Positions 1 through 64,000 of a stretch of 64,000 bases of DNA are shown piece after piece; positions within the stretch are counted from its first letter, which is position 1, and every line of letters starts with the position of its first letter. Under the pieces are notes generated by a model, which was not told the DNA's origin, ran no database searches, and saw nothing but the letters and a program-made list of their open reading frames with translations. The position numbers were made by a program, and so were the translations under genes. Origin of the DNA: Paludibacter sp. (GTDB lineage: Bacteria; Bacteroidota; Bacteroidia; Bacteroidales; Paludibacteraceae); assembly GCA_028710895.1 (NCBI GenBank), contig JAQTTH010000002.1, forward strand, positions 1 to 64,000. Reading direction: 5' to 3'.

Positions 1-143
1 AGTGATTCTGCCGTTATATCTAAAGCGATTAATTCAATATCGCTTAAACGTGGACGACGAATTTGATTCAGAAAGTTACTTTTTGTCTCAAATTGCTTTA
101 ATATATCGAGAATTTTCTCGTACTTTGTCAAGAAGTTGTTCAT
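1..143 (-). CDS. IS982-family transposase, N-terminal fragment
   Basis: The reading frame starts at ATG (base 143, reading leftwards) and stays open to the window edge, giving 47 residues. It opens with MNNFLTKYEKILDILKQF and continues with an RRPRLSDIELIALDITAES segment, which matches the N-terminal region before the DDE catalytic domain in IS982-family transposases. The catalytic residues are outside the window, so activity cannot be judged. The family call comes from recognising this N-terminal pattern and the nearby candidate terminal repeat. Confidence 0.65.
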   Translation of the reverse strand, partial: MNNFLTKYEKILDILKQFETKSNFLNQIRRPRLSDIELIALDITAES

Positions 144-235
144 GATGTTTATATGATTGGTAGTCAGATAAATATACAGATTTTATCCGACATGAACAAC
201 TTTTTTTATTACTATTTTATAAATGCACTACGGGT
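1..235 (-). mobile_element. IS982-type insertion sequence, one end, cut by the window edge
   Basis: The first 143 bases encode the start of a transposase on the minus strand. About 90 bp upstream of its start the sequence ACCCGTAGTGCA (minus strand) ends at about base 235 and looks like a terminal inverted repeat; this end is inferred from one side only. The other end and most of the transposase lie outside the window, so target-site duplications cannot be checked. Confidence 0.6.
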
Positions 236-538
236 TATATTATTCATAAAGTAATCATATTCTTGCTTATCTATCAGATAAATTGATTGTGCTATTGATT
301 TTAATTCCTTTTTAATTGTCATTCTACTTTTCATATACATACTTTTAATTGTTGTTGTTTATTGTATCCAGATTTAGATAGAAAGTTTGAGATATTCAAT
401 AAAAAATTTACAAGTATAGAATGTATTAACCATAAAGGTGATTTAATCTCCATCTAAAGGCACATTCCTGAAATTTAATAAGAACGTACTATATAATAAA
501 GAAATAGTCTTAAAACGAGATTAAACAATGATCTGGAC
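236..538. other. gene-free AT-rich stretch
   Basis: Between the IS end and the small minus-strand gene at 539 I see no convincing open frame, RNA gene or strong hairpin. It is ordinary AT-rich intergenic DNA. Confidence 0.6.
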
Positions 539-817
539 TTATTTAATACTCTGTTCGTAAGGAATATTAGTCCTAAATAACCAGATGTCACAATTAGACC
601 AATCGTATACAATATGAAATTCAGTTATTCGATATTTCTTTCCAAATGTTTTTACATAGTTCTCAATTATGTCCAGGTAAGCAGTCATATGCTCTGTGTA
701 TTTCAATTGAATTCTAATTGAAAGATTACTTGTATCGGAGTCCGGTAATAACTCATACTTATTTGAAATAGAGGATAGATTACTTGTGGTAGTTTTTGGT
801 TTAGGGTGGTATCTCAT
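539..817 (-). CDS. small protein of unknown function, member of a four-gene local family
   Basis: A 92-residue frame with no recognised domain. Its second half resembles three small proteins at 8.8-9.7 kb: a stretch with alternating hydrophobic residues (SIRIQLKY), a helix ending in the pattern Y-x-x-x-F-G, a short beta segment and a closing FRTNIPY motif. The relatives end the same way with FKTTLPY, FYTSLPY and a looser TDFPF. Sharing that order of elements suggests a real gene rather than a chance frame. It stands alone on the minus strand, divergent from the repeat array and polymerase-like gene to its right. The N-terminal 30 residues, rich in Thr, Ser and Asn, have no match in the relatives, so the true start could be further in. 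Function unknown. Confidence 0.5.
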   Translation of the reverse strand: MRYHPKPKTTTSNLSSISNKYELLPDSDTSNLSIRIQLKYTEHMTAYLDIIENYVKTFGKKYRITEFHIVYDWSNCDIWLFRTNIPYEQSIK

Positions 818-901
818 ACTGAATGATTATTTTAATAGTATATATAAAATAACCAATATGGATAATTTGAAAGGATAGTATGTTGCCAGTAATATATTGT
901 A

Positions 902-1353
902 TGTCAATTAAATAGTATCAAATAAAGCAAAGGGATTATATGATTGAATAAAAACTGCGGAACATATAGTTGATATAAATATAAAATAGCAAATAATAAT
1001 TCTTCTTGAATGCAAACCAATAAAGAGAAATGACGGAACAACAATTTAGATACTAAAATATCATTTAACAATATAATTATAACACACAGATAATCAATTA
1101 AATAAAAAACTGCGGAACATATAAATGATATAAATATAAAATAAAAAAATAATAATTCTTCTTGAGTGCAAATCAATAAAGAGAAATGACGGAACAACAA
1201 ATTATGCAATAAAATTTAAGTTAACAATGCAGTCGTAATAATAAGATAATCAATTAAATAAAAAAGCAACGGAACATATAGTTGATATAAATATAAAAAT
1301 AAAATAAACTTCTTCTGATTTATTAGATATATATAGAAAAACAATAAAGAAGA
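902..1353. repeat. iteron-like direct repeat array upstream of the polymerase-like gene
   Basis: Two full and one partial copies of a roughly 105-bp unit lie at about 942-1048, 1092-1203 and 1248-1353. Each copy carries AATTAAATAAAAA or a close variant, then CGGAACATATA, then TGATATAAATATAAAA. The full copies also contain TTCTTCTTGA and GAGAAATGACGGAACAACA. The heptamer CGGAACA occurs five times, at 958, 1034, 1113, 1190 and 1270, giving spacings of 76, 79, 77 and 80 bp. The array ends at the start codon of the gene at 1354, so it probably also holds that gene's promoter. Such regular spacing suits a replication origin or a multi-site operator (inference). Confidence 0.75.
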
Positions 1354-2760
1354 ATGAATATTTTAAAATTTAATTTCAAACCAACGGTCTTTACAATTAA
1401 AGGGAAAGACCATAAAATTAAATCACATTATGTTGATTTAATCTTATCATTTATAGTGAATCGAATGATAAGCACAACAGACCTTCAGAATGGTTATGTT
1501 GAAATCCCTTCCAAAACATTTCGGTTATTATATGACAATTATTGGGTCTATATTGCTTATCTAATAGAGAAAGGAATAATTGAAAGGAAACCGTATTCAG
1601 TAACCAATCACACCTGCTATGGATATCGTTTCTGTTATCAGTTTATACGGAATCTACAAATCACGGAAGTGATATTAAATAACCCTTCTGAACCAAAGAC
1701 TGATTGTAAAGAAATCCCAATTGAAGACCAAGCATTTGTTGATTATAAAATAATTCAACGATTGAAATCAGATTTTCTGAATGCAGAAATAGATATTACT
1801 AATATAGATAGGGTTAGAATTGAAAATACTGCATATGTAGATGCCAAGAAGTATTTCTATAATGTGATTCAATTATTTAAATGGAAAGCAGGGAATGAAC
1901 ATATTTATTATCAATGGATATCTAATAGATTGTATACTAATTTTACTTTCCTTTCATCTCACTACAGAGTATCCAACGTGAAATTAAATAATGAACCAAT
2001 TTTTGAATTTGATATCACTTCATCCTTTGCAATAATGTTAGCAGTATATTGTATTCAAGTAAACCCTTATATTGTGAACGACAATGATTTCAAGGAATAT
2101 TGCACGTCAATCAAACAAAAATCTTTTTATGAAGACCTTACAGAATCATTAAATATAACAAAGGACTGTGATTCAAGAAAAGTAAAACTTGATAAAAACG
2201 GAAATGTAATTGCACACAGACCCTTTACAAAAGACATTGTAAAGAGGTTATTTCAAATATTTATTAACGGTAACACAAACAGAGTTCCTTTTATTGAAGG
2301 TTATTCAAACTCCTTTGTAAAAGAGCAGTTTGCATTAAAATATCCATGTATATATGAAATAATTGACCAGGTGAAATCAAATAATGAACAGATATATTAT
2401 AAATTGTCGAAGATTGAATCTGAATTTATAGTTGGGATAGTAGAGGATTTGTATAATAAGGTTCCTGAAATAAAAATCTTGACCTGTCATGACGCATTGT
2501 ATCTCCCTATTTCTTATAAAGATATAGGAGAAGAGGTGTGGAATTCTCATATGGAATCATTACTAAATAATCTCCCTGATAACATTGTAAGAGCTCAGTT
2601 TGATTCTACTATTATGGAAGACTATGGAATGTATGAGGATGAAGACGAAGATATATATGTAGAAAAGAGAAAAGATTTCAATTGTTCTCAAAAAGTAGAT
2701 TTAGATATTGAAGACGAAGATAATGAAGATGAAGACGACTTTGATTGGTTTTATAATTGA
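1354..2760 (+). CDS. divergent family-A-polymerase-like replication protein (putative)
   Basis: A 468-residue protein with no sure family name. Three spaced motifs recall the palm of family A DNA polymerases: FDITSS with Asp220 (motif A like), KRLFQIFINGN with Lys297 and Asn305 (motif B like) and LTCHDALYLP with His379-Asp380 (motif C like). A KIESEFIVGIVEDLY helix lies shortly before the last motif. Order and spacing fit the minimal, exonuclease-free polymerase-like proteins seen on plasmids and transposons; this is inference from motif reading. The first 200 residues look like a helical N-terminal domain. The last 45 residues are strongly acidic (runs of Asp and Glu). The gene directly follows the repeat array, which would fit an initiator or replicase next to its origin. 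It ends in a hairpin terminator. Confidence 0.5.
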   Translation: MNILKFNFKPTVFTIKGKDHKIKSHYVDLILSFIVNRMISTTDLQNGYVEIPSKTFRLLYDNYWVYIAYLIEKGIIERKPYSVTNHTCYGYRFCYQFIRNLQITEVILNNPSEPKTDCKEIPIEDQAFVDYKIIQRLKSDFLNAEIDITNIDRVRIENTAYVDAKKYFYNVIQLFKWKAGNEHIYYQWISNRLYTNFTFLSSHYRVSNVKLNNEPIFEFDITSSFAIMLAVYCIQVNPYIVNDNDFKEYCTSIKQKSFYEDLTESLNITKDCDSRKVKLDKNGNVIAHRPFTKDIVKRLFQIFINGNTNRVPFIEGYSNSFVKEQFALKYPCIYEIIDQVKSNNEQIYYKLSKIESEFIVGIVEDLYNKVPEIKILTCHDALYLPISYKDIGEEVWNSHMESLLNNLPDNIVRAQFDSTIMEDYGMYEDEDEDIYVEKRKDFNCSQKVDLDIEDEDNEDEDDFDWFYN

Positions 2761-2785
2761 TTAAATATGGTTTTACTTCATAAGG

Positions 2786-2817
2786 AATCCTCCTGTCGTT
2801 TGATTGGGGGATTTTTT
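2786..2817 (+). terminator. intrinsic terminator after the polymerase-like gene
   Basis: AATCCTCC pairs with GGGGGATT across a 12-nt loop (one G-U pair), followed directly by a T run. Confidence 0.75.
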
Positions 2818-3096
2818 ATTTTATATCATATTAGCAGATGATTTATTATTGTTTAATCTCATTCTGATGAGTTATTTTATAAAATTGAGGGGAATTGTTC
2901 ATTATTGTATTTACATCGGTAGAATGAGATTAAAGTGGATTCTGGTTAGCATTTATAATTGTATGCTCAGTATTAGTTGTCTTGAGTTTGAAGTTAAATA
3001 TTTGACATTAATCTTGAAATTCAACAACTTTAATTTAAAACTTGTATATATAATACTTATATGATTCAATGAATCACAAAAATTAAAGAAAATAAA
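2806..3096 (+). repeat. duplicated leader module, copy 1 (upstream of the unknown gene at 3097)
   Basis: About 290 bp that align with 4114-4410. Matching blocks include GGGGATTTTTTATTTTATATC, TTATTATTGTTTAATCTC, AAAGTGGATTCTG, CTTGAAATTCAACAACTTT and TAATACTTATATGATTC. Copy 1 holds the 13-bp palindrome GATTCAATGAATC at 3063-3075, about 20 bp before the ATG of the next gene. The module probably carries promoter and operator for the downstream gene. The 86-codon plus-strand frame inside it is rejected as coding. Confidence 0.7.
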
Positions 3097-4050
3097 ATGA
3101 ACGATTTAAAAAGTAAAATTAGATTAATTAAAAGTAGAATGCCCTATGAAGAATTATATATGTCTGTGTTTGAGGATGTCTTTTGGGAACTTTATATAAA
3201 AGAAAGAAGGAATTATTATAACTTCCTTAATGTTGTAAACTTGGATAAGATATTACTTGTGTTGTATAATAACCATTTTATCACCTACGACAATGTAGAT
3301 GATTTCAGTGCAAATTTCTTTGAAATGATTGATGAACGTTATTATCTCTGTTATTCCAATGAAAATGGAGCATATAATTGTTCAAATGAAATATTATTAA
3401 ACAAGTACTATACGAAGCAATCACTTGCATTTAACTCACTTGTTAGTAATAAACCTGAATATAAAAATCTACTGACTGATATAATTAAGGTATTTGATAA
3501 TTATATATTGAATTTGGATTACATGTATTCAATATTACACCCAACTTCTGTAATTTATAGTTTAGCAGAAGAATTTTCATATTCAGAAGTTATTGTAAAA
3601 TTAAAGGAATATATGATAGAAGAGGGTATTGCTTTACCTATAAATAGTTTTTTGGACAATGATTTGTTGAAACCGAATAAATCGATTGATAGAAAATTAA
3701 AACCTGTAGGGTTATTTAAAGACAGATTGGCAGAATATGGGGATGATATGGACCTGTCGGAATTCTGGAGTGGTGCAGTTTATTATGCATTAATCGAGAA
3801 TAGAGATATTAATCAGATGTACTACCAAAGCAAATTGACTGATACATATATAGATAATGATATAATGAAAGAGCATTATATTGCTGAATTTCAATATCCA
3901 GATAGGGAAATACCATGTCATGATAAAGATTCTGATAAAGATGATGATCCCTTTAAAAATGATTTCTTCGACGATGAAGATAATGAAGATAATGAAGATT
4001 TAGGGGAATTAAAAGATTTCTTCGACGATGACGATGATGACGATGAGTAA
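3097..4050 (+). CDS. unknown protein with acidic tail, paralogue of the gene at 5256
   Basis: A 317-residue protein with no recognised domain. Its first 190 residues align along their length with the 263-residue product at 5256. Shared patterns include YYNFLN-V-VN-DK, DNVD-F, LLN-YY-KQS, NPEY-N/KPEY-N, and YSILH followed by YS-EVIV. The C-terminal 45 residues are almost all Asp, Glu, Asn and Phe (for example FFDDDDDDDE), which the paralogue lacks; the polymerase-like protein at 1354 also ends in such a tail. There is no signal peptide or membrane segment, so it is probably cytoplasmic. It is preceded by the duplicated leader module and followed by a terminator, so it is probably its own transcription unit. 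The acidic tail could mimic DNA or bind a basic partner (inference). Function unknown. Confidence 0.75.
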   Translation: MNDLKSKIRLIKSRMPYEELYMSVFEDVFWELYIKERRNYYNFLNVVNLDKILLVLYNNHFITYDNVDDFSANFFEMIDERYYLCYSNENGAYNCSNEILLNKYYTKQSLAFNSLVSNKPEYKNLLTDIIKVFDNYILNLDYMYSILHPTSVIYSLAEEFSYSEVIVKLKEYMIEEGIALPINSFLDNDLLKPNKSIDRKLKPVGLFKDRLAEYGDDMDLSEFWSGAVYYALIENRDINQMYYQSKLTDTYIDNDIMKEHYIAEFQYPDREIPCHDKDSDKDDDPFKNDFFDDEDNEDNEDLGELKDFFDDDDDDDE

Positions 4051-4095
4051 TTAGACGCATCCGAGGTCGTGTAACTAATTGTTTCCTTCAAAATT

Positions 4096-4131
4096 ATCCT
4101 TCTATCCTTTAATGGGTAGGGGGATTTTTTT
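4096..4131 (+). terminator. intrinsic terminator after the gene at 3097
   Basis: ATCCTTCTATCC (4096-4107) pairs with GGGTAGGGGGAT (4114-4125), with G-U pairs, across a short loop and is followed by seven T residues. The right arm is also the start of leader module copy 2. Confidence 0.75.
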
Positions 4132-4410
4132 ATTTTATATCATATTAATAGTTGATTAATTATTGTTTAATCTCGTTCTGAGGAGTTATTTGGTTTAATT
4201 GAAGGAATTGACTCGATTCAATACTTGTGTTGTTAAAACGAAAGTAAAGTGGATTCTGCTCAGTTGCATTTAAAATTGGTTACTCTGGATTACTCGGTCT
4301 GAATTTGATGGTAAATAATCAATAATAATCTTGAAATTCAACAACTTTCATTTTAAGGTTGAATATAATACTTATATGATTCAATGAATCACAAAAAAAA
4401 ATAGTAAAAT
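4114..4410 (+). repeat. duplicated leader module, copy 2 (upstream of the DNA methyltransferase)
   Basis: Second copy of the module at 2806-3096, with the same block order. It includes the palindrome GATTCAATGAATC at 4378-4390, about 20 bp before the GTG start of the methyltransferase. Except for the terminator arm at its left end, it accounts for the gene-free stretch 4051-4410. Copy 2 is diverged in its middle, so the duplication is not recent. Confidence 0.7.
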
Positions 4411-5148
4411 GTGATACAATTAATAAACGGAGACTGTCTCCAAAAAATGCAAAATATACCTGATAAATCAGTAAACGTTATTTTAGCAGATTTGCCCTAT
4501 GCACAAACAAGAAACTCTTGGGATATTATGATTCCAATTGAATCGCTTTGGAAAGAATATAAGCGCATAATTACAGATAATGGAATTATAATTCTTTTCG
4601 GTCAGGGAATATTCAGTGCAAAACTAATAATGTCAAATCCGAGAATGTACAGATACACTATTATTTGGGAAAAAACGACCCAGACTGGACATTTAAATGC
4701 AAAGAAAATGCCATTGAGGAGTCACGAGGACATTCTTATTTTCTACAACAAATTACCAACTTATAACCCGCAAAAAACGACTGGACATGTAAGAAAAGTA
4801 AGTACTGCAGCACACAAACAGAACTGCAAGAAAACAGAAACCTATGGAGAACACGGACTAACATCATATGACAGTACAGAACGTTATCCGAAGAGTGTAT
4901 GGAAATTTGCAACTGACAAACAAAAAAGTGCGCTACACTCAACTCAAAAGCCACTTAAGCTTATTGAAGAACTTATAAAAACGTATTCAAATGAAGGGGA
5001 TATGGTATTAGACAATACAATGGGCTCAGGAACTACAGGCGAAGCGTGTGTAAATCTAAATCGAAACTTCATAGGTATAGAGTTAGATTCAACAATCTTC
5101 AATACAGCTTTTAAGCGCATTCACGAAGCACAAAGGATGGCCTCTTAG
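4411..5148 (+). CDS. DNA methyltransferase, beta-class N6-adenine/N4-cytosine type
   Basis: A 245-residue enzyme that would transfer a methyl group from S-adenosylmethionine to an amino group in DNA. Motif IV is near the N-terminus (ADLPYAQ, residues 27-33, a DLPY form of the usual DPPY), followed by NSWD. The SAM-binding motif is near the C-terminus (VLDNTMGSGTTGEACVN and then FIGIELD). This IV-before-I order defines the beta class. The segments GHLNAKKMPLRSHEDILIFY, YDSTERYPKSV and LHSTQKPLKLIEELI are typical of phage and mobile-element methylases. The start is GTG at 4411; the ATG two bases upstream runs straight into TGA. No restriction endonuclease is recognisable beside it, so it looks like an orphan methylase protecting or regulating the element. 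The target site is unknown. Confidence 0.9.
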   Translation: MIQLINGDCLQKMQNIPDKSVNVILADLPYAQTRNSWDIMIPIESLWKEYKRIITDNGIIILFGQGIFSAKLIMSNPRMYRYTIIWEKTTQTGHLNAKKMPLRSHEDILIFYNKLPTYNPQKTTGHVRKVSTAAHKQNCKKTETYGEHGLTSYDSTERYPKSVWKFATDKQKSALHSTQKPLKLIEELIKTYSNEGDMVLDNTMGSGTTGEACVNLNRNFIGIELDSTIFNTAFKRIHEAQRMAS

Positions 5149-5255
5149 TGGATAGAAGGTTTTTCTATTTTATCATAGCACTATATTTCAGATTATTTTC
5201 ATTCATATTTTAAACCTCTAATCATTTTCAGACTATATATTATAAAAACACTATT

Positions 5256-6047
5256 ATGAAAGATTTAAGAACTATTGTCAGAAGATTAAAAGGTAGAATC
5301 TCCATTGAGGACATCTATATGTATACATTCGAATACCTATATTATGAAATATTCCTTGGAGAAAGAATCAATTATTACAATTTCCTGAACCTGGTGAATA
5401 TTGATAAACTCATTCCTGTGTTTTATCACCATTATTTTATCGACAGGGATAATGTGGATAGTTTCTGTTCAAATTTATTAGATAAAATAATCAAAGATTT
5501 CATATTTATCAGGTGTGATGAGAATGAAGCATATGACGAATCAAATGTTGTGTTATTAAACAGATACTATGTGAAGCAATCCATGAAATTTAATGCTTTG
5601 GTTAAACTAAATCCAGAATATAATAATTTGATTTATGACATTACTATTGGATTAGAAGGGTATATAATCAATACTAACTTTATTTATTCTATACTTCATA
5701 CTGATTCTATATTATATTCATTTGTTGATAGATATTCCTATAATGAGGTGATTGTTCAAATGCAGGATTATGTGATTGGAAATGGAATTGCAGTTAGTTT
5801 GGATTCGTATTTAACTGGTGGGTATTTTAAAGATAATGGAATTATTAGACAATATGAATCGCAGGAATTATTTTCTATTAGATTTGAAAGTGGTTCTGAA
5901 ATATCAGATAATACAATGTTAGTGTATGAAGCATTTATGGGAGAATGGGACGCATTGAATATCTATAATTCCACACAACTGACAGATACTTATATCGATG
6001 ATTTTAATGTTGGGGAAGGATATCGTGTGTATGGTGATAATTGTTGA
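5256..6047 (+). CDS. unknown protein, paralogue of the gene at 3097
   Basis: A 263-residue protein, unrecognised. It aligns with the first 190 or so residues of the product at 3097 and shares another C-terminal pattern with it, QLTDTYID against KLTDTYID. It lacks the Asp/Glu-rich tail of its relative. No signal peptide or membrane helix is visible. It lies 107 bp after the methyltransferase on the same strand, and I see no strong hairpin between them, so the two may share a transcript. Two copies flanking a methylase suggest that the protein family works with the DNA-modification gene or was duplicated together with its leader (inference). Confidence 0.7.
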   Translation: MKDLRTIVRRLKGRISIEDIYMYTFEYLYYEIFLGERINYYNFLNLVNIDKLIPVFYHHYFIDRDNVDSFCSNLLDKIIKDFIFIRCDENEAYDESNVVLLNRYYVKQSMKFNALVKLNPEYNNLIYDITIGLEGYIINTNFIYSILHTDSILYSFVDRYSYNEVIVQMQDYVIGNGIAVSLDSYLTGGYFKDNGIIRQYESQELFSIRFESGSEISDNTMLVYEAFMGEWDALNIYNSTQLTDTYIDDFNVGEGYRVYGDNC

Positions 6048-6163
6048 TTTACTTGGTATTGGGTGACGGATTTAATATCATATAAATATAACTTTGCTCG
6101 GGAAATATGATATTTTTATCTCTTAAAGTGATTTTATTATAAAATTTTATATAGATTTGCATT

Positions 6164-6406
6164 TCAATTAGAAATCTCGTCCGCAGTAGCGACAGCGGCA
6201 TTACATATTAGTACAGCGTTTAAAATATTATCCTGCTCCGAAATCTGGACAATTTCAAGTACCAAGGATGATAGCAACAAACGCTCCATGTCTATACCTA
6301 TAGGCGTGGGGCTGTTGCATATCATTTGGTACAGGGCGTCCAGACCCTCGGAACAGTGGTATGCTAACGGTTCCCACGCTTTTTTTATGTCCGGGAATGA
6401 GCATTC
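6164..6406 (-). pseudogene. 80-codon open frame without a start, possible gene remnant
   Basis: On the minus strand an open frame of 80 codons runs from just after a TGA to a TGA at 6164-6166. It has no ATG, GTG or TTG near its beginning. The encoded peptide looks like real protein: it contains KKAWEPLAYHCSEGLDALYQ, then MERLLLSSLVLEIVQISEQD and NAVLICNAAVATADEISN, which would form amphipathic helices. Its base composition is clearly richer in G+C than its surroundings. I read it as the 3' end of a transferred gene that lost its front part, but I cannot name the family. The same bases also form a long plus-strand hairpin, so a structured RNA is the rival reading. Confidence 0.35.
6304..6386 (+). 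other. long hairpin followed by a T run, terminator or structured RNA
   Basis: GCGTGGG-GCTGTT-GCATATCA (6304-6324) pairs with TGGTATGC-AACGGT-CCCACGC (6357-6379) with only single-base T bulges and a few G-U pairs. Seven T residues follow (6380-6386). The G-U pairs make the plus-strand RNA more stable than its complement. The wider gene-free stretch 6048-6551 holds this structure, the minus-strand open frame and otherwise AT-rich DNA. Confidence 0.5.
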
Positions 6407-6551
6407 TCAATAAAAATATCATTTATATACTTATCCTTTTATTGACAAAGCTGTGAAATTAAATCTGATTTTTTATTGCTAATATTGAATGATGTCAAAA
6501 CTTTAAAGCATTATCAGTCAATGAATAATTTACCAATTAAATATATATATT

Positions 6552-7622
6552 ATGGAAAAACAAAAAATCAGTTTAAAGAAATACCTATTTATATTAGTAG
6601 GTATTAGTATCGTATTTTCAAGCTGTTCAAAGGGTGTAAAAATGAATGAATTAGAAACCAAGAATGGGGTGTTTCATTTGAAGAATAAAGCGGAAGTTTT
6701 TTCTGGGAAAATTCAAGAAAAATATGTATCGGGAAAAGATTCAATGACAGCACAGGTTGATAGTGGCTTATTTAACGGAAATTTCATCGTTTATTATGAA
6801 AAAGGAACAGTTAAGGATTCTATCGTATATAGCAAAGGGGTAATAGTAAAATTCAAAAGATTTCTATCAAATGGCTCAGAAATGAAAGTACCTGATAAAT
6901 TATTATTTGAATCAAAAAAAGGATTAACTTATATCGTTGAAAATAAAGATACTCTCCTTTTTTGTGGCTTAAGTATTAAATGCAATAAAGACAAGTCTAT
7001 TGATGAAACTACATACTTAAATGGAGAATTGAATGGTGTAAGTAATAGTTATTTTCAAAATGGGAAAATATCTTACACCAGAATATATAAAAATGGGAAA
7101 TTGCAAGGTAAGGCAACCGAATATTTTTCAAATGGAAATTTAAAAGAAGTTGGATTTTGGGCAGATGGTTCACGCATAGGAAAATGGACAACTTATCACC
7201 CAAACAAAAAAATAGATGAAGTTGGTATATACAGAAACGCAAACAAGGATAGCACATGGAATGAGTATTATGAAAGTGGAAAAATTAAATTAACTTCCAA
7301 TTATTCAGTTGGAATAAAAAACGGAAAGTATATAGCCTATTATGAAAATGGGAAGGTTGAGGCAAAAGGTGCTTTTCAGAATAATTTGAGGGAGGGTGAT
7401 TGGATATTTTATAATTCTAATGGGAGTATTGATGCTCAACAAAAGTTTAGCCATGGCAATGCTTTAAGTAAATGTCATTGTTGTGGTAAGTATTATAATT
7501 ATAATGAAGGTTGGACAGCGAGGAATCCCGGATTCAGTCGTGGAGCATGGGATTTATTTGCCGATGGGGGAGCTGGTGGTGGACCATATTGCTCACAAGG
7601 TTGTGCAAGAAGATGCGAATAA
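6552..7622 (+). CDS. YwqK/MORN-like repeat lipoprotein with a cysteine-rich C-terminus
   Basis: A 356-residue lipoprotein. The N-terminus has a hydrophobic signal and a lipobox (VFSSC, lipidated Cys25), so it should be anchored in a membrane facing the periplasm or outside. Residues from about 140 to 300 hold tandem beta-hairpin repeats of the form YxxNGKxxGxxxxYxxNGxxxxxG, as in the YwqK antitoxin-repeat and MORN-like families common in Bacteroidota. The last 50 residues contain CHCCGKYY and then YCSQGCARRCE: seven closely placed cysteines and a histidine that could bind a metal. That tail is unusual after a lipobox protein. Annotation as an antitoxin component is customary for the repeat family but no toxin gene is visible nearby. 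It lies upstream of the FISUMP gene on the same strand. Confidence 0.8.
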   Translation: MEKQKISLKKYLFILVGISIVFSSCSKGVKMNELETKNGVFHLKNKAEVFSGKIQEKYVSGKDSMTAQVDSGLFNGNFIVYYEKGTVKDSIVYSKGVIVKFKRFLSNGSEMKVPDKLLFESKKGLTYIVENKDTLLFCGLSIKCNKDKSIDETTYLNGELNGVSNSYFQNGKISYTRIYKNGKLQGKATEYFSNGNLKEVGFWADGSRIGKWTTYHPNKKIDEVGIYRNANKDSTWNEYYESGKIKLTSNYSVGIKNGKYIAYYENGKVEAKGAFQNNLREGDWIFYNSNGSIDAQQKFSHGNALSKCHCCGKYYNYNEGWTARNPGFSRGAWDLFADGGAGGGPYCSQGCARRCE

Positions 7623-7734
7623 AAAAAATGAATTACAACAATTTATTTTTATCTCTTAATTTACCCATTTCGATTAATAAATCAGTCTTTAGGGCTCAAC
7701 AATATAGTATTAAAGACATAAAAACAAATTCAAA

Positions 7735-8541
7735 ATGAAAAACTTAAAAACAATTGTAATTTTAGTATCCTTATCAATGACTATGTGTGTACTGTCACAA
7801 AATCCAACCGCTAATCGCATGAATAGGTCAGTTAATGCATTAAAACAGTTGCAGCAAATGCTGCCTGAAGATAAAATTATTGAACAACAACCATTAACTG
7901 ATATTGATGGCAATGTTTATCAAACAGTAAAAGTAGGTGATCGAATATGGATGGCAGAAAATCTTAAGACAACTCATTACCGCAATGGAGACTCAATAGC
8001 TAACGTAACAGATTCTGCTTCTTGGGTTGTTTTAACTACAGGGGCGTGGTGTGATTATAATAACAATCATATTAACGGATTAAAATTTGGTAAGTTGTAT
8101 AACTTTTTTGCAGTGGCAGATCGACGGAGTCTTGCACCAAAAGGTTGGCACGTTGCAAGCGATCTTGAATGGACCCTTCTAAAAATCAATTTAAAAAAGT
8201 CAGAAATAGAGGGTAAGAATGGAGTAATTTATACCTTAATTGATGATTTTTCTAACAAGTTGAATCTTAATTTATGTGCTGGCGTTCGCACATATGAAAA
8301 TTTTTATGATGATGAAAATACATTGAGTATATATTGGACAACAAATGAAATCACACCAGGTAATGGTGCTTTAAGATGGCAATTTGATTACCTTCAGGGT
8401 GAAATTTACACAAAAAGTGGCAGATGGTTAGAAAATAATAAATGTAATGGGTACTCTGTTCGCTGTGTAAAAGATGCACCAGTAGTAAAACCAGTAGTAA
8501 AACCAGCAACAACAAGAAAAACAAATAATAACAAGAAATAA
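7735..8541 (+). CDS. FISUMP-domain secreted protein
   Basis: A 268-residue protein with an N-terminal signal peptide (MKNLKTIVILVSLSMTMCVLSQ). The FISUMP domain (Fibrobacter succinogenes major paralogous domain) covers about residues 55-250. Its signature pieces are visible: DIDGNVYQTVKVGDRIWMAE, NLKTTHYRNGD, GKLYNFFAV, APKGWHVASDLEW and GYSVRCVKD. The domain is beta-rich and typical of surface or secreted proteins of Bacteroidota and Fibrobacterota; its molecular role is unknown. The tail has a short PVVKPVVKPA repeat and then a Lys/Asn-rich end. The start codon overlaps the stop of a possible 36-codon frame (7628-7738), so translational coupling is possible. The 296 bp after it (8542-8837) hold only a hairpin at the far end. 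Confidence 0.85.
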   Translation: MKNLKTIVILVSLSMTMCVLSQNPTANRMNRSVNALKQLQQMLPEDKIIEQQPLTDIDGNVYQTVKVGDRIWMAENLKTTHYRNGDSIANVTDSASWVVLTTGAWCDYNNNHINGLKFGKLYNFFAVADRRSLAPKGWHVASDLEWTLLKINLKKSEIEGKNGVIYTLIDDFSNKLNLNLCAGVRTYENFYDDENTLSIYWTTNEITPGNGALRWQFDYLQGEIYTKSGRWLENNKCNGYSVRCVKDAPVVKPVVKPATTRKTNNNKK

Positions 8542-8824
8542 AAAGGAAAAATAGGAACTTCTCTTCTAAATTTTGTAGAATGGGAAGATAAGCCAAACAA
8601 TGGGTGGCACATATTTCGCTGTATGTCAGAAAGTGTATGAGTAAAAATTAGTGAGTGAAAAATCAACTATTAATAGGGTGCTTATACCCTTAAGGTTGTT
8701 TTCTTTCTACAGTTGTACAATGAAAAAGGTATTTTACAATACGAATGAAAGATAGTATTTAAGTGATAGTCCCCCTTTGAGTAAGCTATTGTTTACAAAA
8801 ATCGAAGAATAAAATTTATAGTTC

Positions 8825-8858
8825 AAATCCCAGAACTTCAATCAGAGTTCTGGGATTT
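8825..8858. terminator. hairpin between convergent genes
   Basis: AAATCCCAGAACT pairs perfectly with AGTTCTGGGATTT across an 8-nt loop. The stop codon of the minus-strand gene at 8838 lies in the loop, so the hairpin overlaps its last codons. It separates the plus-strand FISUMP gene from the minus-strand small-protein cluster. There is no strong T run on either side. Confidence 0.55.
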
Positions 8859-9074
8859 ATCAATATACTTTTTATAAGGTAAAGTAGTCTTAAAATCATA
8901 TGCTAATACCTTAGACTTTGCTAGCCAAAACGAATCCACTCTATTTCTACCAAATCTGCTTAAATACCTATTTAATTCCTCAATCTGAAAAAATACATTA
9001 TCCGGAATTTTACAACGAATAATGAGTTTTCCATCCTTCTTATCTTCGTAAGTATACAATATATTATATATCAT
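8838..9074 (-). CDS. small protein of unknown function, tiny-protein family
   Basis: A 78-residue protein, last of three minus-strand genes in a row. Pattern: beta stretch GKLIIRCKIP, helix FFQIEELNRYLSRFG, then a segment ending FKTTLPYKKYID. The two genes upstream of it and the one at 539 share this order: a hydrophobic strand, a helix ending in Y-[LIV]-x-x-[FL], then a strand with an aromatic-rich [FT]-x-[TD]-x-P-[YF] end. There is no signal peptide. The spacing to the next gene upstream is 16 bp, so they are probably co-transcribed. Function unknown. Confidence 0.6.
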   Translation of the reverse strand: MIYNILYTYEDKKDGKLIIRCKIPDNVFFQIEELNRYLSRFGRNRVDSFWLAKSKVLAYDFKTTLPYKKYIDKSQNSD

Positions 9075-9090
9075 AATTCTGTGTGTTATT

Positions 9091-9366
9091 TTATAAACCG
9101 ATTTCTATAGCACCATCCCAATCTGGATTGAATAAACTAAAGAAAGAGAAAGGGAAATCAGTTATTATATCAATATCCTTTTCGTCACTTTCCCAATATT
9201 CAATAATTCCAAAAGAAATCACTGAATAATCCCCCATACCTAACTGCAAAATATATTGCTGAATCGTATATAGATAATTAAATAGTTCTTCTTCATTGTA
9301 ATTGCTTATTGAGAATATGGAGGAATCATCTCCAAGATTTCTTACTTTCCATTGTGAGTATTTCAT
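9091..9366 (-). CDS. small protein of unknown function, tiny-protein family
   Basis: A 91-residue acidic protein, middle gene of the minus-strand cluster. It shows the same layout as its neighbours: SIFSISNYNEEELFNYL, then QQYILQLG, then a strand pair and ITDFPFSFFSLF near the end. The acidic, aromatic composition and lack of signal or membrane segments suggest a small cytoplasmic protein. It lies 69 bp after the gene upstream. Function unknown. Confidence 0.6.
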   Translation of the reverse strand: MKYSQWKVRNLGDDSSIFSISNYNEEELFNYLYTIQQYILQLGMGDYSVISFGIIEYWESDEKDIDIITDFPFSFFSLFNPDWDGAIEIGL

Positions 9367-9435
9367 TATTTAGTGTTATTATTTTTTTACCATCAACCGA
9401 CTTTTCGATTTTATTTTGTTGATAGTGAAAGTTTA

Positions 9436-9717
9436 TCATTTAATCCCAATCCCAAACTCATTCATATCATTATATAATTCGTAGAGTGAGTAGGGTAAAG
9501 AAGTGTAGAACTCATTACAAATAGGAGCATTGGGGTCAGTTATTACACTATAGAATTCAATATTAAAATTACCATTAAATTCTTCGTCAAAAAGGGATAG
9601 ATATCTGCTAATTAATCCCATTATAAGAAATAAATCATCTTGGTCTAACCCTTTAACTGAGAATATTACATTCCCATCTAAACCTTCATATATTTCCCAG
9701 TATTCTACCATAATCAT
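9436..9717 (-). CDS. small protein of unknown function, tiny-protein family
   Basis: A 93-residue acidic protein, first gene of the minus-strand cluster. Key parts are NVIFSVKGLDQDDLFLIMG, SRYLSLF and FYTSLPYSLYELYND, which line up with the other three family members. ATG codons stand at residues 1 and 3, and either could be the start. It is separated from the gene at 9902 by an AT-rich gap and that gene's terminator. Function unknown. Confidence 0.6.
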   Translation of the reverse strand: MIMVEYWEIYEGLDGNVIFSVKGLDQDDLFLIMGLISRYLSLFDEEFNGNFNIEFYSVITDPNAPICNEFYTSLPYSLYELYNDMNEFGIGIK

Positions 9718-9850
9718 TTCAAATATTTTATAGTATATATAAAAAAAATGAAGTTGAAAATTGAAAAAATGTCTGAAAATAGACTTTTTGACTGTAAAAA
9801 ACTAATATATAGTAATGATACTAAGTGTAGTATCTATATAATAACTTTGA

Positions 9851-9891
9851 TAAAAAAGAATCCTCATTACTTGGTCGGGTAATGAGGATTC
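9851..9891 (-). terminator. intrinsic terminator of the gene at 9902
   Basis: On the minus strand GAATCCTCATTAC pairs perfectly with GTAATGAGGATTC across an 8-nt loop and runs into six T residues, just past the stop codon of the 9902-10675 gene. Confidence 0.85.
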
Positions 9892-9901
9892 ACTGTTTTA
9901 A

Positions 9902-10675
9902 TTAGGTTAGACATTGCTTAATATACTGCTCAGAACGATACCTGGTTAGATTAAAATGCTTTGCCAGTTTCCTGATGGTTCGGTCATTTTGATTGCATTG
10001 AAAGTAATATGTTTTGAATTCATTGAAAAATTCATTATCAATAGTTGTGGTAGGAGTCGTAGTTTCAATGCAAGAGAACAGTGACTTATCGAATCTTTGT
10101 TTGAAATAAGGTAACACAATCTTATCATACAGGTCATTGTAGTTGTTGCAACCAGGGTTTAGTTTGTACAATTGGTTCAGTTTATCAATAGATATTGTAT
10201 TCTTTGGGTTATATTCAGTTTTGATTACCGGTGAATTTTTACCTATATACTGAATGTCTTCTACTAGAAATGATAGATCATTTTGGTCCAGTAATACATC
10301 CAAGTCCTCATGAGAATAAACCACGTACATAAGAAGTGCATATAACTTCAAAAACTCCTCTTTTGTAAATCCATCCTCAACATAATATAATAGGTACGCG
10401 CGCACACCCGCGCGCGTATATAATACAGCAGTCGGTTGTAGATAAAACCAGCTCATTATATCTTGTATACTCCTTGGTTTGATATAATCAATCTGAAAGT
10501 CAAAACAGATTAAATTGTACTTCAATTCCGGATTCAGAAACTGAGCAAAACTCCTACCTTCTTTCACATAATTGATAAATTGATTCATGGTGATAAGTTC
10601 TTCTGTGTATTGAATATCATTTGAATTATCAATCTGAATCTTGTCAGACACCCCGATAGTAAATTGTATTTCCAT
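9902..10675 (-). CDS. helix-turn-helix protein, possibly a degenerate primase-like replication protein
   Basis: A 257-residue protein. The last 28 residues form a likely helix-turn-helix (DRTIRKLAKHFNLTRYRSEQ), so DNA binding is probable. The middle part recalls archaeo-eukaryotic primase folds: ICFDFQID (Asp59, Asp63), then PTAVLYTRAGVRAYLLY (81-97) and a later DLSFLVEDIQYIGKN. The canonical DxD and SxH residues are not clearly present, so if related it is degenerate or highly diverged (weak inference). It is transcribed away from the AAA+ operon at 10833, with a dyad in the shared intergenic region, so it could regulate that operon. Its coding sequence holds a very unusual GC-only palindrome at 10395-10418. 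It has its own terminator. Confidence 0.6.
   Translation of the reverse strand: MEIQFTIGVSDKIQIDNSNDIQYTEELITMNQFINYVKEGRSFAQFLNPELKYNLICFDFQIDYIKPRSIQDIMSWFYLQPTAVLYTRAGVRAYLLYYVEDGFTKEEFLKLYALLMYVVYSHEDLDVLLDQNDLSFLVEDIQYIGKNSPVIKTEYNPKNTISIDKLNQLYKLNPGCNNYNDLYDKIVLPYFKQRFDKSLFSCIETTTPTTTIDNEFFNEFKTYYFQCNQNDRTIRKLAKHFNLTRYRSEQYIKQCLT
10395..10418. repeat. GC-only palindrome inside the helix-turn-helix gene
   Basis: TACGCGCGC (10395-10403) and GCGCGCGTA (10410-10418) are perfect inverted repeats around a 6-bp loop, in DNA that is otherwise strongly AT-rich. It encodes Tyr-Thr-Arg-Ala-Gly-Val-Arg-Ala-Tyr with CGC and GCG codons that are rare in neighbouring genes. Confidence 0.85.
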
Positions 10676-10721
10676 GTTTATTGTAAGTTATTTTAGTGTA
10701 TATATTAAATAATGGGGATCC

Positions 10722-10762
10722 TTTATGCTAGTATATGCCAGAGAATACTAGAAAAGCATAAA
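10722..10762. promoter_or_regulatory. interrupted dyad in the divergent intergenic region
   Basis: TTTATGCT-AGTAT (10722-10734) mirrors ATACT (10745-10749) and AGCATAAA (10755-10762). It lies between the divergent genes at 9902-10675 and 10833, about 50 bp from the former and 70 bp from the latter. This is the usual place for an operator; the helix-turn-helix protein next to it would be the natural candidate to bind (inference). Confidence 0.4.
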
Positions 10763-10832
10763 TAACTCATATTCATGATGATAAAACGGAAAAATATTTG
10801 CATTATCCTCTTTCTGGCAGTACCTTCGATGT

Positions 10833-11918
10833 ATGAAAAATATAATAACCAATATATTCAGAGCACTAAAACGGGTTTACAGTAATAACTCAGATTCAAA
10901 ATACGGTATCCATTACAATGAATCGAAAGTTTCAAGATTTATGCATTTCAGTAACTATGATTTCTATGTAAATCTATTGGACAACACCTTAATCAAAACA
11001 GGAAAGACACTTTTATATCTTGCATCGGGAACAGAACAATTAGACCGGTTCAAAGACCTTGAAGGATATTCAAATATCATATTGGTCGACTACGAATTTG
11101 GTGATTGTATCACAATTGATATGGATGACAATAAACGAATCATTCATTTAAACCTTGATGCATATATTGCAATTCAAGTATTACTTATGCTCAATCATAC
11201 AGTCGATGCAGTCATAATCCTTAATGAAGGTATGCAAATGGGAGGTGGCAATATGACCATCGCAGAAAACGCACTGGCATTACTATTTCCTGTTATGTCC
11301 GAAGAAACAATGATTATTTGCTCCCGCAAGTATTACAAAATGTCCCAAGTATACAAACCTGCTAAAAAGAGCAATTGGGTTAATCTTCCCTTTAAAACTA
11401 AGGTACTATTAAAATCTGAGGATGCAGGATATATCAATTCGGACTTCTTTACCACCTATGATTTCTGCAAAGGAATTGGAGAAGTATACTTATTAAAGAA
11501 TAAAATCACAAAAGTTCATACTTTCCAACGTGGTAGAATTAATGTACACCTATTGCATTCTTCCATGTACAATCATTTAGATAAAATTGATTTGGGATTG
11601 ACTTTATTCGAAAATGGATTTCAAGAAGAAATCATCCGTACTGGAATAAATAACGTACTGAATTGGAAAGGAACATATAAATGTAGCAGAAAGATAAGTA
11701 AAGACATTACAATAGAAAAGCAATATGACCTGAACAATATTGATGAACTAAACCAATTGTGTGTTGACAAAAACGTAACCAGTTTGGGAGTCATTCCAAG
11801 TGGAATTGATTACCGACAATTTATCGATGATTTGAACAATATGGAAAATAGTATTGAAGATATTTACTTTTTCCATTTACACCATGGTGACTTGAAATCA
11901 CTCTATGCAATTCAATAA
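10833..11918 (+). CDS. unknown protein with a Rossmann-like segment, first gene of the AAA+ operon
   Basis: A 361-residue protein, unrecognised. Residues 55-90 read as strand-loop-helix-strand (KTLLYLASGTEQLDRF, then YSNIILVDYEFGD), as in Rossmann-type folds including SAM-dependent methyltransferases. A second strand VDAVIILNEG follows at about 125. The glycine pattern is not diagnostic, so a nucleotide- or SAM-binding role is only a suggestion. There is no signal peptide or membrane helix. It leads a plus-strand run of five genes spaced or overlapping by 38, -4, 16 and -20 bp, and is divergent from the helix-turn-helix gene. The 50 residues at the C-terminus look like a separate alpha/beta piece. 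Confidence 0.65.
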   Translation: MKNIITNIFRALKRVYSNNSDSKYGIHYNESKVSRFMHFSNYDFYVNLLDNTLIKTGKTLLYLASGTEQLDRFKDLEGYSNIILVDYEFGDCITIDMDDNKRIIHLNLDAYIAIQVLLMLNHTVDAVIILNEGMQMGGGNMTIAENALALLFPVMSEETMIICSRKYYKMSQVYKPAKKSNWVNLPFKTKVLLKSEDAGYINSDFFTTYDFCKGIGEVYLLKNKITKVHTFQRGRINVHLLHSSMYNHLDKIDLGLTLFENGFQEEIIRTGINNVLNWKGTYKCSRKISKDITIEKQYDLNNIDELNQLCVDKNVTSLGVIPSGIDYRQFIDDLNNMENSIEDIYFFHLHHGDLKSLYAIQ

Positions 11919-11956
11919 TCATGCTTATGCTATACCATATTATATAATGATTAATA

Positions 11957-12472
11957 ATGACAAATATGAACGACAATTATATCACCAAAAATAAAACAAC
12001 AGAATCCGTATTCAATCGAATAAGATTCCGGACAGACAGATATCCACGGACAGTGATATTCGATTATTCAATAGATGGTAATTACCAACTCCAAGGAGAG
12101 TTCGTCAAACTTGAAGAAGGTGAATATCCACTATTTGAATCATACAATCGGAATGGATATACCTTACTGACAAGTCATCATTTATATAGTGTGATTTTGA
12201 ATGATAAAGAATCTCCCTTGTTAGTGAAAAACCAGATATTCAAAGTCAAGATAGAAGATATTGTCTATTACAAATCGTTGTCTGACTTACTTGTTGAAAA
12301 GGGAAAAAGAACCGAATATAAAGAAGAGGTTTTAAAATTCATTGAAACTACTACTGAAAAGGGTGCAGTATTATTATATCTCAGAGTTGGAACAGAAGAG
12401 TTCATGTTTCATGAGATATTAAAGCAACTGACATGTTTGAATAACTATTATAAATTTCAAGGGAATAAATGA
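11957..12472 (+). CDS. unknown protein, second gene of the AAA+ operon
   Basis: A 171-residue protein with no recognised domain. It appears beta-rich in the first 110 residues (YPRTVIFDYSIDGNYQLQG, YTLLTSHHLYSVIL), with a helical end. The stop codon overlaps the start of the AAA+ gene by four bases (ATGA), which argues for translational coupling and joint function. No signal peptide is seen. Two start codons occur close together (residues 1 and 4); which one is used cannot be told. Confidence 0.65.
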   Translation: MTNMNDNYITKNKTTESVFNRIRFRTDRYPRTVIFDYSIDGNYQLQGEFVKLEEGEYPLFESYNRNGYTLLTSHHLYSVILNDKESPLLVKNQIFKVKIEDIVYYKSLSDLLVEKGKRTEYKEEVLKFIETTTEKGAVLLYLRVGTEEFMFHEILKQLTCLNNYYKFQGNK

Positions 12473-14136
12473 CAATCAATCACAAACAAACCGTAGAACA
12501 CTTTAATCTGATTTTTGAAAATTCCAAAAACTCTAAATTGGAATTACGTTCAGATAAAGAGTTGGATGCTGCAATTAATATGATTGCGACACAGTTCAAC
12601 ATTTCCCAAATTCAATCTATATTACTTGCGGTGATATTTATGTTCACGATGGATGATGTTGATATTTGTACAGAAAGAATAATAAGTTTTTTTGGTTTAA
12701 AACTACCTGATTTCTTTACCATAAAATCAGACATTGAAGAATTGATTCAAATTGGATTGATTAAATATAAAAGAGAAAATCATTCTAAAAACACATACAA
12801 TTCAACCTTCACAATAAATCAAAAAGTGTTGGATGCCATATTTAATAATAAAGATATCAATTCTGCACTCATTGAACCCGATATGAGTTTTGTACAATTC
12901 TGTGGTTGGATTAAAAGAGTGATTCGTAATAGGTCAGTCAGTGATTTCTCGATGTTTGAACTATCTGAAAAGGTAAATGATATTGAACGAAGAAATCCAA
13001 ATATCTTACAAATTCAGCAACTAAAGGAATTAAAAGTCAATGAAGAAGAAAGGATGATATTGTATTATTTGATTGAGTCTGTCACTGACAATGAACCTAC
13101 AGTAAACCTGAGATTAATTATTATAGAACTTTTCGGGATTGATAATTATATTTCAATCTCAAGTCAGTTTATGCAAAATGAACAAGACTTACAATTGAAG
13201 GGATTGGTAAAAGTAAATGCAAATGGATATGTAAATGGATATTTTGACGATGCTACTATTGGACTTACTGAGAAAGCATATGATTTGTTACTTGCTGATT
13301 CAAAGGTATTATATAAGAATTCTCCAAAAACTGACCATACCATAATAAGACACGAAAGTATTATAGAGAAGGAATTATTTTTTAATGAGAAACAAGGGAA
13401 GGAAATAGATTTTTTTAAAGAAAGTATTAAAGAAGAAAACCTTGATAAATTAAAATCAAAACTCAAACAAGCAGGAATTCAAAAATCAATGATAGCAATT
13501 TTTGAGGGTGTCCCGGGTTCGGGTAAAACAGAAGTCGCACGACAAATTGCTAAGTCCTTACAATACGATTTATTTATACTTGATTTTACTAAAATGAAAT
13601 CGGAGTATTACTCCCAAAGTCAGAAATTAGTGAAAGAAGCATTTGAGGAATTTCGCAGAGTTGCAGATGCAAATCAAAATAGAATGATATTGCTTCTAAA
13701 TGAAGCAGACGGATTACTCCATCACAGAACGAACAGTGAAACGAATCACTCAACAGATGAAACTGAGAATCAGATTCAGAATATCCTTTTAGAAGAATTT
13801 GAGAAGGGTGATTATTTAATAATACTTACAACCAATTTATTGAACAATATCGATAAAGCATTTCTGAGAAGGTTTCTTTTTAAAATCAGTTTTGATTACC
13901 CTGATAAATCAACTATGAAGAAAATCTATCGAAGTAAGTTAGGTTGGTTGTCTGATAAACAATTGGACGAACTATCACACATTCAACTTTCCGGTGGTGA
14001 GATTGATAATGTCACGGTTAAAGTATTAATGCATGAGGTATTTCACAACGAAAAACCTTCTACTTACCAATTGATAGATTTCTGTTTACAGGAAAAGGTA
14101 GAAAAAAGAAGGTTACCGAAATTGGGGTTTAATTGA
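12469..14136 (+). CDS. AAA+ ATPase with N-terminal winged-helix-like region
   Basis: A 555-residue ATPase. The C-terminal half is a complete AAA+ module: Walker A GVPGSGKT (347-354), Walker B MILLLNEAD (406-414, with Asn-Glu in place of Asp-Glu), sensor-1-like LTTN near 455 and an arginine pair FLRRF near 467. The lid domain follows. The N-terminal 300 residues hold two segments of the type L-x-x-x-GLIK...TFTIN and LKGLVKVNANGYVN...GLT, which look like winged helices, so it may remodel a protein-DNA complex. Hexameric ATP-driven remodelling is known for the family; the substrate here is unknown. It is coupled to the gene before it by a 4-bp overlap and followed after 16 bp by another small gene, so partners are likely encoded beside it. 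Confidence 0.85.
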   Translation: MTINHKQTVEHFNLIFENSKNSKLELRSDKELDAAINMIATQFNISQIQSILLAVIFMFTMDDVDICTERIISFFGLKLPDFFTIKSDIEELIQIGLIKYKRENHSKNTYNSTFTINQKVLDAIFNNKDINSALIEPDMSFVQFCGWIKRVIRNRSVSDFSMFELSEKVNDIERRNPNILQIQQLKELKVNEEERMILYYLIESVTDNEPTVNLRLIIIELFGIDNYISISSQFMQNEQDLQLKGLVKVNANGYVNGYFDDATIGLTEKAYDLLLADSKVLYKNSPKTDHTIIRHESIIEKELFFNEKQGKEIDFFKESIKEENLDKLKSKLKQAGIQKSMIAIFEGVPGSGKTEVARQIAKSLQYDLFILDFTKMKSEYYSQSQKLVKEAFEEFRRVADANQNRMILLLNEADGLLHHRTNSETNHSTDETENQIQNILLEEFEKGDYLIILTTNLLNNIDKAFLRRFLFKISFDYPDKSTMKKIYRSKLGWLSDKQLDELSHIQLSGGEIDNVTVKVLMHEVFHNEKPSTYQLIDFCLQEKVEKRRLPKLGFN

Positions 14137-14152
14137 ATAAACACTATTATAT

Positions 14153-14527
14153 ATGAATAACGATAAAATAGAACTTACGCAGGATGATTATGAGATGTCA
14201 AAGTACATCTATAAAATTCTTCTTTCTCAACCCACGATAATTGCGAGTTGGGGATATCAATCACCTGTAGTAATCAAATTGGGACTTCGGTTTAAAGTGA
14301 ACGGATTCAAACACCAGGGTAGGGTAGAGATCAGGTATAATGAAGGTGCAGATTTATTTGATATTTATTTAATCAATGACGATAATTCTTTGAAAGATTC
14401 ATTAGTGGGAATTTATGTTGATGAATTACTACGAGTAATAGATGAAAATGTAGAGATGGTGCTAAATTACAACGAAAGGGTGAATCAGGAATACAACATT
14501 ATAAACTATGACCAAAAGACTATTTGA
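14153..14527 (+). CDS. unknown small protein, fourth gene of the AAA+ operon
   Basis: A 124-residue acidic protein, unrecognised. The pattern is an N-terminal helix, then a beta-rich part (VIKLGLRFKVNG, GRVEIRYNEGADLFDIYLIND) and a C-terminal helix. It is cytoplasmic by appearance. It overlaps the next gene by 20 bp. Its position directly after the AAA+ gene suggests a partner or adaptor (inference). Confidence 0.6.
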   Translation: MNNDKIELTQDDYEMSKYIYKILLSQPTIIASWGYQSPVVIKLGLRFKVNGFKHQGRVEIRYNEGADLFDIYLINDDNSLKDSLVGIYVDELLRVIDENVEMVLNYNERVNQEYNIINYDQKTI

Positions 14528-14735
14528 TATGGATGCATTTGAATTTGTAATCAATTACCCAAAGTACCTGAAAGAAATCGAAATGGTTATTAAACCCGAA
14601 TTGTTTCCAATTCTTGAAGAACTAAAAAATACTGATCCACATGATTTGGTTAGTCCGGACGTTTGGTTCGTGAGTGAAACTCAAGCAAGGGGGTACGTTT
14701 GGAGTTTGTTCCTGAATAAGCGTAAGGGAAAATAA
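14508..14735 (+). CDS. unknown small protein, last gene of the AAA+ operon
   Basis: A 75-residue protein, unrecognised. It begins inside the previous gene (20-bp overlap) and is followed by an intrinsic terminator, which closes the operon. The sequence is helical with an aromatic C-terminal part (VWFVSETQARGYVWSLFLN). No motif of known function is visible. Confidence 0.5.
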   Translation: MTKRLFDMDAFEFVINYPKYLKEIEMVIKPELFPILEELKNTDPHDLVSPDVWFVSETQARGYVWSLFLNKRKGK

Positions 14736-14746
14736 TTGAAAGGTAG

Positions 14747-14779
14747 AAAAACAGGAGTATTTAATATTACCTGTTTTTT
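14747..14779 (+). terminator. intrinsic terminator of the AAA+ operon
   Basis: AAAAACAGG pairs with CCTGTTTTT across a 14-nt AT-rich loop and ends in a T run, starting 11 bp after the last stop codon of the operon. Confidence 0.75.
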
Positions 14780-14785
14780 ATTGCA

Positions 14786-14890
14786 TTCACACTCACAATT
14801 TTGGGGTAGAGTTCAAAATGTGAGACTATTGAACTCCGAAATTGAGATTGAATTATTTAATAACACAAGAATTACTCACAATAATAGAAT
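14786..14890 (+). repeat. putative recombination site, left copy (inverted relative to 30727-30838)
   Basis: This roughly 105-bp stretch matches the reverse complement of 30727-30838. Shared blocks are TTCAAAATGTGAGACT, GAAATTGA, TATTTAATAA and GAATTACTCACAATAATAG followed by AAT. Both copies lie directly in front of a serine recombinase although the two proteins are only distantly related, so conserved DNA rather than conserved coding is the likely reason. TCACAATAATAG (14876-14887) occurs here once; the right copy has it twice. Confidence 0.7.
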
Positions 14891-14913
14891 TAAAGATGGA
14901 TAAAGCTAAAAAT

Positions 14914-15525
14914 ATGAGAAAACTGAATATTTTATACACTCGTGTTTCCACCCTGGATCAACGAACAGATCGTCAACGGGTGAATGAAAAAGACTTTGAT
15001 ATAGTTGTGGAAGATAAATGTTCGGGAGCAATTCCATTTTTTGAAAGAGAAGGTGGAAAAGAAATCTTATCATACATTGAAAAAGGAATTGTGGAAAAGA
15101 TTAGTGCAATTACTATTGACCGTTTGGGAAGAGATATGTTGGACATATTAAATACCCTAAACTACTTAAATCAAAAATTGATAACGGTTTATTTCATAAA
15201 TCAGGGAATACGGACAATTGATGAAGATGGAAAAGAGAATCCTATTTCAAAATTGATTATTTCAACTCTTGCGATTATTAGTGAAATGACCCGTAATCAA
15301 ATTCGGGAAAATCAATTGGGAGGTATTAAACTCGCAAAAGCTCGTGGAGTTTATAAAGGGAGAGTTACAGGTTCAAAAGAAGACGTTCAACAATTTCTAA
15401 GTAAACCTAAGAACAAAAAAGCACTTGAGTATCTCAAACGTGGGATGTCGATGACCGAAGCAGGGAAACTTGCAGGTGTGCATATTAATACGATGACTAA
15501 GATTAAGAAGTTGGGGATAGTGTAA
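14914..15525 (+). CDS. serine recombinase, resolvase/invertase family (left copy)
   Basis: A site-specific DNA recombinase of about 203 residues. The catalytic domain starts with LNILYTRVSTLDQ (nucleophile Ser12 from the chosen start) and includes ITIDRLGRDMLDIL and the long helix MTRNQIRENQLGGIKLAKARGVYKGR. A C-terminal helix-turn-helix (MSMTEAGKLAGVHINTMTKI) follows, as in small resolvases and DNA invertases. The frame stays open upstream to a TTG at 14842, but that part coincides with the conserved site DNA. I therefore prefer ATG 14914 (ATG 14896 is also possible). It is followed after 32 bp by a tyrosine recombinase fragment. It probably acts on the adjacent repeat site to resolve or invert DNA (inference). 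Confidence 0.88.
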   Translation: MRKLNILYTRVSTLDQRTDRQRVNEKDFDIVVEDKCSGAIPFFEREGGKEILSYIEKGIVEKISAITIDRLGRDMLDILNTLNYLNQKLITVYFINQGIRTIDEDGKENPISKLIISTLAIISEMTRNQIRENQLGGIKLAKARGVYKGRVTGSKEDVQQFLSKPKNKKALEYLKRGMSMTEAGKLAGVHINTMTKIKKLGIV

Positions 15526-15557
15526 GGGAATGATATTTCTTATTAACATACTCACTA

Positions 15558-15756
15558 GATTGTCATATGAAAATAAATCCTATTGGATTTCAACATGTAT
15601 TCGTTAGTCAGAAAAAAGGGATTTATACTACTCAACGAATCAATGTAATGCTGAAAGAAATTAAAAAAAACTATAAACTGAACATCAAGAATTTTTCAAG
15701 TCATAGTTTGAGAAAAAATTTTGGACGGGAAGTATTTAATATGAGTGGGGATAATA
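15558..15756 (+). pseudogene. tyrosine recombinase fragment (left copy)
   Basis: About 200 bp closely match 31308-31506 inside the intact tyrosine recombinase. The fragment encodes MKINPIGFQHVFVSQKKG and then HSLRKNFGREVFNMSG, so it keeps the His-x-x-Arg catalytic pair. The first catalytic Arg, the second His and the Tyr are all missing, so it cannot recombine DNA. After NMSG the frame drifts into unrelated sequence that runs to 15884. It is a remnant left by a rearrangement or an incomplete duplication next to the serine recombinase. Confidence 0.8.
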
Positions 15757-15820
15757 GTGGACTTGAACTTGGTATTGAAACTATAGAATTAATTAGAAGA
15801 GTTAGTATTCAAATTTCATC

Positions 15821-15850
15821 TTGCAGCATTGTTATTTTTTACTATTTTTG
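15821..15850 (+). promoter_or_regulatory. predicted Bacteroidota promoter for the propeller-AraC gene
   Basis: TATTTTTG (15843-15850) fits the -7 consensus TAnnTTTG, with TTG (15821-15823) 19 bp upstream as the -33 element. The ATG at 15881 lies about 30 bp further on. The promoter sits inside the frame of the tyrosine recombinase remnant. Confidence 0.5.
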
Positions 15851-15880
15851 TAGTCATTCGTACATAATCTTTTTTTTAGC

Positions 15881-18652
15881 ATGAAATTCACTAAAAAGCA
15901 GAATAGAATTGCACTATTGTTTTTGTGCCTTTTATCTTCATCTTTGATGGCTCAAATTGGCACATTTCGCAATGTAAATAATGCAGATGGCTTGCTTAAT
16001 TGGCAAATTAATTGTTTTTTCAAAGATAAAGATGGTTTTATCTGGACAGGTGCTAAAAATTTAGTTCAACGTTTTGATGGTCGTTTTATTAAGATATATG
16101 GTTTGCCTAATGGAGTAACAAAAATCAATGCAATAAATGAAGCACATGATGGAAATATTTATGTTGGCACTTCAAATGGATTATTCATAATATCCCGAAG
16201 CAATTCTACTGTAAATCAAATTTACAAGACAGAAATTTCAAAAAATATACTATCAACATGCATAGATAAGAAATATAATATTTATGTAGGAACAGAAGAT
16301 GGTCTTTTCATTATTTCTCAGGGAAAACTAAAAGCTGTACAAATACAAGATACAAATTTCCCATACAATCAGGTACTCTCAATGCATTTAGCTTCAAATG
16401 GAGTATTGTGGCTTTTAACTCCTGGTGGAATTTCATCATATACTATTGCTTCAGAGACAATACGTAATTATCCATTTTTACTGCCCTATAGAAATATCTA
16501 TTTTACTTCTATGACAGGAGTTGGACAGAACCTATACATTGGAACTGCTGGATTAGGCATTTATTCCTTCAACACCAAAAATGGTGATTTTAAAAATTAT
16601 ATAAATGTAGGAAACGATTTAATTACATGTCTCTCTACAGATGGGAAGTTGCAACTCTACATCGGCACATCAGGTACCGGAGTGTTTTTTATATCAATAC
16701 CCGATAAAAAGGTGTTACGTTCATTTGATTCTTCTCATAAGGGTGATGCATATCTTACCTCAAGCATGGTGACTACTTTGTTGGTTGACAATCAAGGAAT
16801 CCTTTGGGTGGGAAATTCGGAAGAGCTGGGATTCGACTTTATGTTTCTTTACCCTAAAGCTTTTACTTTATATAGAACTCCAAGTTTCACAACAGACAAC
16901 CTTCCGGTACATCGATTTTATATTGGGGACAACTTTAAGTTATTATCCAATAGTCACTGTATTATCTATGTGTCTGATAATAATGGAAATTCTAAGGTAT
17001 TTGAATCCGGTATTGGAAAAGCTAAGTTTCTGAGGCCAGGTAATGTGCTGTCATTCATTTCATATGACAACCAGATTATTTTAGGTGGAGAATGCGGGAT
17101 ATATAGTTTCGATCCACTCACAGCAAGTTTGAAAATATTTGAACCCATGGAATTTTTAGATAAGTCAACTATTTACAATCTTACTATAGATAAAGGAGGT
17201 AATCTATTGGTTGCATCATCAATGGGTCTACACATACTGGATAGCAAATCAAAACAGGTAAGAACCTATAATACGCTAAACTCTCATTTACTTGACGATG
17301 TAGTACGCTTTGTATATTTTGATCGTAAAGGCAGAACATGGATTTGTACCAACAAGGGAATCTGTTTCTGGGATAGTAAGGTGCGAGATTTTAAAACCGG
17401 TAAATTCCCGAAAGAATTCATTAATGATCAGCAGGTTCATTTTATGATGGAGGACAGAAATGGAAATATCCTTTTTTGTTACAATACTAATAAAGCTTTT
17501 GTTACAGATCCTTCGTTGAAAAACTTCAAAAAAATATGTACTGAGGAAGATGCTGATTTCACAGGGAATTGGATTAGTAAAGTTCTTCAGGATGCTTCCG
17601 GTACATTCTGGTTTATAGGTTCGCGTGGTGCAATAAAAGCAGATGAAGGGTTAACAACATTCAGACTCTATTCAACTACTGAAGGATTAATGGAGCCTTA
17701 CGCTACGGACGGTTGCTTTGATAAGAATGGTAAATTGTGGTTATCTAATAATAAAGGTTTATACTCATCTTCGTCTCTCTCTGGCCGTATTCAACGCTCT
17801 ACTGCCTCTATGGTGATTACAGATATCCGAATTAATGGTGCTTCAGAAATGGATGAAATGTATGATGCGATTAAAAATGGAAGCGTCATAAAACTCAGCA
17901 GATACAAAAATAATGTTGAATTCCTGTTTTCTTTACTGACTTATGATAAACCTGATTTGATGGTTTATGAATGCAAATTAAAAGGATATGATACCGATTG
18001 GCATATTCTAAGGGGTTTGAATAATTTCGATTATAAAAACCTTAAGGCCGGCGAATATACTTTTATTGTGCGACGCAATATGGATCATACATGTTTTAAA
18101 GAAGTCCATTTTGAAATCAAACCATTATTTTCGACTCTTGAAATTATAGCTATCCTATTATTGCTGAGTGGCTCAGGGTGGTTTTATTATCGTTATATCA
18201 GAGCAAAAAAACAGAAAAAATCCGAAATACTACAAAAACTTCAGGAGGATAAAGTTGGAACTGAACAAAAGTATCGATTTAATAAAATCGGTGAAAATGA
18301 GGCCAATGCAATTATATCTAAACTCAAGATATGCATGGATGAAAAGCGACTTTATTTAAATGAAGAGCTAAAAATGCCGGATTTAGCCAAAGAAGTGGGT
18401 TGTTCAAATCAAACACTTTCTCAGATCTTTAATACCTTTCTGAATGAAAATTACTATGACTTCATTAATCGATATCGGGTTGAAGAATTTAAGCGCATAA
18501 TTGCTACTACTGACTATTCCAAGCTTACCTTAAAAGCGAACGCCAAAAAAAGTGGATTCAGTTCGTATGCCTCATTTTTTAGGTCATTTAAGGAACAAAC
18601 AGGTATCACTCCAAACGAATTTATTCAGAATTTCGAATCAAAAAAATCTTGA
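15881..18652 (+). CDS. membrane-bound propeller sensor with AraC DNA-binding domain, no kinase
   Basis: A 923-residue regulator. A signal peptide (ending SSSLMAQ) is followed by about 650 residues of two-component-regulator propeller repeats (DKDGFIWTGA, DNQGILWVG, DRKGRTWIC, DKNGKLWLS and similar). A Y_Y_Y domain (YECKLKGYDTDWHILRGLNNFDY) comes next, then one membrane helix near residues 752-775. The cytoplasmic end is an AraC-type helix-turn-helix (MPDLAKEVGCSNQTLSQIF, then KSGFSSYASFFRSFKEQTGI). It has the HTCS layout but lacks the histidine kinase and receiver domains, so it would signal directly across the membrane. A sugar released by the downstream enzymes is the likely ligand (inference). 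It sits just upstream of the GH115 and GH31 genes on the same strand and ends in a hairpin terminator. Confidence 0.93.
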   Translation: MKFTKKQNRIALLFLCLLSSSLMAQIGTFRNVNNADGLLNWQINCFFKDKDGFIWTGAKNLVQRFDGRFIKIYGLPNGVTKINAINEAHDGNIYVGTSNGLFIISRSNSTVNQIYKTEISKNILSTCIDKKYNIYVGTEDGLFIISQGKLKAVQIQDTNFPYNQVLSMHLASNGVLWLLTPGGISSYTIASETIRNYPFLLPYRNIYFTSMTGVGQNLYIGTAGLGIYSFNTKNGDFKNYINVGNDLITCLSTDGKLQLYIGTSGTGVFFISIPDKKVLRSFDSSHKGDAYLTSSMVTTLLVDNQGILWVGNSEELGFDFMFLYPKAFTLYRTPSFTTDNLPVHRFYIGDNFKLLSNSHCIIYVSDNNGNSKVFESGIGKAKFLRPGNVLSFISYDNQIILGGECGIYSFDPLTASLKIFEPMEFLDKSTIYNLTIDKGGNLLVASSMGLHILDSKSKQVRTYNTLNSHLLDDVVRFVYFDRKGRTWICTNKGICFWDSKVRDFKTGKFPKEFINDQQVHFMMEDRNGNILFCYNTNKAFVTDPSLKNFKKICTEEDADFTGNWISKVLQDASGTFWFIGSRGAIKADEGLTTFRLYSTTEGLMEPYATDGCFDKNGKLWLSNNKGLYSSSSLSGRIQRSTASMVITDIRINGASEMDEMYDAIKNGSVIKLSRYKNNVEFLFSLLTYDKPDLMVYECKLKGYDTDWHILRGLNNFDYKNLKAGEYTFIVRRNMDHTCFKEVHFEIKPLFSTLEIIAILLLLSGSGWFYYRYIRAKKQKKSEILQKLQEDKVGTEQKYRFNKIGENEANAIISKLKICMDEKRLYLNEELKMPDLAKEVGCSNQTLSQIFNTFLNENYYDFINRYRVEEFKRIIATTDYSKLTLKANAKKSGFSSYASFFRSFKEQTGITPNEFIQNFESKKS

Positions 18653-18674
18653 TTTTTACCTTCTCTTATCTTCG

Positions 18675-18706
18675 GTTAGTTCTCATACGATTATTTGAGA
18701 ACTAAC
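18675..18706 (+). terminator. hairpin after the propeller-AraC gene
   Basis: GTTAGTTCTCA pairs perfectly with TGAGAACTAAC across a 10-nt loop. The T run afterwards is weak. Confidence 0.6.
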
Positions 18707-18817
18707 TGTTCTGTATTTATATATCTGTGTTAGTGATTATTGTGATAAGTTCTATCTCAAACAAACAACTGATATAAATGTGTGTTGATAAAATGAAGTG
18801 AGTTGCTTTCCATTTTA

Positions 18818-18825
18818 TAGTTTTG
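18818..18825 (+). promoter_or_regulatory. -7-like promoter box before the GH115 gene
   Basis: TAGTTTTG fits TAnnTTTG and lies 27 bp before the ATG at 18853. No good -33 element is seen at the usual distance, so this is tentative. Confidence 0.3.
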
Positions 18826-18852
18826 CATGTGTAAATAATTTATTAACCGAGA

Positions 18853-21800
18853 ATGCATTACTTTATGAGACACACCATTCACTCATTATTTTTTTCTTTA
18901 TCATTTCTATTTTTAAGTTTGGCTACTTACGCCGAACCTATTACAATAACGGAGTTAGCCGGACAAGGAAGCTTCCCTTTAGTAGCCTCCGGTAAATCGG
19001 CAACCTTAGTTGTAGACTCGTCTGATGCAGAAGTTGTAACAATTGCAGCCACAGCTTTAAGTGGCGACATTAAACTTATTACAGGCATTCAACCCGTTGT
19101 GGCCAATCAAATTGGTAACGGATTGCCGGTTATTATTGGTACGCTTGGAAAATCAAAGCTTATCGATTCTCTGGCAACTACCGGAAAGATTTCAACAGCC
19201 AATATTGTTGGCAAATGGGAAACATTTTCTTTATCAGTAGTCAGTAATCCATTTCCGGGAGTTGATAATGCACTGGTAATTTTTGGTAGTGATCCGCGCG
19301 GTACAGCTTATGGTGTTTTTGAGTTATCACGTTTAATGGGAGTATCACCTATGGTTTGGTGGGCAGATGTAACCCCTAAATCACGTTCTTCTATTTACAT
19401 TACTGCCGGAGAAAGTATTGTCGGTCCTCCTACAGTACAATACAGAGGGATTTTTATCAATGATGAAGATTGGGGATTACAGCCCTGGGCAGCCAAAACT
19501 TTTGATCCTGTAGGAGACATCGGGCCTAAAACCTACGAAAAAGTATTTGAAATGTTGTTGCGCGTAAAAGCGAATTACATTTGGCCGGCAATGCATCCAA
19601 GCACACATTCATTTAATTATTTTGCTGACAATAAAGTTGTTGCAGGCAGATATTCTATTGTTATGGGATCATCCCATCATGAACCCTTATTATACAACAC
19701 CCTAAAAGATTGGCCCTATGCTTCAAGTGCCTGGAATCCTTTCACGAATTTACCAACTATTATGACAGAACTTGAAAAAAGGGTCATCTCTAATGGTAAA
19801 TACGAGAATCTATATACTTTGTGTATGAGAGGGGCCGGAGATGGCCCAATGCCGGGAACATTGAATGAACAAACCACAAAGTTACAAGAATGTATAGGTC
19901 TGGAACGTGGCTTGTTGGCTAAATATATCAATCCGGATACAACCAAAGTTCCTCAAGTATTTTTCCCATACAAAGAAGTTTTACTTCAATATAATAATGG
20001 CTTGAAAGTGCCGGATGATGTTACATTGGGTTGGGTCGATGATAATTTTGGTTATATACGCCAGTTATCAAATCCAACTGAACAACTCCGGAGTGGTGGA
20101 AGTGGCGTATATTATCATTTTTCGTATTGGGGAGTTCCAGATGATTATTTGTGGCTATCGTCTAACTCACCTTCCTTATGTAGTTCTGAAATGTCAAAAG
20201 CGTATGCGCTCAATGCTAAGAAACTGTGGATATTTAATGTTGGGGATATAAAACCACAAGAAATGGAGCTTCAGTTTGCAATGGACTTTGCCTGGGATGT
20301 AAATGCATGGACGCCTGAAAAATCGCATCTATATTCAACACAATGGGCTGCAGAGACGTTTGGAGCTGAATTTGGAGAAAGCATTGGTCAGATTAAGCAA
20401 GAGTATTACAGATTGGCGGCATCAGGTAAACCCGAACATCTTGTTTCAATAAGCTATACATATCAGGAAATAAATCAACGCATTGCTGACTATGAGCGTT
20501 TAGTAACTGCAGCCAAAGCTGTTCAGGCTCAAATTCCAGCACGCTTGCAAGACGCCTATTTTCAATTGATTGAATATCCGGTTGAAGCTGCAGCCAATAT
20601 GAATGTAAAGATATTGTGTGCAAGACAAAGTCTTGCTTATGCGGGGCAGGGCAAACCTGAAGCACTTGATCTTTCTGCCAAAGCTATATCTGCATATGAA
20701 AATATTGTCAATCTTACTAAAAAATATAATACTGAAATAGCCGGAGGAAAATGGAATGGAATTATGGACTATGCGCCACGGGGGTTAGCTCGTTTTTATG
20801 ATCCTACAGTTGCAACTAAGGTCAATACAGACGCCCTGCCTGCTGCTTCTGTAGATTCAGTCAAGGTGATACCTGCTGCTAATTATACTACGAAAAATGA
20901 AGCTGCTTACACAATTAGCAACGTGGAAGGTTTAGGTGTTGAAAAAAGTGCGTTGTCGGTTTGGCCATTGAATATGACCACCTATACAGCCGCAAATGTT
21001 ACTTCTGCACCTTATGTTGAATATGATGTTCCTGTTGCCAAAGGAACTAACAGTATAACAGTTCGTTGTTTGCCTACTTTCCCATTGTACACAACGTTAA
21101 CTTTACGATATGCTGTTTCTGTCGACGGTTCAGCTCCTGTTTTTGTCAATATTGCAAATGCAGCTGAAACCACAGCATGGTCAAATAATTTACGAAATGG
21201 TTATGTTTTCGGGGAGAGTAAATACCAAAGTACAACTGCAAAAACAATTAAAGTTCGTGTATATTTCACCGACCCCGGCGTTGTACTAAGTGCTTTAACT
21301 GTAAGCGGAATCTATGTAAATGCATTGACAGAGCAACTTGTCAATCCCAATTTTGAATATAAATCAGCAGGTGTTCTGAATGATGGAACAACTGTCAGAG
21401 GCATTCCTTACGGTTGGAGTTCAACCGGAACGCTTCTTGGCAATTCGTATGGAATTAACAGCGATGGTTCCAACTATTCAGGAAGCAATCTTTGTTGGAT
21501 GAACTCCACTCCAATGCCAGCAAAATTCGAACTTTATCAGACCGTAAAAAACTTACCTGCCGGAGAGTATATTGTAAGATGCAGGTTGGCTGCATTTACC
21601 GGACTTTTGACCAATGTACGCTTATTTGCGAATAATTATGTTCAGTATTTTGGAAATCAGACAGATTATGTGTCTAATCTCACCACTGGCGAAACAAATA
21701 CTTTTGCGGGTTACACAGCTTCTTCAACCGCTTTGTTACAGGAAATGGCGGTGAAAGTTCCGATTTTCAAAGGAGACTCATTAAAGCTAGGTGTTCGTTC

Positions 21801-22953
21801 GAGCAATATTACAAGCAATGGTACTGCAGCAACAACGAATGCAGGGTGGTTCAAAGTAGATCATTTCCGCTTGGAATGCGTGAAACTATATTCTGATGCT
21901 ACAGCCGAAAAGTCAAGACTTGATTCTCTTATAACTGTTGCTAAAAATCTTTATACCACCACCAAGGAAGGAACCGGCAATGGTGATTATTTCGCTGCCA
22001 GTCGTCAAACTTTTGATGCGGCTATACAAACTGCAAGTGGAGTGAATCTAAATTCGAATGCAACATTACCTCAGGTTGTTACCGCTATTGCTGATTTAGA
22101 AACTGCAATTGCAGCTTATCGAAAATCGGTAATCACTTTTACTACATCATTTATTGTCAATCCTGATTTTGAATATAAATCAGCCGGTGTTTTAAATGAT
22201 AGAACAACTGTCAGAGGTATTCCTTACGGTTGGGAAATAAACGGAACCCTTATCGGTAATTCATACGGGATCAACAATGATGGTGCTAATTATAGTGGTA
22301 ATAACCTTTGTTGGATAAACTCAACACCCATGCCTTCCAAATTTGAACTTTTTCAAACAATTGGTGGTCTGCCTGCCGGAGATTATACCTTAAGATGTCG
22401 TATGGCTGCTTTTGGTGGACTTTTAGGCAATGCTCGTTTATTTGCCAACAATAATGTTCAGTATTTTGGAAATGAATCGGATTATATCTGGAATCAGACA
22501 ACAGGTGAAACAAACACATTTGCGGGTTGGACTGCAACCAGTGCCTCTTTCCTGAAAGAAATGTCTGTGAATATAACTATTAATGCAGGTGACTCATTAA
22601 AATTGGGAATTCGCTCCAGCAGTATGAAAAGTGATGGGACAGCTGCAATAGCTGATAATACTGGTTGGTTTAAAGTGGATAACTTCAGGTTAGAACAGAG
22701 ACAAACTCAAACTGCTGTAAATAATGTAGAGGATTTTGAAGTAAAAATATTTGTGCTGGACAAAGGTATTTGTGTCAGTATTAACAATTTCCCAGCTAAG
22801 GGTAATATCACTCTCTACTCCATACTTGGTGTTCAAATTTTAAATACATCCATAACAAGCAATAAGACTTACATTCAGCCTCCTTCACATGGCATATTTA
22901 TAGCAAAAGTGATGGTTAATACTAAGATTACCACTTCTAAGATTGTATTTTAA
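18853..22953 (+). CDS. GH115 alpha-glucuronidase with tandem binding modules and T9SS sorting tail
   Basis: A 1366-residue secreted enzyme expected to remove alpha-1,2-linked (4-O-methyl)glucuronic acid from xylan or arabinogalactan chains. The signal peptide is near the N-terminus (ATYAEP); ATG 18865 is an alternative start. GH115 features span about residues 30-820: FGSDPRGTAYGVFELSRLMG, VWWADVTP, YRGIFINDEDWGLQPWA (198-212), ANYIWPAMHP, GSSHHEPL and LGWVDDNFGYIRQL. Two similar modules of about 180 residues follow, one starting near residue 831 (NPNFEYKSAGVLNDGTTVRG), the other near residue 1103 (NPDFEYKSAGVLNDRTTVRG). They are joined by a helical segment and are probably carbohydrate binding. 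The last 75 residues are a T9SS sorting domain. It lies just downstream of the AraC-type sensor. Confidence 0.94.
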   Translation: MHYFMRHTIHSLFFSLSFLFLSLATYAEPITITELAGQGSFPLVASGKSATLVVDSSDAEVVTIAATALSGDIKLITGIQPVVANQIGNGLPVIIGTLGKSKLIDSLATTGKISTANIVGKWETFSLSVVSNPFPGVDNALVIFGSDPRGTAYGVFELSRLMGVSPMVWWADVTPKSRSSIYITAGESIVGPPTVQYRGIFINDEDWGLQPWAAKTFDPVGDIGPKTYEKVFEMLLRVKANYIWPAMHPSTHSFNYFADNKVVAGRYSIVMGSSHHEPLLYNTLKDWPYASSAWNPFTNLPTIMTELEKRVISNGKYENLYTLCMRGAGDGPMPGTLNEQTTKLQECIGLERGLLAKYINPDTTKVPQVFFPYKEVLLQYNNGLKVPDDVTLGWVDDNFGYIRQLSNPTEQLRSGGSGVYYHFSYWGVPDDYLWLSSNSPSLCSSEMSKAYALNAKKLWIFNVGDIKPQEMELQFAMDFAWDVNAWTPEKSHLYSTQWAAETFGAEFGESIGQIKQEYYRLAASGKPEHLVSISYTYQEINQRIADYERLVTAAKAVQAQIPARLQDAYFQLIEYPVEAAANMNVKILCARQSLAYAGQGKPEALDLSAKAISAYENIVNLTKKYNTEIAGGKWNGIMDYAPRGLARFYDPTVATKVNTDALPAASVDSVKVIPAANYTTKNEAAYTISNVEGLGVEKSALSVWPLNMTTYTAANVTSAPYVEYDVPVAKGTNSITVRCLPTFPLYTTLTLRYAVSVDGSAPVFVNIANAAETTAWSNNLRNGYVFGESKYQSTTAKTIKVRVYFTDPGVVLSALTVSGIYVNALTEQLVNPNFEYKSAGVLNDGTTVRGIPYGWSSTGTLLGNSYGINSDGSNYSGSNLCWMNSTPMPAKFELYQTVKNLPAGEYIVRCRLAAFTGLLTNVRLFANNYVQYFGNQTDYVSNLTTGETNTFAGYTASSTALLQEMAVKVPIFKGDSLKLGVRSSNITSNGTAATTNAGWFKVDHFRLECVKLYSDATAEKSRLDSLITVAKNLYTTTKEGTGNGDYFAASRQTFDAAIQTASGVNLNSNATLPQVVTAIADLETAIAAYRKSVITFTTSFIVNPDFEYKSAGVLNDRTTVRGIPYGWEINGTLIGNSYGINNDGANYSGNNLCWINSTPMPSKFELFQTIGGLPAGDYTLRCRMAAFGGLLGNARLFANNNVQYFGNESDYIWNQTTGETNTFAGWTATSASFLKEMSVNITINAGDSLKLGIRSSSMKSDGTAAIADNTGWFKVDNFRLEQRQTQTAVNNVEDFEVKIFVLDKGICVSINNFPAKGNITLYSILGVQILNTSITSNKTYIQPPSHGIFIAKVMVNTKITTSKIVF

Positions 22954-23051
22954 ATTATTGATGAATAAAAAATAACGATAAAAAAAACTTTAGTTTAAAT
23001 ATATCAAGAATAATAACACTGCTAACTAATCTAAAATGTAATTTTATTTTT

Positions 23052-24894
23052 ATGAAGACACTATTTACTTATTTTCTTGCGATCGCATTTTTTTATAACA
23101 ATTAATGCTCAAAATCAAGCTCCAGCAGCATCAACTTCCGGAACTTTAACTTTTAAAGTAACAACTGCTTCTGCAGAAACAAAAAAAAATCCTCCTATAA
23201 CACCTCGGTGGGCATTGGAACACATTGTTTGGGAAGATAGTGCAAACAATCAAATAGCCTCTCAAAAATTAGTAAGTTCATATCTGGAACATAAAATACC
23301 GGTGGGAGCTATTATCATTGACAGCCCATGGTCTACAGCTTATAATAACTTTGAGTGGGATACCAAACGTTATCCGAACTCTACGAAGATGATTCAGGGC
23401 TTTGATAAGCAGCATGTGAAAACAATATTGTGGCTGACCGGCTGTGTGAATAGTACCGGGAAAGATGTGCCAATTCAAAAAGATCCGTCATTTGATGAAG
23501 TTGTTGCTAAAAATTATGCTGTGAATAATGGCAAAACGGCAAAATGGTGGAAAGGAGAGGGATTGCATATTGATTTTACAAATCCGGCTGCTGTAAAATG
23601 GTGGAATGCTCAACTGGACAAAATACTGATAAAAGGAGTTTGTGGATTTAAAGTTGATCAGGGAGAAGTTTATTTTGGCGATACAGTCAGAACTTCCATT
23701 GGTGCTATCACGAACGTTCAATTTAGGCCTTACTATTACAACAGCATGTTTCAATACATCACCAATCGCAAGGCTGAAGGGGCTATTGTCGGAAGACCAT
23801 TCTCGCATCAGGGAGGTACAGAAGCCTCTGTGGATCAATTGAGCTTTGGTTGGTGTGGCGATTTTGAAGGGTCGTGGGATGGACTGAAGCTGCAGATCAA
23901 TAATATATACAAAAGTGCTGAATTAGGATATGGTGCTCCTGGTTGTGAAGTGGGTGGATTTTGGAAAGCTCGTTCGGGCAAAAATGAGCTGATTCGTTAC
24001 GCTCAGTTTGGTGCTATGACTGCCACCATGATTAACGGTGGCGAAAATGGCGCTTTCACTAATCACTTGCCTTGGTATCACGACGAAGAAACGGCTGCGT
24101 GTTATCGTCAGGCTACGTGGCTGCATAGTCAGTTGATATCCTACTTATTTAGTACAATAGTAATGGGACATAAAAACGGAGGGTCACTCATAAAGAATGT
24201 TTCATTCGCGAATGAAAGCCATACGCTTGGCGATTATATATTCACAAAAGCCATTACTTCAACGGCTCATACCGTAAATGTTACTTTGCCTCAAGGTGAA
24301 TGGATGGACTTTTGGACAAAAACGATTTATTCGGCCAATACAACCATTACACAAACTTATCCGCTGAATAAATTTCCTCTTTTCATGAAAGTGGGTTCTA
24401 TCATTCCGATGAATATCTCAAATAGCTATTCAGGTATTGGCGATTCAACCCTAACAGGTAAACAATCAGTTTTTATTGTTCCGGGAATCGGAGCAAGTAA
24501 ATTCCAATATTTCAGACCAACAGGCGATGGTATTGGTTATGATTCAATTCAGATTAGCTATAATAACGATGGTAAAAACAATAAAATAACGGTAGACGGT
24601 AAAACCAGTCTCCCTTATGCCTTATTGATTCAAAATTGTGCCAAACCATCCGATGTTGTTAATGCAGATAGCTGGAAATACAATGACACAACACGTGAAT
24701 TGTTAGTTTTAAAAACCGGTGACAGCTTTACAATCAATGTAAATGCAGATGCCACAAATATCTCGTCGATATATGAAACGATTATTAAGATGTATCCAAA
24801 TCCTGCGTCAAAAGAAGTTATTATCGAAAGTCCTGAAATAATTAAATCTGTTGGTATCACAAGTATCAATGGAATAGTAAATAATCTAATTTAA
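23052..24894 (+). CDS. GH31 glycoside hydrolase, frameshifted in the signal peptide and lacking its sorting tail
   Basis: About 610 residues. ATG 23052 opens MKTLFTYFLAIAFF, but in a seven-T tract (23088-23094) this frame leaves the one used by the rest of the gene and soon stops. Read with six T residues, the two join into a normal signal peptide ending TINAQ. The body is a GH31 TIM barrel: RWALEHIVWED, IIDSPWSTAYNNFEWD, ILWLTGCVN, HIDFTNPAAVKWW, nucleophile region GFKVDQGE (Asp194 counted from 23077) and acid/base region GWCGDFEG. It should cut alpha-glycosidic bonds; the substrate is unknown. The C-terminal sorting domain starts (MYPNPASKEVIIESPE) but ends early after IVNNLI, whereas the neighbour keeps about 35 more residues. 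It may therefore be neither exported nor sorted normally unless the frame is corrected. Confidence 0.85.
24058..24872 (+). repeat. near-identical segment shared by the two GH31 genes, copy 1
   Basis: About 815 bp from CTAATCACTTGCCTTGG to AGTATCAATGG match 27490-28304 with few changes, mostly silent. The GH31 coding sequence upstream of it is clearly more diverged. This points to recent gene conversion or unequal crossing-over. Confidence 0.85.
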
Positions 24895-24900
24895 AATCAA

Positions 24901-27900
24901 ATGAAAAAAATCTTCTCTTTAATCCTCCTCTGCTTTTTAGGTGTAAGCTCAATTAATTTGTATGCATACACAATAGATGTCAGTAAAACATACTTTTTAA
25001 TTCAGACGGCTACAACCTCGGGTAAAGTGGTTGGTGCGAATAGTGCTAACCAACCTGCAATTATGGATGCCGACAGAATCAACTCTCAACAACTGACTTT
25101 TGAGTTGGTTAACGTAGGTGTCTATCGAATTAAGAATGGCGATGGAAACTATTTGGCTTGGACAAGTGGGAACACATTAGCCTACAAAACATCGTCAGAT
25201 TTAACTACGTCGTGGGCAATTGCCGATGTAGGTACAACAGGATTTATTAGTCTTAAAAATGTAAGTGCCGGAAATACCTATCTGACAACAAGTGCATTAA
25301 CTGGTGAAACTCCTTTGATTGTTTCAGGCACTACAGTTCCAACAGCTGCCGGTAATAATGCGTTCAAGTTGGCTCTTGTATCTGAAATATTAAAAAACAA
25401 TATGATAGATGGTGGATTTGAAAATGCGGTGGTTAACTCAGCACCGCTGGGTACGTGGATTAATGATGTTTCCAAAGCATTTGGTGGCTCAGGAACATCT
25501 CGTATATTCAACTCATTGTCAAGCAGTGGTACTAATAGTTTTCAGCTTCGCTTTTTGGGGACGCAGGATGGAGCCGGAAATTCTTACAATAGAATCAGTC
25601 ATTTGCTGACCGGATTGAAGAAAGATTCTGTTTACACGCTAAACTTTGGTTATATTCAAAAAAACTGGGCTACTTATGCCGGAACATTTATGGTTTATGC
25701 ATCCACGGTTGCAAATGTTGCATCTGGAGTAAATTCAACGAACGTAAATGGAACAGTATTTACATCGAAACTTGCTACTGCCGACAATGTGAAAAACACA
25801 GGTTCAATCAGTTTTATTGCTCCTGCAACTTCATGTTATATTGTTTTTTCAAAAGTTTCAAATACTGTAAATAGTGAGTATTATCTTGATGATCTGGTTT
25901 TATCTACGACGAAAACACTTCCGTCCAGTATTATTCCTTCTGCTGATTCTTTAAGTATAGAGAATACACTACCAGCAACTTTTACCGTGAGTGGATTTAG
26001 CTTATCCAATGATATTACCATAGCTGCCAGTAGTGGTTTCACTGTTTCAACTAATAGATTGGCTGCCAATTCAAGCTCAACACCTATTACTGTTTACTTT
26101 ACAGGAGCAACTAAGACCACTGGCAACATAACATTAACGAGCGGTTCGATCACCCAAACTATTGCAGTGATAGGTACACCTACATTTATTCCGTTAACAA
26201 CTTCAAAGTATTACCTGACTCAAAAATCATCATACAATATAATTGGAGCTTTTTGGGGTACACAACCAGCATTATTGAAACCAAACGGTTCTACGTCACA
26301 AAAATTTAGCTTTGAATCAACAGGAGTTTCCAATGCTTATTACTTGAAAAACGATTCAAATCAATATCTTAATTGTAAAGGAACTGACAATTTATTAATC
26401 CTTGAATCAGTAACAAAATCAGATTCTTCTAAATGGGTTGTGGTAGGAACTGTATCTACAGCTTTGAAGTTCAAAAATTTGGCAACTGGAAAGTATATTA
26501 CATCTGAATATACTGAAAATGGAAGTCCTCTGATTGGCTCGGGAAATTTATCTGATGTTAATACTGTCTTCATGCTTTCAACAGAAATATTATCAAGAAG
26601 AATACCACCGTTAACACCACGATGGGCATTTGAACATGTAGTTTGGGAAGATATGACTAACACGCAGGCTTCAACGGAGAATCTGGTGAGTCTTTATTTT
26701 CAACACAATATGCCTGTAGGTGCTACAATTGTCGACAGCCCATGGTCAACGTCTTATAATAATTTTGAATGGAATACAGCACGTTACCCGAGTTCTGCTA
26801 CCATGATACAAAATTTTAAAGCTAAGAATGTAAGAGTAATACTTTGGTTAACCGGCTGTGTAAATAGTACCTCTAATGCAAGCGAAGTGCCATTTACAAA
26901 AGATCCGGGACTTGATGAAGCTATCGCTAATAATTTCGGTGTAAACAATAGTGCTATTACTACTTGGTGGAAAGGAACCGGGATACACATTGATTTTACT
27001 AAACCAGCTGCAGTAAACTGGTGGAATGCCCGACTAGATAAAGCATTCGTTGATGGTGTTTGTGGATTTAAAACAGATCAGGGCGAAGTATATTTTGGTG
27101 ATACAGTGCAGACTTCTATTGGAAAAATGTCGAATGCTGCATTCAGACCATATTATTATAACAGTATGTTCGACTATGTAACGAGTCGTAAACCAGACGA
27201 AGGTATGATAATAGGCCGTCCATATTCATATCAGGCAAATCAGGGAGGTTTCGAAGCATCTGTCGAAAAATTAACTATGGGTTGGTGTGGTGACTTTTCC
27301 GGTACATTTTCCGGACTGCAAAAACAAATATTCAATATTTTTACCAGTGCTGAAGCCGGTTATGGTGCACCGGGATGCGAAGTAGGGGGTTATTTTGAAG
27401 TTGCTCCCGGCAAAGAAGAACTGATTCGGTATGCACAGTTTGGTTCAATGACGGCCTGTATGGTAAACGGAGGATCAAACGGTGGATTGACTAATCACTT
27501 GCCTTGGTATCACGACGAAGAAACGACTTCGTATTATCGTCAGGCTGCGTGGTTGCATAGTCAGTTGATACCCTACTTATTCAGTACAGTAGTAAAGGGA
27601 CATAAAAACGGAGGGTCACTCATAAAGAATGTTTCATTTGCGAATGAAAGTCATACGCTTGGCGATTATATATTCACAAAAGCCATTACTTCAACGGCTC
27701 ATACCGTAAATGTTACTTTGCCTCAAGGTGAATGGATGGACTTTTGGACAAAAACGATTTATTCGGCCAATACAACCATTACACAAACTTATCCGCTGAA
27801 TAAATTTCCTCTTTTCATGAAAGTGGGTTCTATCATTCCGATGAATATCTCAAATAGCTATTCAGGTATTGGCGATTCAACCCTAACTGGTAAGCAATCA

Positions 27901-28440
27901 GTTTATATTGTTCCGGGAATCGGAGCAAGTAAATTCCAATATTTCAGACCAACAGGCGATGGTATTGGTTATGATTCAATTCAGATTAGCTATAATAACG
28001 ATGGTAAAACCAATAAAATAACTGTAGACGGTAAAACCAGTCTCCCCTATGCCTTATTGATTCAAAATTGTGCAAAACCATCCGATGTGGTTAATGCAGA
28101 TAGCTGGAAATACAATGACACAACGCATGAATTATTAGTTATAAAAACCGGTGACAGCTTTACAATCAATGTGAATGCAGATGCCACAAATATCTCGTCG
28201 ATATATGAAACGATTATTAAGATGTATCCAAATCCGGCGTCAAAAGAACTTATTATCGAAAGTCCTGAAACAATTACATCTGCGATTATCACAAGTATCA
28301 ATGGTAAAAAAGTTCTTGAAAAAAGATTGAATAGTACAAAAAACACAATCTCACTGAATGGACTTACTCAAGGTGTATATTTTGCATCTATAACTACTTC
28401 CTCTAAAAAAAAAATAACGAAGAAACTTGTAATTGAATAA
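24901..28440 (+). CDS. large GH31 glycoside hydrolase with lectin-like N-terminal modules and T9SS tail
   Basis: A 1179-residue secreted enzyme. After the signal peptide (ending NLYA) comes a beta-trefoil-like module (YTIDVSKTYFLIQ...YRIKNGDGNYLAW). Next is a carbohydrate-binding-like beta sandwich (MIDGGFENAVVNSAPLGTW...YLDDL), then an immunoglobulin-like part and a second trefoil-like module (YYLTQKSS...YYLKNDSNQYL). The GH31 barrel begins near residue 565 (PPLTPRWAFEHVVWED) and includes GFKTDQGE with nucleophile Asp726 and GWCGDFSG. The protein ends with a full T9SS sorting domain. Its N-terminus is closely similar to the binding protein at 28571, and its C-terminal third is nearly identical to the preceding GH31. 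It starts 6 bp after that gene, so they are probably one operon. The substrate is unknown. Confidence 0.9.
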   Translation: MKKIFSLILLCFLGVSSINLYAYTIDVSKTYFLIQTATTSGKVVGANSANQPAIMDADRINSQQLTFELVNVGVYRIKNGDGNYLAWTSGNTLAYKTSSDLTTSWAIADVGTTGFISLKNVSAGNTYLTTSALTGETPLIVSGTTVPTAAGNNAFKLALVSEILKNNMIDGGFENAVVNSAPLGTWINDVSKAFGGSGTSRIFNSLSSSGTNSFQLRFLGTQDGAGNSYNRISHLLTGLKKDSVYTLNFGYIQKNWATYAGTFMVYASTVANVASGVNSTNVNGTVFTSKLATADNVKNTGSISFIAPATSCYIVFSKVSNTVNSEYYLDDLVLSTTKTLPSSIIPSADSLSIENTLPATFTVSGFSLSNDITIAASSGFTVSTNRLAANSSSTPITVYFTGATKTTGNITLTSGSITQTIAVIGTPTFIPLTTSKYYLTQKSSYNIIGAFWGTQPALLKPNGSTSQKFSFESTGVSNAYYLKNDSNQYLNCKGTDNLLILESVTKSDSSKWVVVGTVSTALKFKNLATGKYITSEYTENGSPLIGSGNLSDVNTVFMLSTEILSRRIPPLTPRWAFEHVVWEDMTNTQASTENLVSLYFQHNMPVGATIVDSPWSTSYNNFEWNTARYPSSATMIQNFKAKNVRVILWLTGCVNSTSNASEVPFTKDPGLDEAIANNFGVNNSAITTWWKGTGIHIDFTKPAAVNWWNARLDKAFVDGVCGFKTDQGEVYFGDTVQTSIGKMSNAAFRPYYYNSMFDYVTSRKPDEGMIIGRPYSYQANQGGFEASVEKLTMGWCGDFSGTFSGLQKQIFNIFTSAEAGYGAPGCEVGGYFEVAPGKEELIRYAQFGSMTACMVNGGSNGGLTNHLPWYHDEETTSYYRQAAWLHSQLIPYLFSTVVKGHKNGGSLIKNVSFANESHTLGDYIFTKAITSTAHTVNVTLPQGEWMDFWTKTIYSANTTITQTYPLNKFPLFMKVGSIIPMNISNSYSGIGDSTLTGKQSVYIVPGIGASKFQYFRPTGDGIGYDSIQISYNNDGKTNKITVDGKTSLPYALLIQNCAKPSDVVNADSWKYNDTTHELLVIKTGDSFTINVNADATNISSIYETIIKMYPNPASKELIIESPETITSAIITSINGKKVLEKRLNSTKNTISLNGLTQGVYFASITTSSKKKITKKLVIE
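27490..28304 (+). repeat. near-identical segment shared by the two GH31 genes, copy 2
   Basis: Partner of 24058-24872. Beyond its right end this copy continues into an intact sorting domain, while copy 1 runs into DNA that matches the leader at 28547-28570. Confidence 0.85.
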
Positions 28441-28487
28441 ATGATTATTCTGTTCAGAGGCATAAATCCTCTGAACAGAATAATCAT
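28441..28487 (+). terminator. long hairpin after the second GH31 gene
   Basis: A perfect 20-bp stem (arms 28441-28460 and 28468-28487) with a 7-nt loop starts at the base after the stop codon. No T run follows directly, so it may act as an mRNA 3' stabiliser as well as a terminator. Confidence 0.65.
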
Positions 28488-28570
28488 CGACGAAAATCTT
28501 ATTAAAATCAATCTATTAGTGAAATACAATGTTAACTTTCTATTATTAATAATCTAATTCAAAAAATCAA

Positions 28571-29863
28571 ATGAAAAAAATCTTCTCTTTAATCATCCTC
28601 TGCTTTTTAGCTGTTAGTTCAATGAATTTGTATGCATACACCATTGATGTAACAAAAACGTATTTACTGGAACAAACACTTGCTACTTCCAGTAAAGTAA
28701 TAGGTGCTAATGGAACAGCACCTTCAGTTATGAGTGCTGATATCTCGGCAACTTCACAACGGTTAAGTTTTGAACTTGTGAGTACTGGTATTTACCAAAT
28801 TAAAAATGGAGATGGCAATTATCTGACCTGTAATAGTTCCGGACTTATTGCCTATTCAGCTTCTTTGGACGCAACAACTGACGCTCAATGGACTCTTACT
28901 GATATTGGTACCACAGGACTTGTTTCAGTGAAAAGTGTAAGCTTACCTACCAGTTATTTAACCTCGGCTGCTGTAATTACCGGCCCAGCTGCTTTTGCAG
29001 GTAGCCCGCTAACACTGACTACTACAGCTCCAACAGCAGCTGGGGCAACAGCATTTAAACTTGTAGAGGCTGTAACCGGTACTTATCCATGTTTTACCAA
29101 CTTGTTAGTTGATGGACGTTTTGAGAATGTAGCTGCCAATGGTGCCCCACTGGGTGAGTGGATTAATGATAAATCCCAAACAATGGGAGGCTCAGGCAAA
29201 TCTCGGGTTTTTGGTTCTAATGCAACTACTGGCACTAATAGTTTTCAGTTGCGCTTCAATCTACCTACCGGTTCAAATTACGGATATTACAACATTAGTC
29301 ATAAGTTAACCGGACTTACAGTGGGTAAAACGTATCGTTTTAGTTTCAAATACAAAGTTGATGGTGCAGCAAGTGCAATTCCGGTAGCAAATGCGAAAGC
29401 AAATGTTTTTGCAGCAACCTCTGTAAATGATGTTGTAGCAAATGCTATTGGAGGAGCTACTAATTATATAACTACAGAAGTGCCAACAGTTCTTCTTACC
29501 AGCCAATCAAGCCTAACCAGTAACTATCTAACGTTTGTAGCTCCGGCTTCAAGTTGTTATCTTGTTTTTTCTAAATTTATTCAGGACGATACAACCATAT
29601 TTTATATTTATATGGATGATATGATGTTGGAAGATGTGACCACAACAACTGGATTAATGAATTTGAGCAACAAAAATCTTAATGTATTTGTGCAAAACAA
29701 TAGATTAAATGTATCGGGAGTAAAGAACTATACAGTTTATAATATTCAAGGGATAAAAGTAGCTGAGGTGTTGAATAACACGGTTAATACATCGGTTGGT
29801 TTGAAGGCAGGTGTGTATGTTGTAAAATCAAATAAGGAAATTCAGAAAATTATTATCCAATAA
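28571..29863 (+). CDS. secreted carbohydrate-binding-like protein without catalytic domain, T9SS tail
   Basis: A 430-residue protein. Signal peptide, trefoil-like module and beta-sandwich module match the N-terminal third of the GH31 at 24901 (YTIDVTKTYLLEQ, YQIKNGDGNYLT, LVDGRFENVAANGAPLGEW, YLVFSKF, YMDD). A T9SS sorting domain follows directly (NLNVFVQNNRLNVSGVKNY...GVYVVKSNKEIQKIIIQ). There is no glycosidase domain, so it probably binds the same substrate on the cell surface. The start is chosen by identity with the 24901 leader and first codons. The leader just upstream (AATAATCTAATT) is the sequence that forms the broken end of the first GH31 gene. Confidence 0.85.
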   Translation: MKKIFSLIILCFLAVSSMNLYAYTIDVTKTYLLEQTLATSSKVIGANGTAPSVMSADISATSQRLSFELVSTGIYQIKNGDGNYLTCNSSGLIAYSASLDATTDAQWTLTDIGTTGLVSVKSVSLPTSYLTSAAVITGPAAFAGSPLTLTTTAPTAAGATAFKLVEAVTGTYPCFTNLLVDGRFENVAANGAPLGEWINDKSQTMGGSGKSRVFGSNATTGTNSFQLRFNLPTGSNYGYYNISHKLTGLTVGKTYRFSFKYKVDGAASAIPVANAKANVFAATSVNDVVANAIGGATNYITTEVPTVLLTSQSSLTSNYLTFVAPASSCYLVFSKFIQDDTTIFYIYMDDMMLEDVTTTTGLMNLSNKNLNVFVQNNRLNVSGVKNYTVYNIQGIKVAEVLNNTVNTSVGLKAGVYVVKSNKEIQKIIIQ

Positions 29864-29942
29864 TTTTCTGAATTAACATCATGCTTATTTGATTAATTAT
29901 CTCTAATAAAATAATTATTAGATAGTTTCGCAATTTTTTTTG

Positions 29943-29972
29943 CTCCTCCTTCTCCATTTGGAGAGGGGGGAG
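29943..29972. repeat. G/C-rich intergenic hairpin
   Basis: CTCCTCCTTCTCC pairs with GGAGAGGGGGGAG around ATTT. It resembles the dispersed C/G-rich intergenic hairpins common in Bacteroidota. The rest of 29864-30124 shows nothing else. Confidence 0.5.
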
Positions 29973-30124
29973 TTCTACACTTTTAGAAGAAATGGTGGAA
30001 TTATCTCCATTGCAGATTTTTGAGCGTGAAATACAAGTTGGTAATGTTATTTTGGAACATAACAAATATTTAATCTCCCTGATGTTCTTTTTTGAACTTC
30101 GGGGTGTTTTTATTTGGGGGAGGA

Positions 30125-30712
30125 TTATTTGATTTGGTCTAAATATGATTCAATCGACTTAAAGTTTCCGGCTTGTTCATCAAATGACTTTCTTTTCTTT
30201 GCTTCTCGAAGAATGTATCCTGATTTCTTTCTTGACTTGGAATCTTTAGAACCAACCGGACGACCAAGTTTCTTTTCAGGATTTTTCGCTCTCACTCTTG
30301 CAAGTCCATCTTTCGTTCTTTGAGATATGAGTGATCTCTCAAATTCCGCAAATGCACTCAATATTTGAAATTGTAATCTTCCAGCTGCTGAACTGAAATC
30401 AAGGTTATCTGTTAGAGAAATAAATCCAATTCCTTTATCAACCAATTCTTTTGTATCAAGAATCAACTCTGTAGAAGAACGAGCCCAACGGTCTAATTTA
30501 TATATAATCACGGACTCATATTCAAAGTTACGAAGTTTCATAAGCAATGCTTGTTTTACCGGTCTTGTTTTCCGGGTGGATTCTTCTTCCTCGAAAATAT
30601 CATATTCAAGATTATTTCGCTTAGCAAAATCAACGAGTATAATCTTTTGATTTTCTACAGTCTGTCTACCATCGGTAGAAGATACCCTTACATATAGTGC
30701 TACTTTCTTCAT
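30125..30712 (-). CDS. serine recombinase, resolvase/invertase family (right copy)
   Basis: About 195 residues from ATG 30712 (ATG 30724 is also possible; the frame is open up to TTG 30784 within the conserved site DNA). The catalytic domain starts VALYVRVSSTDGRQ (nucleophile Ser11), followed by YKLDRWARSSTELI and the helix LSAFAEFERSLISQRTKDGL. A short basic C-terminal part (LGRPVGSKDSKSRKKSG) would bind DNA. It is a different subfamily from the left serine recombinase, yet both share their upstream DNA. It is divergent from the tyrosine recombinase at 31044. Confidence 0.88.
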   Translation of the reverse strand: MKKVALYVRVSSTDGRQTVENQKIILVDFAKRNNLEYDIFEEEESTRKTRPVKQALLMKLRNFEYESVIIYKLDRWARSSTELILDTKELVDKGIGFISLTDNLDFSSAAGRLQFQILSAFAEFERSLISQRTKDGLARVRAKNPEKKLGRPVGSKDSKSRKKSGYILREAKKRKSFDEQAGNFKSIESYLDQIK

Positions 30713-30726
30713 ATTTATATTCATTA

Positions 30727-30838
30727 GTATTATTGATTCTATTATTGTGAGTAATTCATTTATTATTAAATATTTCAACTTCAATTTCTGGGTTCATCAG
30801 TCTCACATTTTGAACTACCCTATTATTGTGAATGCGAG
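30727..30838 (-). repeat. putative recombination site, right copy (inverted relative to 14786-14890)
   Basis: Reverse complement of the left site with the same block order. The dodecamer CTATTATTGTGA occurs twice in direct orientation, at 30739-30750 and 30820-30831 (81 bp apart), as expected for binding subsites of a serine recombinase. Confidence 0.7.
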
Positions 30839-30881
30839 AGTAAAATAAAAAGGAGTTGTTGCTCCTTTTTATTTTACTCTC
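30836..30881. terminator. long bidirectional hairpin between the two recombinase genes
   Basis: A perfect 20-bp stem (arms 30836-30855 and 30862-30881) with loop TTGTTG. Its AGGAG/CTCCT core is flanked by A and T runs, so it would terminate transcription in both directions. It may also insulate the divergent recombinases. Confidence 0.7.
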
Positions 30882-30887
30882 ATCAAA

Positions 30888-31007
30888 AAACATTCACTTA
30901 TCATAAAAGTGAGCGTTGTGAAGATAATCAATGACTTATATAAAAATCTGAATAAATATAAAAATCAAACATTCACTTATGATATTTCCGAATGTAAGTG
31001 AATGTTT
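30888..31007. promoter_or_regulatory. three copies of AAACATTCACTTA before the tyrosine recombinase
   Basis: AAACATTCACTTA occurs at 30888-30900 and 30967-30979, and inverted (TAAGTGAATGTTT) at 30995-31007. The last pair forms a perfect 13-bp inverted repeat with a 15-bp spacer, 36 bp before the ATG of the tyrosine recombinase. Likely roles are the core attachment site with its flanking recombinase-binding arms, or an operator (inference). Confidence 0.55.
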
Positions 31008-31043
31008 AACAACCAATAAATATAAACATAAAACAACTATATT

Positions 31044-31628
31044 ATGTCGAAGAAATTTTCAAACACAACAGCAGATTATTTAGATTGGGAACAAATGTTG
31101 AACCTGATTCATAAATTATATAAAGACGAGAAATATAAAATATCATTACTTATTGCACTTGGATGTTTTTGGGGTTTGCGTATTTCAGATCTTAAGTCAT
31201 TAAAATGGGAGGAGATTTTAAATGTTGATGAGATTACGATTGTTGAAAAGAAGACAAACAAGAAAAGAGTAATCAGTGTCAATCCTCAATTAAAACAACA
31301 CATATTGGATTGTCATATGAAAATAAATCCTATTGGATTTCAACACGTGTTTGTCAGTCAAAAGAAAGGTGTTTTTACCACTCAACGAATCAATGTGATG
31401 TTGAAAGAAATTAAAGCAACTTATAAACTAAATATCAAGAATTTCTCCAGTCATAGTCTTAGAAAAACTTTCGGAAGACAGGTATTTAATATGAGTGGGG
31501 AGAATTCTGAAATGGCACTTATTAAACTGATGGAAATTTTCAACCACTCGAACATGGGAATCACAAAACGATATTTAGGACTTAAAGACGAAGAGATAAA
31601 AGAAGCGTATGATTTATTGAAGTTTTAG
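31044..31628 (+). CDS. tyrosine recombinase/integrase, catalytic domain form
   Basis: A 194-residue site-specific recombinase. All catalytic residues are visible: Arg46 in WGLRISDL, a Lys in the beta hairpin KKTNKKRV, His137-x-x-Arg140 in SSHSLRKTFG, His168 in FNHSN and Tyr177 in TKRYLGL. It is shorter than usual phage-type integrases because the N-terminal SAM-like core-binding domain is almost absent. Its middle third is the source or sister of the fragment at 15558. Repeats in its leader may be its attachment or control sites. A terminator follows. It may integrate or excise the accessory DNA on its left (inference). Confidence 0.9.
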   Translation: MSKKFSNTTADYLDWEQMLNLIHKLYKDEKYKISLLIALGCFWGLRISDLKSLKWEEILNVDEITIVEKKTNKKRVISVNPQLKQHILDCHMKINPIGFQHVFVSQKKGVFTTQRINVMLKEIKATYKLNIKNFSSHSLRKTFGRQVFNMSGENSEMALIKLMEIFNHSNMGITKRYLGLKDEEIKEAYDLLKF

Positions 31629-31638
31629 TAATATTCTT

Positions 31639-31666
31639 CCCCCAAATAATTTGGGGGATTTTTTTG
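31639..31666 (+). terminator. intrinsic terminator after the tyrosine recombinase
   Basis: CCCCCAAA pairs with TTTGGGGG around TAA, followed by GA and a long T run. Confidence 0.85.
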
Positions 31667-32119
31667 CCCCAAAAACCCATCAACCTCCCCAGTTTTTAGA
31701 CACCTAAATAAACGTTCGATTATTTGGGTGGAATTTGTAAAAAAAACATATTTCTCTGTAGCGTAATCTTGTATTGACAGAAAGTAATTAAATGTTTAGA
31801 TATTTGACACGTTCAGAGTTGTATATCTTCTCAGGATTGTTGTCATCTATATAATTCTAATGGACTCAACACATTAGTGTATTGGGAGAAAGCATCAATG
31901 GAATGAAGTTGGTAACTGGAACACAGATAGACATAATTTTTATTAAAAAGTTTGGGTAATAATAAGTGCTAAGTTCCTCGATTGTGAGATTAATTTGCAT
32001 ATGTGTGATTTTGTTTATGTTAGCAATTCGGGGAATGGTCATGTGATCACGGTGAATAACGTAACATGGCTTGTCTTTTTTGCTCGAAATGAGATGTGTT
32101 TTGACTGATTTGAGGTTGA
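31667..32119. other. gene-free stretch before the PL11 gene
   Basis: About 450 bp of intergenic DNA with no convincing open frame or RNA gene; it separates the recombination module from the polysaccharide locus. Confidence 0.5.
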
Positions 32120-32147
32120 TTTGAATTTGTGTATAGATATATATTTG
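32120..32147 (+). promoter_or_regulatory. predicted promoter for the PL11 gene
   Basis: TATATTTG (32140-32147) fits the Bacteroidota -7 box, with TTG at 32121-32123 as a possible -33 element. TTGTCACGT directly overlapping and following it is repeated about 20 bp later, and the first copy continues as the palindrome TCACGTGA, so a regulator may bind there. The ATG at 32195 is about 45 bp downstream. Confidence 0.4.
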
Positions 32148-32194
32148 TCACGTGATATTTTGTCACGTTTGAACTAAAATTTAATCTCAAAATC

Positions 32195-35100
32195 ATGAAA
32201 CAACAATTTTACAAATTATTTACTCTTTTCATCGTTTTTATGATGGTGTTTTCGGGTAATTTGTCGGCACAACGTATAATGCCGAAATTAAGCAGAGGGA
32301 TGATAGCCCTGAATAAAGGAAGTGGACAGGTATATTTAAGTTGGCGACTAATGGGAAATGACCCTGCTGATGTGTCATTCAATCTTTACAAAACAACAAG
32401 TGGAGTTACAACTAAGATAGCAGGTCCCATTACAGCAACTACGGATTACACTGTAAGTGGCATTTCAACAGCTGTTGCAAATACTTTTTTTGTGAGAGCT
32501 ATTATAAATGGAGTAGAACAACCGGCAGGTAAATCATATACTTTGCCTGCTAATGCTCCAGTAAGACAGTATATTGCAATTCCATTAACACCGGAACCCG
32601 AGACAGATGGGGTAAATTATTATACTTTGCAAACACATGTTGGGGACGTTGATGGTGATGGTGAATATGAATTCCTTAACCTTCGTTTATATACCGGAAG
32701 TGTTGCACCAACATCGCGTTCGTGGAAAATTGATTGTCAAAGGTTAGATGGAACTCTCTTATGGAGACTGGACTTGGGGCCTAACTTCATAACAAATGAT
32801 GATGCCGGAACAATGATTGTGGAAGACTTTGACGGTGATGGAAAAGCTGAAGTGATGTTACGTACTTTCGAAGGTACTTGCTTTAACTATGGTAGCGCAG
32901 ATAGTATACGTATTGGAGATACTAATCATAATGGAACAACAATTGGTCAGAATGTAGAACCGGAATTCCTCTCTGTAGTGAATGGCCTTACCGGCAAAGA
33001 AATGGATCGTGTTCCTTATGAACCATCAAACGGAGGTAATGGTTGGACGAAATTTGGAGATAATCATAACCCTAATTATGTCTTTTTTGCTTCGGCATAC
33101 TTAGATGGAGTACTACCAAGTTTTATTTCAGTTCGCGGTATTGGACAAGGGGGATTAAATACCTATGCTTATGCATTTGACTATAGAAACGGTAAAATAA
33201 CACAACGATGGAACTGGGCGCCAAAAGTAGGAGATAATGTGTCTCAAGGGCATAATATCATGACTTTTGATATAGATAATGATGGTAAAGATGAGATAGA
33301 GTTCATGGGTTCTGCATTGGATGATGATGGTAAACTGTTGTACTCAAATCAGGATTTTTGGCATGGTGACCACTATAGGGTTTGTGATATGGATCCGGAC
33401 AGACCCGGATATGAAATTTTTTCGATAACTCAGGCCAGCACTTCAGATGTTGGGATGTCAATCATCGACGGAATGACCGGAAAATATCTGAGGAAATGGT
33501 ATATGTCAGATTGGGGTGATGTTAGTCGTGGGGATGCAGGCGATTATTATGCTGGATCAAAAGGAGTTGAATGTCATTCTACAATGGCAAGTTTGACAGA
33601 TGTGAATGGGAATGTAGTTGCAGATAACCGTTTCCCTACCTGGGGGATTTGGTGGGATGGAGACCTGCAACGAGAGTTGATAAATGGTGTTAATGGTGCA
33701 GGAACAAATCCAGCAATTGATAAATGGTCAACTGGACGTTTGTTTGCGGTTTACAATGACGGTGGAGCATATTCGAACAGTATCCCGTATGGTGGTCACC
33801 CACAATTCTGGGGTGATATTATGGGTGACTGGAGGGAAGAGATGATAACTCAATCGAACGATAATTTATCTCTTCGCTTGTACTCGACCTGGGAGCCTGC
33901 TCAAAATCGCATATATACTCTAATGGATAACCCCGGCTATAAAAGCCAGGCATCATGTAGGGGTAGAGTCGGAGGAAAATTTCCGGATTATTATCTGGGT
34001 GGTGGTATGGAACCACCTCCTCCTCCAGCTTGTATCATTGCCAAACTCCATTGGGCTGGTAGTACTTCGGCAAATACATGGGATACTAATACAACATCAA
34101 GCTGGCTTAATAATAAAACTGTGTCGACATTTGCGACAAACGATTCAGTATTGTTTGATTTGACCGGAGTAAATTCTGTGCCAGTTATTATAACGGGTAA
34201 TGTATCTCCTGCTCAGGTAACAGTTTACAATCCGAATGATTATACATTCAATGGTAAAGGCGCAATTGTTGGTACCACCGGCTTGACAAAAGTAGGACGG
34301 GGAACTTTGACTGTAAATGCAAAAACTGGATTTACAGGCAAAACGATTGTTTGGGACGGTGCATTAAATGTAAATGACAGTCTGATAAAGAGTCCGGTAA
34401 TTGTTCATGGAGGAACCTGGGGAGGGAAACTATCTGAAGGAAAAACAGGTGGCCGATTAGGAGGAAGTGGTGTATATGGTAAGGTAACTCTCGAATATGG
34501 AGGAGCACTCGTTCCCGGGCAGGGAGTCGGATATGCCGACACAATAACCATTGACAGTCTGATTGAAAAAATAGGATCGGTTAATTTTGTCGATTTGTCA
34601 AGTGATCCCAGCGGAATAACTTATCACAACGATTTAGTTGTTGTAAATAAGAGTTTCAATTTTGCCGATGGGATTACAATCGGAGTAAATCTAACTAATG
34701 GTACTGTTACGCCGGGATTCTATCCTATATTTAAATGTCAGGGCACTATCATAGGTAATGTCTCTAAAATAAGCGTGGTAGGATTAAATGATTATGTTTA
34801 TTCAGTGGCTAATGTGAATGGTGTTATCGGGATATCCATTCCATCACAAAGAACAAAAGCAGCTAATGTCGTTTGGTCTGGTTCAGGGAGTGCATGGGAC
34901 TTAGGCGTAAGTGCAAACTGGTTGAGAAATGGTACCAGCGATGTGTTTGTAGGACGTGACTCGGTGACATTTAATGATACGGGAGCAGCTAACAAGACTA
35001 TCAACTTATCCAGTGATGTCAATGTAGGAAATATGCTTTTTGATGGAATCACAAATTATACAATAACAGGTTCCGGGTCATTGTGTGGAACTGGAAGTTT

Positions 35101-36760
35101 GATTAAAAGAGGAAGTTCTACCGTTACTCTTTCTGGGAAAACAAATAAGTTTACAGGATCCACAACCATTGAAGCCGGAACGTTGGAGGTAGGTAGTTTG
35201 AATAACACTGATGAAGTTAGCTCGTTAGGAATACCAACTAATAGTACGAATAGTCTGATTATTAATGGAGGTTCAACGCTTAGTTTAATTTCAACTACTT
35301 GTAGTTCAAACAGACCAATTAAAATTCAAAATGGTCAATGTGCCATCAGTACCACTTCGGGTAATACGCTGGTTGTTCAAGCACCAATTTTGGGTAACGG
35401 AACGTTAGTTAAGGCAGGGACAGGGCAATTGCGTATCAATAGCGCAAATACTTTTACGGGTGGCGTAGTTCTGAATTCCGGAGACCTCAATATGTATGGT
35501 AGTTTTGCTTCAGGAACTATAGTTACATTGAATGCAGGTAATCTTTATGGTAATGGAACAAATGATTTCAATGTAAATGTTCCTGCTGGTGCTACAGGCA
35601 CTGTATATGCACCCGGTCGTTCTGATTTCTCAGGTTCGCTTACAGGTGCAGGAACTCTGAATTTGAGTACTACTTATATTCGTGATATGTTTTCGGGCGA
35701 TTGGTCTGCATTTGAAGGTACCATCAATTTATTTGGTGGAGGACAATGTCGCCTCTACAATAGTAAAGGCTATGCAAAAGCGACATTTAATTTATCTGCT
35801 ACAGGCAATTCGCTATTTTATGATATAGCTGCAAGCTCCGATAACGGAACACAGACTGTTGCTTTGGGAGGATTGAAAGGTGTTGCCAATACATATTTGT
35901 ATTCAGAGGATTGGGTAATTGGTTCAAACAATTCTGATTGTCAGTTTAATGGAAAAATAGTTAGTAATTCGCTAACCAAAGTCGGAACTGGTAATCTAAT
36001 TCTAACAGACACCTGCTTTTATACGGCGGCCACGAATATTAATGCGGGTAAAATTACTTTGGGTGTTTCAAAAGCTTACATAAAAGGTTCTGTATATGTT
36101 TCTTCCGGAGGTACACTAGCTGGTGTCGGTGTAGTTAACGGAGCTTCTGTTATAAAATCAGGCGGAACTGTTATGCCCGGCTATAATGGAATAGGAAAAC
36201 TTACATTTAATAGTGTTGTGTCTTATTTGTCGGGAGCAATTACCGAAATTGAGTATAGAAAAACTTCGAATGTTGTAAGTAATGATATGATTGCTTCAGC
36301 CAATCGTATTACGATTAATGGTACTTTAAATCTTACTAACATTGGAACTACAGTCCTTGCTGCTGGTGATTCACTACAGATTTTTAAAGGTGCAAGTTAT
36401 TCAGGTTCATTTACAACAATTAACCCTGCTACTCCTGGTGATGGTCTCAGCTGGGATGTTAGTGCTTTAAATAAGCGGGGTGTACTCCGTGTTGCATTAG
36501 CATCATCTATAAAATCGCTTTCAGATCTGGGTATTTCGATTAGTCCTAATCCGGTGGTTGATCATCTTACTGTTTCATTGCCAACCGAAGAACCTAATAC
36601 CAGAATTGAAATCTATTCAATAAATGGATTAAAGGTTTATAGCCAGATAGCAGATAAACTAAAAGCCAGCATATCGTTGGGTGGTTTACAGGCTGGAACA
36701 TATCTTGTTAAGGTAATTACGCCTTCAAAAGTAGCCATTGGTAAAATTATCAAACAATAA
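32195..36760 (+). CDS. PL11 rhamnogalacturonan lyase with autotransporter-type repeats and T9SS tail
   Basis: A 1521-residue secreted lyase. Signal peptide ends LSAQ. The PL11 beta-propeller covers about residues 25-610: RIMPKLSRGMIAL, HVGDVDGDGEYEF, VEDFDGDGKAEVMLRTFEGT, GQGHNIMTFDIDNDGKDEI-like calcium loops, GWGHPQFWGD-type IPYGGHPQFWGDIMGDWREE and CRGRVGGKFPDYYLGGGM. PL11 enzymes cleave the rhamnose-galacturonate backbone of rhamnogalacturonan I by beta-elimination. After a proline run come about 800 residues of autotransporter-associated beta-strand repeats (KRGSSTVTLSGKTNKFTGST, KAGTGQLRINSANTFTGG), an unusual extension for the family. The protein ends with a T9SS sorting domain (SISPNPVVDHL...GTYLVKVI). 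It is the first gene of the right-hand locus. Confidence 0.94.
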   Translation: MKQQFYKLFTLFIVFMMVFSGNLSAQRIMPKLSRGMIALNKGSGQVYLSWRLMGNDPADVSFNLYKTTSGVTTKIAGPITATTDYTVSGISTAVANTFFVRAIINGVEQPAGKSYTLPANAPVRQYIAIPLTPEPETDGVNYYTLQTHVGDVDGDGEYEFLNLRLYTGSVAPTSRSWKIDCQRLDGTLLWRLDLGPNFITNDDAGTMIVEDFDGDGKAEVMLRTFEGTCFNYGSADSIRIGDTNHNGTTIGQNVEPEFLSVVNGLTGKEMDRVPYEPSNGGNGWTKFGDNHNPNYVFFASAYLDGVLPSFISVRGIGQGGLNTYAYAFDYRNGKITQRWNWAPKVGDNVSQGHNIMTFDIDNDGKDEIEFMGSALDDDGKLLYSNQDFWHGDHYRVCDMDPDRPGYEIFSITQASTSDVGMSIIDGMTGKYLRKWYMSDWGDVSRGDAGDYYAGSKGVECHSTMASLTDVNGNVVADNRFPTWGIWWDGDLQRELINGVNGAGTNPAIDKWSTGRLFAVYNDGGAYSNSIPYGGHPQFWGDIMGDWREEMITQSNDNLSLRLYSTWEPAQNRIYTLMDNPGYKSQASCRGRVGGKFPDYYLGGGMEPPPPPACIIAKLHWAGSTSANTWDTNTTSSWLNNKTVSTFATNDSVLFDLTGVNSVPVIITGNVSPAQVTVYNPNDYTFNGKGAIVGTTGLTKVGRGTLTVNAKTGFTGKTIVWDGALNVNDSLIKSPVIVHGGTWGGKLSEGKTGGRLGGSGVYGKVTLEYGGALVPGQGVGYADTITIDSLIEKIGSVNFVDLSSDPSGITYHNDLVVVNKSFNFADGITIGVNLTNGTVTPGFYPIFKCQGTIIGNVSKISVVGLNDYVYSVANVNGVIGISIPSQRTKAANVVWSGSGSAWDLGVSANWLRNGTSDVFVGRDSVTFNDTGAANKTINLSSDVNVGNMLFDGITNYTITGSGSLCGTGSLIKRGSSTVTLSGKTNKFTGSTTIEAGTLEVGSLNNTDEVSSLGIPTNSTNSLIINGGSTLSLISTTCSSNRPIKIQNGQCAISTTSGNTLVVQAPILGNGTLVKAGTGQLRINSANTFTGGVVLNSGDLNMYGSFASGTIVTLNAGNLYGNGTNDFNVNVPAGATGTVYAPGRSDFSGSLTGAGTLNLSTTYIRDMFSGDWSAFEGTINLFGGGQCRLYNSKGYAKATFNLSATGNSLFYDIAASSDNGTQTVALGGLKGVANTYLYSEDWVIGSNNSDCQFNGKIVSNSLTKVGTGNLILTDTCFYTAATNINAGKITLGVSKAYIKGSVYVSSGGTLAGVGVVNGASVIKSGGTVMPGYNGIGKLTFNSVVSYLSGAITEIEYRKTSNVVSNDMIASANRITINGTLNLTNIGTTVLAAGDSLQIFKGASYSGSFTTINPATPGDGLSWDVSALNKRGVLRVALASSIKSLSDLGISISPNPVVDHLTVSLPTEEPNTRIEIYSINGLKVYSQIADKLKASISLGGLQAGTYLVKVITPSKVAIGKIIKQ

Positions 36761-36781
36761 GTTCCTGATTTATCAATATCC

Positions 36782-36815
36782 ATAGAAGTCATCCTTTAAA
36801 CAGGATGACTTCTAT
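36782..36815 (+). terminator. intrinsic terminator after the PL11 gene
   Basis: ATAGAAGTCATCCT pairs perfectly with AGGATGACTTCTAT across a 6-nt loop, followed by TTTAT. Confidence 0.75.
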
Positions 36816-36838
36816 TTTATAAATAACCAATTCGTTGT

Positions 36839-39124
36839 ATGAAACATTATTTTCAATTTTACTTTACACTTTTTTTATGTTTTTGGTTTTCTGTGGCTAC
36901 TGTGAAAGCTGTAGATATTAAGACCATGTTATTTACAGATAGTATTGATTTAGTAAATGCGTTGTCAGCCCGATCAATTCATAAAGGGTTAGTATTACCG
37001 ACCACTTGTACATATGGGTCTGTCACATGGAAGTTCACACCGTCCATGCCGACCGGGAAAGGGAAGCTTAGTTATAATAATGGTACTTTTAAGGTGACAA
37101 TGAGGGATAAAAAACCAACGAGAGTCGGTAGTTTGCAAGCAACAATCAATTACTCAGGGAAAAGTTATAGCTTGTATTCAAAGCCACTGGTTATTTCGGT
37201 AGCTGCCGATGATGATGCTTATGGTTATCTTTATTGCCATATGCCCAATATGGTTCCTGAGGCAGGCAAAGGTACTCTGGTGTCGCAATGTATCACCTAT
37301 GCTTTGGGTAATAAAGATAATAATGGGCTGGTATATAGCGAAATGAATAGAGGGTCAAGTGTCATTCCTGGTATCGGAACTTCATTACCATGGTGTAGGG
37401 ATGCTTTCCTGACGAAAGATACGCTGAGGCATTGTTATTATATAGTTACTACTGACTTATTTGGGTCAAAAGATAACGGTACAAGCATGCTGTTAAATTA
37501 TTCGATAGGCATGTTTAAGAGTTATGATCTTGTAAATTGGACTTATAGCCGCTGTGATATAAAAAAGTATATGGAACAGACTCCTGCGGATAATATTTTT
37601 GACAATACGGGCACAATGCTGTTCACTCACAATAAAGTGAGTCGTGTATGGGCACCACAAATTATAATGATTAATGGTTCTGTTTATATTTATTATGCTA
37701 TAGGTAATACAGATAATGGCGAGAATGACCATTTCTACCTTTCAAAAGCAAATGGTGATTTTACCGGAATTGAATCTATACAAATGTTGTATGGTGCCAA
37801 TACAAAAGCTAATGTACTTGATGCAGATATTAACTTCCTCGATACTGATAGTTTATACCACATGTCATATAGGGATTATAATGCTGGTGATATCCGCGAT
37901 ATAACAACTAAAGACTTGTTAAATCCTGTTTGGAGTTCAACCCCTGTAACAACTTATACAGATGGTTCTGGCTTTGAAGCACCCAGTGTTTTTCGTCGAA
38001 TTAACGATGACGTATGGAATTTGGGTAATGTAAACTTTAGTAGCCGGGTAGGTTATCACTTTCATACTGCAAATGCATGTTTAAGAGATATTCAACCAGC
38101 AAATGACTTATCTGGTCATATTTCGCCTCAACATGGTTCATTCCTACATGTAAATGAAACTGAATATAAACTTATACAGACCTGGAGTGATATTAAAGCC
38201 CTAATAACTGATGCTACTGCATTAAATGCAAAGCAACAAAGTTCGGTACTGTTATCTTTAATTGAAAAATCAGCTGCCGATATCTCAATAAAACATACAA
38301 CTACCACTGATTTAGCTATATATTTGGCATTGCTTCAGAAAGATTTGGCTAATTTATATGCACGATACAGATATGAGAACGCACTTTATAAAGCTAACTA
38401 TGCTATTTTATCTGATTTGCCGGCTTTGAAAGGTAAAATGGATAAGATATTTAATAAAGAGAAACTTTCTGTTGAGATTGATGCAGCTCAATTAATATAC
38501 TCTACTAACATCATTTCTAAACTCTTAAAAATGGCTAAACGCCTGGAAACATCTACTTTGGAGTATTACAAAATTCTAAAATCTGTAGGTAAACCGGTTT
38601 CTGTACCCAACGGAACCTTTACAACTAATAATGATGGTTTGATGAATGCGAGTAAGGCTGTTTCACTTAGTAATCGAGAGGGCGTTTGTGAGTTTTTCTC
38701 AGCTAAAAAAACAGACTGTGGTGTTAGTTTTACTCAAACGATAAATAGTCTTCCGAATGGGTATTATTTGATCAAATGTCAGGCTTTTGAACGTAACGGA
38801 GATAATGATTATTCTGGTAGAGATTTTTCTAATGGTGTAGAATTAATCAACTATTCAGTTGTTGGTAATGACCGTTCCACCAAGGTCAAATCAATCTATT
38901 CAGTATCTTATAATGGCACGAATAGCTTGAATGGTTTTGCAAATGGAATTACTGCTGCAAATACTTTGTTTTCAGCGAATGCAGAAAATTTTGCAAACTA
39001 TCTGCTGGTATATGTAAGCGAAGGAAAGCTTACAATAGGTATTCAGAGAAGTTCAGGAACAGTTAGCTCTACCTCAGATTGGACTTGTTTGGACAATTTT
39101 GAGCTCTACTCTCTGGGCAATTGA
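36839..39124 (+). CDS. GH43-like glycoside hydrolase with C-terminal binding module
   Basis: A 761-residue secreted protein. Signal peptide ends TVKA. Residues 30-125 resemble a bacterial Ig-like domain. A five-bladed propeller of GH43 type follows with the three expected acidic positions: WCRDAFL (Asp188, base), VLDADINFLD (Asp328 or Asp330) and GFEAPSVFR (Glu380, acid). WAPQIIMINGSVYIYYAIG is characteristic. GH43 enzymes act on arabinan, xylan or beta-1,3-galactan; the exact substrate cannot be read here. After a helical linker (about 460-580), the end is a beta-sandwich module (SVPNGTFTTNNDG...CLDNFELYSLG) that may bind sugar. No T9SS tail is seen, unlike its neighbours. It is separated from the PL11 gene by that gene's terminator. 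Confidence 0.82.
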   Translation: MKHYFQFYFTLFLCFWFSVATVKAVDIKTMLFTDSIDLVNALSARSIHKGLVLPTTCTYGSVTWKFTPSMPTGKGKLSYNNGTFKVTMRDKKPTRVGSLQATINYSGKSYSLYSKPLVISVAADDDAYGYLYCHMPNMVPEAGKGTLVSQCITYALGNKDNNGLVYSEMNRGSSVIPGIGTSLPWCRDAFLTKDTLRHCYYIVTTDLFGSKDNGTSMLLNYSIGMFKSYDLVNWTYSRCDIKKYMEQTPADNIFDNTGTMLFTHNKVSRVWAPQIIMINGSVYIYYAIGNTDNGENDHFYLSKANGDFTGIESIQMLYGANTKANVLDADINFLDTDSLYHMSYRDYNAGDIRDITTKDLLNPVWSSTPVTTYTDGSGFEAPSVFRRINDDVWNLGNVNFSSRVGYHFHTANACLRDIQPANDLSGHISPQHGSFLHVNETEYKLIQTWSDIKALITDATALNAKQQSSVLLSLIEKSAADISIKHTTTTDLAIYLALLQKDLANLYARYRYENALYKANYAILSDLPALKGKMDKIFNKEKLSVEIDAAQLIYSTNIISKLLKMAKRLETSTLEYYKILKSVGKPVSVPNGTFTTNNDGLMNASKAVSLSNREGVCEFFSAKKTDCGVSFTQTINSLPNGYYLIKCQAFERNGDNDYSGRDFSNGVELINYSVVGNDRSTKVKSIYSVSYNGTNSLNGFANGITAANTLFSANAENFANYLLVYVSEGKLTIGIQRSSGTVSSTSDWTCLDNFELYSLGN

Positions 39125-39164
39125 AAGGCGCTTTTTAATTGGGGCATTTGAACTTCTCGAAATA

Positions 39165-39201
39165 AAAACACCCTCAACAGGTTTCTTGTTGAGGGTGTTT
39201 T
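39165..39201. terminator. bidirectional terminator between the GH43-like gene and the HTCS
   Basis: AAAACACCCTCAACA pairs perfectly with TGTTGAGGGTGTTTT across a 7-nt loop, with A/T runs on both sides. The genes on either side converge on it. Confidence 0.9.
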
Positions 39202-39224
39202 ATTCGTTAGACTTAATAGTTGTT

Positions 39225-42200
39225 TTATTGTTCTTGTTTAGCTCTCTTTTGACATTCCATTGGCGAAATATTAAACTCTTCTTTAAAGCATTTCCTGAAG
39301 TAAGTAGGGCTGCTTATTCCAACCATATACATAACTTCAGAGATGTTGTATTTGCCGGTCAGAAGAAGCTCTTTCGCCTTCTGTATTCTTATTTTTCGAA
39401 TAAACTCACTTGCGGATAATCCTGTAAGTGCTTTAATTTTTCTATAGAGAGTAGAATGGCTCATAAATACAATATCAGCAATGCTGGCAATATTAATTTC
39501 TTCGTCTTCAATATGCTCTTCTACGAACCTTGTGATTTTTATCATAAATTCATTATCAATAGGATTGATAGTTTTTGTTTGTTGTTCCTCTTCAGAAACT
39601 ATTAGTGCAGTTCTGTATTGAGCTGCAATCCTTTTTCTTGCTTCAATAAGATTGTAAACTCTACTGCGTAGCAAGTTGCCACTGAATGGCTTGGTTATGT
39701 ATGAGTCGGCTCCAACATCATATCCTTCAGTTTTATCGAGTATTGAATCTTTAGCTGTTAGCATTACAACCGGTATATGACAGGTTCTTATGTCCTCTTT
39801 GATTTGACGACACATTTCAATACCATCCATTACAGGCATCATAATGTCGCTAATAATTATGTCTGGTGTTCTGCTTATTGCCAATTCCAGGCCAATTGCA
39901 CCATTCTCGGCTGTAAGTACTTCGAAATCGCTTACAAATGACCATGCTATATAATTTCTTATATCTTCATTATCCTCAATAACCAATAGTACTTGTTTGT
40001 TATCAGGGTTCGTATCTTCCTTAACCACAATATCAGCATCATCGGGATGTAGTGCATCCAGATAAATATTATTAGCTAAAAACCGAATTATAAAACTAGT
40101 ACCTTTATCTACTTCACTTTCAACAACAATTGTGGCCTCGTGCAGTTGAGTTAGGTTCTTTACAATCGATAGGCCGATGCCTGTGCCCGAAGCCTGATGT
40201 TTTGAGTGTGCTTGATAGTAATTGTTGAAAATATAGGGTAGTGCGTCCTGTGTAATGCCGTATCCGGTATCACTAACTCTGAGTTCAATATAGTCTATGT
40301 TGTTTTGATTCAACTGGTTAAGTGATACAATTATTTCGCCCTTTTTTGTGTACTTTATAGCGTTGGAAATCAGATTGTCGAGAATAATAGTAATGACCTC
40401 ATTGTCGAAAAAGGTATTAAAGTCACCACCATCTGTCTTACATGTAATTTTTACATTGTTATTTCGATTCAGTTCTTCATATTTAAGTGTAATTTCTTTG
40501 ACATGATTACTCAGATCTCCCTTTCTGACGCACAATTTTCGGTTTTGAGTTTCAGTTTTTCTGAATTCCAGAATTTGATTGATAAGTTCCAACAATCGAA
40601 TTGCACTCTTGTTAATCAAACTTAATCTTGAACGATAAAATTCTGTAAGTTTTATGTCATTTATCATGTCTTCTAAAGGCCCAACTATAAGTGTTAAAGG
40701 AGTGCGCAATTCGTGTGTTATATTGGTGTAAAATCCTAATCTTTCTTCATTTAATTTCTTTTGCTGTATATTGTTTTGTTTTTCAAGATAATAAGAATTC
40801 TCCAGATCTAAACGTTTCTTGAAAAATCTGATTATGAACAAGATTATGCACAATATTAGAATGCTATAGATACTTTCAGCCCACCACGACAACCAAAATG
40901 GTGGATTTATGTGTATGTGTAATTCTGCAGGGTTGGCAGCCCACTCTTGATTTTTATACCTTGATTTTACATGAAAAGTATAATCACCCGGAGGAAGATT
41001 GCGGAACGTTACTTCTTTTTTGATATTTATATTGTACCATGCATTTTCAAGTCCTTCGAGCATGTAGCTGAACTCAACCTGATTGTTATACGAGTAATCC
41101 AAAACATTGAAATAAATAGTAAAGGTGTTTTGGTTGTATTTCAAATCGATATCGCTTAACGTGGGGATATATTCCAGTTTACCGGTATAACTTTCTTCGA
41201 CTCTGCTTACATTAAAACTGGTTATTACTGCAGGAGGAATATTGAGCTCAGTTTGTTCAGCCCGGGGATCAAAATAACAAACACCATTATCTGAACCAAA
41301 ATAAATTATACCATCACTCGATTTTGCGACTGCTCCGGCTCTGAAACTTGAAAGAGGTACACCATCATATTTGTTGAAATTCTTTATTTTTAAGTGTTTA
41401 AGATTCAACGAACTAATTCCATTATTGGTACCTAGCCAAAGTTGGTTGTTATCATCCTCAATCAATGATGAAACGTAATTATTGTTTAAACCATGCTCTT
41501 TATCAAATACTTTATAGGTGTTATCCTTCCAATCTTTAAACAGCAATAATCCCTGACCTGTCGCTGCCCAAATTCGATTGTAGCTGTCACGATAAAGATA
41601 ATTGATTATTGACTGATTGTTGTTGGGACTAAAGTCACGTATTCGCTTAAAAGTTTTGTCTAAAATACAGATTGTTCCTTTGACAGTTCCAATCCAAATT
41701 TTACCCTGACTATCTTGCACGACAGTCATAACCATATTATCAGTTAATCCTTCTCGTGATTTATGTAATGATAGTACTTTTTTGTTTGTTAGATTATAAG
41801 AATGTAATCCTTCATTGGTGCCAATCCATACGTTTTTATTGTTGTCTTCATAAAAGCAATTGATATGACTTTTCTTTACATCAAAGCAGGATAATTTATT
41901 AAAAATGGCTGTACCAAATTTATGCATATATATTTGTCCATCGTATGTTCCAAACCATTGATTACCTTCAGAATCGGAAAAAGCTGTGAATAAAAAGTTT
42001 TCTGGTAATTTTCCATTCTCTTCATTATAACTGCCTATTTTCTTATTTTGATTGAAGACATCTATACCTCCTCCATCTGTAGCAATCCAAACAGAATTTT
42101 TTTTATCAATGCATACACCATGTACTATCGATGTACTCAGATTATTTGTGTTACCAACAATGGGGTTATACTCGTAAGTATAAAAAAAAGGTTTTCGGTT

Positions 42201-43244
42201 TGGAATAAAATTTATCCCTCCACCAGATGTTCCAACCCATAAATTTCCATAACAATCGCAAAAAGTTGTCAGAGCAAATCTACTTGAAAGTTGATTCGAA
42301 TTATACCCGGCTTCAATTCTATCAAAATGAATATTTCCGGTTTGTGAGTTTATATATAATTGCTTTAAGTCAAGTATATTGATCCCGTCTAGTACCGTTC
42401 CGATGATTAATTTCTTATCATTTGTCTCATTCAGGCTACTTATAAAATCGCTTGATATAGAGTTATTGTCTTTTGGATTGTGGTAAAAGGTTAGGAATTT
42501 TTGGGTTATTGGGTTAAATAAGGCCAATCCCTTTTCGGTTCCGACCCATATGTTTTTGTTTGAGTCAATAAAAATACAACTTACTCTGTTTAAAGGTAAA
42601 GAGCCAGGGTTATTAGGGTCATGTTTGAAGTTCTTAATTCTTTTACTTTTTATTGATAAAATACTTATGCCATCTTTATTATGTGCTATGTATAGATTCC
42701 CTTGTTGGTCATCGGATACACTCCATACCTCATTGCTCGGCATCCCTTTTACTGTTGAAGTATTATAGTGGGTGAATTTTCGACTTGATTTATTAAATAA
42801 ATCAACACCCCCATTTGTTGTTGCAATCCAAAGATTGCCATCAGAACTACTTGTAATATATGAAGTGCTATTACTAATTATACTGTTTTTATCTTTTTCA
42901 GAATGGTTGTAGTTTTCAAAATGATTTTTATTACAATCATAAACAGATAGTCCTTGCCTTGAAGTTGCAATCCAAATTTTATTTTCTACAGGATCTGCAT
43001 AGACAGCATGTAAGTCATTACAACTAATTGAATTCCCGTTATTTTGGAAAAAAGTTTTAAACTCCTGCCCATCGAAACGGTTTAAACCGGCTGGTGTTGC
43101 AATCCATATTAGTCCCTGCTTGTCTTGTGTAATGCCATAAACATAGTTGCTGGACAATCCCTGTTCAAGTCCGAGACGCTGTATGTTGGCCGAATGTAGT
43201 GACCCGACAAACAATAAAAGACTAAATAATAGTTTCGTTTTCAT
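39225..43244 (-). CDS. hybrid two-component system sensor/regulator (HTCS)
   Basis: A 1339-residue single-protein signalling system. A signal peptide is followed by about 700 residues of propeller repeats in the periplasm (DKQGLIWIATPAGLNRFDG, DSNKNIWVGTEKGL and others), a Y_Y_Y domain (FSYMLEGLENAWY) and a membrane helix (SILILCIILFII). The kinase has phospho-acceptor His844 in NITHELRTPL and an ATPase domain (NLISNAIKYTKKG, GTGIGLSIV). A receiver domain carries Asp1133 in SDIMMPVMDG, and an AraC helix-turn-helix ends the protein. HTCS proteins sense oligosaccharides released by surface enzymes and activate the nearby locus, here most likely the genes from 43712 and perhaps 32195. It is convergent with the GH43-like gene and divergent from the GH30 genes. 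A -7-like box (TAATTTTG, minus strand, 43269-43276) lies 25 bp before its start. Confidence 0.97.
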   Translation of the reverse strand: MKTKLLFSLLLFVGSLHSANIQRLGLEQGLSSNYVYGITQDKQGLIWIATPAGLNRFDGQEFKTFFQNNGNSISCNDLHAVYADPVENKIWIATSRQGLSVYDCNKNHFENYNHSEKDKNSIISNSTSYITSSSDGNLWIATTNGGVDLFNKSSRKFTHYNTSTVKGMPSNEVWSVSDDQQGNLYIAHNKDGISILSIKSKRIKNFKHDPNNPGSLPLNRVSCIFIDSNKNIWVGTEKGLALFNPITQKFLTFYHNPKDNNSISSDFISSLNETNDKKLIIGTVLDGINILDLKQLYINSQTGNIHFDRIEAGYNSNQLSSRFALTTFCDCYGNLWVGTSGGGINFIPNRKPFFYTYEYNPIVGNTNNLSTSIVHGVCIDKKNSVWIATDGGGIDVFNQNKKIGSYNEENGKLPENFLFTAFSDSEGNQWFGTYDGQIYMHKFGTAIFNKLSCFDVKKSHINCFYEDNNKNVWIGTNEGLHSYNLTNKKVLSLHKSREGLTDNMVMTVVQDSQGKIWIGTVKGTICILDKTFKRIRDFSPNNNQSIINYLYRDSYNRIWAATGQGLLLFKDWKDNTYKVFDKEHGLNNNYVSSLIEDDNNQLWLGTNNGISSLNLKHLKIKNFNKYDGVPLSSFRAGAVAKSSDGIIYFGSDNGVCYFDPRAEQTELNIPPAVITSFNVSRVEESYTGKLEYIPTLSDIDLKYNQNTFTIYFNVLDYSYNNQVEFSYMLEGLENAWYNINIKKEVTFRNLPPGDYTFHVKSRYKNQEWAANPAELHIHINPPFWLSWWAESIYSILILCIILFIIRFFKKRLDLENSYYLEKQNNIQQKKLNEERLGFYTNITHELRTPLTLIVGPLEDMINDIKLTEFYRSRLSLINKSAIRLLELINQILEFRKTETQNRKLCVRKGDLSNHVKEITLKYEELNRNNNVKITCKTDGGDFNTFFDNEVITIILDNLISNAIKYTKKGEIIVSLNQLNQNNIDYIELRVSDTGYGITQDALPYIFNNYYQAHSKHQASGTGIGLSIVKNLTQLHEATIVVESEVDKGTSFIIRFLANNIYLDALHPDDADIVVKEDTNPDNKQVLLVIEDNEDIRNYIAWSFVSDFEVLTAENGAIGLELAISRTPDIIISDIMMPVMDGIEMCRQIKEDIRTCHIPVVMLTAKDSILDKTEGYDVGADSYITKPFSGNLLRSRVYNLIEARKRIAAQYRTALIVSEEEQQTKTINPIDNEFMIKITRFVEEHIEDEEINIASIADIVFMSHSTLYRKIKALTGLSASEFIRKIRIQKAKELLLTGKYNISEVMYMVGISSPTYFRKCFKEEFNISPMECQKRAKQEQ

Positions 43245-43711
43245 AATGACTCATGTTGTAGCTGATATCAAAATTAATCAATTTATGTCATAATTTATTG
43301 TAGCTTTTTTATCTATAGTATTCCAAATATAACCGGTTAAATTGGCATTACTTAATAATGACTGAATCTTTGTGTGTGCAATAGTCTAAATGTCAACACT
43401 TTGTATCTTGTGTATTCAATGTTTGAAAACTCTTGTAAAACCTGATAAGGGATTAAAAAATCAGGTTTTAATGCTGAAAATGAGCTATTATTTGACCGAT
43501 TAAAGGTTGAAGTCAATTGATTAATGAGATTACTTTTGTACATGATGAATATCATTACTTCTCATAAAATTTCATAAGATTGGTTCAATTTTATATATAC
43601 CCGTACTTGCTGTTTGATAAATTACAATCAGTTGCTCGACAAGCAAACCTTACAAATGTTCGCAATGAAATCTCATAACAAAATTACTTTGAAAAAAATC
43701 ACATTATTCAC
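43245..43711. other. divergent control region between the HTCS and the GH30 operon
   Basis: This 467-bp gap contains the HTCS -7-like box and a dyad, AAAACCTGAT (43437-43446) with ATCAGGTTTT (43460-43469). The dyad could be an operator for the HTCS DNA-binding domain. I do not accept the short minus-strand frame at 43352-43555 as a gene. Confidence 0.45.
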
Positions 43712-46700
43712 ATGAAAAAAAAAACTACAAATCTTGTTATTGTTGTAAGCGTATGGCTACTTTCATTTGGTTTTATTTTTGGACAAACTAAGGTCGGTTT
43801 TAGTACTACTTCAACCCCCAATAGCAAATGGCAGATTAGTACAGTCGAAATTAAGCAGAATATCATTGGATCACCAGATATTGAAATTAAGCTGGATGAT
43901 CCTCAACAAACATTTTATGGGTGGGGAACATGTTTTAATGAGTTAGGTTGGGACGCACTAAATCTATTGAAATCAGTAGAACAGGACGAGATTTACAGGA
44001 AATTCTTTAGTCCGACGGGCGATTTGCGTTTGAGTATTGGTCGAATACCTGTTGGAGCAAATGATTATGCCAGAAGCTGGTATAGTTCTGACGAAGTTGA
44101 TGGAGATTTTGATATGAATTATTTTAATGTCGACAGAGATAAACGAACACTAATTCCCTATATCAAAAAAGCACTGAGCTACAATCCAAATATGACTTTT
44201 TGGGCGTCACCATGGAGCCCGCCTACTTGGTTGAAAACGAATAAACATTACGCCAATAAAAGTGGTGGTGGAAACGGGTTGGCAACTTCTGCTCAATGCC
44301 CTTTGTATACAAATCAATTTATACAGAGTTCAAAGTATATGCAGTCTTATGCTTTATATTTCTCAAAATTTATCGATGCATATAAAGCTGAGGGTATCAA
44401 TATTACTACTTTAATGTACCAGAATGAAGCCTATTCTTATGCTATATATCCTGCATGTTCGTGGACAGATACAGCTGTTGTCACTTTTAACTCGAAATAT
44501 CTGGGACCTTACTTTAAAGTTCATCAACCCAATGTAGAGTTATTTCTTGGAACCATGAATACATCGAATATGGTAGTTTATGATGATATTCTGAGTAATA
44601 TTGAAATCGGAAAATACATAAAAGGAGTTGGTTTTCAATGGGAAGGAGCGAATGCACTTCCGGCTGTTCGTCGAAAATACCCCAATTATAAATCAGTTCA
44701 ATCAGAAAGTGAATGTGGTTCTGGTACTTTCAACTGGAGTGCCGCAGTGCACACTAATGACCTAATTCAAAAGTATATTAGTAATGGCTGTGAAAAATAT
44801 ACTTTCTGGAATGCGATATTGAAAGATGCGGGTTTAAGTACATGGGGGTGGGCTCAGAATTCATTTGTTAGAGTAAATAGCAGTGATCTTACTTATGTAT
44901 ATACGCCAGAGTATTATGCGATTATGCACAATAGTCATTTTGTGCAATCAGGTGCAGTACGATTAAATATATCAGCTGGTACAAAGAAATTATTAGCATT
45001 CCGAACACCTCAGAATTCAATTGTCATTATCATGGCAAACACAGAGACTCAGGATAAAACTTATTCTGTGAAGGCCGGCGATAACTATTTTCAAATGAGA
45101 TTACCAGCTAACTCTTTTAATACCTATGTATTGGCAGATCCGTTAGTTGGAGTTCAATTGCTTGCAACAGAGGCAAATACATTAAAAAATACAGCATTAA
45201 TTACAAATTCGGTGTCGGATGCACAAAAATTAAGTGAGACCAGCGCAGATAAAGATATTGTTGGAGTTGCAAATGAACTAAGTAATGCAATTTATGATGC
45301 TCAAAAGCTAGTGAATTCGATAGCTCTGCTAAATAGCCTTATTGCAAAAGCTAATTCATTAACATTGACTAATAATATTGGAAAAGATATTTTTGTTGTC
45401 AAAATATCAAATGCTGAGCAGATTGTTTCTTCTCAAAATTTGACCAATTCAATTGTCGATTCAACGATTGTTGATTTACAAAATGCGATGAACACATTTC
45501 TGTGGGCTCAATCAATATCAACTACAAATGTGGCTGATATGACTTCTTTTATACAAACACCGTCATTTCACACCGGAACCGTTCACAACTCTTCAAATGG
45601 CAGTATCCTGGGCTGGAATTTTTTGAATGTTGCCTCCAGTGGCGATTTCAGATTAAATTATGTTGGTGGCAAAAATTGTTGGAACTCATGGTCCAATAGC
45701 TTCACATCCATGAATATGTACCAGGATCTAATAGGTTTGGTTCCCGGATTATATTCTGTATCTTGCTCTCTTATGTGTAATAGTGGTGAAATAAACAATC
45801 AACACGCATATTTGGAATCTTCTTTACAAAGCGATGTTTCTCCGGTGATGACGATTGATAATGGTTGGAATACGGTAGCAGGTTGGGATAAGGTAACAAC
45901 TAAGGATGTATTGGTTGGTTTAGATGGGAAATTGAGAATTGGTGCTGCTTCAACATCTGGTGGAACAACTAAAGGTTGGTTTTGTGCTACTGATTTTGTG
46001 CTGAGTTATAAAGGGAATTCAGATACCTTATACAATGGGCTATTGAAAAGTAAAATAGCATCAGCCATGCAATACAAATCTCTTCGTATGTTGAAATCAG
46101 ATAGTATTTTTTTAAATCAGGGAATTTATTTTGCGTCGAAAGTCATTGGTAGGGATAGTATAGATAAAGCTATTTCATGGTTAAACGCAGCAATAAATCG
46201 AGCAACTTTGTCGAACACAGCACTTACTAAATATTATAATGTAACAAAAATTGCTGCTGCTAATTTTGCAACTCAACAACTACAAAACTTAAGTTCAATT
46301 AATTTAATAAATAGCCTGATTAGTAATCAGCAGCAAGTCCTTGAAAAGGATACAGTTACATTGATTACTCTAAATGCGTTGGATGCAATTTTATCCTCAG
46401 CATTGAACTATGTTTCTGCTGATCAAACGGCTCGTACTTACATTAATTCTGCGTTATACGATGCAACTGCTCTCACTGCTTTTCAGAGTTTTCTTACAGA
46501 GCAAAACAAAGAGCTACTACTGTCTGTAAATTCGACAGAAGTTAATGCATTGACTAAAGAATTGACTGAAGCGATGTATCAACTCCGATTAACCCAGCAA
46601 CCTGGTGATACAACTGATTTTACTTTTATGATTAAAAATGCTGATTCTGGAACTGCAACAGGTTTAGATCTATCTGAGGGGTGGTCTGGTATAATTTTTA

Positions 46701-47359
46701 ATTGTAACAGATATACAAATTCCGGATTGCATTATAGTGGGAATACGGCAAACATGTATTTCGATGCATATAACGGAACAGTTGGTGCTTTACGAATGAC
46801 TGTTGATCAGTATATCTCCGGATTACCAAACGGTACCTATAAATTTCGCTGTGCAGGACGTGCTGATGGCAATGGTGCTATGATATATGCCAAAACTTCA
46901 CAGTCCACCTACAAAACAGATATAATAAATTCTGGTTATTCCGGAGGAGCAATATGGGCTAATGCTGTTGTAGGATCGGCAGAGAAAAATGTCAATTCAG
47001 GCAACGGTTATGGCTGGAATTGGTCGGAAATAAAAGATATTAGCGTAACTGACAATCAACTGACAATAGGATTTTCCAATGAAAACTTTACGACTTCAAA
47101 AGCATGGACCGGAACCTGGTATTCAGTTGATGATTTCAAACTTTATTACATAAAATCTGCGCCTTCAGCCTTAATAAATCTGCAAACAGACTCACATCCA
47201 ATAGTCTATTGTTCAGATAAAAAAATTCATGTACTAACTTCAGAGAAGTGGACATTATTTACAATCTCCGGAATACAACTCAATACAAAATCCACCTTGC
47301 AAGATGGCATTTATATTGTGAAAATTGGTGCATATACAGCTAAGGTTATCGTAAAATAG
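43712..47359 (+). CDS. large multidomain GH30 glycoside hydrolase with T9SS tail
   Basis: A 1215-residue secreted enzyme. Signal peptide ends FIFGQ. The GH30 barrel spans about residues 55-470: FYGWGTCFNELGWDAL, SIGRIPVGANDYARSWY, FWASPWSPPTWLK, acid/base Glu239 in YQNEAYSY (NEA where NEP is usual) and the nucleophile pair region SESECG (Glu332 or Glu334). A helical FIVAR-like segment follows, then a beta-sandwich module (SILGWNF...GWFCATDFVLSYKG), a second helical stretch, another sandwich (DLSEGWSGIIFN...WYSVDDFKLYYI) and a T9SS tail. GH30 enzymes cut beta-linked chains such as beta-1,6-glucan, beta-1,6-galactan or xylan; the subfamily cannot be fixed here. It is the first gene after the HTCS control region and is followed by a second, shorter GH30. 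Confidence 0.88.
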   Translation: MKKKTTNLVIVVSVWLLSFGFIFGQTKVGFSTTSTPNSKWQISTVEIKQNIIGSPDIEIKLDDPQQTFYGWGTCFNELGWDALNLLKSVEQDEIYRKFFSPTGDLRLSIGRIPVGANDYARSWYSSDEVDGDFDMNYFNVDRDKRTLIPYIKKALSYNPNMTFWASPWSPPTWLKTNKHYANKSGGGNGLATSAQCPLYTNQFIQSSKYMQSYALYFSKFIDAYKAEGINITTLMYQNEAYSYAIYPACSWTDTAVVTFNSKYLGPYFKVHQPNVELFLGTMNTSNMVVYDDILSNIEIGKYIKGVGFQWEGANALPAVRRKYPNYKSVQSESECGSGTFNWSAAVHTNDLIQKYISNGCEKYTFWNAILKDAGLSTWGWAQNSFVRVNSSDLTYVYTPEYYAIMHNSHFVQSGAVRLNISAGTKKLLAFRTPQNSIVIIMANTETQDKTYSVKAGDNYFQMRLPANSFNTYVLADPLVGVQLLATEANTLKNTALITNSVSDAQKLSETSADKDIVGVANELSNAIYDAQKLVNSIALLNSLIAKANSLTLTNNIGKDIFVVKISNAEQIVSSQNLTNSIVDSTIVDLQNAMNTFLWAQSISTTNVADMTSFIQTPSFHTGTVHNSSNGSILGWNFLNVASSGDFRLNYVGGKNCWNSWSNSFTSMNMYQDLIGLVPGLYSVSCSLMCNSGEINNQHAYLESSLQSDVSPVMTIDNGWNTVAGWDKVTTKDVLVGLDGKLRIGAASTSGGTTKGWFCATDFVLSYKGNSDTLYNGLLKSKIASAMQYKSLRMLKSDSIFLNQGIYFASKVIGRDSIDKAISWLNAAINRATLSNTALTKYYNVTKIAAANFATQQLQNLSSINLINSLISNQQQVLEKDTVTLITLNALDAILSSALNYVSADQTARTYINSALYDATALTAFQSFLTEQNKELLLSVNSTEVNALTKELTEAMYQLRLTQQPGDTTDFTFMIKNADSGTATGLDLSEGWSGIIFNCNRYTNSGLHYSGNTANMYFDAYNGTVGALRMTVDQYISGLPNGTYKFRCAGRADGNGAMIYAKTSQSTYKTDIINSGYSGGAIWANAVVGSAEKNVNSGNGYGWNWSEIKDISVTDNQLTIGFSNENFTTSKAWTGTWYSVDDFKLYYIKSAPSALINLQTDSHPIVYCSDKKIHVLTSEKWTLFTISGIQLNTKSTLQDGIYIVKIGAYTAKVIVK

Positions 47360-47493
47360 AAGAGATCTTTATTCTTGGTTTTTTGAAACCGAATGTAAGC
47401 TAGGGTGAATGTAAACAGCAAAAGATAAATTGAAAAGGTATAAGTTAAATATTTTACACGCATTATTCGACAAGAAAAAATAATTATTTACAC

Positions 47494-48972
47494 ATGAAAT
47501 CGAAATTTATTGTACTCCTCTTTTCAGGAGTAGTATTTAGCACTGTTAGTGCTCAAACTTTTGAATGTTTTTCCAGTAAGAATAACGATTATTGGAGAAA
47601 ATCAACAGTAAAGGTAGCCAAAAAATCTACATTCAAAGAAGTAGAATTGAAATCCGTCACAAATGTAAATCCGACGTTTCAGGCATGGGGTACCTGCTTT
47701 AATGAACTAGGTTGGGATGCACTTAATTTATTGCCCCAAAAACAGCGGGATTCAATTTTATATAATATATTTTCGCCCAATGGTGACCTTAAAGTATCCA
47801 TGGGGCGTATTCCGATGAATGCAAACGATTATGCTAGGGATTGGTATAGTTGTGATGAAGTTGCCGGTGATTTTCAGCTGAAGTATTTTAATATTGAGCG
47901 CGATAAACGTACGCTTATACCCTTTATCAAAGAAGCTCAAAGATATAACCCGAGCTTGACTTTTTGGTTATCTCCGTGGTCTCCGCCTTCGTGGATGAAA
48001 GTTAATGGCTATTATTCAGTAAAAAGCGACAAGGCCTATAACAATATGCCTGCCGAATCCGAAATTGTTTTGTTTGACGAAAACTCAAGACACGACAATC
48101 GTTATTCACCCAAAAAAGCAGCTTCAAATGACTACCTTATTCAGGATGACCGGTATTTGAAGTCGTACGCAAATTATTTTTGTAAGTTTATCGGCGCTTA
48201 CAAAGAGGAAGGTATTGCTATAAATAAGATCTTTTTTCAGAATGAACCCTGGAGTTATACTGTATATCCCGGATGTGCCTGGACTCCTGAAGGGATTATT
48301 CGATTCAATGCTGATTATCTCTTCCCTGTTTTAAAAGAAAAACATCCGGGTGTTGATCTTTATTTTGGGACTATAAATACAAACAGATTTGGTGATATTG
48401 ATAAAGTACTATCTAAAACTTCGACGACTGGGATTTTTAAAGGTGTTGGTTTTCAGTGGGAAGGTGGTCAAATTCTGCCGACAATTCGTGAGAAATACCC
48501 TAATTACAAATATGTTATGACGGAGAGTGAGTGTGGTTGGGGATCATTTGACTGGAAAGCAGCAGAGCATACCTTTGGTCTGATCAATCATTACCTGACA
48601 AATGGGGTAGAAGAATATACTTTTTGGAATGCAATCTTGTCGGATAGCGGAGTTAGTACATGGGGCTGGAAGCAAAATGCACTGATAAGAATCGATTCGA
48701 AAACAAAAGCTATAACCTATTCACCGGAATATTATGCGGTGAAGCACTACACACATTTTATTTCAAAGGGTAGTCGATTGTTTTATTTTAATCCAAGAAC
48801 AATAGATAAACTCCCAATTATGGTCTTCAAGACAGATTCGAATAAAACGTTGGTATTTGTAGGTAATTTTAATGATGAGCATAGAGAGATTAGTTTAAAA
48901 GTAAATCAAGGTTTTTTGAATATTAAGTTAGATCCACACTCTATTAAAACTTTTGTTGCAAGTAGAGTTTAG
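47494..48972 (+). CDS. GH30 glycoside hydrolase, single-domain form
   Basis: A 492-residue secreted enzyme, paralogue of the catalytic part of the preceding protein (FQAWGTCFNELGWDAL, GRIPMNANDYARDWY, FWLSPWSPPSWMK). Acid/base Glu251 sits in QNEPWSY, here with the normal NEP motif. The nucleophile region is MTESECGWGSFDW. Signal peptide ends TVSAQ. A short beta domain at the C-terminus (PIMVFKTDSNKTLVFVGNF) is the usual GH30 side domain. There are no binding modules or T9SS tail, so it is probably periplasmic and acts on imported oligosaccharides, while the larger GH30 acts outside (inference). An insertion of about 30 residues follows the SPWSPPSWMK loop. A terminator lies downstream. Confidence 0.9.
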   Translation: MKSKFIVLLFSGVVFSTVSAQTFECFSSKNNDYWRKSTVKVAKKSTFKEVELKSVTNVNPTFQAWGTCFNELGWDALNLLPQKQRDSILYNIFSPNGDLKVSMGRIPMNANDYARDWYSCDEVAGDFQLKYFNIERDKRTLIPFIKEAQRYNPSLTFWLSPWSPPSWMKVNGYYSVKSDKAYNNMPAESEIVLFDENSRHDNRYSPKKAASNDYLIQDDRYLKSYANYFCKFIGAYKEEGIAINKIFFQNEPWSYTVYPGCAWTPEGIIRFNADYLFPVLKEKHPGVDLYFGTINTNRFGDIDKVLSKTSTTGIFKGVGFQWEGGQILPTIREKYPNYKYVMTESECGWGSFDWKAAEHTFGLINHYLTNGVEEYTFWNAILSDSGVSTWGWKQNALIRIDSKTKAITYSPEYYAVKHYTHFISKGSRLFYFNPRTIDKLPIMVFKTDSNKTLVFVGNFNDEHREISLKVNQGFLNIKLDPHSIKTFVASRV

Positions 48973-49053
48973 TCAACCACCAAGCTGATAAAGGTAGAGA
49001 ATGAAATTTTAGTCCGGATTTTATATTAATTAAATGGACGCTTAAGGTAAAGA

Positions 49054-49098
49054 AAATGAGGTATGTATTCTTGTAAAAGACATACCTCATTTCTTTTT
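49054..49098 (+). terminator. intrinsic terminator after the GH30 pair
   Basis: AAATGAGGTATGT pairs perfectly with ACATACCTCATTT across a 13-nt loop, followed by CTTTTTT. Confidence 0.85.
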
Positions 49099-49527
49099 TA
49101 GTAATAATCGATTGTTTATCCCGAAAATCAATGAATGTTTGATAACCTGTTGTTTTAATTGTCTGTTTATCAGATTTTAATATGAGGTTGTATTATTAGA
49201 CTTTAAATGTGAAAAATGATTGTTTAAATACCGAAAATGCAGAAAAAGAGTAACCCATTGACTGATTTGAGGAGGTATGAACACTAAAATTGAGTCTATT
49301 TTTGTAACGTCAGAAAGTAGAAAACAACCAATCATATGCATTCTGTTTTCTGTTCACAAAAGATTGCCTTAAAAATGGGATGCCGGGAATTTGCATACAA
49401 TATGATGATTGAAAATTAGAAAACAATATAAGATAAATTGATAGGTGTTTTTTTAGTCATGTTGAATTTGAACTATAAAAATAGAAAATTAGAAAGATAT
49501 TAGTTTTTAAGGTGTTTAGATTGTTTT
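49099..49527. other. gene-free stretch before the GH35 gene
   Basis: About 430 bp of AT-rich DNA that should contain the GH35 promoter. I see no open frame or clear consensus box. Confidence 0.5.
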
Positions 49528-51837
49528 ATGAAAAAATTATTTCTGTTTCTGTTTTTGATTGTCAACGTTTTTGTAAGGGCACAGCAATTTTCCGCCGGTG
49601 ATAATGAATTTCTTTTAAATGGAAAAACATTTACAGTAAAGGCAGGAGAATTGCATTATGCCCGAATTCCCAAAACCTATTGGGAACATCGGATCCAAAT
49701 GTGCAAAGCTATGGGGATGAATACAATCTGTATTTATCTTTTTTGGAATTATCATGAACAGCAGGAAGGTCACTTTGATTTCAGCGGAGATAAAGATGTC
49801 GCAGAGTTTGTACGCCTGATTCAGAAAAACGGAATGTACTGTATTCTTCGGCCCGGGCCTTATGTATGTGCTGAATGGGAAATGGGGGGATTGCCCTGGT
49901 GGCTTCTGAAAAAGACTGATCTGAATGTACGTTCGAAGTCAGATTCTTTTTTTATGGAAAAAACAAAGATCTATTTAAATGAAATAGGGAAGCAATTGTC
50001 TAAATATCAAATTCAAAACGGTGGTCCTATTATAATGGTGCAGGTCGAAAACGAATACGGTACATGGGGTGACGATCAGCGATACATGGAGATGATTAGA
50101 GATGATATCCGGGAGGCCGGTTTTAATAAGGTACAATTAGTTAGATGCGACTGGGCGTCAAATTTCAATAAATATAAATTGGATGGTGTGTCGAATGCTT
50201 TGAATTTTGGGGCTGGAGCTAATGTCGATAATCAGTTTAAGAAGTTCAAAGAGTTGAATCCTTCAGCACCATTAATGTGTGGTGAATACTGGACAGGTTG
50301 GTTTGACAAATGGGGGCGTCCGCATGAAACCCGTAATATAAAAAGTTTTATTGGGAGCCTTGAGGATATGATGAAGAAGAAGATATCCTTCAGCCTGTAT
50401 ATGGCGCATGGTGGGACTTCATTTGGTCAGTGGGCCGGTGCAAACACTCCCGGTTATATGCCATTGACTTCATCTTACGATTATAATGCTCCTATAGATG
50501 AAGCTGGAAATCCAACCGATAAATTTTATGCTATAAGAGAATTGTTAAGCGACTATAATCCGAGCGGTGAGAAGTTACCTGAAGTTCCAGTAAATCCCGA
50601 AAAAACTATTTCTATATCAGCAATAAAGTTTAGTCTTTCAGCAAATGTGTTTGACAATCTGCCAAATCCTGTAAAGTCAGATTCAGTTAAGCCGATGGAG
50701 TATTTTGATCAGGGTTGGGGCAGCATTATTTATCGGACAGAGATTTCGGCTTCAACTGTAAAACGGAAATTGACTATAAAAGACGTGCATGATTGGGCAC
50801 TAATCTATATTAATGGAAAGGAAATCGGTCGCATACAAAGAGGAAAAGTTGAGAACAATATAACAATACCTGCTCTTAAGCATAAATCACAACTTGATAT
50901 TTTAGTTGAGGGAATGGGGCGTATAAATTATGGACAAGGGATTTTAGACCGTAAGGGAATTACACAAAAAGTGGTTCTCTCGAATGAAGGAAATGAAACA
51001 GAACTAATGAATTGGTCAGTTTACAAACTGCCGGTAAATTACGAGTTTCAAACAAAGGCAAAGTTCCGAAACCGGAAATCTGCAGGACCAGCATGGTATA
51101 AGAGTACATTTCTGTTAAGCAAAATAGGATATACATATTTTGATATGAGCGGCTGGGGAAAAGGAATGGTGTGGATTAACGGACACAATTTAGGACGTTT
51201 TTGGAATGTGGGTCCAACCCAAACGCTTTTTGTGCCGGGCTGCTTTTTGAATGCAGGGAAAAATGAGATCATAGTGCTGGATTTGGATAGCCCTGAAAAT
51301 AAGGTTATAACAGGCGTTGTAAATCCTGTTTTGAATGTACTGCGCAAACAAGAGCAAACAAAAGTAGAAAAGAAGATACTGGATTTATCCAATCAGGCTC
51401 CGGTTGCTCAGGGTAGTTTCAATGTAGAGCCGGGCTGGAAAATTGTGACACTAAATAAAACTGTTGAAGGGCGTTTTCTATGTGTAGAAGCTTTAAGTGC
51501 TCAGAATCCCGATGATAATTCTACTTCTTTGGCAGAGTTGGAGGTTGTGGATGAAGATGGCAAACTGGTTTCAACATTGCATTGGAAAGTAGCTTACGTG
51601 GACAGTGAGGAAACTGAAAAAGTTGCTAACGGAGCTGATAAGCTTTTTGATCAACAAGAGTCGGTTATCTGGCAAACTAAAATTGGAGATAAAGCCAAAC
51701 ATCCTCATCGAATAATAATAGATATGGATAATAATATCAAAATAAAGGCTGTCCGATTATTGCCACGGACTGATGATAAGTATGCGGGGACAATAAAAGA
51801 TTATCGGATTTATATAAAATCCAAACCGTTTTTGTAA
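49528..51837 (+). CDS. GH35 beta-galactosidase
   Basis: A 769-residue exported enzyme removing terminal beta-galactose. Signal peptide ends FVRAQ. The GH35 barrel is complete: LNGKTFTVKAGELHYARIP, ICIYLFWNYHEQQEG, ILRPGPYVCAEWEMGGLPWWLL, acid/base Glu176 in VQVENEYG and nucleophile Glu253 in CGEYWTGWFD. SLYMAHGGTSFGQWAGANTP is also typical. Beta-sandwich domains follow (residues 385-600; MVWINGHNLGRFWNVGP is characteristic), then a C-terminal part (WKIVTLNKTVEGRFLCVEAL) that resembles an F5/8-type discoidin domain. No T9SS tail is seen, so periplasmic action is likely. The next gene starts 42 bp later, so the two may be co-transcribed. Confidence 0.95.
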   Translation: MKKLFLFLFLIVNVFVRAQQFSAGDNEFLLNGKTFTVKAGELHYARIPKTYWEHRIQMCKAMGMNTICIYLFWNYHEQQEGHFDFSGDKDVAEFVRLIQKNGMYCILRPGPYVCAEWEMGGLPWWLLKKTDLNVRSKSDSFFMEKTKIYLNEIGKQLSKYQIQNGGPIIMVQVENEYGTWGDDQRYMEMIRDDIREAGFNKVQLVRCDWASNFNKYKLDGVSNALNFGAGANVDNQFKKFKELNPSAPLMCGEYWTGWFDKWGRPHETRNIKSFIGSLEDMMKKKISFSLYMAHGGTSFGQWAGANTPGYMPLTSSYDYNAPIDEAGNPTDKFYAIRELLSDYNPSGEKLPEVPVNPEKTISISAIKFSLSANVFDNLPNPVKSDSVKPMEYFDQGWGSIIYRTEISASTVKRKLTIKDVHDWALIYINGKEIGRIQRGKVENNITIPALKHKSQLDILVEGMGRINYGQGILDRKGITQKVVLSNEGNETELMNWSVYKLPVNYEFQTKAKFRNRKSAGPAWYKSTFLLSKIGYTYFDMSGWGKGMVWINGHNLGRFWNVGPTQTLFVPGCFLNAGKNEIIVLDLDSPENKVITGVVNPVLNVLRKQEQTKVEKKILDLSNQAPVAQGSFNVEPGWKIVTLNKTVEGRFLCVEALSAQNPDDNSTSLAELEVVDEDGKLVSTLHWKVAYVDSEETEKVANGADKLFDQQESVIWQTKIGDKAKHPHRIIIDMDNNIKIKAVRLLPRTDDKYAGTIKDYRIYIKSKPFL

Positions 51838-51879
51838 TGGAAATTGAATGAATATCAACGCTATAACTCTGAAGAAATC

Positions 51880-54800
51880 ATGAAGCAAAATTTATTAATT
51901 TATGTTTTTATATTATTATTTCTGAACAGCTTGTCAGTCATTGGACAGACTTTGACTCATTCTTACACTTTTGAAGATGGAACTTGGTCTGGCACAACTG
52001 TTAATGATCAAGTAGGAACCTTAAATGGTACTATTAACGGAACTGACTGGGAAATTAAAAATGGTTATTTCCAAAATCGAAATGCATGTCAGGCTGCTGG
52101 TACTACTATGGGTGGATATATCTCGTTCAGTGGTACATCTTTGGCGTTGAATACCTATTCAGCCATTACACTAGAGGCTTACATGACCCTTACAAATGAC
52201 CTGAAAAACCCAAACAAATGGTCGGAAAGTTTGTATTTTGGAGGGGCAAATGGGGCTACAAGTTTAATGTTGCAGTTGGATGCAAATGGTACTTCATCCA
52301 GAGCTGGATTGAATAACACGCAATTGGCTGGCTATACAACCTTGACAGCTAATACAACCCATCATTTTGTAGTAGTGCTTGTACCCTCCACAGCTTCAAC
52401 TGCCGGTTATATTGCGTTGTATGACAATGGAGGTTTGGTGCAGTCTACAGCTCTGGCGGCAAACACCTTTAATAATGCAGTTAGTGCGATTTCGACAGCC
52501 AATGCATTTTTGGGTAAAGGAGGTTGGGCTAATCCATTATCAAATTATAAGTTTCATGAATTCAATATCTATAATGGTGAAATGACAGCATCCACAGTAG
52601 CTACCCGTTATGCAGCAATGAATTCCAAATTGAGTACACTGACTGTAAGTGCAGGCACATTGGTACCGGCATTTAATGCTGATGTATTGAACTATGGAGT
52701 AGTAATCCCGACTGGTACAAATTCTCTTACTGTTGGCGCTACGCCTTCCAGTTCTAATTATAGCTCAGTGTCAGGTGCCGGAACAGTCGATGTAAGTGGT
52801 GCCGACTATGGAACTATCACCCTGAAAGCATCCTCTATTGGTTCACCTTACCTGTTGAACTGGCGTAAAGCCGTTGCAACTCCTGTACTTGCTCATTCAT
52901 ACACATTTTCCGATGGTACTGCTAAGGATGTAGTTGGAACTGATAACGGAACGTTAAATGGTGGTTCAATAACCGGAGGTGTATATACTTCCACAACTGC
53001 TGCTGCTTTTTCTACAAGTCAGTATATATCACTACCTGCTACCAGCATATCCATTAATAATTATCCTGCTGTGTCTTTTGAGATTGTAGGAAAAACATCA
53101 GGAGGAACACAGGGATGTTGGACTTATTTTGGAAATCAAACAAAAGGCGGCCAAACTGGTAGTACTACGGGAACTGCTCAGGATTATATTTTCATGCATA
53201 CAAGTAATTCAGGTAGTAACTTTCCAATTGTAACCAGCTGTAATACTTATTATAATCCCTGGGTAGGGAATAACTATTCAACAGGAAACACAACATTTGA
53301 TAATAATGTGCATCATATTGTAGGTATTATGACAATGGATTCCATTATCATTTATCAGGATGGAGTATATAAATCCTTTTCGGGATTAAATAATTACAAC
53401 CGTTTATTCAATATCAGCAATGCTGTTGCGTATATTGGTAGAGGAGCGTATACTTCGGATTGGAATATTACAGGGTCTATTGGTGAATTTAATATTTGGA
53501 AAGGACGTTTAGCGCCATCTACAATTGCTACCCGTTATACTTCGTACAGAAAAGATGCCACTTTATCCGGAATTACCTTATCTGTAGGGTCTTTAACTTT
53601 TGATCCGAACACAACAAATTATACTGTATCAGTACCCAATGGTACAACCTCGGTAACTGTAGGTGCTACAGCTGCAAAGGATTTTACAACAGTCGTTGGT
53701 ACAGGAACAGTGACATTGGATGGTTCCGGCAATGGAACTGCTACTCTAGGGGTTACTTCTGCAGATGGAACAACTACTAAGACATATATTGTTACATTTG
53801 GAGTTCCTGTTCCGGCAATTACTGCCTCTGTAACTTCATTGAATAAATTAGATGAATATACTTCCAAAACATTTACTGTCATTGGAGCTAATTTACAATC
53901 TAATATCAATATTTCAGCTCCTGCCGGATTTTCGGTATCACCAACGAGTATTACACCTGACGGTTCTGGCTTGGTTTCATCCACTACTGTAACTGTAACA
54001 TATACCGGAACAGGAGGTGCTGACTGGAGTGATATTACATTATCTTCCACCAACGCAACCAGTAAAACCGTAAAAGTACGTGCAACGTACAATGGTTCTT
54101 GTTATACAGCAACTTATTCCGACAAGACCAATTTGGTTACTGATCCATATATGGGTAGTTTAAGTCATTATACTTCGTCATGGGGTGTCGGTACCGGTGC
54201 CACTATTGATACAACCACAGTTTATTGTGGGTTGAATAGTGCTAAGGTGAGTGGACAACGTGCAGGGTCAATTACTTATAATTTGGTTGGTATATGGAAA
54301 CCTAACACTAAATATCGTTTGAAAGCGAAAGTTTATACTCCCACTGCCAGTACCTTTAATCTCTATGTGTCTGGTTGGTCAGGAGCATCAGGTGATATAG
54401 GTGCAAATGTTACTTCTTCTGCCATTACGTATACAACAAATGCTACAGGAACTGGAGTGGCTATTACTGCTGGAAACTGGAACGACGTTGATTTCACGTT
54501 TACAACCGGAACACTCGGCTCTGGAAGTCAGTACTTCTATTTTAATAATTACACAGCAAACAATTCAGGAATATCGTATATTGATAATATCGAGTTGTAC
54601 GAAATAGAGCGTTATATTACTTCAAATGTAAATATATCAACCATTACATCTTCTAATTCAACAAATGTTGAACTGGTGGTGAATGCTGGAAATGAGTTGA
54701 CTGTTGACGCCAACACCTCTTTAAAGACGATAACGATAAATCCATTAGGGAAACTAACAAATCCAATCGGAAAGTCTCTTACAGCAACCAATATTGTCTT

Positions 54801-56190
54801 CAATAGTGATGCCACAGGTACAGCTACCTTTGTAGATAACGGTACAACTTCTATCACTACATCCACCGTAAATCAATATCTTCCACAAGGTAGGAATTGG
54901 TATGTCGGTATTCCGTTTACTACAGCCAGTGGAGTTAATGCCAGTGTGCTGACAGCTACCGGAACTGGAACAACAGTTTCATACTACGATGAGTCAACCA
55001 GTTCGTGGGTAAATAGTTACAGTGGGACATTAACCCGTGGTGTTGGGTACGTGGCTGTGTCAAATCCGGCTGATGGTTCGGCAACCAACAACATGAGTTT
55101 CACGGGGGCGTTGAATACAGGCTCCGTAGCAGTTCCATTAACACGCAAGGGTACGACAAAAGCAGGCTTTAATCTGGTATCCAACCCTTACCCTTCGTAT
55201 CTGAATGCCATGATGGCGATTAACGCCAATGGCAATATGGAAAATACAATCTGGTACAGAACCCGTTCGGCATCTACTTACTACTTTGAAACAGTAAATA
55301 CTACTTCAGGAGTAGGAACCAACAATTCCGGAGGTGGTACAGTGACCGGCTATATTCCACCTATGCAAGCATTCTGGGTGAGAACTACCACAGACAATAA
55401 TTCCATTACGTTTACAAATGCAATGCGTGCTCATGCATGTAATGTTACGCTTACCGACGGTACAACCATAGTACCTACCACCTTACTGAAAGTAGGTGCT
55501 GCAAAAAAAGCATTGCCACAGTTGTTACGTTTAAAGGTATCAAATGGGATCAACAGTGATGAAACAGTAATTTATACCAACGATAATGCATCAGACAGTT
55601 ATGATGCTTATGATTCCCAGAAAATGACCAATAATAGTATAACGATCCCGGAATTGTATACAACAGCAGGTAATAATAATCTGGCTATAAACGGTGTCAG
55701 CAGTTTGCATCCCAATATGGAAATTCCACTTGGATTTGTAACAAAAGAATCAAATAATTTTACGATTAAAGCTGCTCAATTAAGTAATCTGGATGGATAT
55801 ACTGTTGTTTTGCGTGATAACGAACTTCAAACAGAACAAACGCTGAACGATACTATTTCTGCATATAGTTTTAAGTCCGAAAGTACATCTTCTACCAGTA
55901 GGTTTAGTATTGTATTTAAGTCAGCGGCTGTTGCTACCAACGTAAATAACTCAAGCAATCAACTTGCCGTTTCAATATATAGAAATTCAACTGGTCAGAT
56001 AGGAATAGAGTGTCCTTCTGAGCTGCTGGGTAAAGCCAGTGCTACACTTTATAACCCATTAGGCCAGGTGCAGGAAGTGATTCTTTTGACTGATTTAAAC
56101 ACCCAATTTAGTAAAACTCTACCCGGAATTTATATTGTTTCTGTAGTAGTGAATGGTAAGAGAGTAGTGACTAAAGTAGGAGTTGACTAA
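51880..56190 (+). CDS. large secreted LamG-repeat protein with T9SS tail
   Basis: About 1436 residues from ATG 51880, chosen because it directly gives a signal peptide (MKQNLLIYVFILLFLNSLSV); a TTG 12 codons upstream is less likely. Domain order: LamG/concanavalin-like (about 24-230), cadherin-like beta sandwich (LTVSAGTLVPAFNADVLNYG), second LamG (320-520), second cadherin-like sandwich (GITLSVGSLTFDPNTTNY), an Ig-like segment, a carbohydrate-binding-like sandwich ending YIDNIELYEI, a long T9SS-associated region (NQYLPQGRNWYVGIPF...GFNLVSNPYPSYLNAM) and a C-terminal sorting domain. No catalytic motif is visible. It is probably a surface protein that binds glycan or tethers enzymes. Its first half is a close paralogue of the protein at 59694. 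Confidence 0.85.
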   Translation: MKQNLLIYVFILLFLNSLSVIGQTLTHSYTFEDGTWSGTTVNDQVGTLNGTINGTDWEIKNGYFQNRNACQAAGTTMGGYISFSGTSLALNTYSAITLEAYMTLTNDLKNPNKWSESLYFGGANGATSLMLQLDANGTSSRAGLNNTQLAGYTTLTANTTHHFVVVLVPSTASTAGYIALYDNGGLVQSTALAANTFNNAVSAISTANAFLGKGGWANPLSNYKFHEFNIYNGEMTASTVATRYAAMNSKLSTLTVSAGTLVPAFNADVLNYGVVIPTGTNSLTVGATPSSSNYSSVSGAGTVDVSGADYGTITLKASSIGSPYLLNWRKAVATPVLAHSYTFSDGTAKDVVGTDNGTLNGGSITGGVYTSTTAAAFSTSQYISLPATSISINNYPAVSFEIVGKTSGGTQGCWTYFGNQTKGGQTGSTTGTAQDYIFMHTSNSGSNFPIVTSCNTYYNPWVGNNYSTGNTTFDNNVHHIVGIMTMDSIIIYQDGVYKSFSGLNNYNRLFNISNAVAYIGRGAYTSDWNITGSIGEFNIWKGRLAPSTIATRYTSYRKDATLSGITLSVGSLTFDPNTTNYTVSVPNGTTSVTVGATAAKDFTTVVGTGTVTLDGSGNGTATLGVTSADGTTTKTYIVTFGVPVPAITASVTSLNKLDEYTSKTFTVIGANLQSNINISAPAGFSVSPTSITPDGSGLVSSTTVTVTYTGTGGADWSDITLSSTNATSKTVKVRATYNGSCYTATYSDKTNLVTDPYMGSLSHYTSSWGVGTGATIDTTTVYCGLNSAKVSGQRAGSITYNLVGIWKPNTKYRLKAKVYTPTASTFNLYVSGWSGASGDIGANVTSSAITYTTNATGTGVAITAGNWNDVDFTFTTGTLGSGSQYFYFNNYTANNSGISYIDNIELYEIERYITSNVNISTITSSNSTNVELVVNAGNELTVDANTSLKTITINPLGKLTNPIGKSLTATNIVFNSDATGTATFVDNGTTSITTSTVNQYLPQGRNWYVGIPFTTASGVNASVLTATGTGTTVSYYDESTSSWVNSYSGTLTRGVGYVAVSNPADGSATNNMSFTGALNTGSVAVPLTRKGTTKAGFNLVSNPYPSYLNAMMAINANGNMENTIWYRTRSASTYYFETVNTTSGVGTNNSGGGTVTGYIPPMQAFWVRTTTDNNSITFTNAMRAHACNVTLTDGTTIVPTTLLKVGAAKKALPQLLRLKVSNGINSDETVIYTNDNASDSYDAYDSQKMTNNSITIPELYTTAGNNNLAINGVSSLHPNMEIPLGFVTKESNNFTIKAAQLSNLDGYTVVLRDNELQTEQTLNDTISAYSFKSESTSSTSRFSIVFKSAAVATNVNNSSNQLAVSIYRNSTGQIGIECPSELLGKASATLYNPLGQVQEVILLTDLNTQFSKTLPGIYIVSVVVNGKRVVTKVGVD

Positions 56191-56281
56191 AAAACACATT
56201 TAAATATTAAACGAGTCCCGTTTCTGTGGGAAGAGTTCCTCCCGATATAATTAGGGAGACCTTTTAAAACTAATTATACAC

Positions 56282-56449
56282 ATGAATAAACTTATTATAA
56301 AGAAAGAATACATAGCTCCTCAGATTATTGTGATAAAACTTGATAATGAAATATCATTACAAATGGAATCGCCTGCAACTTTACCAAATGAAAGTAGTTT
56401 GACACCTAGCCATTGCAATAACAGTCCATTTAAAGATTTAGTCGGGTAG
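56282..56449 (+). CDS. 55-residue conserved-type peptide of unknown function
   Basis: A short gene in the gap between two LamG genes. The peptide starts MNKLIIKKEYIAPQIIVIKL, then DNEISLQMESP, and ends NNSPFKDLVG. The pattern KKxYxxPxIxVIxLDxExSLxMxS is one I recognise from small uncharacterised Bacteroidales proteins encoded near large secreted proteins; this is recall, not a search. It has no signal peptide in the usual sense and one cysteine. Function unknown. The sequence between 56191 and 56281 shows only a weak CTCCC/GGGAG hairpin. Confidence 0.6.
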   Translation: MNKLIIKKEYIAPQIIVIKLDNEISLQMESPATLPNESSLTPSHCNNSPFKDLVG

Positions 56450-56534
56450 CTGAATGTAAGATTTTATATTACAGAAAATAGAAATAACTCTATTTATAAA
56501 GATTTTTTTACAAACATTTTTAATTTAATATTTT

Positions 56535-59500
56535 ATGAAGAAGAAAAATTACTTTTTTAAGACTACATGCTCAAAGAGCTTTTATTTATTAGTCTGCTCC
56601 ATGATGTTGTTTCTTCCGTTAAAGGCTGCGGATATAACAACAGGATTAGTGGCGCGATACAGTTTTGATGCCGTCACAGGTACTACTGTTACAGATGATT
56701 CCGGCAATGTAAATGATGGTACTCTGGTTGGAGCGCCTACTGTAAATGCCTCTGGCTACTCCGGAAGTGCAATGAACTTTCCGACAAAAACTGACTATAT
56801 GACTATGCCGGCAGGTATTGTTAGTACAATGACCAATTTCTCTATTTCTTCATGGGTTTATGTTAATACCATGAGTACTTGGTCACGTATTTTTGACTTT
56901 GGAACAGGTACAGCTAATTATATGTTTTTGTGTCCCAGAGCAGCAAGTACGACAGGTCCTGTTCGTTTTGCATTTAAAAATGGAGGAGGAGAAGAACAAA
57001 TAAATGGAACTTCAGCTTTGCCTACAGGCAAATGGGTTCATGTAGCTGTTACTTTTGCATGGAATGCAACTACCAGCAAAGGTGTGGGTAAACTGTATGT
57101 TGATGGAACATTGGTTGGAACGAATGTAGCGATGACTATCAACCCATCTTTATTACCCTCAACTACTCTGAATTATCTGGCTAAATCACAATACAATGAT
57201 CCGACACTGGCTGGTTCGTTGGATGAGTTCCGTATTTATAATCGTACACTTGCTGATGCAGATGTATTGACTTTGGCAGGCATGCCTTCTACACTCGTAG
57301 ATGCCTATTCAAACCTGACTGCTAGCAGCTTGAAAGCAGATGGAGATTTGACAAATGTAACTTCTAATCTAACTCTCCCTACCACCTCTGGTTCGGATGT
57401 AGCTATTTCATGGGCTTCTACTTTACCAGCTACAGTGGCAACTGATGGAACTGTTGTTCAACCTGACAAATACGATGCAACTGTAACTTTAACTGCAACT
57501 TTAACAGAAGTAGTGAATGGCAAAACTTACACACTCACAAAGACCTTTCTGGTATTTGTAAAAGCCCGCAATGTAGCTTCCGAGCAAGTTGCGCAATGGA
57601 ATTTTGGAGCGGCTAATATCTACTTGGATCATGACTCCATCAGAGTCAAAGACGCGACCGAAAGTAGTTTCGTCGGTACAATAATGAACGATGCAAGAAT
57701 AAGAACTATTGGTGGAAGTGTTAGTGGAAAAATCAACGTATTAGATTTGGGTAATGGTACAGGCTACTTTAATATGGGTACAGAGGTAGGTAAGGCCATC
57801 TATTCGTTAAATAATTATTCGATGTGTGCTTTCTTTAGAATTGATGATTCATATACCGCCTTGAATAGTAATGGCAACTTTATCTGGAATTTTTCTAACT
57901 CAGCCAATGCACCGGTTGATCAAAATGGATACATCATTGGAAGTTTGAAAAATCAGTCACAAGAGTGTTCTACTAATTATTATGTATTTGGTGATCAGTA
58001 TGTTGGTAAGTCGGCAAATGCTGCAAAAGGTGGTTGGCATCATATGGCATTTACGCAGGACGGTTCTACCGGAACAATATATATTGATGGGGTGCAGGTT
58101 GCTCAGAATACATCCATGACGAATACACCAGCTCTTGCATTGCCTCGTGCCGGTTTTACAGGAACACTTTACAATTGGTTAGGACGTTCATGTTACCCCG
58201 CAGATGTTTATTTACGTAAGACTTTGATCTATGATTTTCAAATATTAGGTGTTGCTCTTACTGCTAGTGATTTACAAGGTTATATATCTGTAACTGATTC
58301 TTTGACCAAGTTGAATAATGCATATGCAGAAAATCCGGATGTGCTGTTACCAGAACTGACAACAGAATCAGAAAGTCTGAGTTTAGGTGATTTGTCTGCG
58401 CTTAAAGCCAATATCACTTTGCCAACAAAAGGTGTTATCGATAATTCAATAAGTATTTCATGGACATCACAAATACCTGCACTGATTTCAAATACAGGTG
58501 TTGTTACTCGTCCAAACTATTACAATGCAAATGATACTTTGATTGCAAATTTAACTAAGAATGGTCAAAAGTTAACAAAAAAATTCCCTGCTACAGTTGT
58601 AGCGAATGACAATACACAATTTCAAGCGGATTTATTAATAAAATATGATTTCAATTCAGTAAAAGATTCAATTGTAACTGATGCTGCTGAAAAGCACTTT
58701 AAAGGAACTTTGAAGAATAAAGCTTATATAAAAACTATAGGCGTAACTAATAAGTTTAATGTATTAAATCTTGGTGATAGTATTAATGGTCAGGGTTATC
58801 TTGATTTAGGGTCGGAAGTCGGACAATTAATGTATAATCAAAATGATTTCACTATTAGTACTTATTTCCGTATCAATAATTCTTATACCGGTTTGACAGC
58901 AAATGGAAACTTTCTTTGGAGTTTTTCTAACTCGGCAAATCAGATTGCTGATCAAAATGGATATTTGATGCTTTGTCTGAAAGACCAAACAGTTAATATC
59001 ACACCGCGTTCATACACTACTGCAACCGGACTACAAACACTTTCAGTAGGCTCAGCAGCATCTTTGAATGGATGGCATAATTTGACTTATACTCAAGCAG
59101 GTACCGCCGGTTCACTCTATCTTGACGGTGTTTTGTACAATACTGCTGAAATTACCAACTTACTTTCTAAGGTTTTGCCCAAAGCAGGTTTATATGGTAC
59201 TCCTTATAACTGGATTGGTAGATCTTGCTATAAAGCAGATGCATACCTTCGTCAGAGTTTGGTATATGATTTCAGACTATACAGCAGAGCACTTACTGAT
59301 ATTGAAATTATGTCTACTGTTCTTGATGCAACGAATACAGTTGATCAGCTGAATAATGCATACAATGAAACCATAAATGGCTTAATTCCTATTCAGGATA
59401 CACCATACGCAATTCTTGCCAAGGATGGTAAACTGAAAATTAATGGCTTGACTGGTTCTGAAATTATTTCTGTCTTTGATATTACTGGTAGACAGTTGAA

Positions 59501-59591
59501 CTCTAAAATGACTCTTAATAATGTGAATCTAAAAACCGGCGTATACATGGTGAAAATCAATAATATGACTGTTAAGGTTTTCATGCGATAA
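56535..59591 (+). CDS. secreted LamG and Ig-like repeat protein with T9SS tail
   Basis: A 1018-residue protein. Signal peptide ends PLKAA. It has three LamG/concanavalin-like domains: near 30-235 (GLVARYSFDAVTGTTVTDDS), 350-580 (VAQWNFGAANIYLDHDSIRV) and 690-915 (LLIKYDFNSVKDSIVTDAA). They are separated by two atrophied bacterial Ig-like domains (SDVAISWASTLPATVATDG and NSISISWTSQIPALISNTG). The last 60 residues form a T9SS sorting domain (KLKINGLTGSEIISVFDITG). Catalytic residues are not seen. LamG-Ig alternation is common in surface proteins of arabinan and galactan loci; here it probably binds glycan. A terminator follows. Confidence 0.85.
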   Translation: MKKKNYFFKTTCSKSFYLLVCSMMLFLPLKAADITTGLVARYSFDAVTGTTVTDDSGNVNDGTLVGAPTVNASGYSGSAMNFPTKTDYMTMPAGIVSTMTNFSISSWVYVNTMSTWSRIFDFGTGTANYMFLCPRAASTTGPVRFAFKNGGGEEQINGTSALPTGKWVHVAVTFAWNATTSKGVGKLYVDGTLVGTNVAMTINPSLLPSTTLNYLAKSQYNDPTLAGSLDEFRIYNRTLADADVLTLAGMPSTLVDAYSNLTASSLKADGDLTNVTSNLTLPTTSGSDVAISWASTLPATVATDGTVVQPDKYDATVTLTATLTEVVNGKTYTLTKTFLVFVKARNVASEQVAQWNFGAANIYLDHDSIRVKDATESSFVGTIMNDARIRTIGGSVSGKINVLDLGNGTGYFNMGTEVGKAIYSLNNYSMCAFFRIDDSYTALNSNGNFIWNFSNSANAPVDQNGYIIGSLKNQSQECSTNYYVFGDQYVGKSANAAKGGWHHMAFTQDGSTGTIYIDGVQVAQNTSMTNTPALALPRAGFTGTLYNWLGRSCYPADVYLRKTLIYDFQILGVALTASDLQGYISVTDSLTKLNNAYAENPDVLLPELTTESESLSLGDLSALKANITLPTKGVIDNSISISWTSQIPALISNTGVVTRPNYYNANDTLIANLTKNGQKLTKKFPATVVANDNTQFQADLLIKYDFNSVKDSIVTDAAEKHFKGTLKNKAYIKTIGVTNKFNVLNLGDSINGQGYLDLGSEVGQLMYNQNDFTISTYFRINNSYTGLTANGNFLWSFSNSANQIADQNGYLMLCLKDQTVNITPRSYTTATGLQTLSVGSAASLNGWHNLTYTQAGTAGSLYLDGVLYNTAEITNLLSKVLPKAGLYGTPYNWIGRSCYKADAYLRQSLVYDFRLYSRALTDIEIMSTVLDATNTVDQLNNAYNETINGLIPIQDTPYAILAKDGKLKINGLTGSEIISVFDITGRQLNSKMTLNNVNLKTGVYMVKINNMTVKVFMR

Positions 59592-59607
59592 CCTGTTGTA
59601 TAATTGC

Positions 59608-59642
59608 TGTTCAGGTAGAGCATAGGTTGTTCTACCTGAACA
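59608..59642 (+). terminator. hairpin after the LamG-Ig gene
   Basis: TGTTCAGGTAGA pairs perfectly with TCTACCTGAACA across an 11-nt loop, 17 bp after the stop codon. Confidence 0.7.
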
Positions 59643-59693
59643 ACAAAATATAATTTCAAACTATCAAATAATTCACGTAATCAAATAATTTGT

Positions 59694-61838
59694 ATGAAAA
59701 AAATGTTACTAAGTAAGCTGCTGATAATTAGTAGTTTTTTGTTTGCTGTAGGTGTTAGTGCTCAAACGTTAACACACTCTTATACTTTTGAGGCTGGAAC
59801 ATGGTCTGGTACAACCGTTAATGACCAGGTGGGTTCGGTAAATGGAACCGTAAATGGAACTAACTGGGAAATTAAAAACGGTTATTTCTATAATCATAAT
59901 GCTAACCAGAATGCTACTAATCAGGGAGGTTATATATCTTTTGATGGTACAGCTTTAAATTTAAGTTCGTATTCTGCGATTACGCTTGAGGTCTATTTGT
60001 CATTATCGAATGATTTTATAAATCCCAGAAAATGGTCTGAATGTTTATACTTTGGTGGAGCTTCAGGTGCTAATAGTATCGAAATGCAATTAGAAATGAA
60101 CTCTACGACTCAATCTCGTGTTGGAGTGAACAATGCTCAATTTGTTACTTTTACTCCTCCTGCGAAGGCTACGACTCATCATTATGTGATTGTAGTGGTT
60201 CCTTCAACAGCATCTTCTGACGGTTCGCTTACAGTCTATCAGGATGGTGTTTCTGTCGGAACAGTTGCACTTGCAGCAGGTTCTTATGATACAGTTCTAT
60301 CTGGTCTTTCTACCGCGAATGCAAATCTTGGAAAAGGTGGCTGGAGTAATCCACTCACTACGTATCCGATACATGAATTTAATATCTATAGTGGAGCAAT
60401 GGATGCTGCTACAGTAGCAAATCGTTATCAGATTATGAATTCTAAATTAGCATCAGTAAGTTTGGGAACTGGAACACTGAATCCTGTATTTGATGGAGAT
60501 GTATTAAATTATGCAGTGGTTTTGCCTGCTGGTACCAATTCGCTCACTGTCGGAGCAACAGCATCTTCGAGTACTAATTATTCTTCAGTTATTGGGGCTG
60601 GTACTTACGATGTAAGTGCAGATTACGGTACAATTACGCTTAAAGCTTCTGCTACAGGAATCCCTTACTGTATTAATTGGAGAAAGAGTGTAAATAGTCC
60701 GGTATTAACTCACTCGTATACATTCACCGACGGTACGGCAGCTGATATTATTGGTGGTGATAATGGAACAACTGTTGGGACAGGGATCATTGCCAATGGT
60801 CTTTTTACTACAAGTGCCGGTGCTAATTTAATATCTGGAACAAGCCAGTATATTTCTCTTCCAGCATCAAATATTTCTATCAATAATTATCCGGCAGTTA
60901 CATTTGAAACTGTGGCTAAGATCGCTTCTACTTCTGCCAATACTTTTTATAGCTTTTTTGGCAATAATACAATTGCAGGTCAGAACAATAGTAACACTGT
61001 TGGGAATGGTATTGATTACGTTTATTTACATTCAAAAGATTTTATTACAAGCTGCAACATTAACTATCAGCCATGGGTTGGTACTACAGTCTATTCTGCT
61101 ACGACTAATTTAAATGATAATAAAGCGCACCATATTGTAGGAATTATGACTATGGACTCTTTGATTCTATATAGGGATGGAGTCTTGTCTGGAAAAGTGT
61201 TACTGTCAAACTTAAATAAACTCTTTAATATAGATCCCAAAGTCGGATATATTTTCAGATCGGGATATCCTAACGACCAAAATACCGTTGGGTCGGTTGG
61301 GGAATTTAATATCTGGAAAGGTCAATTGACAGATGCAACTATCGCCACCAGATACAATTCATATATGAAGGATGCAGCGTTATCGGGTATTACTTTATCT
61401 GCAGGCTCAATTTCCTTTGACCCTGCTGTAACTAGTTACAACGTTTCAGTTTCGTCATCAACGACCTCAGTAACTATTGGAGCCACATCATCCAAAGATT
61501 ATGTTACAATATCCGGAACTGGTGAGACTGTCTTGACATCTGGCACTGGCACAGCTACAATTACTGTTACTGCTGCCGATGGTACAACAACGAAAACGTA
61601 TACCTTGAATTTTAGCCCAACTACTGATTTTATTTCTTCAAAATCATCTGAATTTAATGCATATGTAGAGTCTGGTAAATTGGTTGTTTATACTGAAAGT
61701 AACTTTTCGGTATTCAATACTCTTGGCAAAAAAGTAGCTCAAAGAAACGGTTCCCATACAACTCAACAAATTGAGTTGATGAATGGTGTCTATTTTGTGA
61801 AATCTAATGGGGTAACAATTAAAGTGATTGTAAGATAA
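59694..61838 (+). CDS. secreted LamG-repeat protein with T9SS tail, short paralogue of 51880
   Basis: A 714-residue protein. Signal peptide ends GVSAQ. It repeats the first half of the 51880 protein: LamG (LTHSYTFEAGTWSGTTVNDQ), cadherin-like sandwich (LGTGTLNPVFDGDVLNYAVV), second LamG (LTHSYTFTDGTAADIIGGDN) and second sandwich (GITLSAGSISFDPAVTSYNV). It then goes straight to a sorting domain (KLVVYTESNFSVFNTLGKKV...GVYFVKSNGVTIKVIVR), without the Ig-like, binding and long T9SS-associated parts. It has no catalytic motif and is probably a surface glycan-binding protein. A strong terminator follows. Confidence 0.87.
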   Translation: MKKMLLSKLLIISSFLFAVGVSAQTLTHSYTFEAGTWSGTTVNDQVGSVNGTVNGTNWEIKNGYFYNHNANQNATNQGGYISFDGTALNLSSYSAITLEVYLSLSNDFINPRKWSECLYFGGASGANSIEMQLEMNSTTQSRVGVNNAQFVTFTPPAKATTHHYVIVVVPSTASSDGSLTVYQDGVSVGTVALAAGSYDTVLSGLSTANANLGKGGWSNPLTTYPIHEFNIYSGAMDAATVANRYQIMNSKLASVSLGTGTLNPVFDGDVLNYAVVLPAGTNSLTVGATASSSTNYSSVIGAGTYDVSADYGTITLKASATGIPYCINWRKSVNSPVLTHSYTFTDGTAADIIGGDNGTTVGTGIIANGLFTTSAGANLISGTSQYISLPASNISINNYPAVTFETVAKIASTSANTFYSFFGNNTIAGQNNSNTVGNGIDYVYLHSKDFITSCNINYQPWVGTTVYSATTNLNDNKAHHIVGIMTMDSLILYRDGVLSGKVLLSNLNKLFNIDPKVGYIFRSGYPNDQNTVGSVGEFNIWKGQLTDATIATRYNSYMKDAALSGITLSAGSISFDPAVTSYNVSVSSSTTSVTIGATSSKDYVTISGTGETVLTSGTGTATITVTAADGTTTKTYTLNFSPTTDFISSKSSEFNAYVESGKLVVYTESNFSVFNTLGKKVAQRNGSHTTQQIELMNGVYFVKSNGVTIKVIVR

Positions 61839-61849
61839 CTAAGCTATTT

Positions 61850-61885
61850 GATCTACAAGATAAATTCAGGTTTATCTTGTAGATC
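61850..61885 (+). terminator. intrinsic terminator after the LamG protein gene
   Basis: GATCTACAAGATAAA pairs perfectly with TTTATCTTGTAGATC across a 6-nt loop, followed by TTTTATT. Confidence 0.9.
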
Positions 61886-61889
61886 TTTT

Positions 61890-62299
61890 ATTCAACTATT
61901 CCTTTATTTTTTATAAGTTATTGGGTTTTATACCTCAAAATCAATACCGAGTGTCAATTATAACCAGATGTTAGTCAAACTTAAAAATCTCGCATCGTTT
62001 TGGTAAATGTTGAACGATATTTTGTCAATTAAATTTTATCAAATATAAATATGTTCTGAAAAGACTTCTATTTCTAGAAAGGCGCTGTCAACCTCAAAAA
62101 ATAGAAATTGTATGATAATTAATTGTCTATGTGGCTTGAATAGTTATATGGTAAAATTGAAATGGTCAGCAAAAACTACATTTACTATTTGTCTTTACCC
62201 CAGTCATACAAGATAATTTGTACAATTAAAATGTGATTTGAGGTCTGTAAAATACAGAAAAGTGACAAAAACTCAACTTTAAAAACAACTAATATTCTC
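61890..62299. other. gene-free stretch before the fasciclin gene
   Basis: About 410 bp that should contain the promoter of the next unit. No open frame, RNA gene or strong consensus box is seen. Confidence 0.5.
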
Positions 62300-64000
62300 A
62301 TGAAAAAAAATGTGATTGAAAACCAAATAAAGAAATTGTTTTGTTTTCTATTATTGACTTTGTCGTTTATTTTCTCGTTAACTTCCTGTTATAATTCCGA
62401 TGATGTTAAAGGAAATATTTACACTGCCAATGAAAAGAATTTGGGTCAATACCTGAAAGCTGATTCAGCTGAGTATTCCGAATTCTCAAAACTCTTGGAT
62501 ACTACAGAAGTTTTGGGAGTTTTGAATTCCTATGGAACATATACCTGCTTTGCTCCTGACAATAATGCAATGAGGAATTATTATGCTTTAAAAGGCAAAT
62601 CTAAACTTTCAGATTTCTCTTTAGATTCGTTAAGATTAATCGCTTATGATCACATTATTAATAAGGATTCCATTTATTCAACGAGCTTTATTTCAGGTCG
62701 CCTTTCTTCGCAAACAATGAGTGAGCGATATATTACCATCTCTTTTCAAAGCGATTCGATTTTTGTAAACAAAATCTCCCGGATTATTGAAAAAGATATT
62801 AAGGTCCACAATGGTGTAATACATAAAATCAGCAAAGTTTTAAACCCTAGCCGTTTAGGTGTTGTGGAGTTAATATCTCAGGATAAGAACTTTAAAATAT
62901 TTTATGAAGCCTTATTGACAACGGGTTTGGCAGATTCTTTATTAAAGGAAAAGGACACAAATTATGATCCAACAAAATATAGTACCAGTGTAGTTAAAGA
63001 TAATTGGGTATTTCACAAATTATCTGTTCCTTCAGCTCGGAAATTTGGGTACACACTTTTCATGGAGAGTGATGCCACATTTCTTAACTATGGAGTAACT
63101 GATTTGACATCACTGAAGGTAATAGCAGCAAACATCTATGATAAAACTTTTCCAGAAGATGCTAACGTTACGAATATTACTGATTCCCGAAATAGTCTGA
63201 ACAGATTTGTTGCATATCATATTTTGCAAAGAAATATCGATGTGTCTAAATTAATTGATGCATATGATTGTCAACACATGCTAAAAACAATTGATATGTA
63301 TGAATACTTTGAAACCATGTGCTCAAATACATTGATTGAGGTTTCAAAAATCCGTTCTTTGGGAACTACAGGCACAAACCAAATAAATAGATTGCCTGAA
63401 ACAGGTGAAGCTGTGCATATTACTTCCAATAATAATATTCAGGCTACAAACGGAATATATCATGAAATTGATAAACTGTTGTGTTATTATAAATCAGTGG
63501 ATGAGATGCTATCTTCCAAAAGGTTGCGTTTTGATGGAGCCAGTTTCTTTGATGAATTAGCAAATAACAATATGCGTGGCCAACCTATGACTACCTATTC
63601 TCAGAATAATAACGGATATTATTTGCCCAAGGGTTATCTCAACAGGTTGAAATGCTCCGATCAGACATCGCTTGTTTACCTAACAAGTTTCGCACCTTAT
63701 CTGGACTATGAAGGTGATGAACTATGGTTGGTCGCTCAATCCGGGAAATTATACGATTTTACTGTGACTACGCCGCCGGTACCTGCAGGAACTTATGAGG
63801 TCCGCTTTGGGTATCAGCCAACTGGTTTAAGGGGTGTTGCACAATTTTATTTCGATGACATGCCGGCTGGGCTGCCAGTAAACCTGAGTAATTTTGCAAA
63901 TAGTACTTCTGTAGGGTGGGAAAAACCAGGGTCGGTAGCAGAAGATCCGTTTGGGTATCAAAATGATAAAGTTTTGAGAAACCGTGGCTATATGAAAGGT
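62300..64000 (+). CDS. fasciclin-domain lipoprotein, C-terminus cut by the window edge
   Basis: The frame opens at ATG 62300 and is open to the end of the window (567 codons). The N-terminus is a lipoprotein signal with lipobox (FSLTSC followed by YNSDD), so it should be membrane-anchored and probably surface exposed. Fasciclin-type (FAS1) segments are visible: FSKLLDTTEVLGVLNSYGTY followed by CFAPDNNAM, then HNGVIHKISKVL, and a second region with NRFVAYHIL and NGIYHEIDKLL. In Bacteroidota such lipoproteins often stand beside SusC/SusD pairs and help to hold glycans, so a SusC/SusD pair may lie just beyond the window (inference). Confidence 0.85.
   Translation, partial: MKKNVIENQIKKLFCFLLLTLSFIFSLTSCYNSDDVKGNIYTANEKNLGQYLKADSAEYSEFSKLLDTTEVLGVLNSYGTYTCFAPDNNAMRNYYALKGKSKLSDFSLDSLRLIAYDHIINKDSIYSTSFISGRLSSQTMSERYITISFQSDSIFVNKISRIIEKDIKVHNGVIHKISKVLNPSRLGVVELISQDKNFKIFYEALLTTGLADSLLKEKDTNYDPTKYSTSVVKDNWVFHKLSVPSARKFGYTLFMESDATFLNYGVTDLTSLKVIAANIYDKTFPEDANVTNITDSRNSLNRFVAYHILQRNIDVSKLIDAYDCQHMLKTIDMYEYFETMCSNTLIEVSKIRSLGTTGTNQINRLPETGEAVHITSNNNIQATNGIYHEIDKLLCYYKSVDEMLSSKRLRFDGASFFDELANNNMRGQPMTTYSQNNNGYYLPKGYLNRLKCSDQTSLVYLTSFAPYLDYEGDELWLVAQSGKLYDFTVTTPPVPAGTYEVRFGYQPTGLRGVAQFYFDDMPAGLPVNLSNFANSTSVGWEKPGSVAEDPFGYQNDKVLRNRGYMKG

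Follow-up and report, generated by a model that had tools for sequence, protein, structure and literature searches.

Two inverted resolvase-type sites, each beside a serine recombinase gene, around a glycoside-hydrolase locus of Paludibacter sp.

Genes around the glycoside-hydrolase locus

The window, by which we mean the whole 64,000-nucleotide stretch of Paludibacter sp. DNA that was analysed, carries on its left side the genes of a mobile element, here labelled p361, p171, AAA ATPase, 'SWG' and a small orf (14508-14735). Together they occupy 10833-14735 on the forward strand, and the element's own left end lies past the end of the contig. To their right lies the gene that we label recA (14914-15525, forward strand, likely start ATG at 14914), which encodes a Sin-like small serine recombinase of 203 aa, and just 3' of it is a truncated tyrosine-recombinase fragment (15558-15770, forward strand) with 84% DNA identity to 31308-31520. 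Then comes a glycoside-hydrolase locus, the sugar locus in what follows, at 15881-29863 on the forward strand. It consists of a propeller/AraC regulator (15881-18652), a GH115 gene (18853-22953), two GH31 genes (23077-24894 and 24901-28440) and a gene for a 430-aa protein (28571-29863). The first-pass annotation had listed a regulator, a GH115, a GH31 pair and a binding protein; the enzymes and the regulator stand, but the 430-aa protein belongs to no Pfam family, so that the name binding protein finds no backing in Pfam.

On the reverse strand follows recB (also our label; 30125-30712), which encodes a small serine recombinase of 195 aa and has its start codon at a res site of the recA type. 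Just outside this right site lies a short tyrosine recombinase gene (31044-31628, forward strand, 194 aa), several relatives of which adjoin the same small 'SWG' gene; neither this gene nor its truncated copy was mentioned in the first-pass annotation. At the head-to-head junction of the recB and tyrosine-recombinase modules there is a perfect 20-bp inverted repeat with a 6-nt loop (30836-30881). The element-end sequence at 31630-31727 (forward strand) contains a terminator-like hairpin at 31638-31658, which is listed by a pattern scan, plus CTAAATAA-N8-TTATTTGG. Hairpins are also seen by eye 5' of both res sites, where pattern scans for terminators do not list them.

The Resolvase catalytic domain, PF00239, is found in both serine recombinases (6.7e-22 for recA, 6.2e-32 for recB), and their lengths fall in the range of the small serine recombinases (about 180-210 aa). 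The two proteins resemble each other only weakly. The best solved match of recA, over residues 6-198, is 2r0q (6.6e-17), which is listed as Tn552 DNA-invertase bin3 and which we take to be Sin; of its further solved matches, three are listed as bin3 or Sin. The best solved match of recB is 4m6f, a DNA invertase. In viral contigs, recA had no confirmed match and recB had two remote ones (33% and 29%). The 468-aa protein had no match in plasmids, none confirmed in viral contigs and none in PDB, and its predicted structure, with a mean pLDDT of 29, is of no use.

The paired sites and their recurrence in relatives

The segments 14810-14893 and 30733-30816 form an inverted pair of 84 nt, 87% complementary without gaps; when gaps are allowed, the identity is 80.8% over 120 positions (E about 1e-26). 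These two are the only copies in their own genome at E<=0.001 (36 candidates scored), and each lies directly 5' of a serine recombinase gene, a different one in each case. An inverted pair of about 105 bp had been reported at 14786-14890 and 30727-30838; the pair is real, 81-87% alike, and the functional coordinates shift slightly, to 14792-14918 on the left and 30708-30832 on the right.

Each copy has the layout of a resolvase-type site, with an inverted-repeat site I of 31-33 bp and an accessory site II of 44 bp that extends up to the start codon. The left crossover site, site I, spans 14792-14824 on the forward strand and reads CTCACAATTTTGGGGT-AG-AGTTCAAAATGTGAG; its overlap dinucleotide is predicted to be AG at 14808-14809, with the core placed by comparison of 17 chosen sites of relatives. 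The left site II (14875-14918, forward strand), an inverted repeat whose two arms begin 28 bp from each other, overlaps the likely start codon of recA at 14914. The right site I (30802-30832, reverse strand) is 31 bp long, and its core is 2 bp shorter than in the left site and in two sites of a related genome, G028:C18 and G028:C106. In the right site II (30708-30751, reverse strand) the left arm is identical to that of the left site (16/16), while the right arm agrees with the consensus at 8 of 16 positions.

Relatives of recA include those in G014 (82% amino acid identity) and G028:C106 (85%). The arms lie 17 apart in site I, 82 from there to site II and 28 within site II, and over 29 sites this fixed geometry scored best of all spacings tested (1105, with a median of 825). 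Of 27 Bacteroidota relatives, 20 outscore all of 540 shuffles and seven lie inside the shuffle range, with half-site consensus and spacings fitted on the same sequences as those scored. When whole loci were scanned (27 relatives, G014 and the G028 pieces; 451 kb in all with G014 counted twice, 3-21 kb per relative's locus), scores of at least 42 occurred only 5' of the recombinase. That score is reached in 13 of the 27 relatives' loci, none of which has another such site, and the scanned stretches of the two G028 elements hold no partner site either; self-comparison gave short matches only. Recombinase modules with this site thus occur singly in the relatives and G028 elements examined. Sites before serine recombinases, with no cassette and never in pairs, together with a lack of alternative junction reads, are what the first-pass annotation had said would refute its inversion idea, and such single sites are what the relatives examined carry.

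Of eight other genomes with a DNA match to the site, the match stood up in G014 alone; in the other seven the match was weak and the site absent on inspection. A res-type site was found in none of three tested relatives of recB (scores 29-34), nor in the four inspected of eight plasmid records with distant recA homologues (32-36% identity), and the exact site I pattern had no match in viral contigs. A family of Sin-like recombinases across Bacteroidota thereby gets a defined site of fixed geometry, recognisable in raw sequence.

The element family and the mosaic right site

The genes of the left element precede a module of res site and recombinase here and twice in G028. The order in G028:C106 is p361, p171, AAA, SWG, orf, res, recA; in G028:C18 the same kinds of genes are followed by res, recB and the end. 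Elements of one AT-rich mobile family can thus end in either the res-recA or the res-recB module, and the recombinase modules at this end have been swapped. Two recB-res modules are known, that of the window and that of G028:C18, and recB is interrupted in G028. Among 13 further AAA-ATPase loci that were fetched, the element's neighbours were found in G028:C106 alone, with one weak match to p361 (22%) in another locus. We also considered whether G028:C18 might be the flipped form of the window, and rejected this, since G028 holds res-recA and res-recB as separate elements of two module types. The window's element-end sequence at 31630-31727 is 86% identical to what directly follows recB in G028:C18, a likeness that also fits a sugar locus inside one element. 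The end motif occurs in five other places of its own genome, which does not set it apart in kind from a backward control (6 against 4).

The right site is a mosaic. Its identity to the left site is 19/39 upstream, 12/16 and 15/17 in the left and right arms of site I, 40/50 in the spacer, and 16/16 and 14/26 in the left and right parts of site II. Compared over the same parts with G028:C18, with 34 positions upstream, it gives 26/34, 15/16, 8/17, 21/50, 12/16 and 14/26. It is therefore of recB type as far as the site I core, carries left-site sequence between the core and site II, and is recB again after that. The tract of left-site sequence covers 30735-30816 (reverse strand), with edges at the site I core and at the inner edge of the left arm of site II. 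These edges fall at alignment columns 80-89, which include the core, and 165-171 (0 of 5000 permutations), and in each of four alignments the upstream edge lies at the same place with respect to the core (0 of 1000 permutations every time). Of four control triplets, one, with the site of locus L041 between the left site and G028:C106, also clusters (0, 4, 17 and 46 per 1000, depending on the alignment), with edges off the core; a second control has the same edge at columns 80-81 without reaching significance. The left site is of recA type on both sides of its core, so that a hybrid junction of the kind left by a single flip is not seen. The pattern suggests a past exchange that would have begun at the crossover point.

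Interpretation and comparison with known systems

We consider it probable, with some reserve, that both repeats are res-type sites, each part of a recombinase module at the end of an element, that the two modules are related and come from one AT-rich Bacteroidota element family, with a past exchange at the core, and that the sugar locus, if not a bystander, was captured passively. This reading builds on the anatomy of the sites, their recurrence before relatives of recA, the pair of modules in G028 and the mosaic of the right site. The left module, res with the Sin-like recA, would end the element that takes up the window's left side, and the right module, res with recB, head to head with the tyrosine-recombinase module and the element end, would be a rearranged remnant. 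The native job of such modules would be to resolve direct repeats of the element, in multimers or cointegrates. The right site may have been cut at the site I core, have lost its 2-bp overlap and have been refilled with the left site, or a close copy of that site, as template, which would leave it ill suited for efficient recombination at present.

The sugar locus could instead be cargo, so that a single element stretches from the window's left side to about 31727, with the glycoside-hydrolase genes inserted between the small orf and the end as a mobile carbohydrate element. The match between the two element ends agrees with this, as does the start of the G028:C18-type end, whose first bases are retained, by eye, in the recB of the window. 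The second GH31 is accessory, because among 48 genomes of the genus its own genome alone gives a match at E<=1e-120 (at most 14 candidates scored per genome). A GH115 gene (57%) is also found in G028:C18, about 10 kb past the other side of the element, so that the nearness of the element to GH115 genes may not be chance, a point against the bystander reading. Base composition points the other way: the sugar locus has 34-41% GC and the polysaccharide genes to its right 33-40%, whereas the left element has 26-32% and the right recombinase piece 31%, which groups the right piece with the left element and the sugar locus with its right-hand neighbours. A GH115 relative (77%) and a regulator (57%) lie together in G028:C22, where the genes called in 40 kb around the former include no recombinase match. 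No empty site was found, the best right-flank orthologues in another genome being at 53%, and the element's left end is past the contig end. We therefore hold a cargo role to be unlikely.

A working cassette, in which recA, recB or both flip the 16 kb between the sites, is very improbable. The sites are inverted with a recombinase at each, recB has a DNA invertase as its best solved match, and the left-site sequence in the right site begins at the core. Yet the crossover sites are not both intact, since the right core is 2 bp short, the right arm of the right site II is degraded, the single-flip junction is missing and relatives carry single sites. The locus would moreover move as a block, without an obvious switch of a promoter or reading frame, and in Tn3, according to PMC9943657, inverted res sites are disfavoured and react about 1000-fold or more slower. 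From the inverted sites, the poor action of resolvases on such sites as published for Tn3 and the loss of 2 bp from the right core follows that a present-day flip of the sugar locus is unlikely. Of the inversion or mobilisation first proposed, what remains is recombination-type inverted sites with their recombinases; the cassette role is not supported, given the single modules in the relatives examined, the shortened core and the GC split, and mobilisation does not follow, since inverted sites can invert but not excise and an excisable cassette would need them in direct orientation. A dedicated invertible or excisable cassette was accordingly rejected, and a pair of inverted sites on either side of sugar genes does not by itself make an invertible cassette.

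It is possible, though on the unlikely side, that the sites are alike through common descent or through ordinary homologous gene conversion, without a recombinase taking part in the exchange. Both sites are relatives, a control triplet is also patchy, and gene conversion between inverted repeats is common. Against this, the likeness between left and right site jumps from 19/39 to 40/50 at the core and drops to 14/26 after the left arm of site II, a pattern that is absent between the left site and G028:C106 (29/39 upstream, 28/50 in the spacer, 25/26 in the right part of site II). If the parental recB spacer was like that of G028:C18, which agrees with the other four sites at 18-22 of 49-50 positions, there would have been little identity for homologous pairing.

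A more specific proposal, which we put forward tentatively and regard as doubtful, is that the right site is the once cut and repaired fossil of a resolvase acting over 16 kb on an inverted partner. The resolvase would have cut at the 2-bp core of the right site I, the overlap would have been lost when the reaction broke off, and repair copied from the left site would then have closed the gap up to site II. If so, resolvase modules would remodel one another's sites and trade recombinase genes at the start codon, which would account for one res design serving both Sin-like and invertase-like enzymes. A true core exchange would be natural evidence that resolvases can use inverted sites within genomes, in spite of the topological filter observed in laboratory work.

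The Mpi-type DNA invertases of Bacteroides have a promoter between their sites. Both recombinases match the Mpi model weakly (43.3 and 67.9 bits), but far below its cut-off of 272, and here a long complete locus lies between the sites instead of a promoter. With Tn3 and gamma-delta the present modules share the Resolvase catalytic domain and a site I built as an inverted repeat around a short core; the res of Tn3 differs in that it has three dimer sites in 114 bp (PMC9943657). With Sin they share one crossover and one accessory site 5' of a recombinase of about 200 aa, in keeping with 2r0q as best solved match of recA. In the Staphylococcus Sin res, according to PMC2428073, the site is 86 bp long and site II is a direct repeat, whereas here site II is inverted with arms 28 bp apart and the full site, of about 126 bp, overlaps the start codon.

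The inverted site pair and the locus that it brackets

Positions 14810-14893 and 30733-30816 form an inverted pair of 84 nt with 87% complementarity or, when gaps are allowed, 80.8% identity across 120 positions. The left copy (L) and the right copy (R) are the sole matches at E <= 0.001 in the organism's own 4.9-Mb genome, where the left-type site I pattern with at most three mismatches is matched by L alone. L lies directly upstream of the gene that we label recA (14914-15525, plus strand) and R directly upstream of the one that we label recB (30125-30712, minus strand), so that the first-pass annotation was right about the repeat pair and about the serine recombinase that directly follows each copy. 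The two recombinases show weak likeness to each other. Among solved structures, recA best matches 2r0q (6.6e-17 over residues 6-198), an entry under the name Tn552 DNA-invertase bin3 that we take to be the structure of Sin, and entries named Sin come after it; recB best matches the DNA invertase 4m6f (8.4e-19).

Between the sites lie a propeller/AraC regulator, a GH115, two GH31 and a 430-aa protein. The regulator, the GH115 and the GH31 pair are as first annotated; the 430-aa protein has no Pfam family, and Pfam thus lends no support to "binding protein". The sugar locus has a GC content of 34-41%; the left element has 26-32%, the stretch at 30-32 kb 31% and the genes on the right 33-40%. Of the 48 genus genomes, 20, with its own among them, carry GH115 relatives. 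The second GH31 used as query passed the cut-off in one of the 48, its own, where no more than 14 candidates per genome were scored. The closest GH115 relative (77%) is found, together with its regulator, on contig C22 of G028, a genome of the same genus, and of the genes called within the surrounding 40 kb none matches a recombinase of the window. Another GH115 gene of G028, at about 31629-35279 of contig C18 (L105, L106), is 57% identical to that of the window and lies about 10 kb from the homologue of a 468-aa gene, on the other side of the element. From the positions in the window and in C18 follows that this element family is near GH115 genes twice, on opposite sides.

A truncated tyrosine-recombinase copy lies directly after recA on the left side. 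The frame of this fragment (15567-15884) runs 4 bases into the start of the sugar-locus regulator. No plus-strand terminator was listed between recA and this regulator, so that recA transcription could read into it.

A two-part site upstream of recA relatives

When the GTDB genome collection was pattern-scanned using recA and the relative in genome G014 as queries, 27 loci were confirmed, all in Bacteroidota going by record titles, and a two-part site recurs upstream of most of them. Site I (14792-14824 in L, 30802-30832 in R) is an inverted repeat with the pattern CTCACAATTTTAGGGT-NN-..TTAAAATTGTGAG, and site II (14875-14918 in L, 30708-30751 in R) is a wider inverted repeat that extends to the recombinase start codon. 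The spacings tried over 29 sites gave their highest sum (1105, against a median of 825) with site I arms 17 apart, site II at a distance of 82 from site I, and site II arms 28 apart. Twenty of the 27 relatives score above the shuffle maximum (37; 540 shuffles), with site I spacings of 16 to 18, and seven do not (L063, L067, L069, L070, L072, L073 and L074). Since the consensus was derived from the very sites scored, the whole loci were also scanned on both strands (451 kb, G014 and G028 pieces included and G014 counted twice); scores of at least 42 occurred before the recombinases of 13 of the 27 relatives and nowhere else. The core was tallied in 17 chosen sites, i.e., 14 relatives with spacing 17, L and two G028 sites, omitting L064, L066 and L071, whose spacing is likewise 17. 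T precedes the core in all 17, and the two middle letters read AG in 6, AT in 5, GT in 3, AC in 2 and AA in 1. Before the three near-complete recB relatives (66-70% identical) no res-type site was found (scores 29-34).

Self-comparison of each of the 27 loci gave short matches alone and no second copy of the site. Where a mobile element has just one res next to its recombinase, the probable role of the site is to resolve multimers or cointegrates of the element.

Exchange of modules in the element family

The gene order of window 10833-15525 recurs on contig C106 of G028, with the genes that we label p361 (61% identical) and p171 (71%), an AAA ATPase (35%) and the gene labelled SWG (63%), followed by a small orf, a hairpin, the res and recA (85%); beyond recA another propeller-type regulator is seen by eye. 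C18 has the same gene kinds as the left element, then a res and a recB that is 91% identical over 120 in-frame residues, has an interrupted start region and is followed by 99 bp matching window 31630-31727. In genome G015, the SWG gene and the small orf have the short tyrosine recombinase between them. These three arrangements indicate that, at this end of the element, whole recombinase modules are swapped. Of the 48 genus genomes, 12 (its own counted) have AAA-ATPase relatives, and among the 13 extra loci compared the other element genes were present in C106 alone; in other genus genomes the relatives are dispersed among other genes. Matches of the window ATPase (12469-14136) to the IetA and TRIP13 defence models are confined to its ATPase part.

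The 468-aa gene (1354-2760) is preceded by three direct repeats (CGGAACATATA..GATATAAATAT, 950-1305) at intervals of about 156 nt, and a related triple precedes its C18 homologue (71-74% identical); the arrangement looks like iterons ahead of a replication gene. By eye, the 468-aa protein has FDITSSF and HDALY stretches reminiscent of family A polymerase motifs, and none of its family, PDB and structure-prediction results supports that identity. Two neighbouring genes are each preceded by a copy of a roughly 277-bp intergenic stretch (2806-3082 and 4120-4397), in which 35 bp are identical.

The right side is rearranged. A perfect 20-bp inverted repeat (30836-30881) marks the head-to-head junction of the recB and tyrosine-recombinase modules, and 30820-30900 as single-stranded DNA has a folding z-score of -8.95. 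The C18 counterpart pairs contiguously over just 6 bp, by eye, and the window palindrome therefore resembles a junction formed by fold-back or inversion. A two-part motif of another kind recurs before the short tyrosine recombinase, seen by eye in 8 of the 12 upstream regions compared (window 30870-31043, L032, L033, L034, L035, L037, L079 and L080). It consists of TTCACTT with an inverted copy close by, about 130 bp upstream, and of CATTCACT..AAA.TGAA immediately 5' of the start, and may represent a further type of recombination site.

The mosaic right site and its possible origin

When L, R and the sites of C106, C18 and G014 (L041) are aligned, R and L agree at 19/39 positions upstream, at 12/16 and 15/17 in the left and right arms, at 40/50 in the spacer, and at 16/16 and 14/26 in the left and right parts of site II. 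The corresponding values are 26/34, 15/16, 8/17, 21/50, 12/16 and 14/26 for R and C18, and 29/39, 15/16, 14/17, 28/50, 15/16 and 25/26 for L and C106. R changes from C18-like to L-like at columns 80-89, with the core inside, and reverts at 165-171; the fit accounts for 57 of 66 informative columns and is equalled by none of 5000 permutations. In a second triplet, which sets L against R and C106, 46/50 columns fit, with edges at 80-81 and 159-168 (0/5000). Under four alignment settings (0/1000 permutations each) the upstream edge is fixed relative to the core; the downstream edge stays in place in three of them and falls about 8 columns later in the other. A control edge shifts equally there, so that gap columns are the likely cause. 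Four control triplets were run in four alignments each. One, L041 between L and C106, also clusters (17, 4, 0 and 46 of 1000), with edges off the core, and the remaining three give 27 to 775 of 1000. Among these, L between L041 and C106 (473, 338, 237 and 775) has the 80-81 edge in three alignments, from which follows that this edge of the second triplet depends on few columns. L shows no change of this kind, which means that the exchange is one-way among the sequences at hand. The core of R is also 2 bp shorter than those of L, C106 and C18 (arms 15 apart, as against 17).

The window pair would owe its existence to the remnant of a second module on the far side of the sugar locus. The mosaic and the 2-bp loss fit a cut at the core of R with repair from L, although a single event in a single genome is no proof of it. 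It is possible that the donor was another L-like sequence and not L itself. The exchange scar in R is notable but unproven. An invertible or mobile sugar cassette had been proposed at the outset; its sites are indeed of recombination type, but a cassette dedicated to the sugar genes is not borne out, because none of the relatives compared has a second res and the R core is 2 bp short.

Within the library searched, the literature on Bacteroidota res-site recombinases and related topics gave no account of the recA/res family. In Tn3, the reaction of res sites that are inverted, or that lie on two different molecules, is slower by about 1000-fold or more than that of direct repeats (PMC9943657). 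The res of Sin spans 86 bp and has a direct repeat as its accessory site (PMC2428073). A res with two sites, of which site II is inverted, is a variant on the known res type.
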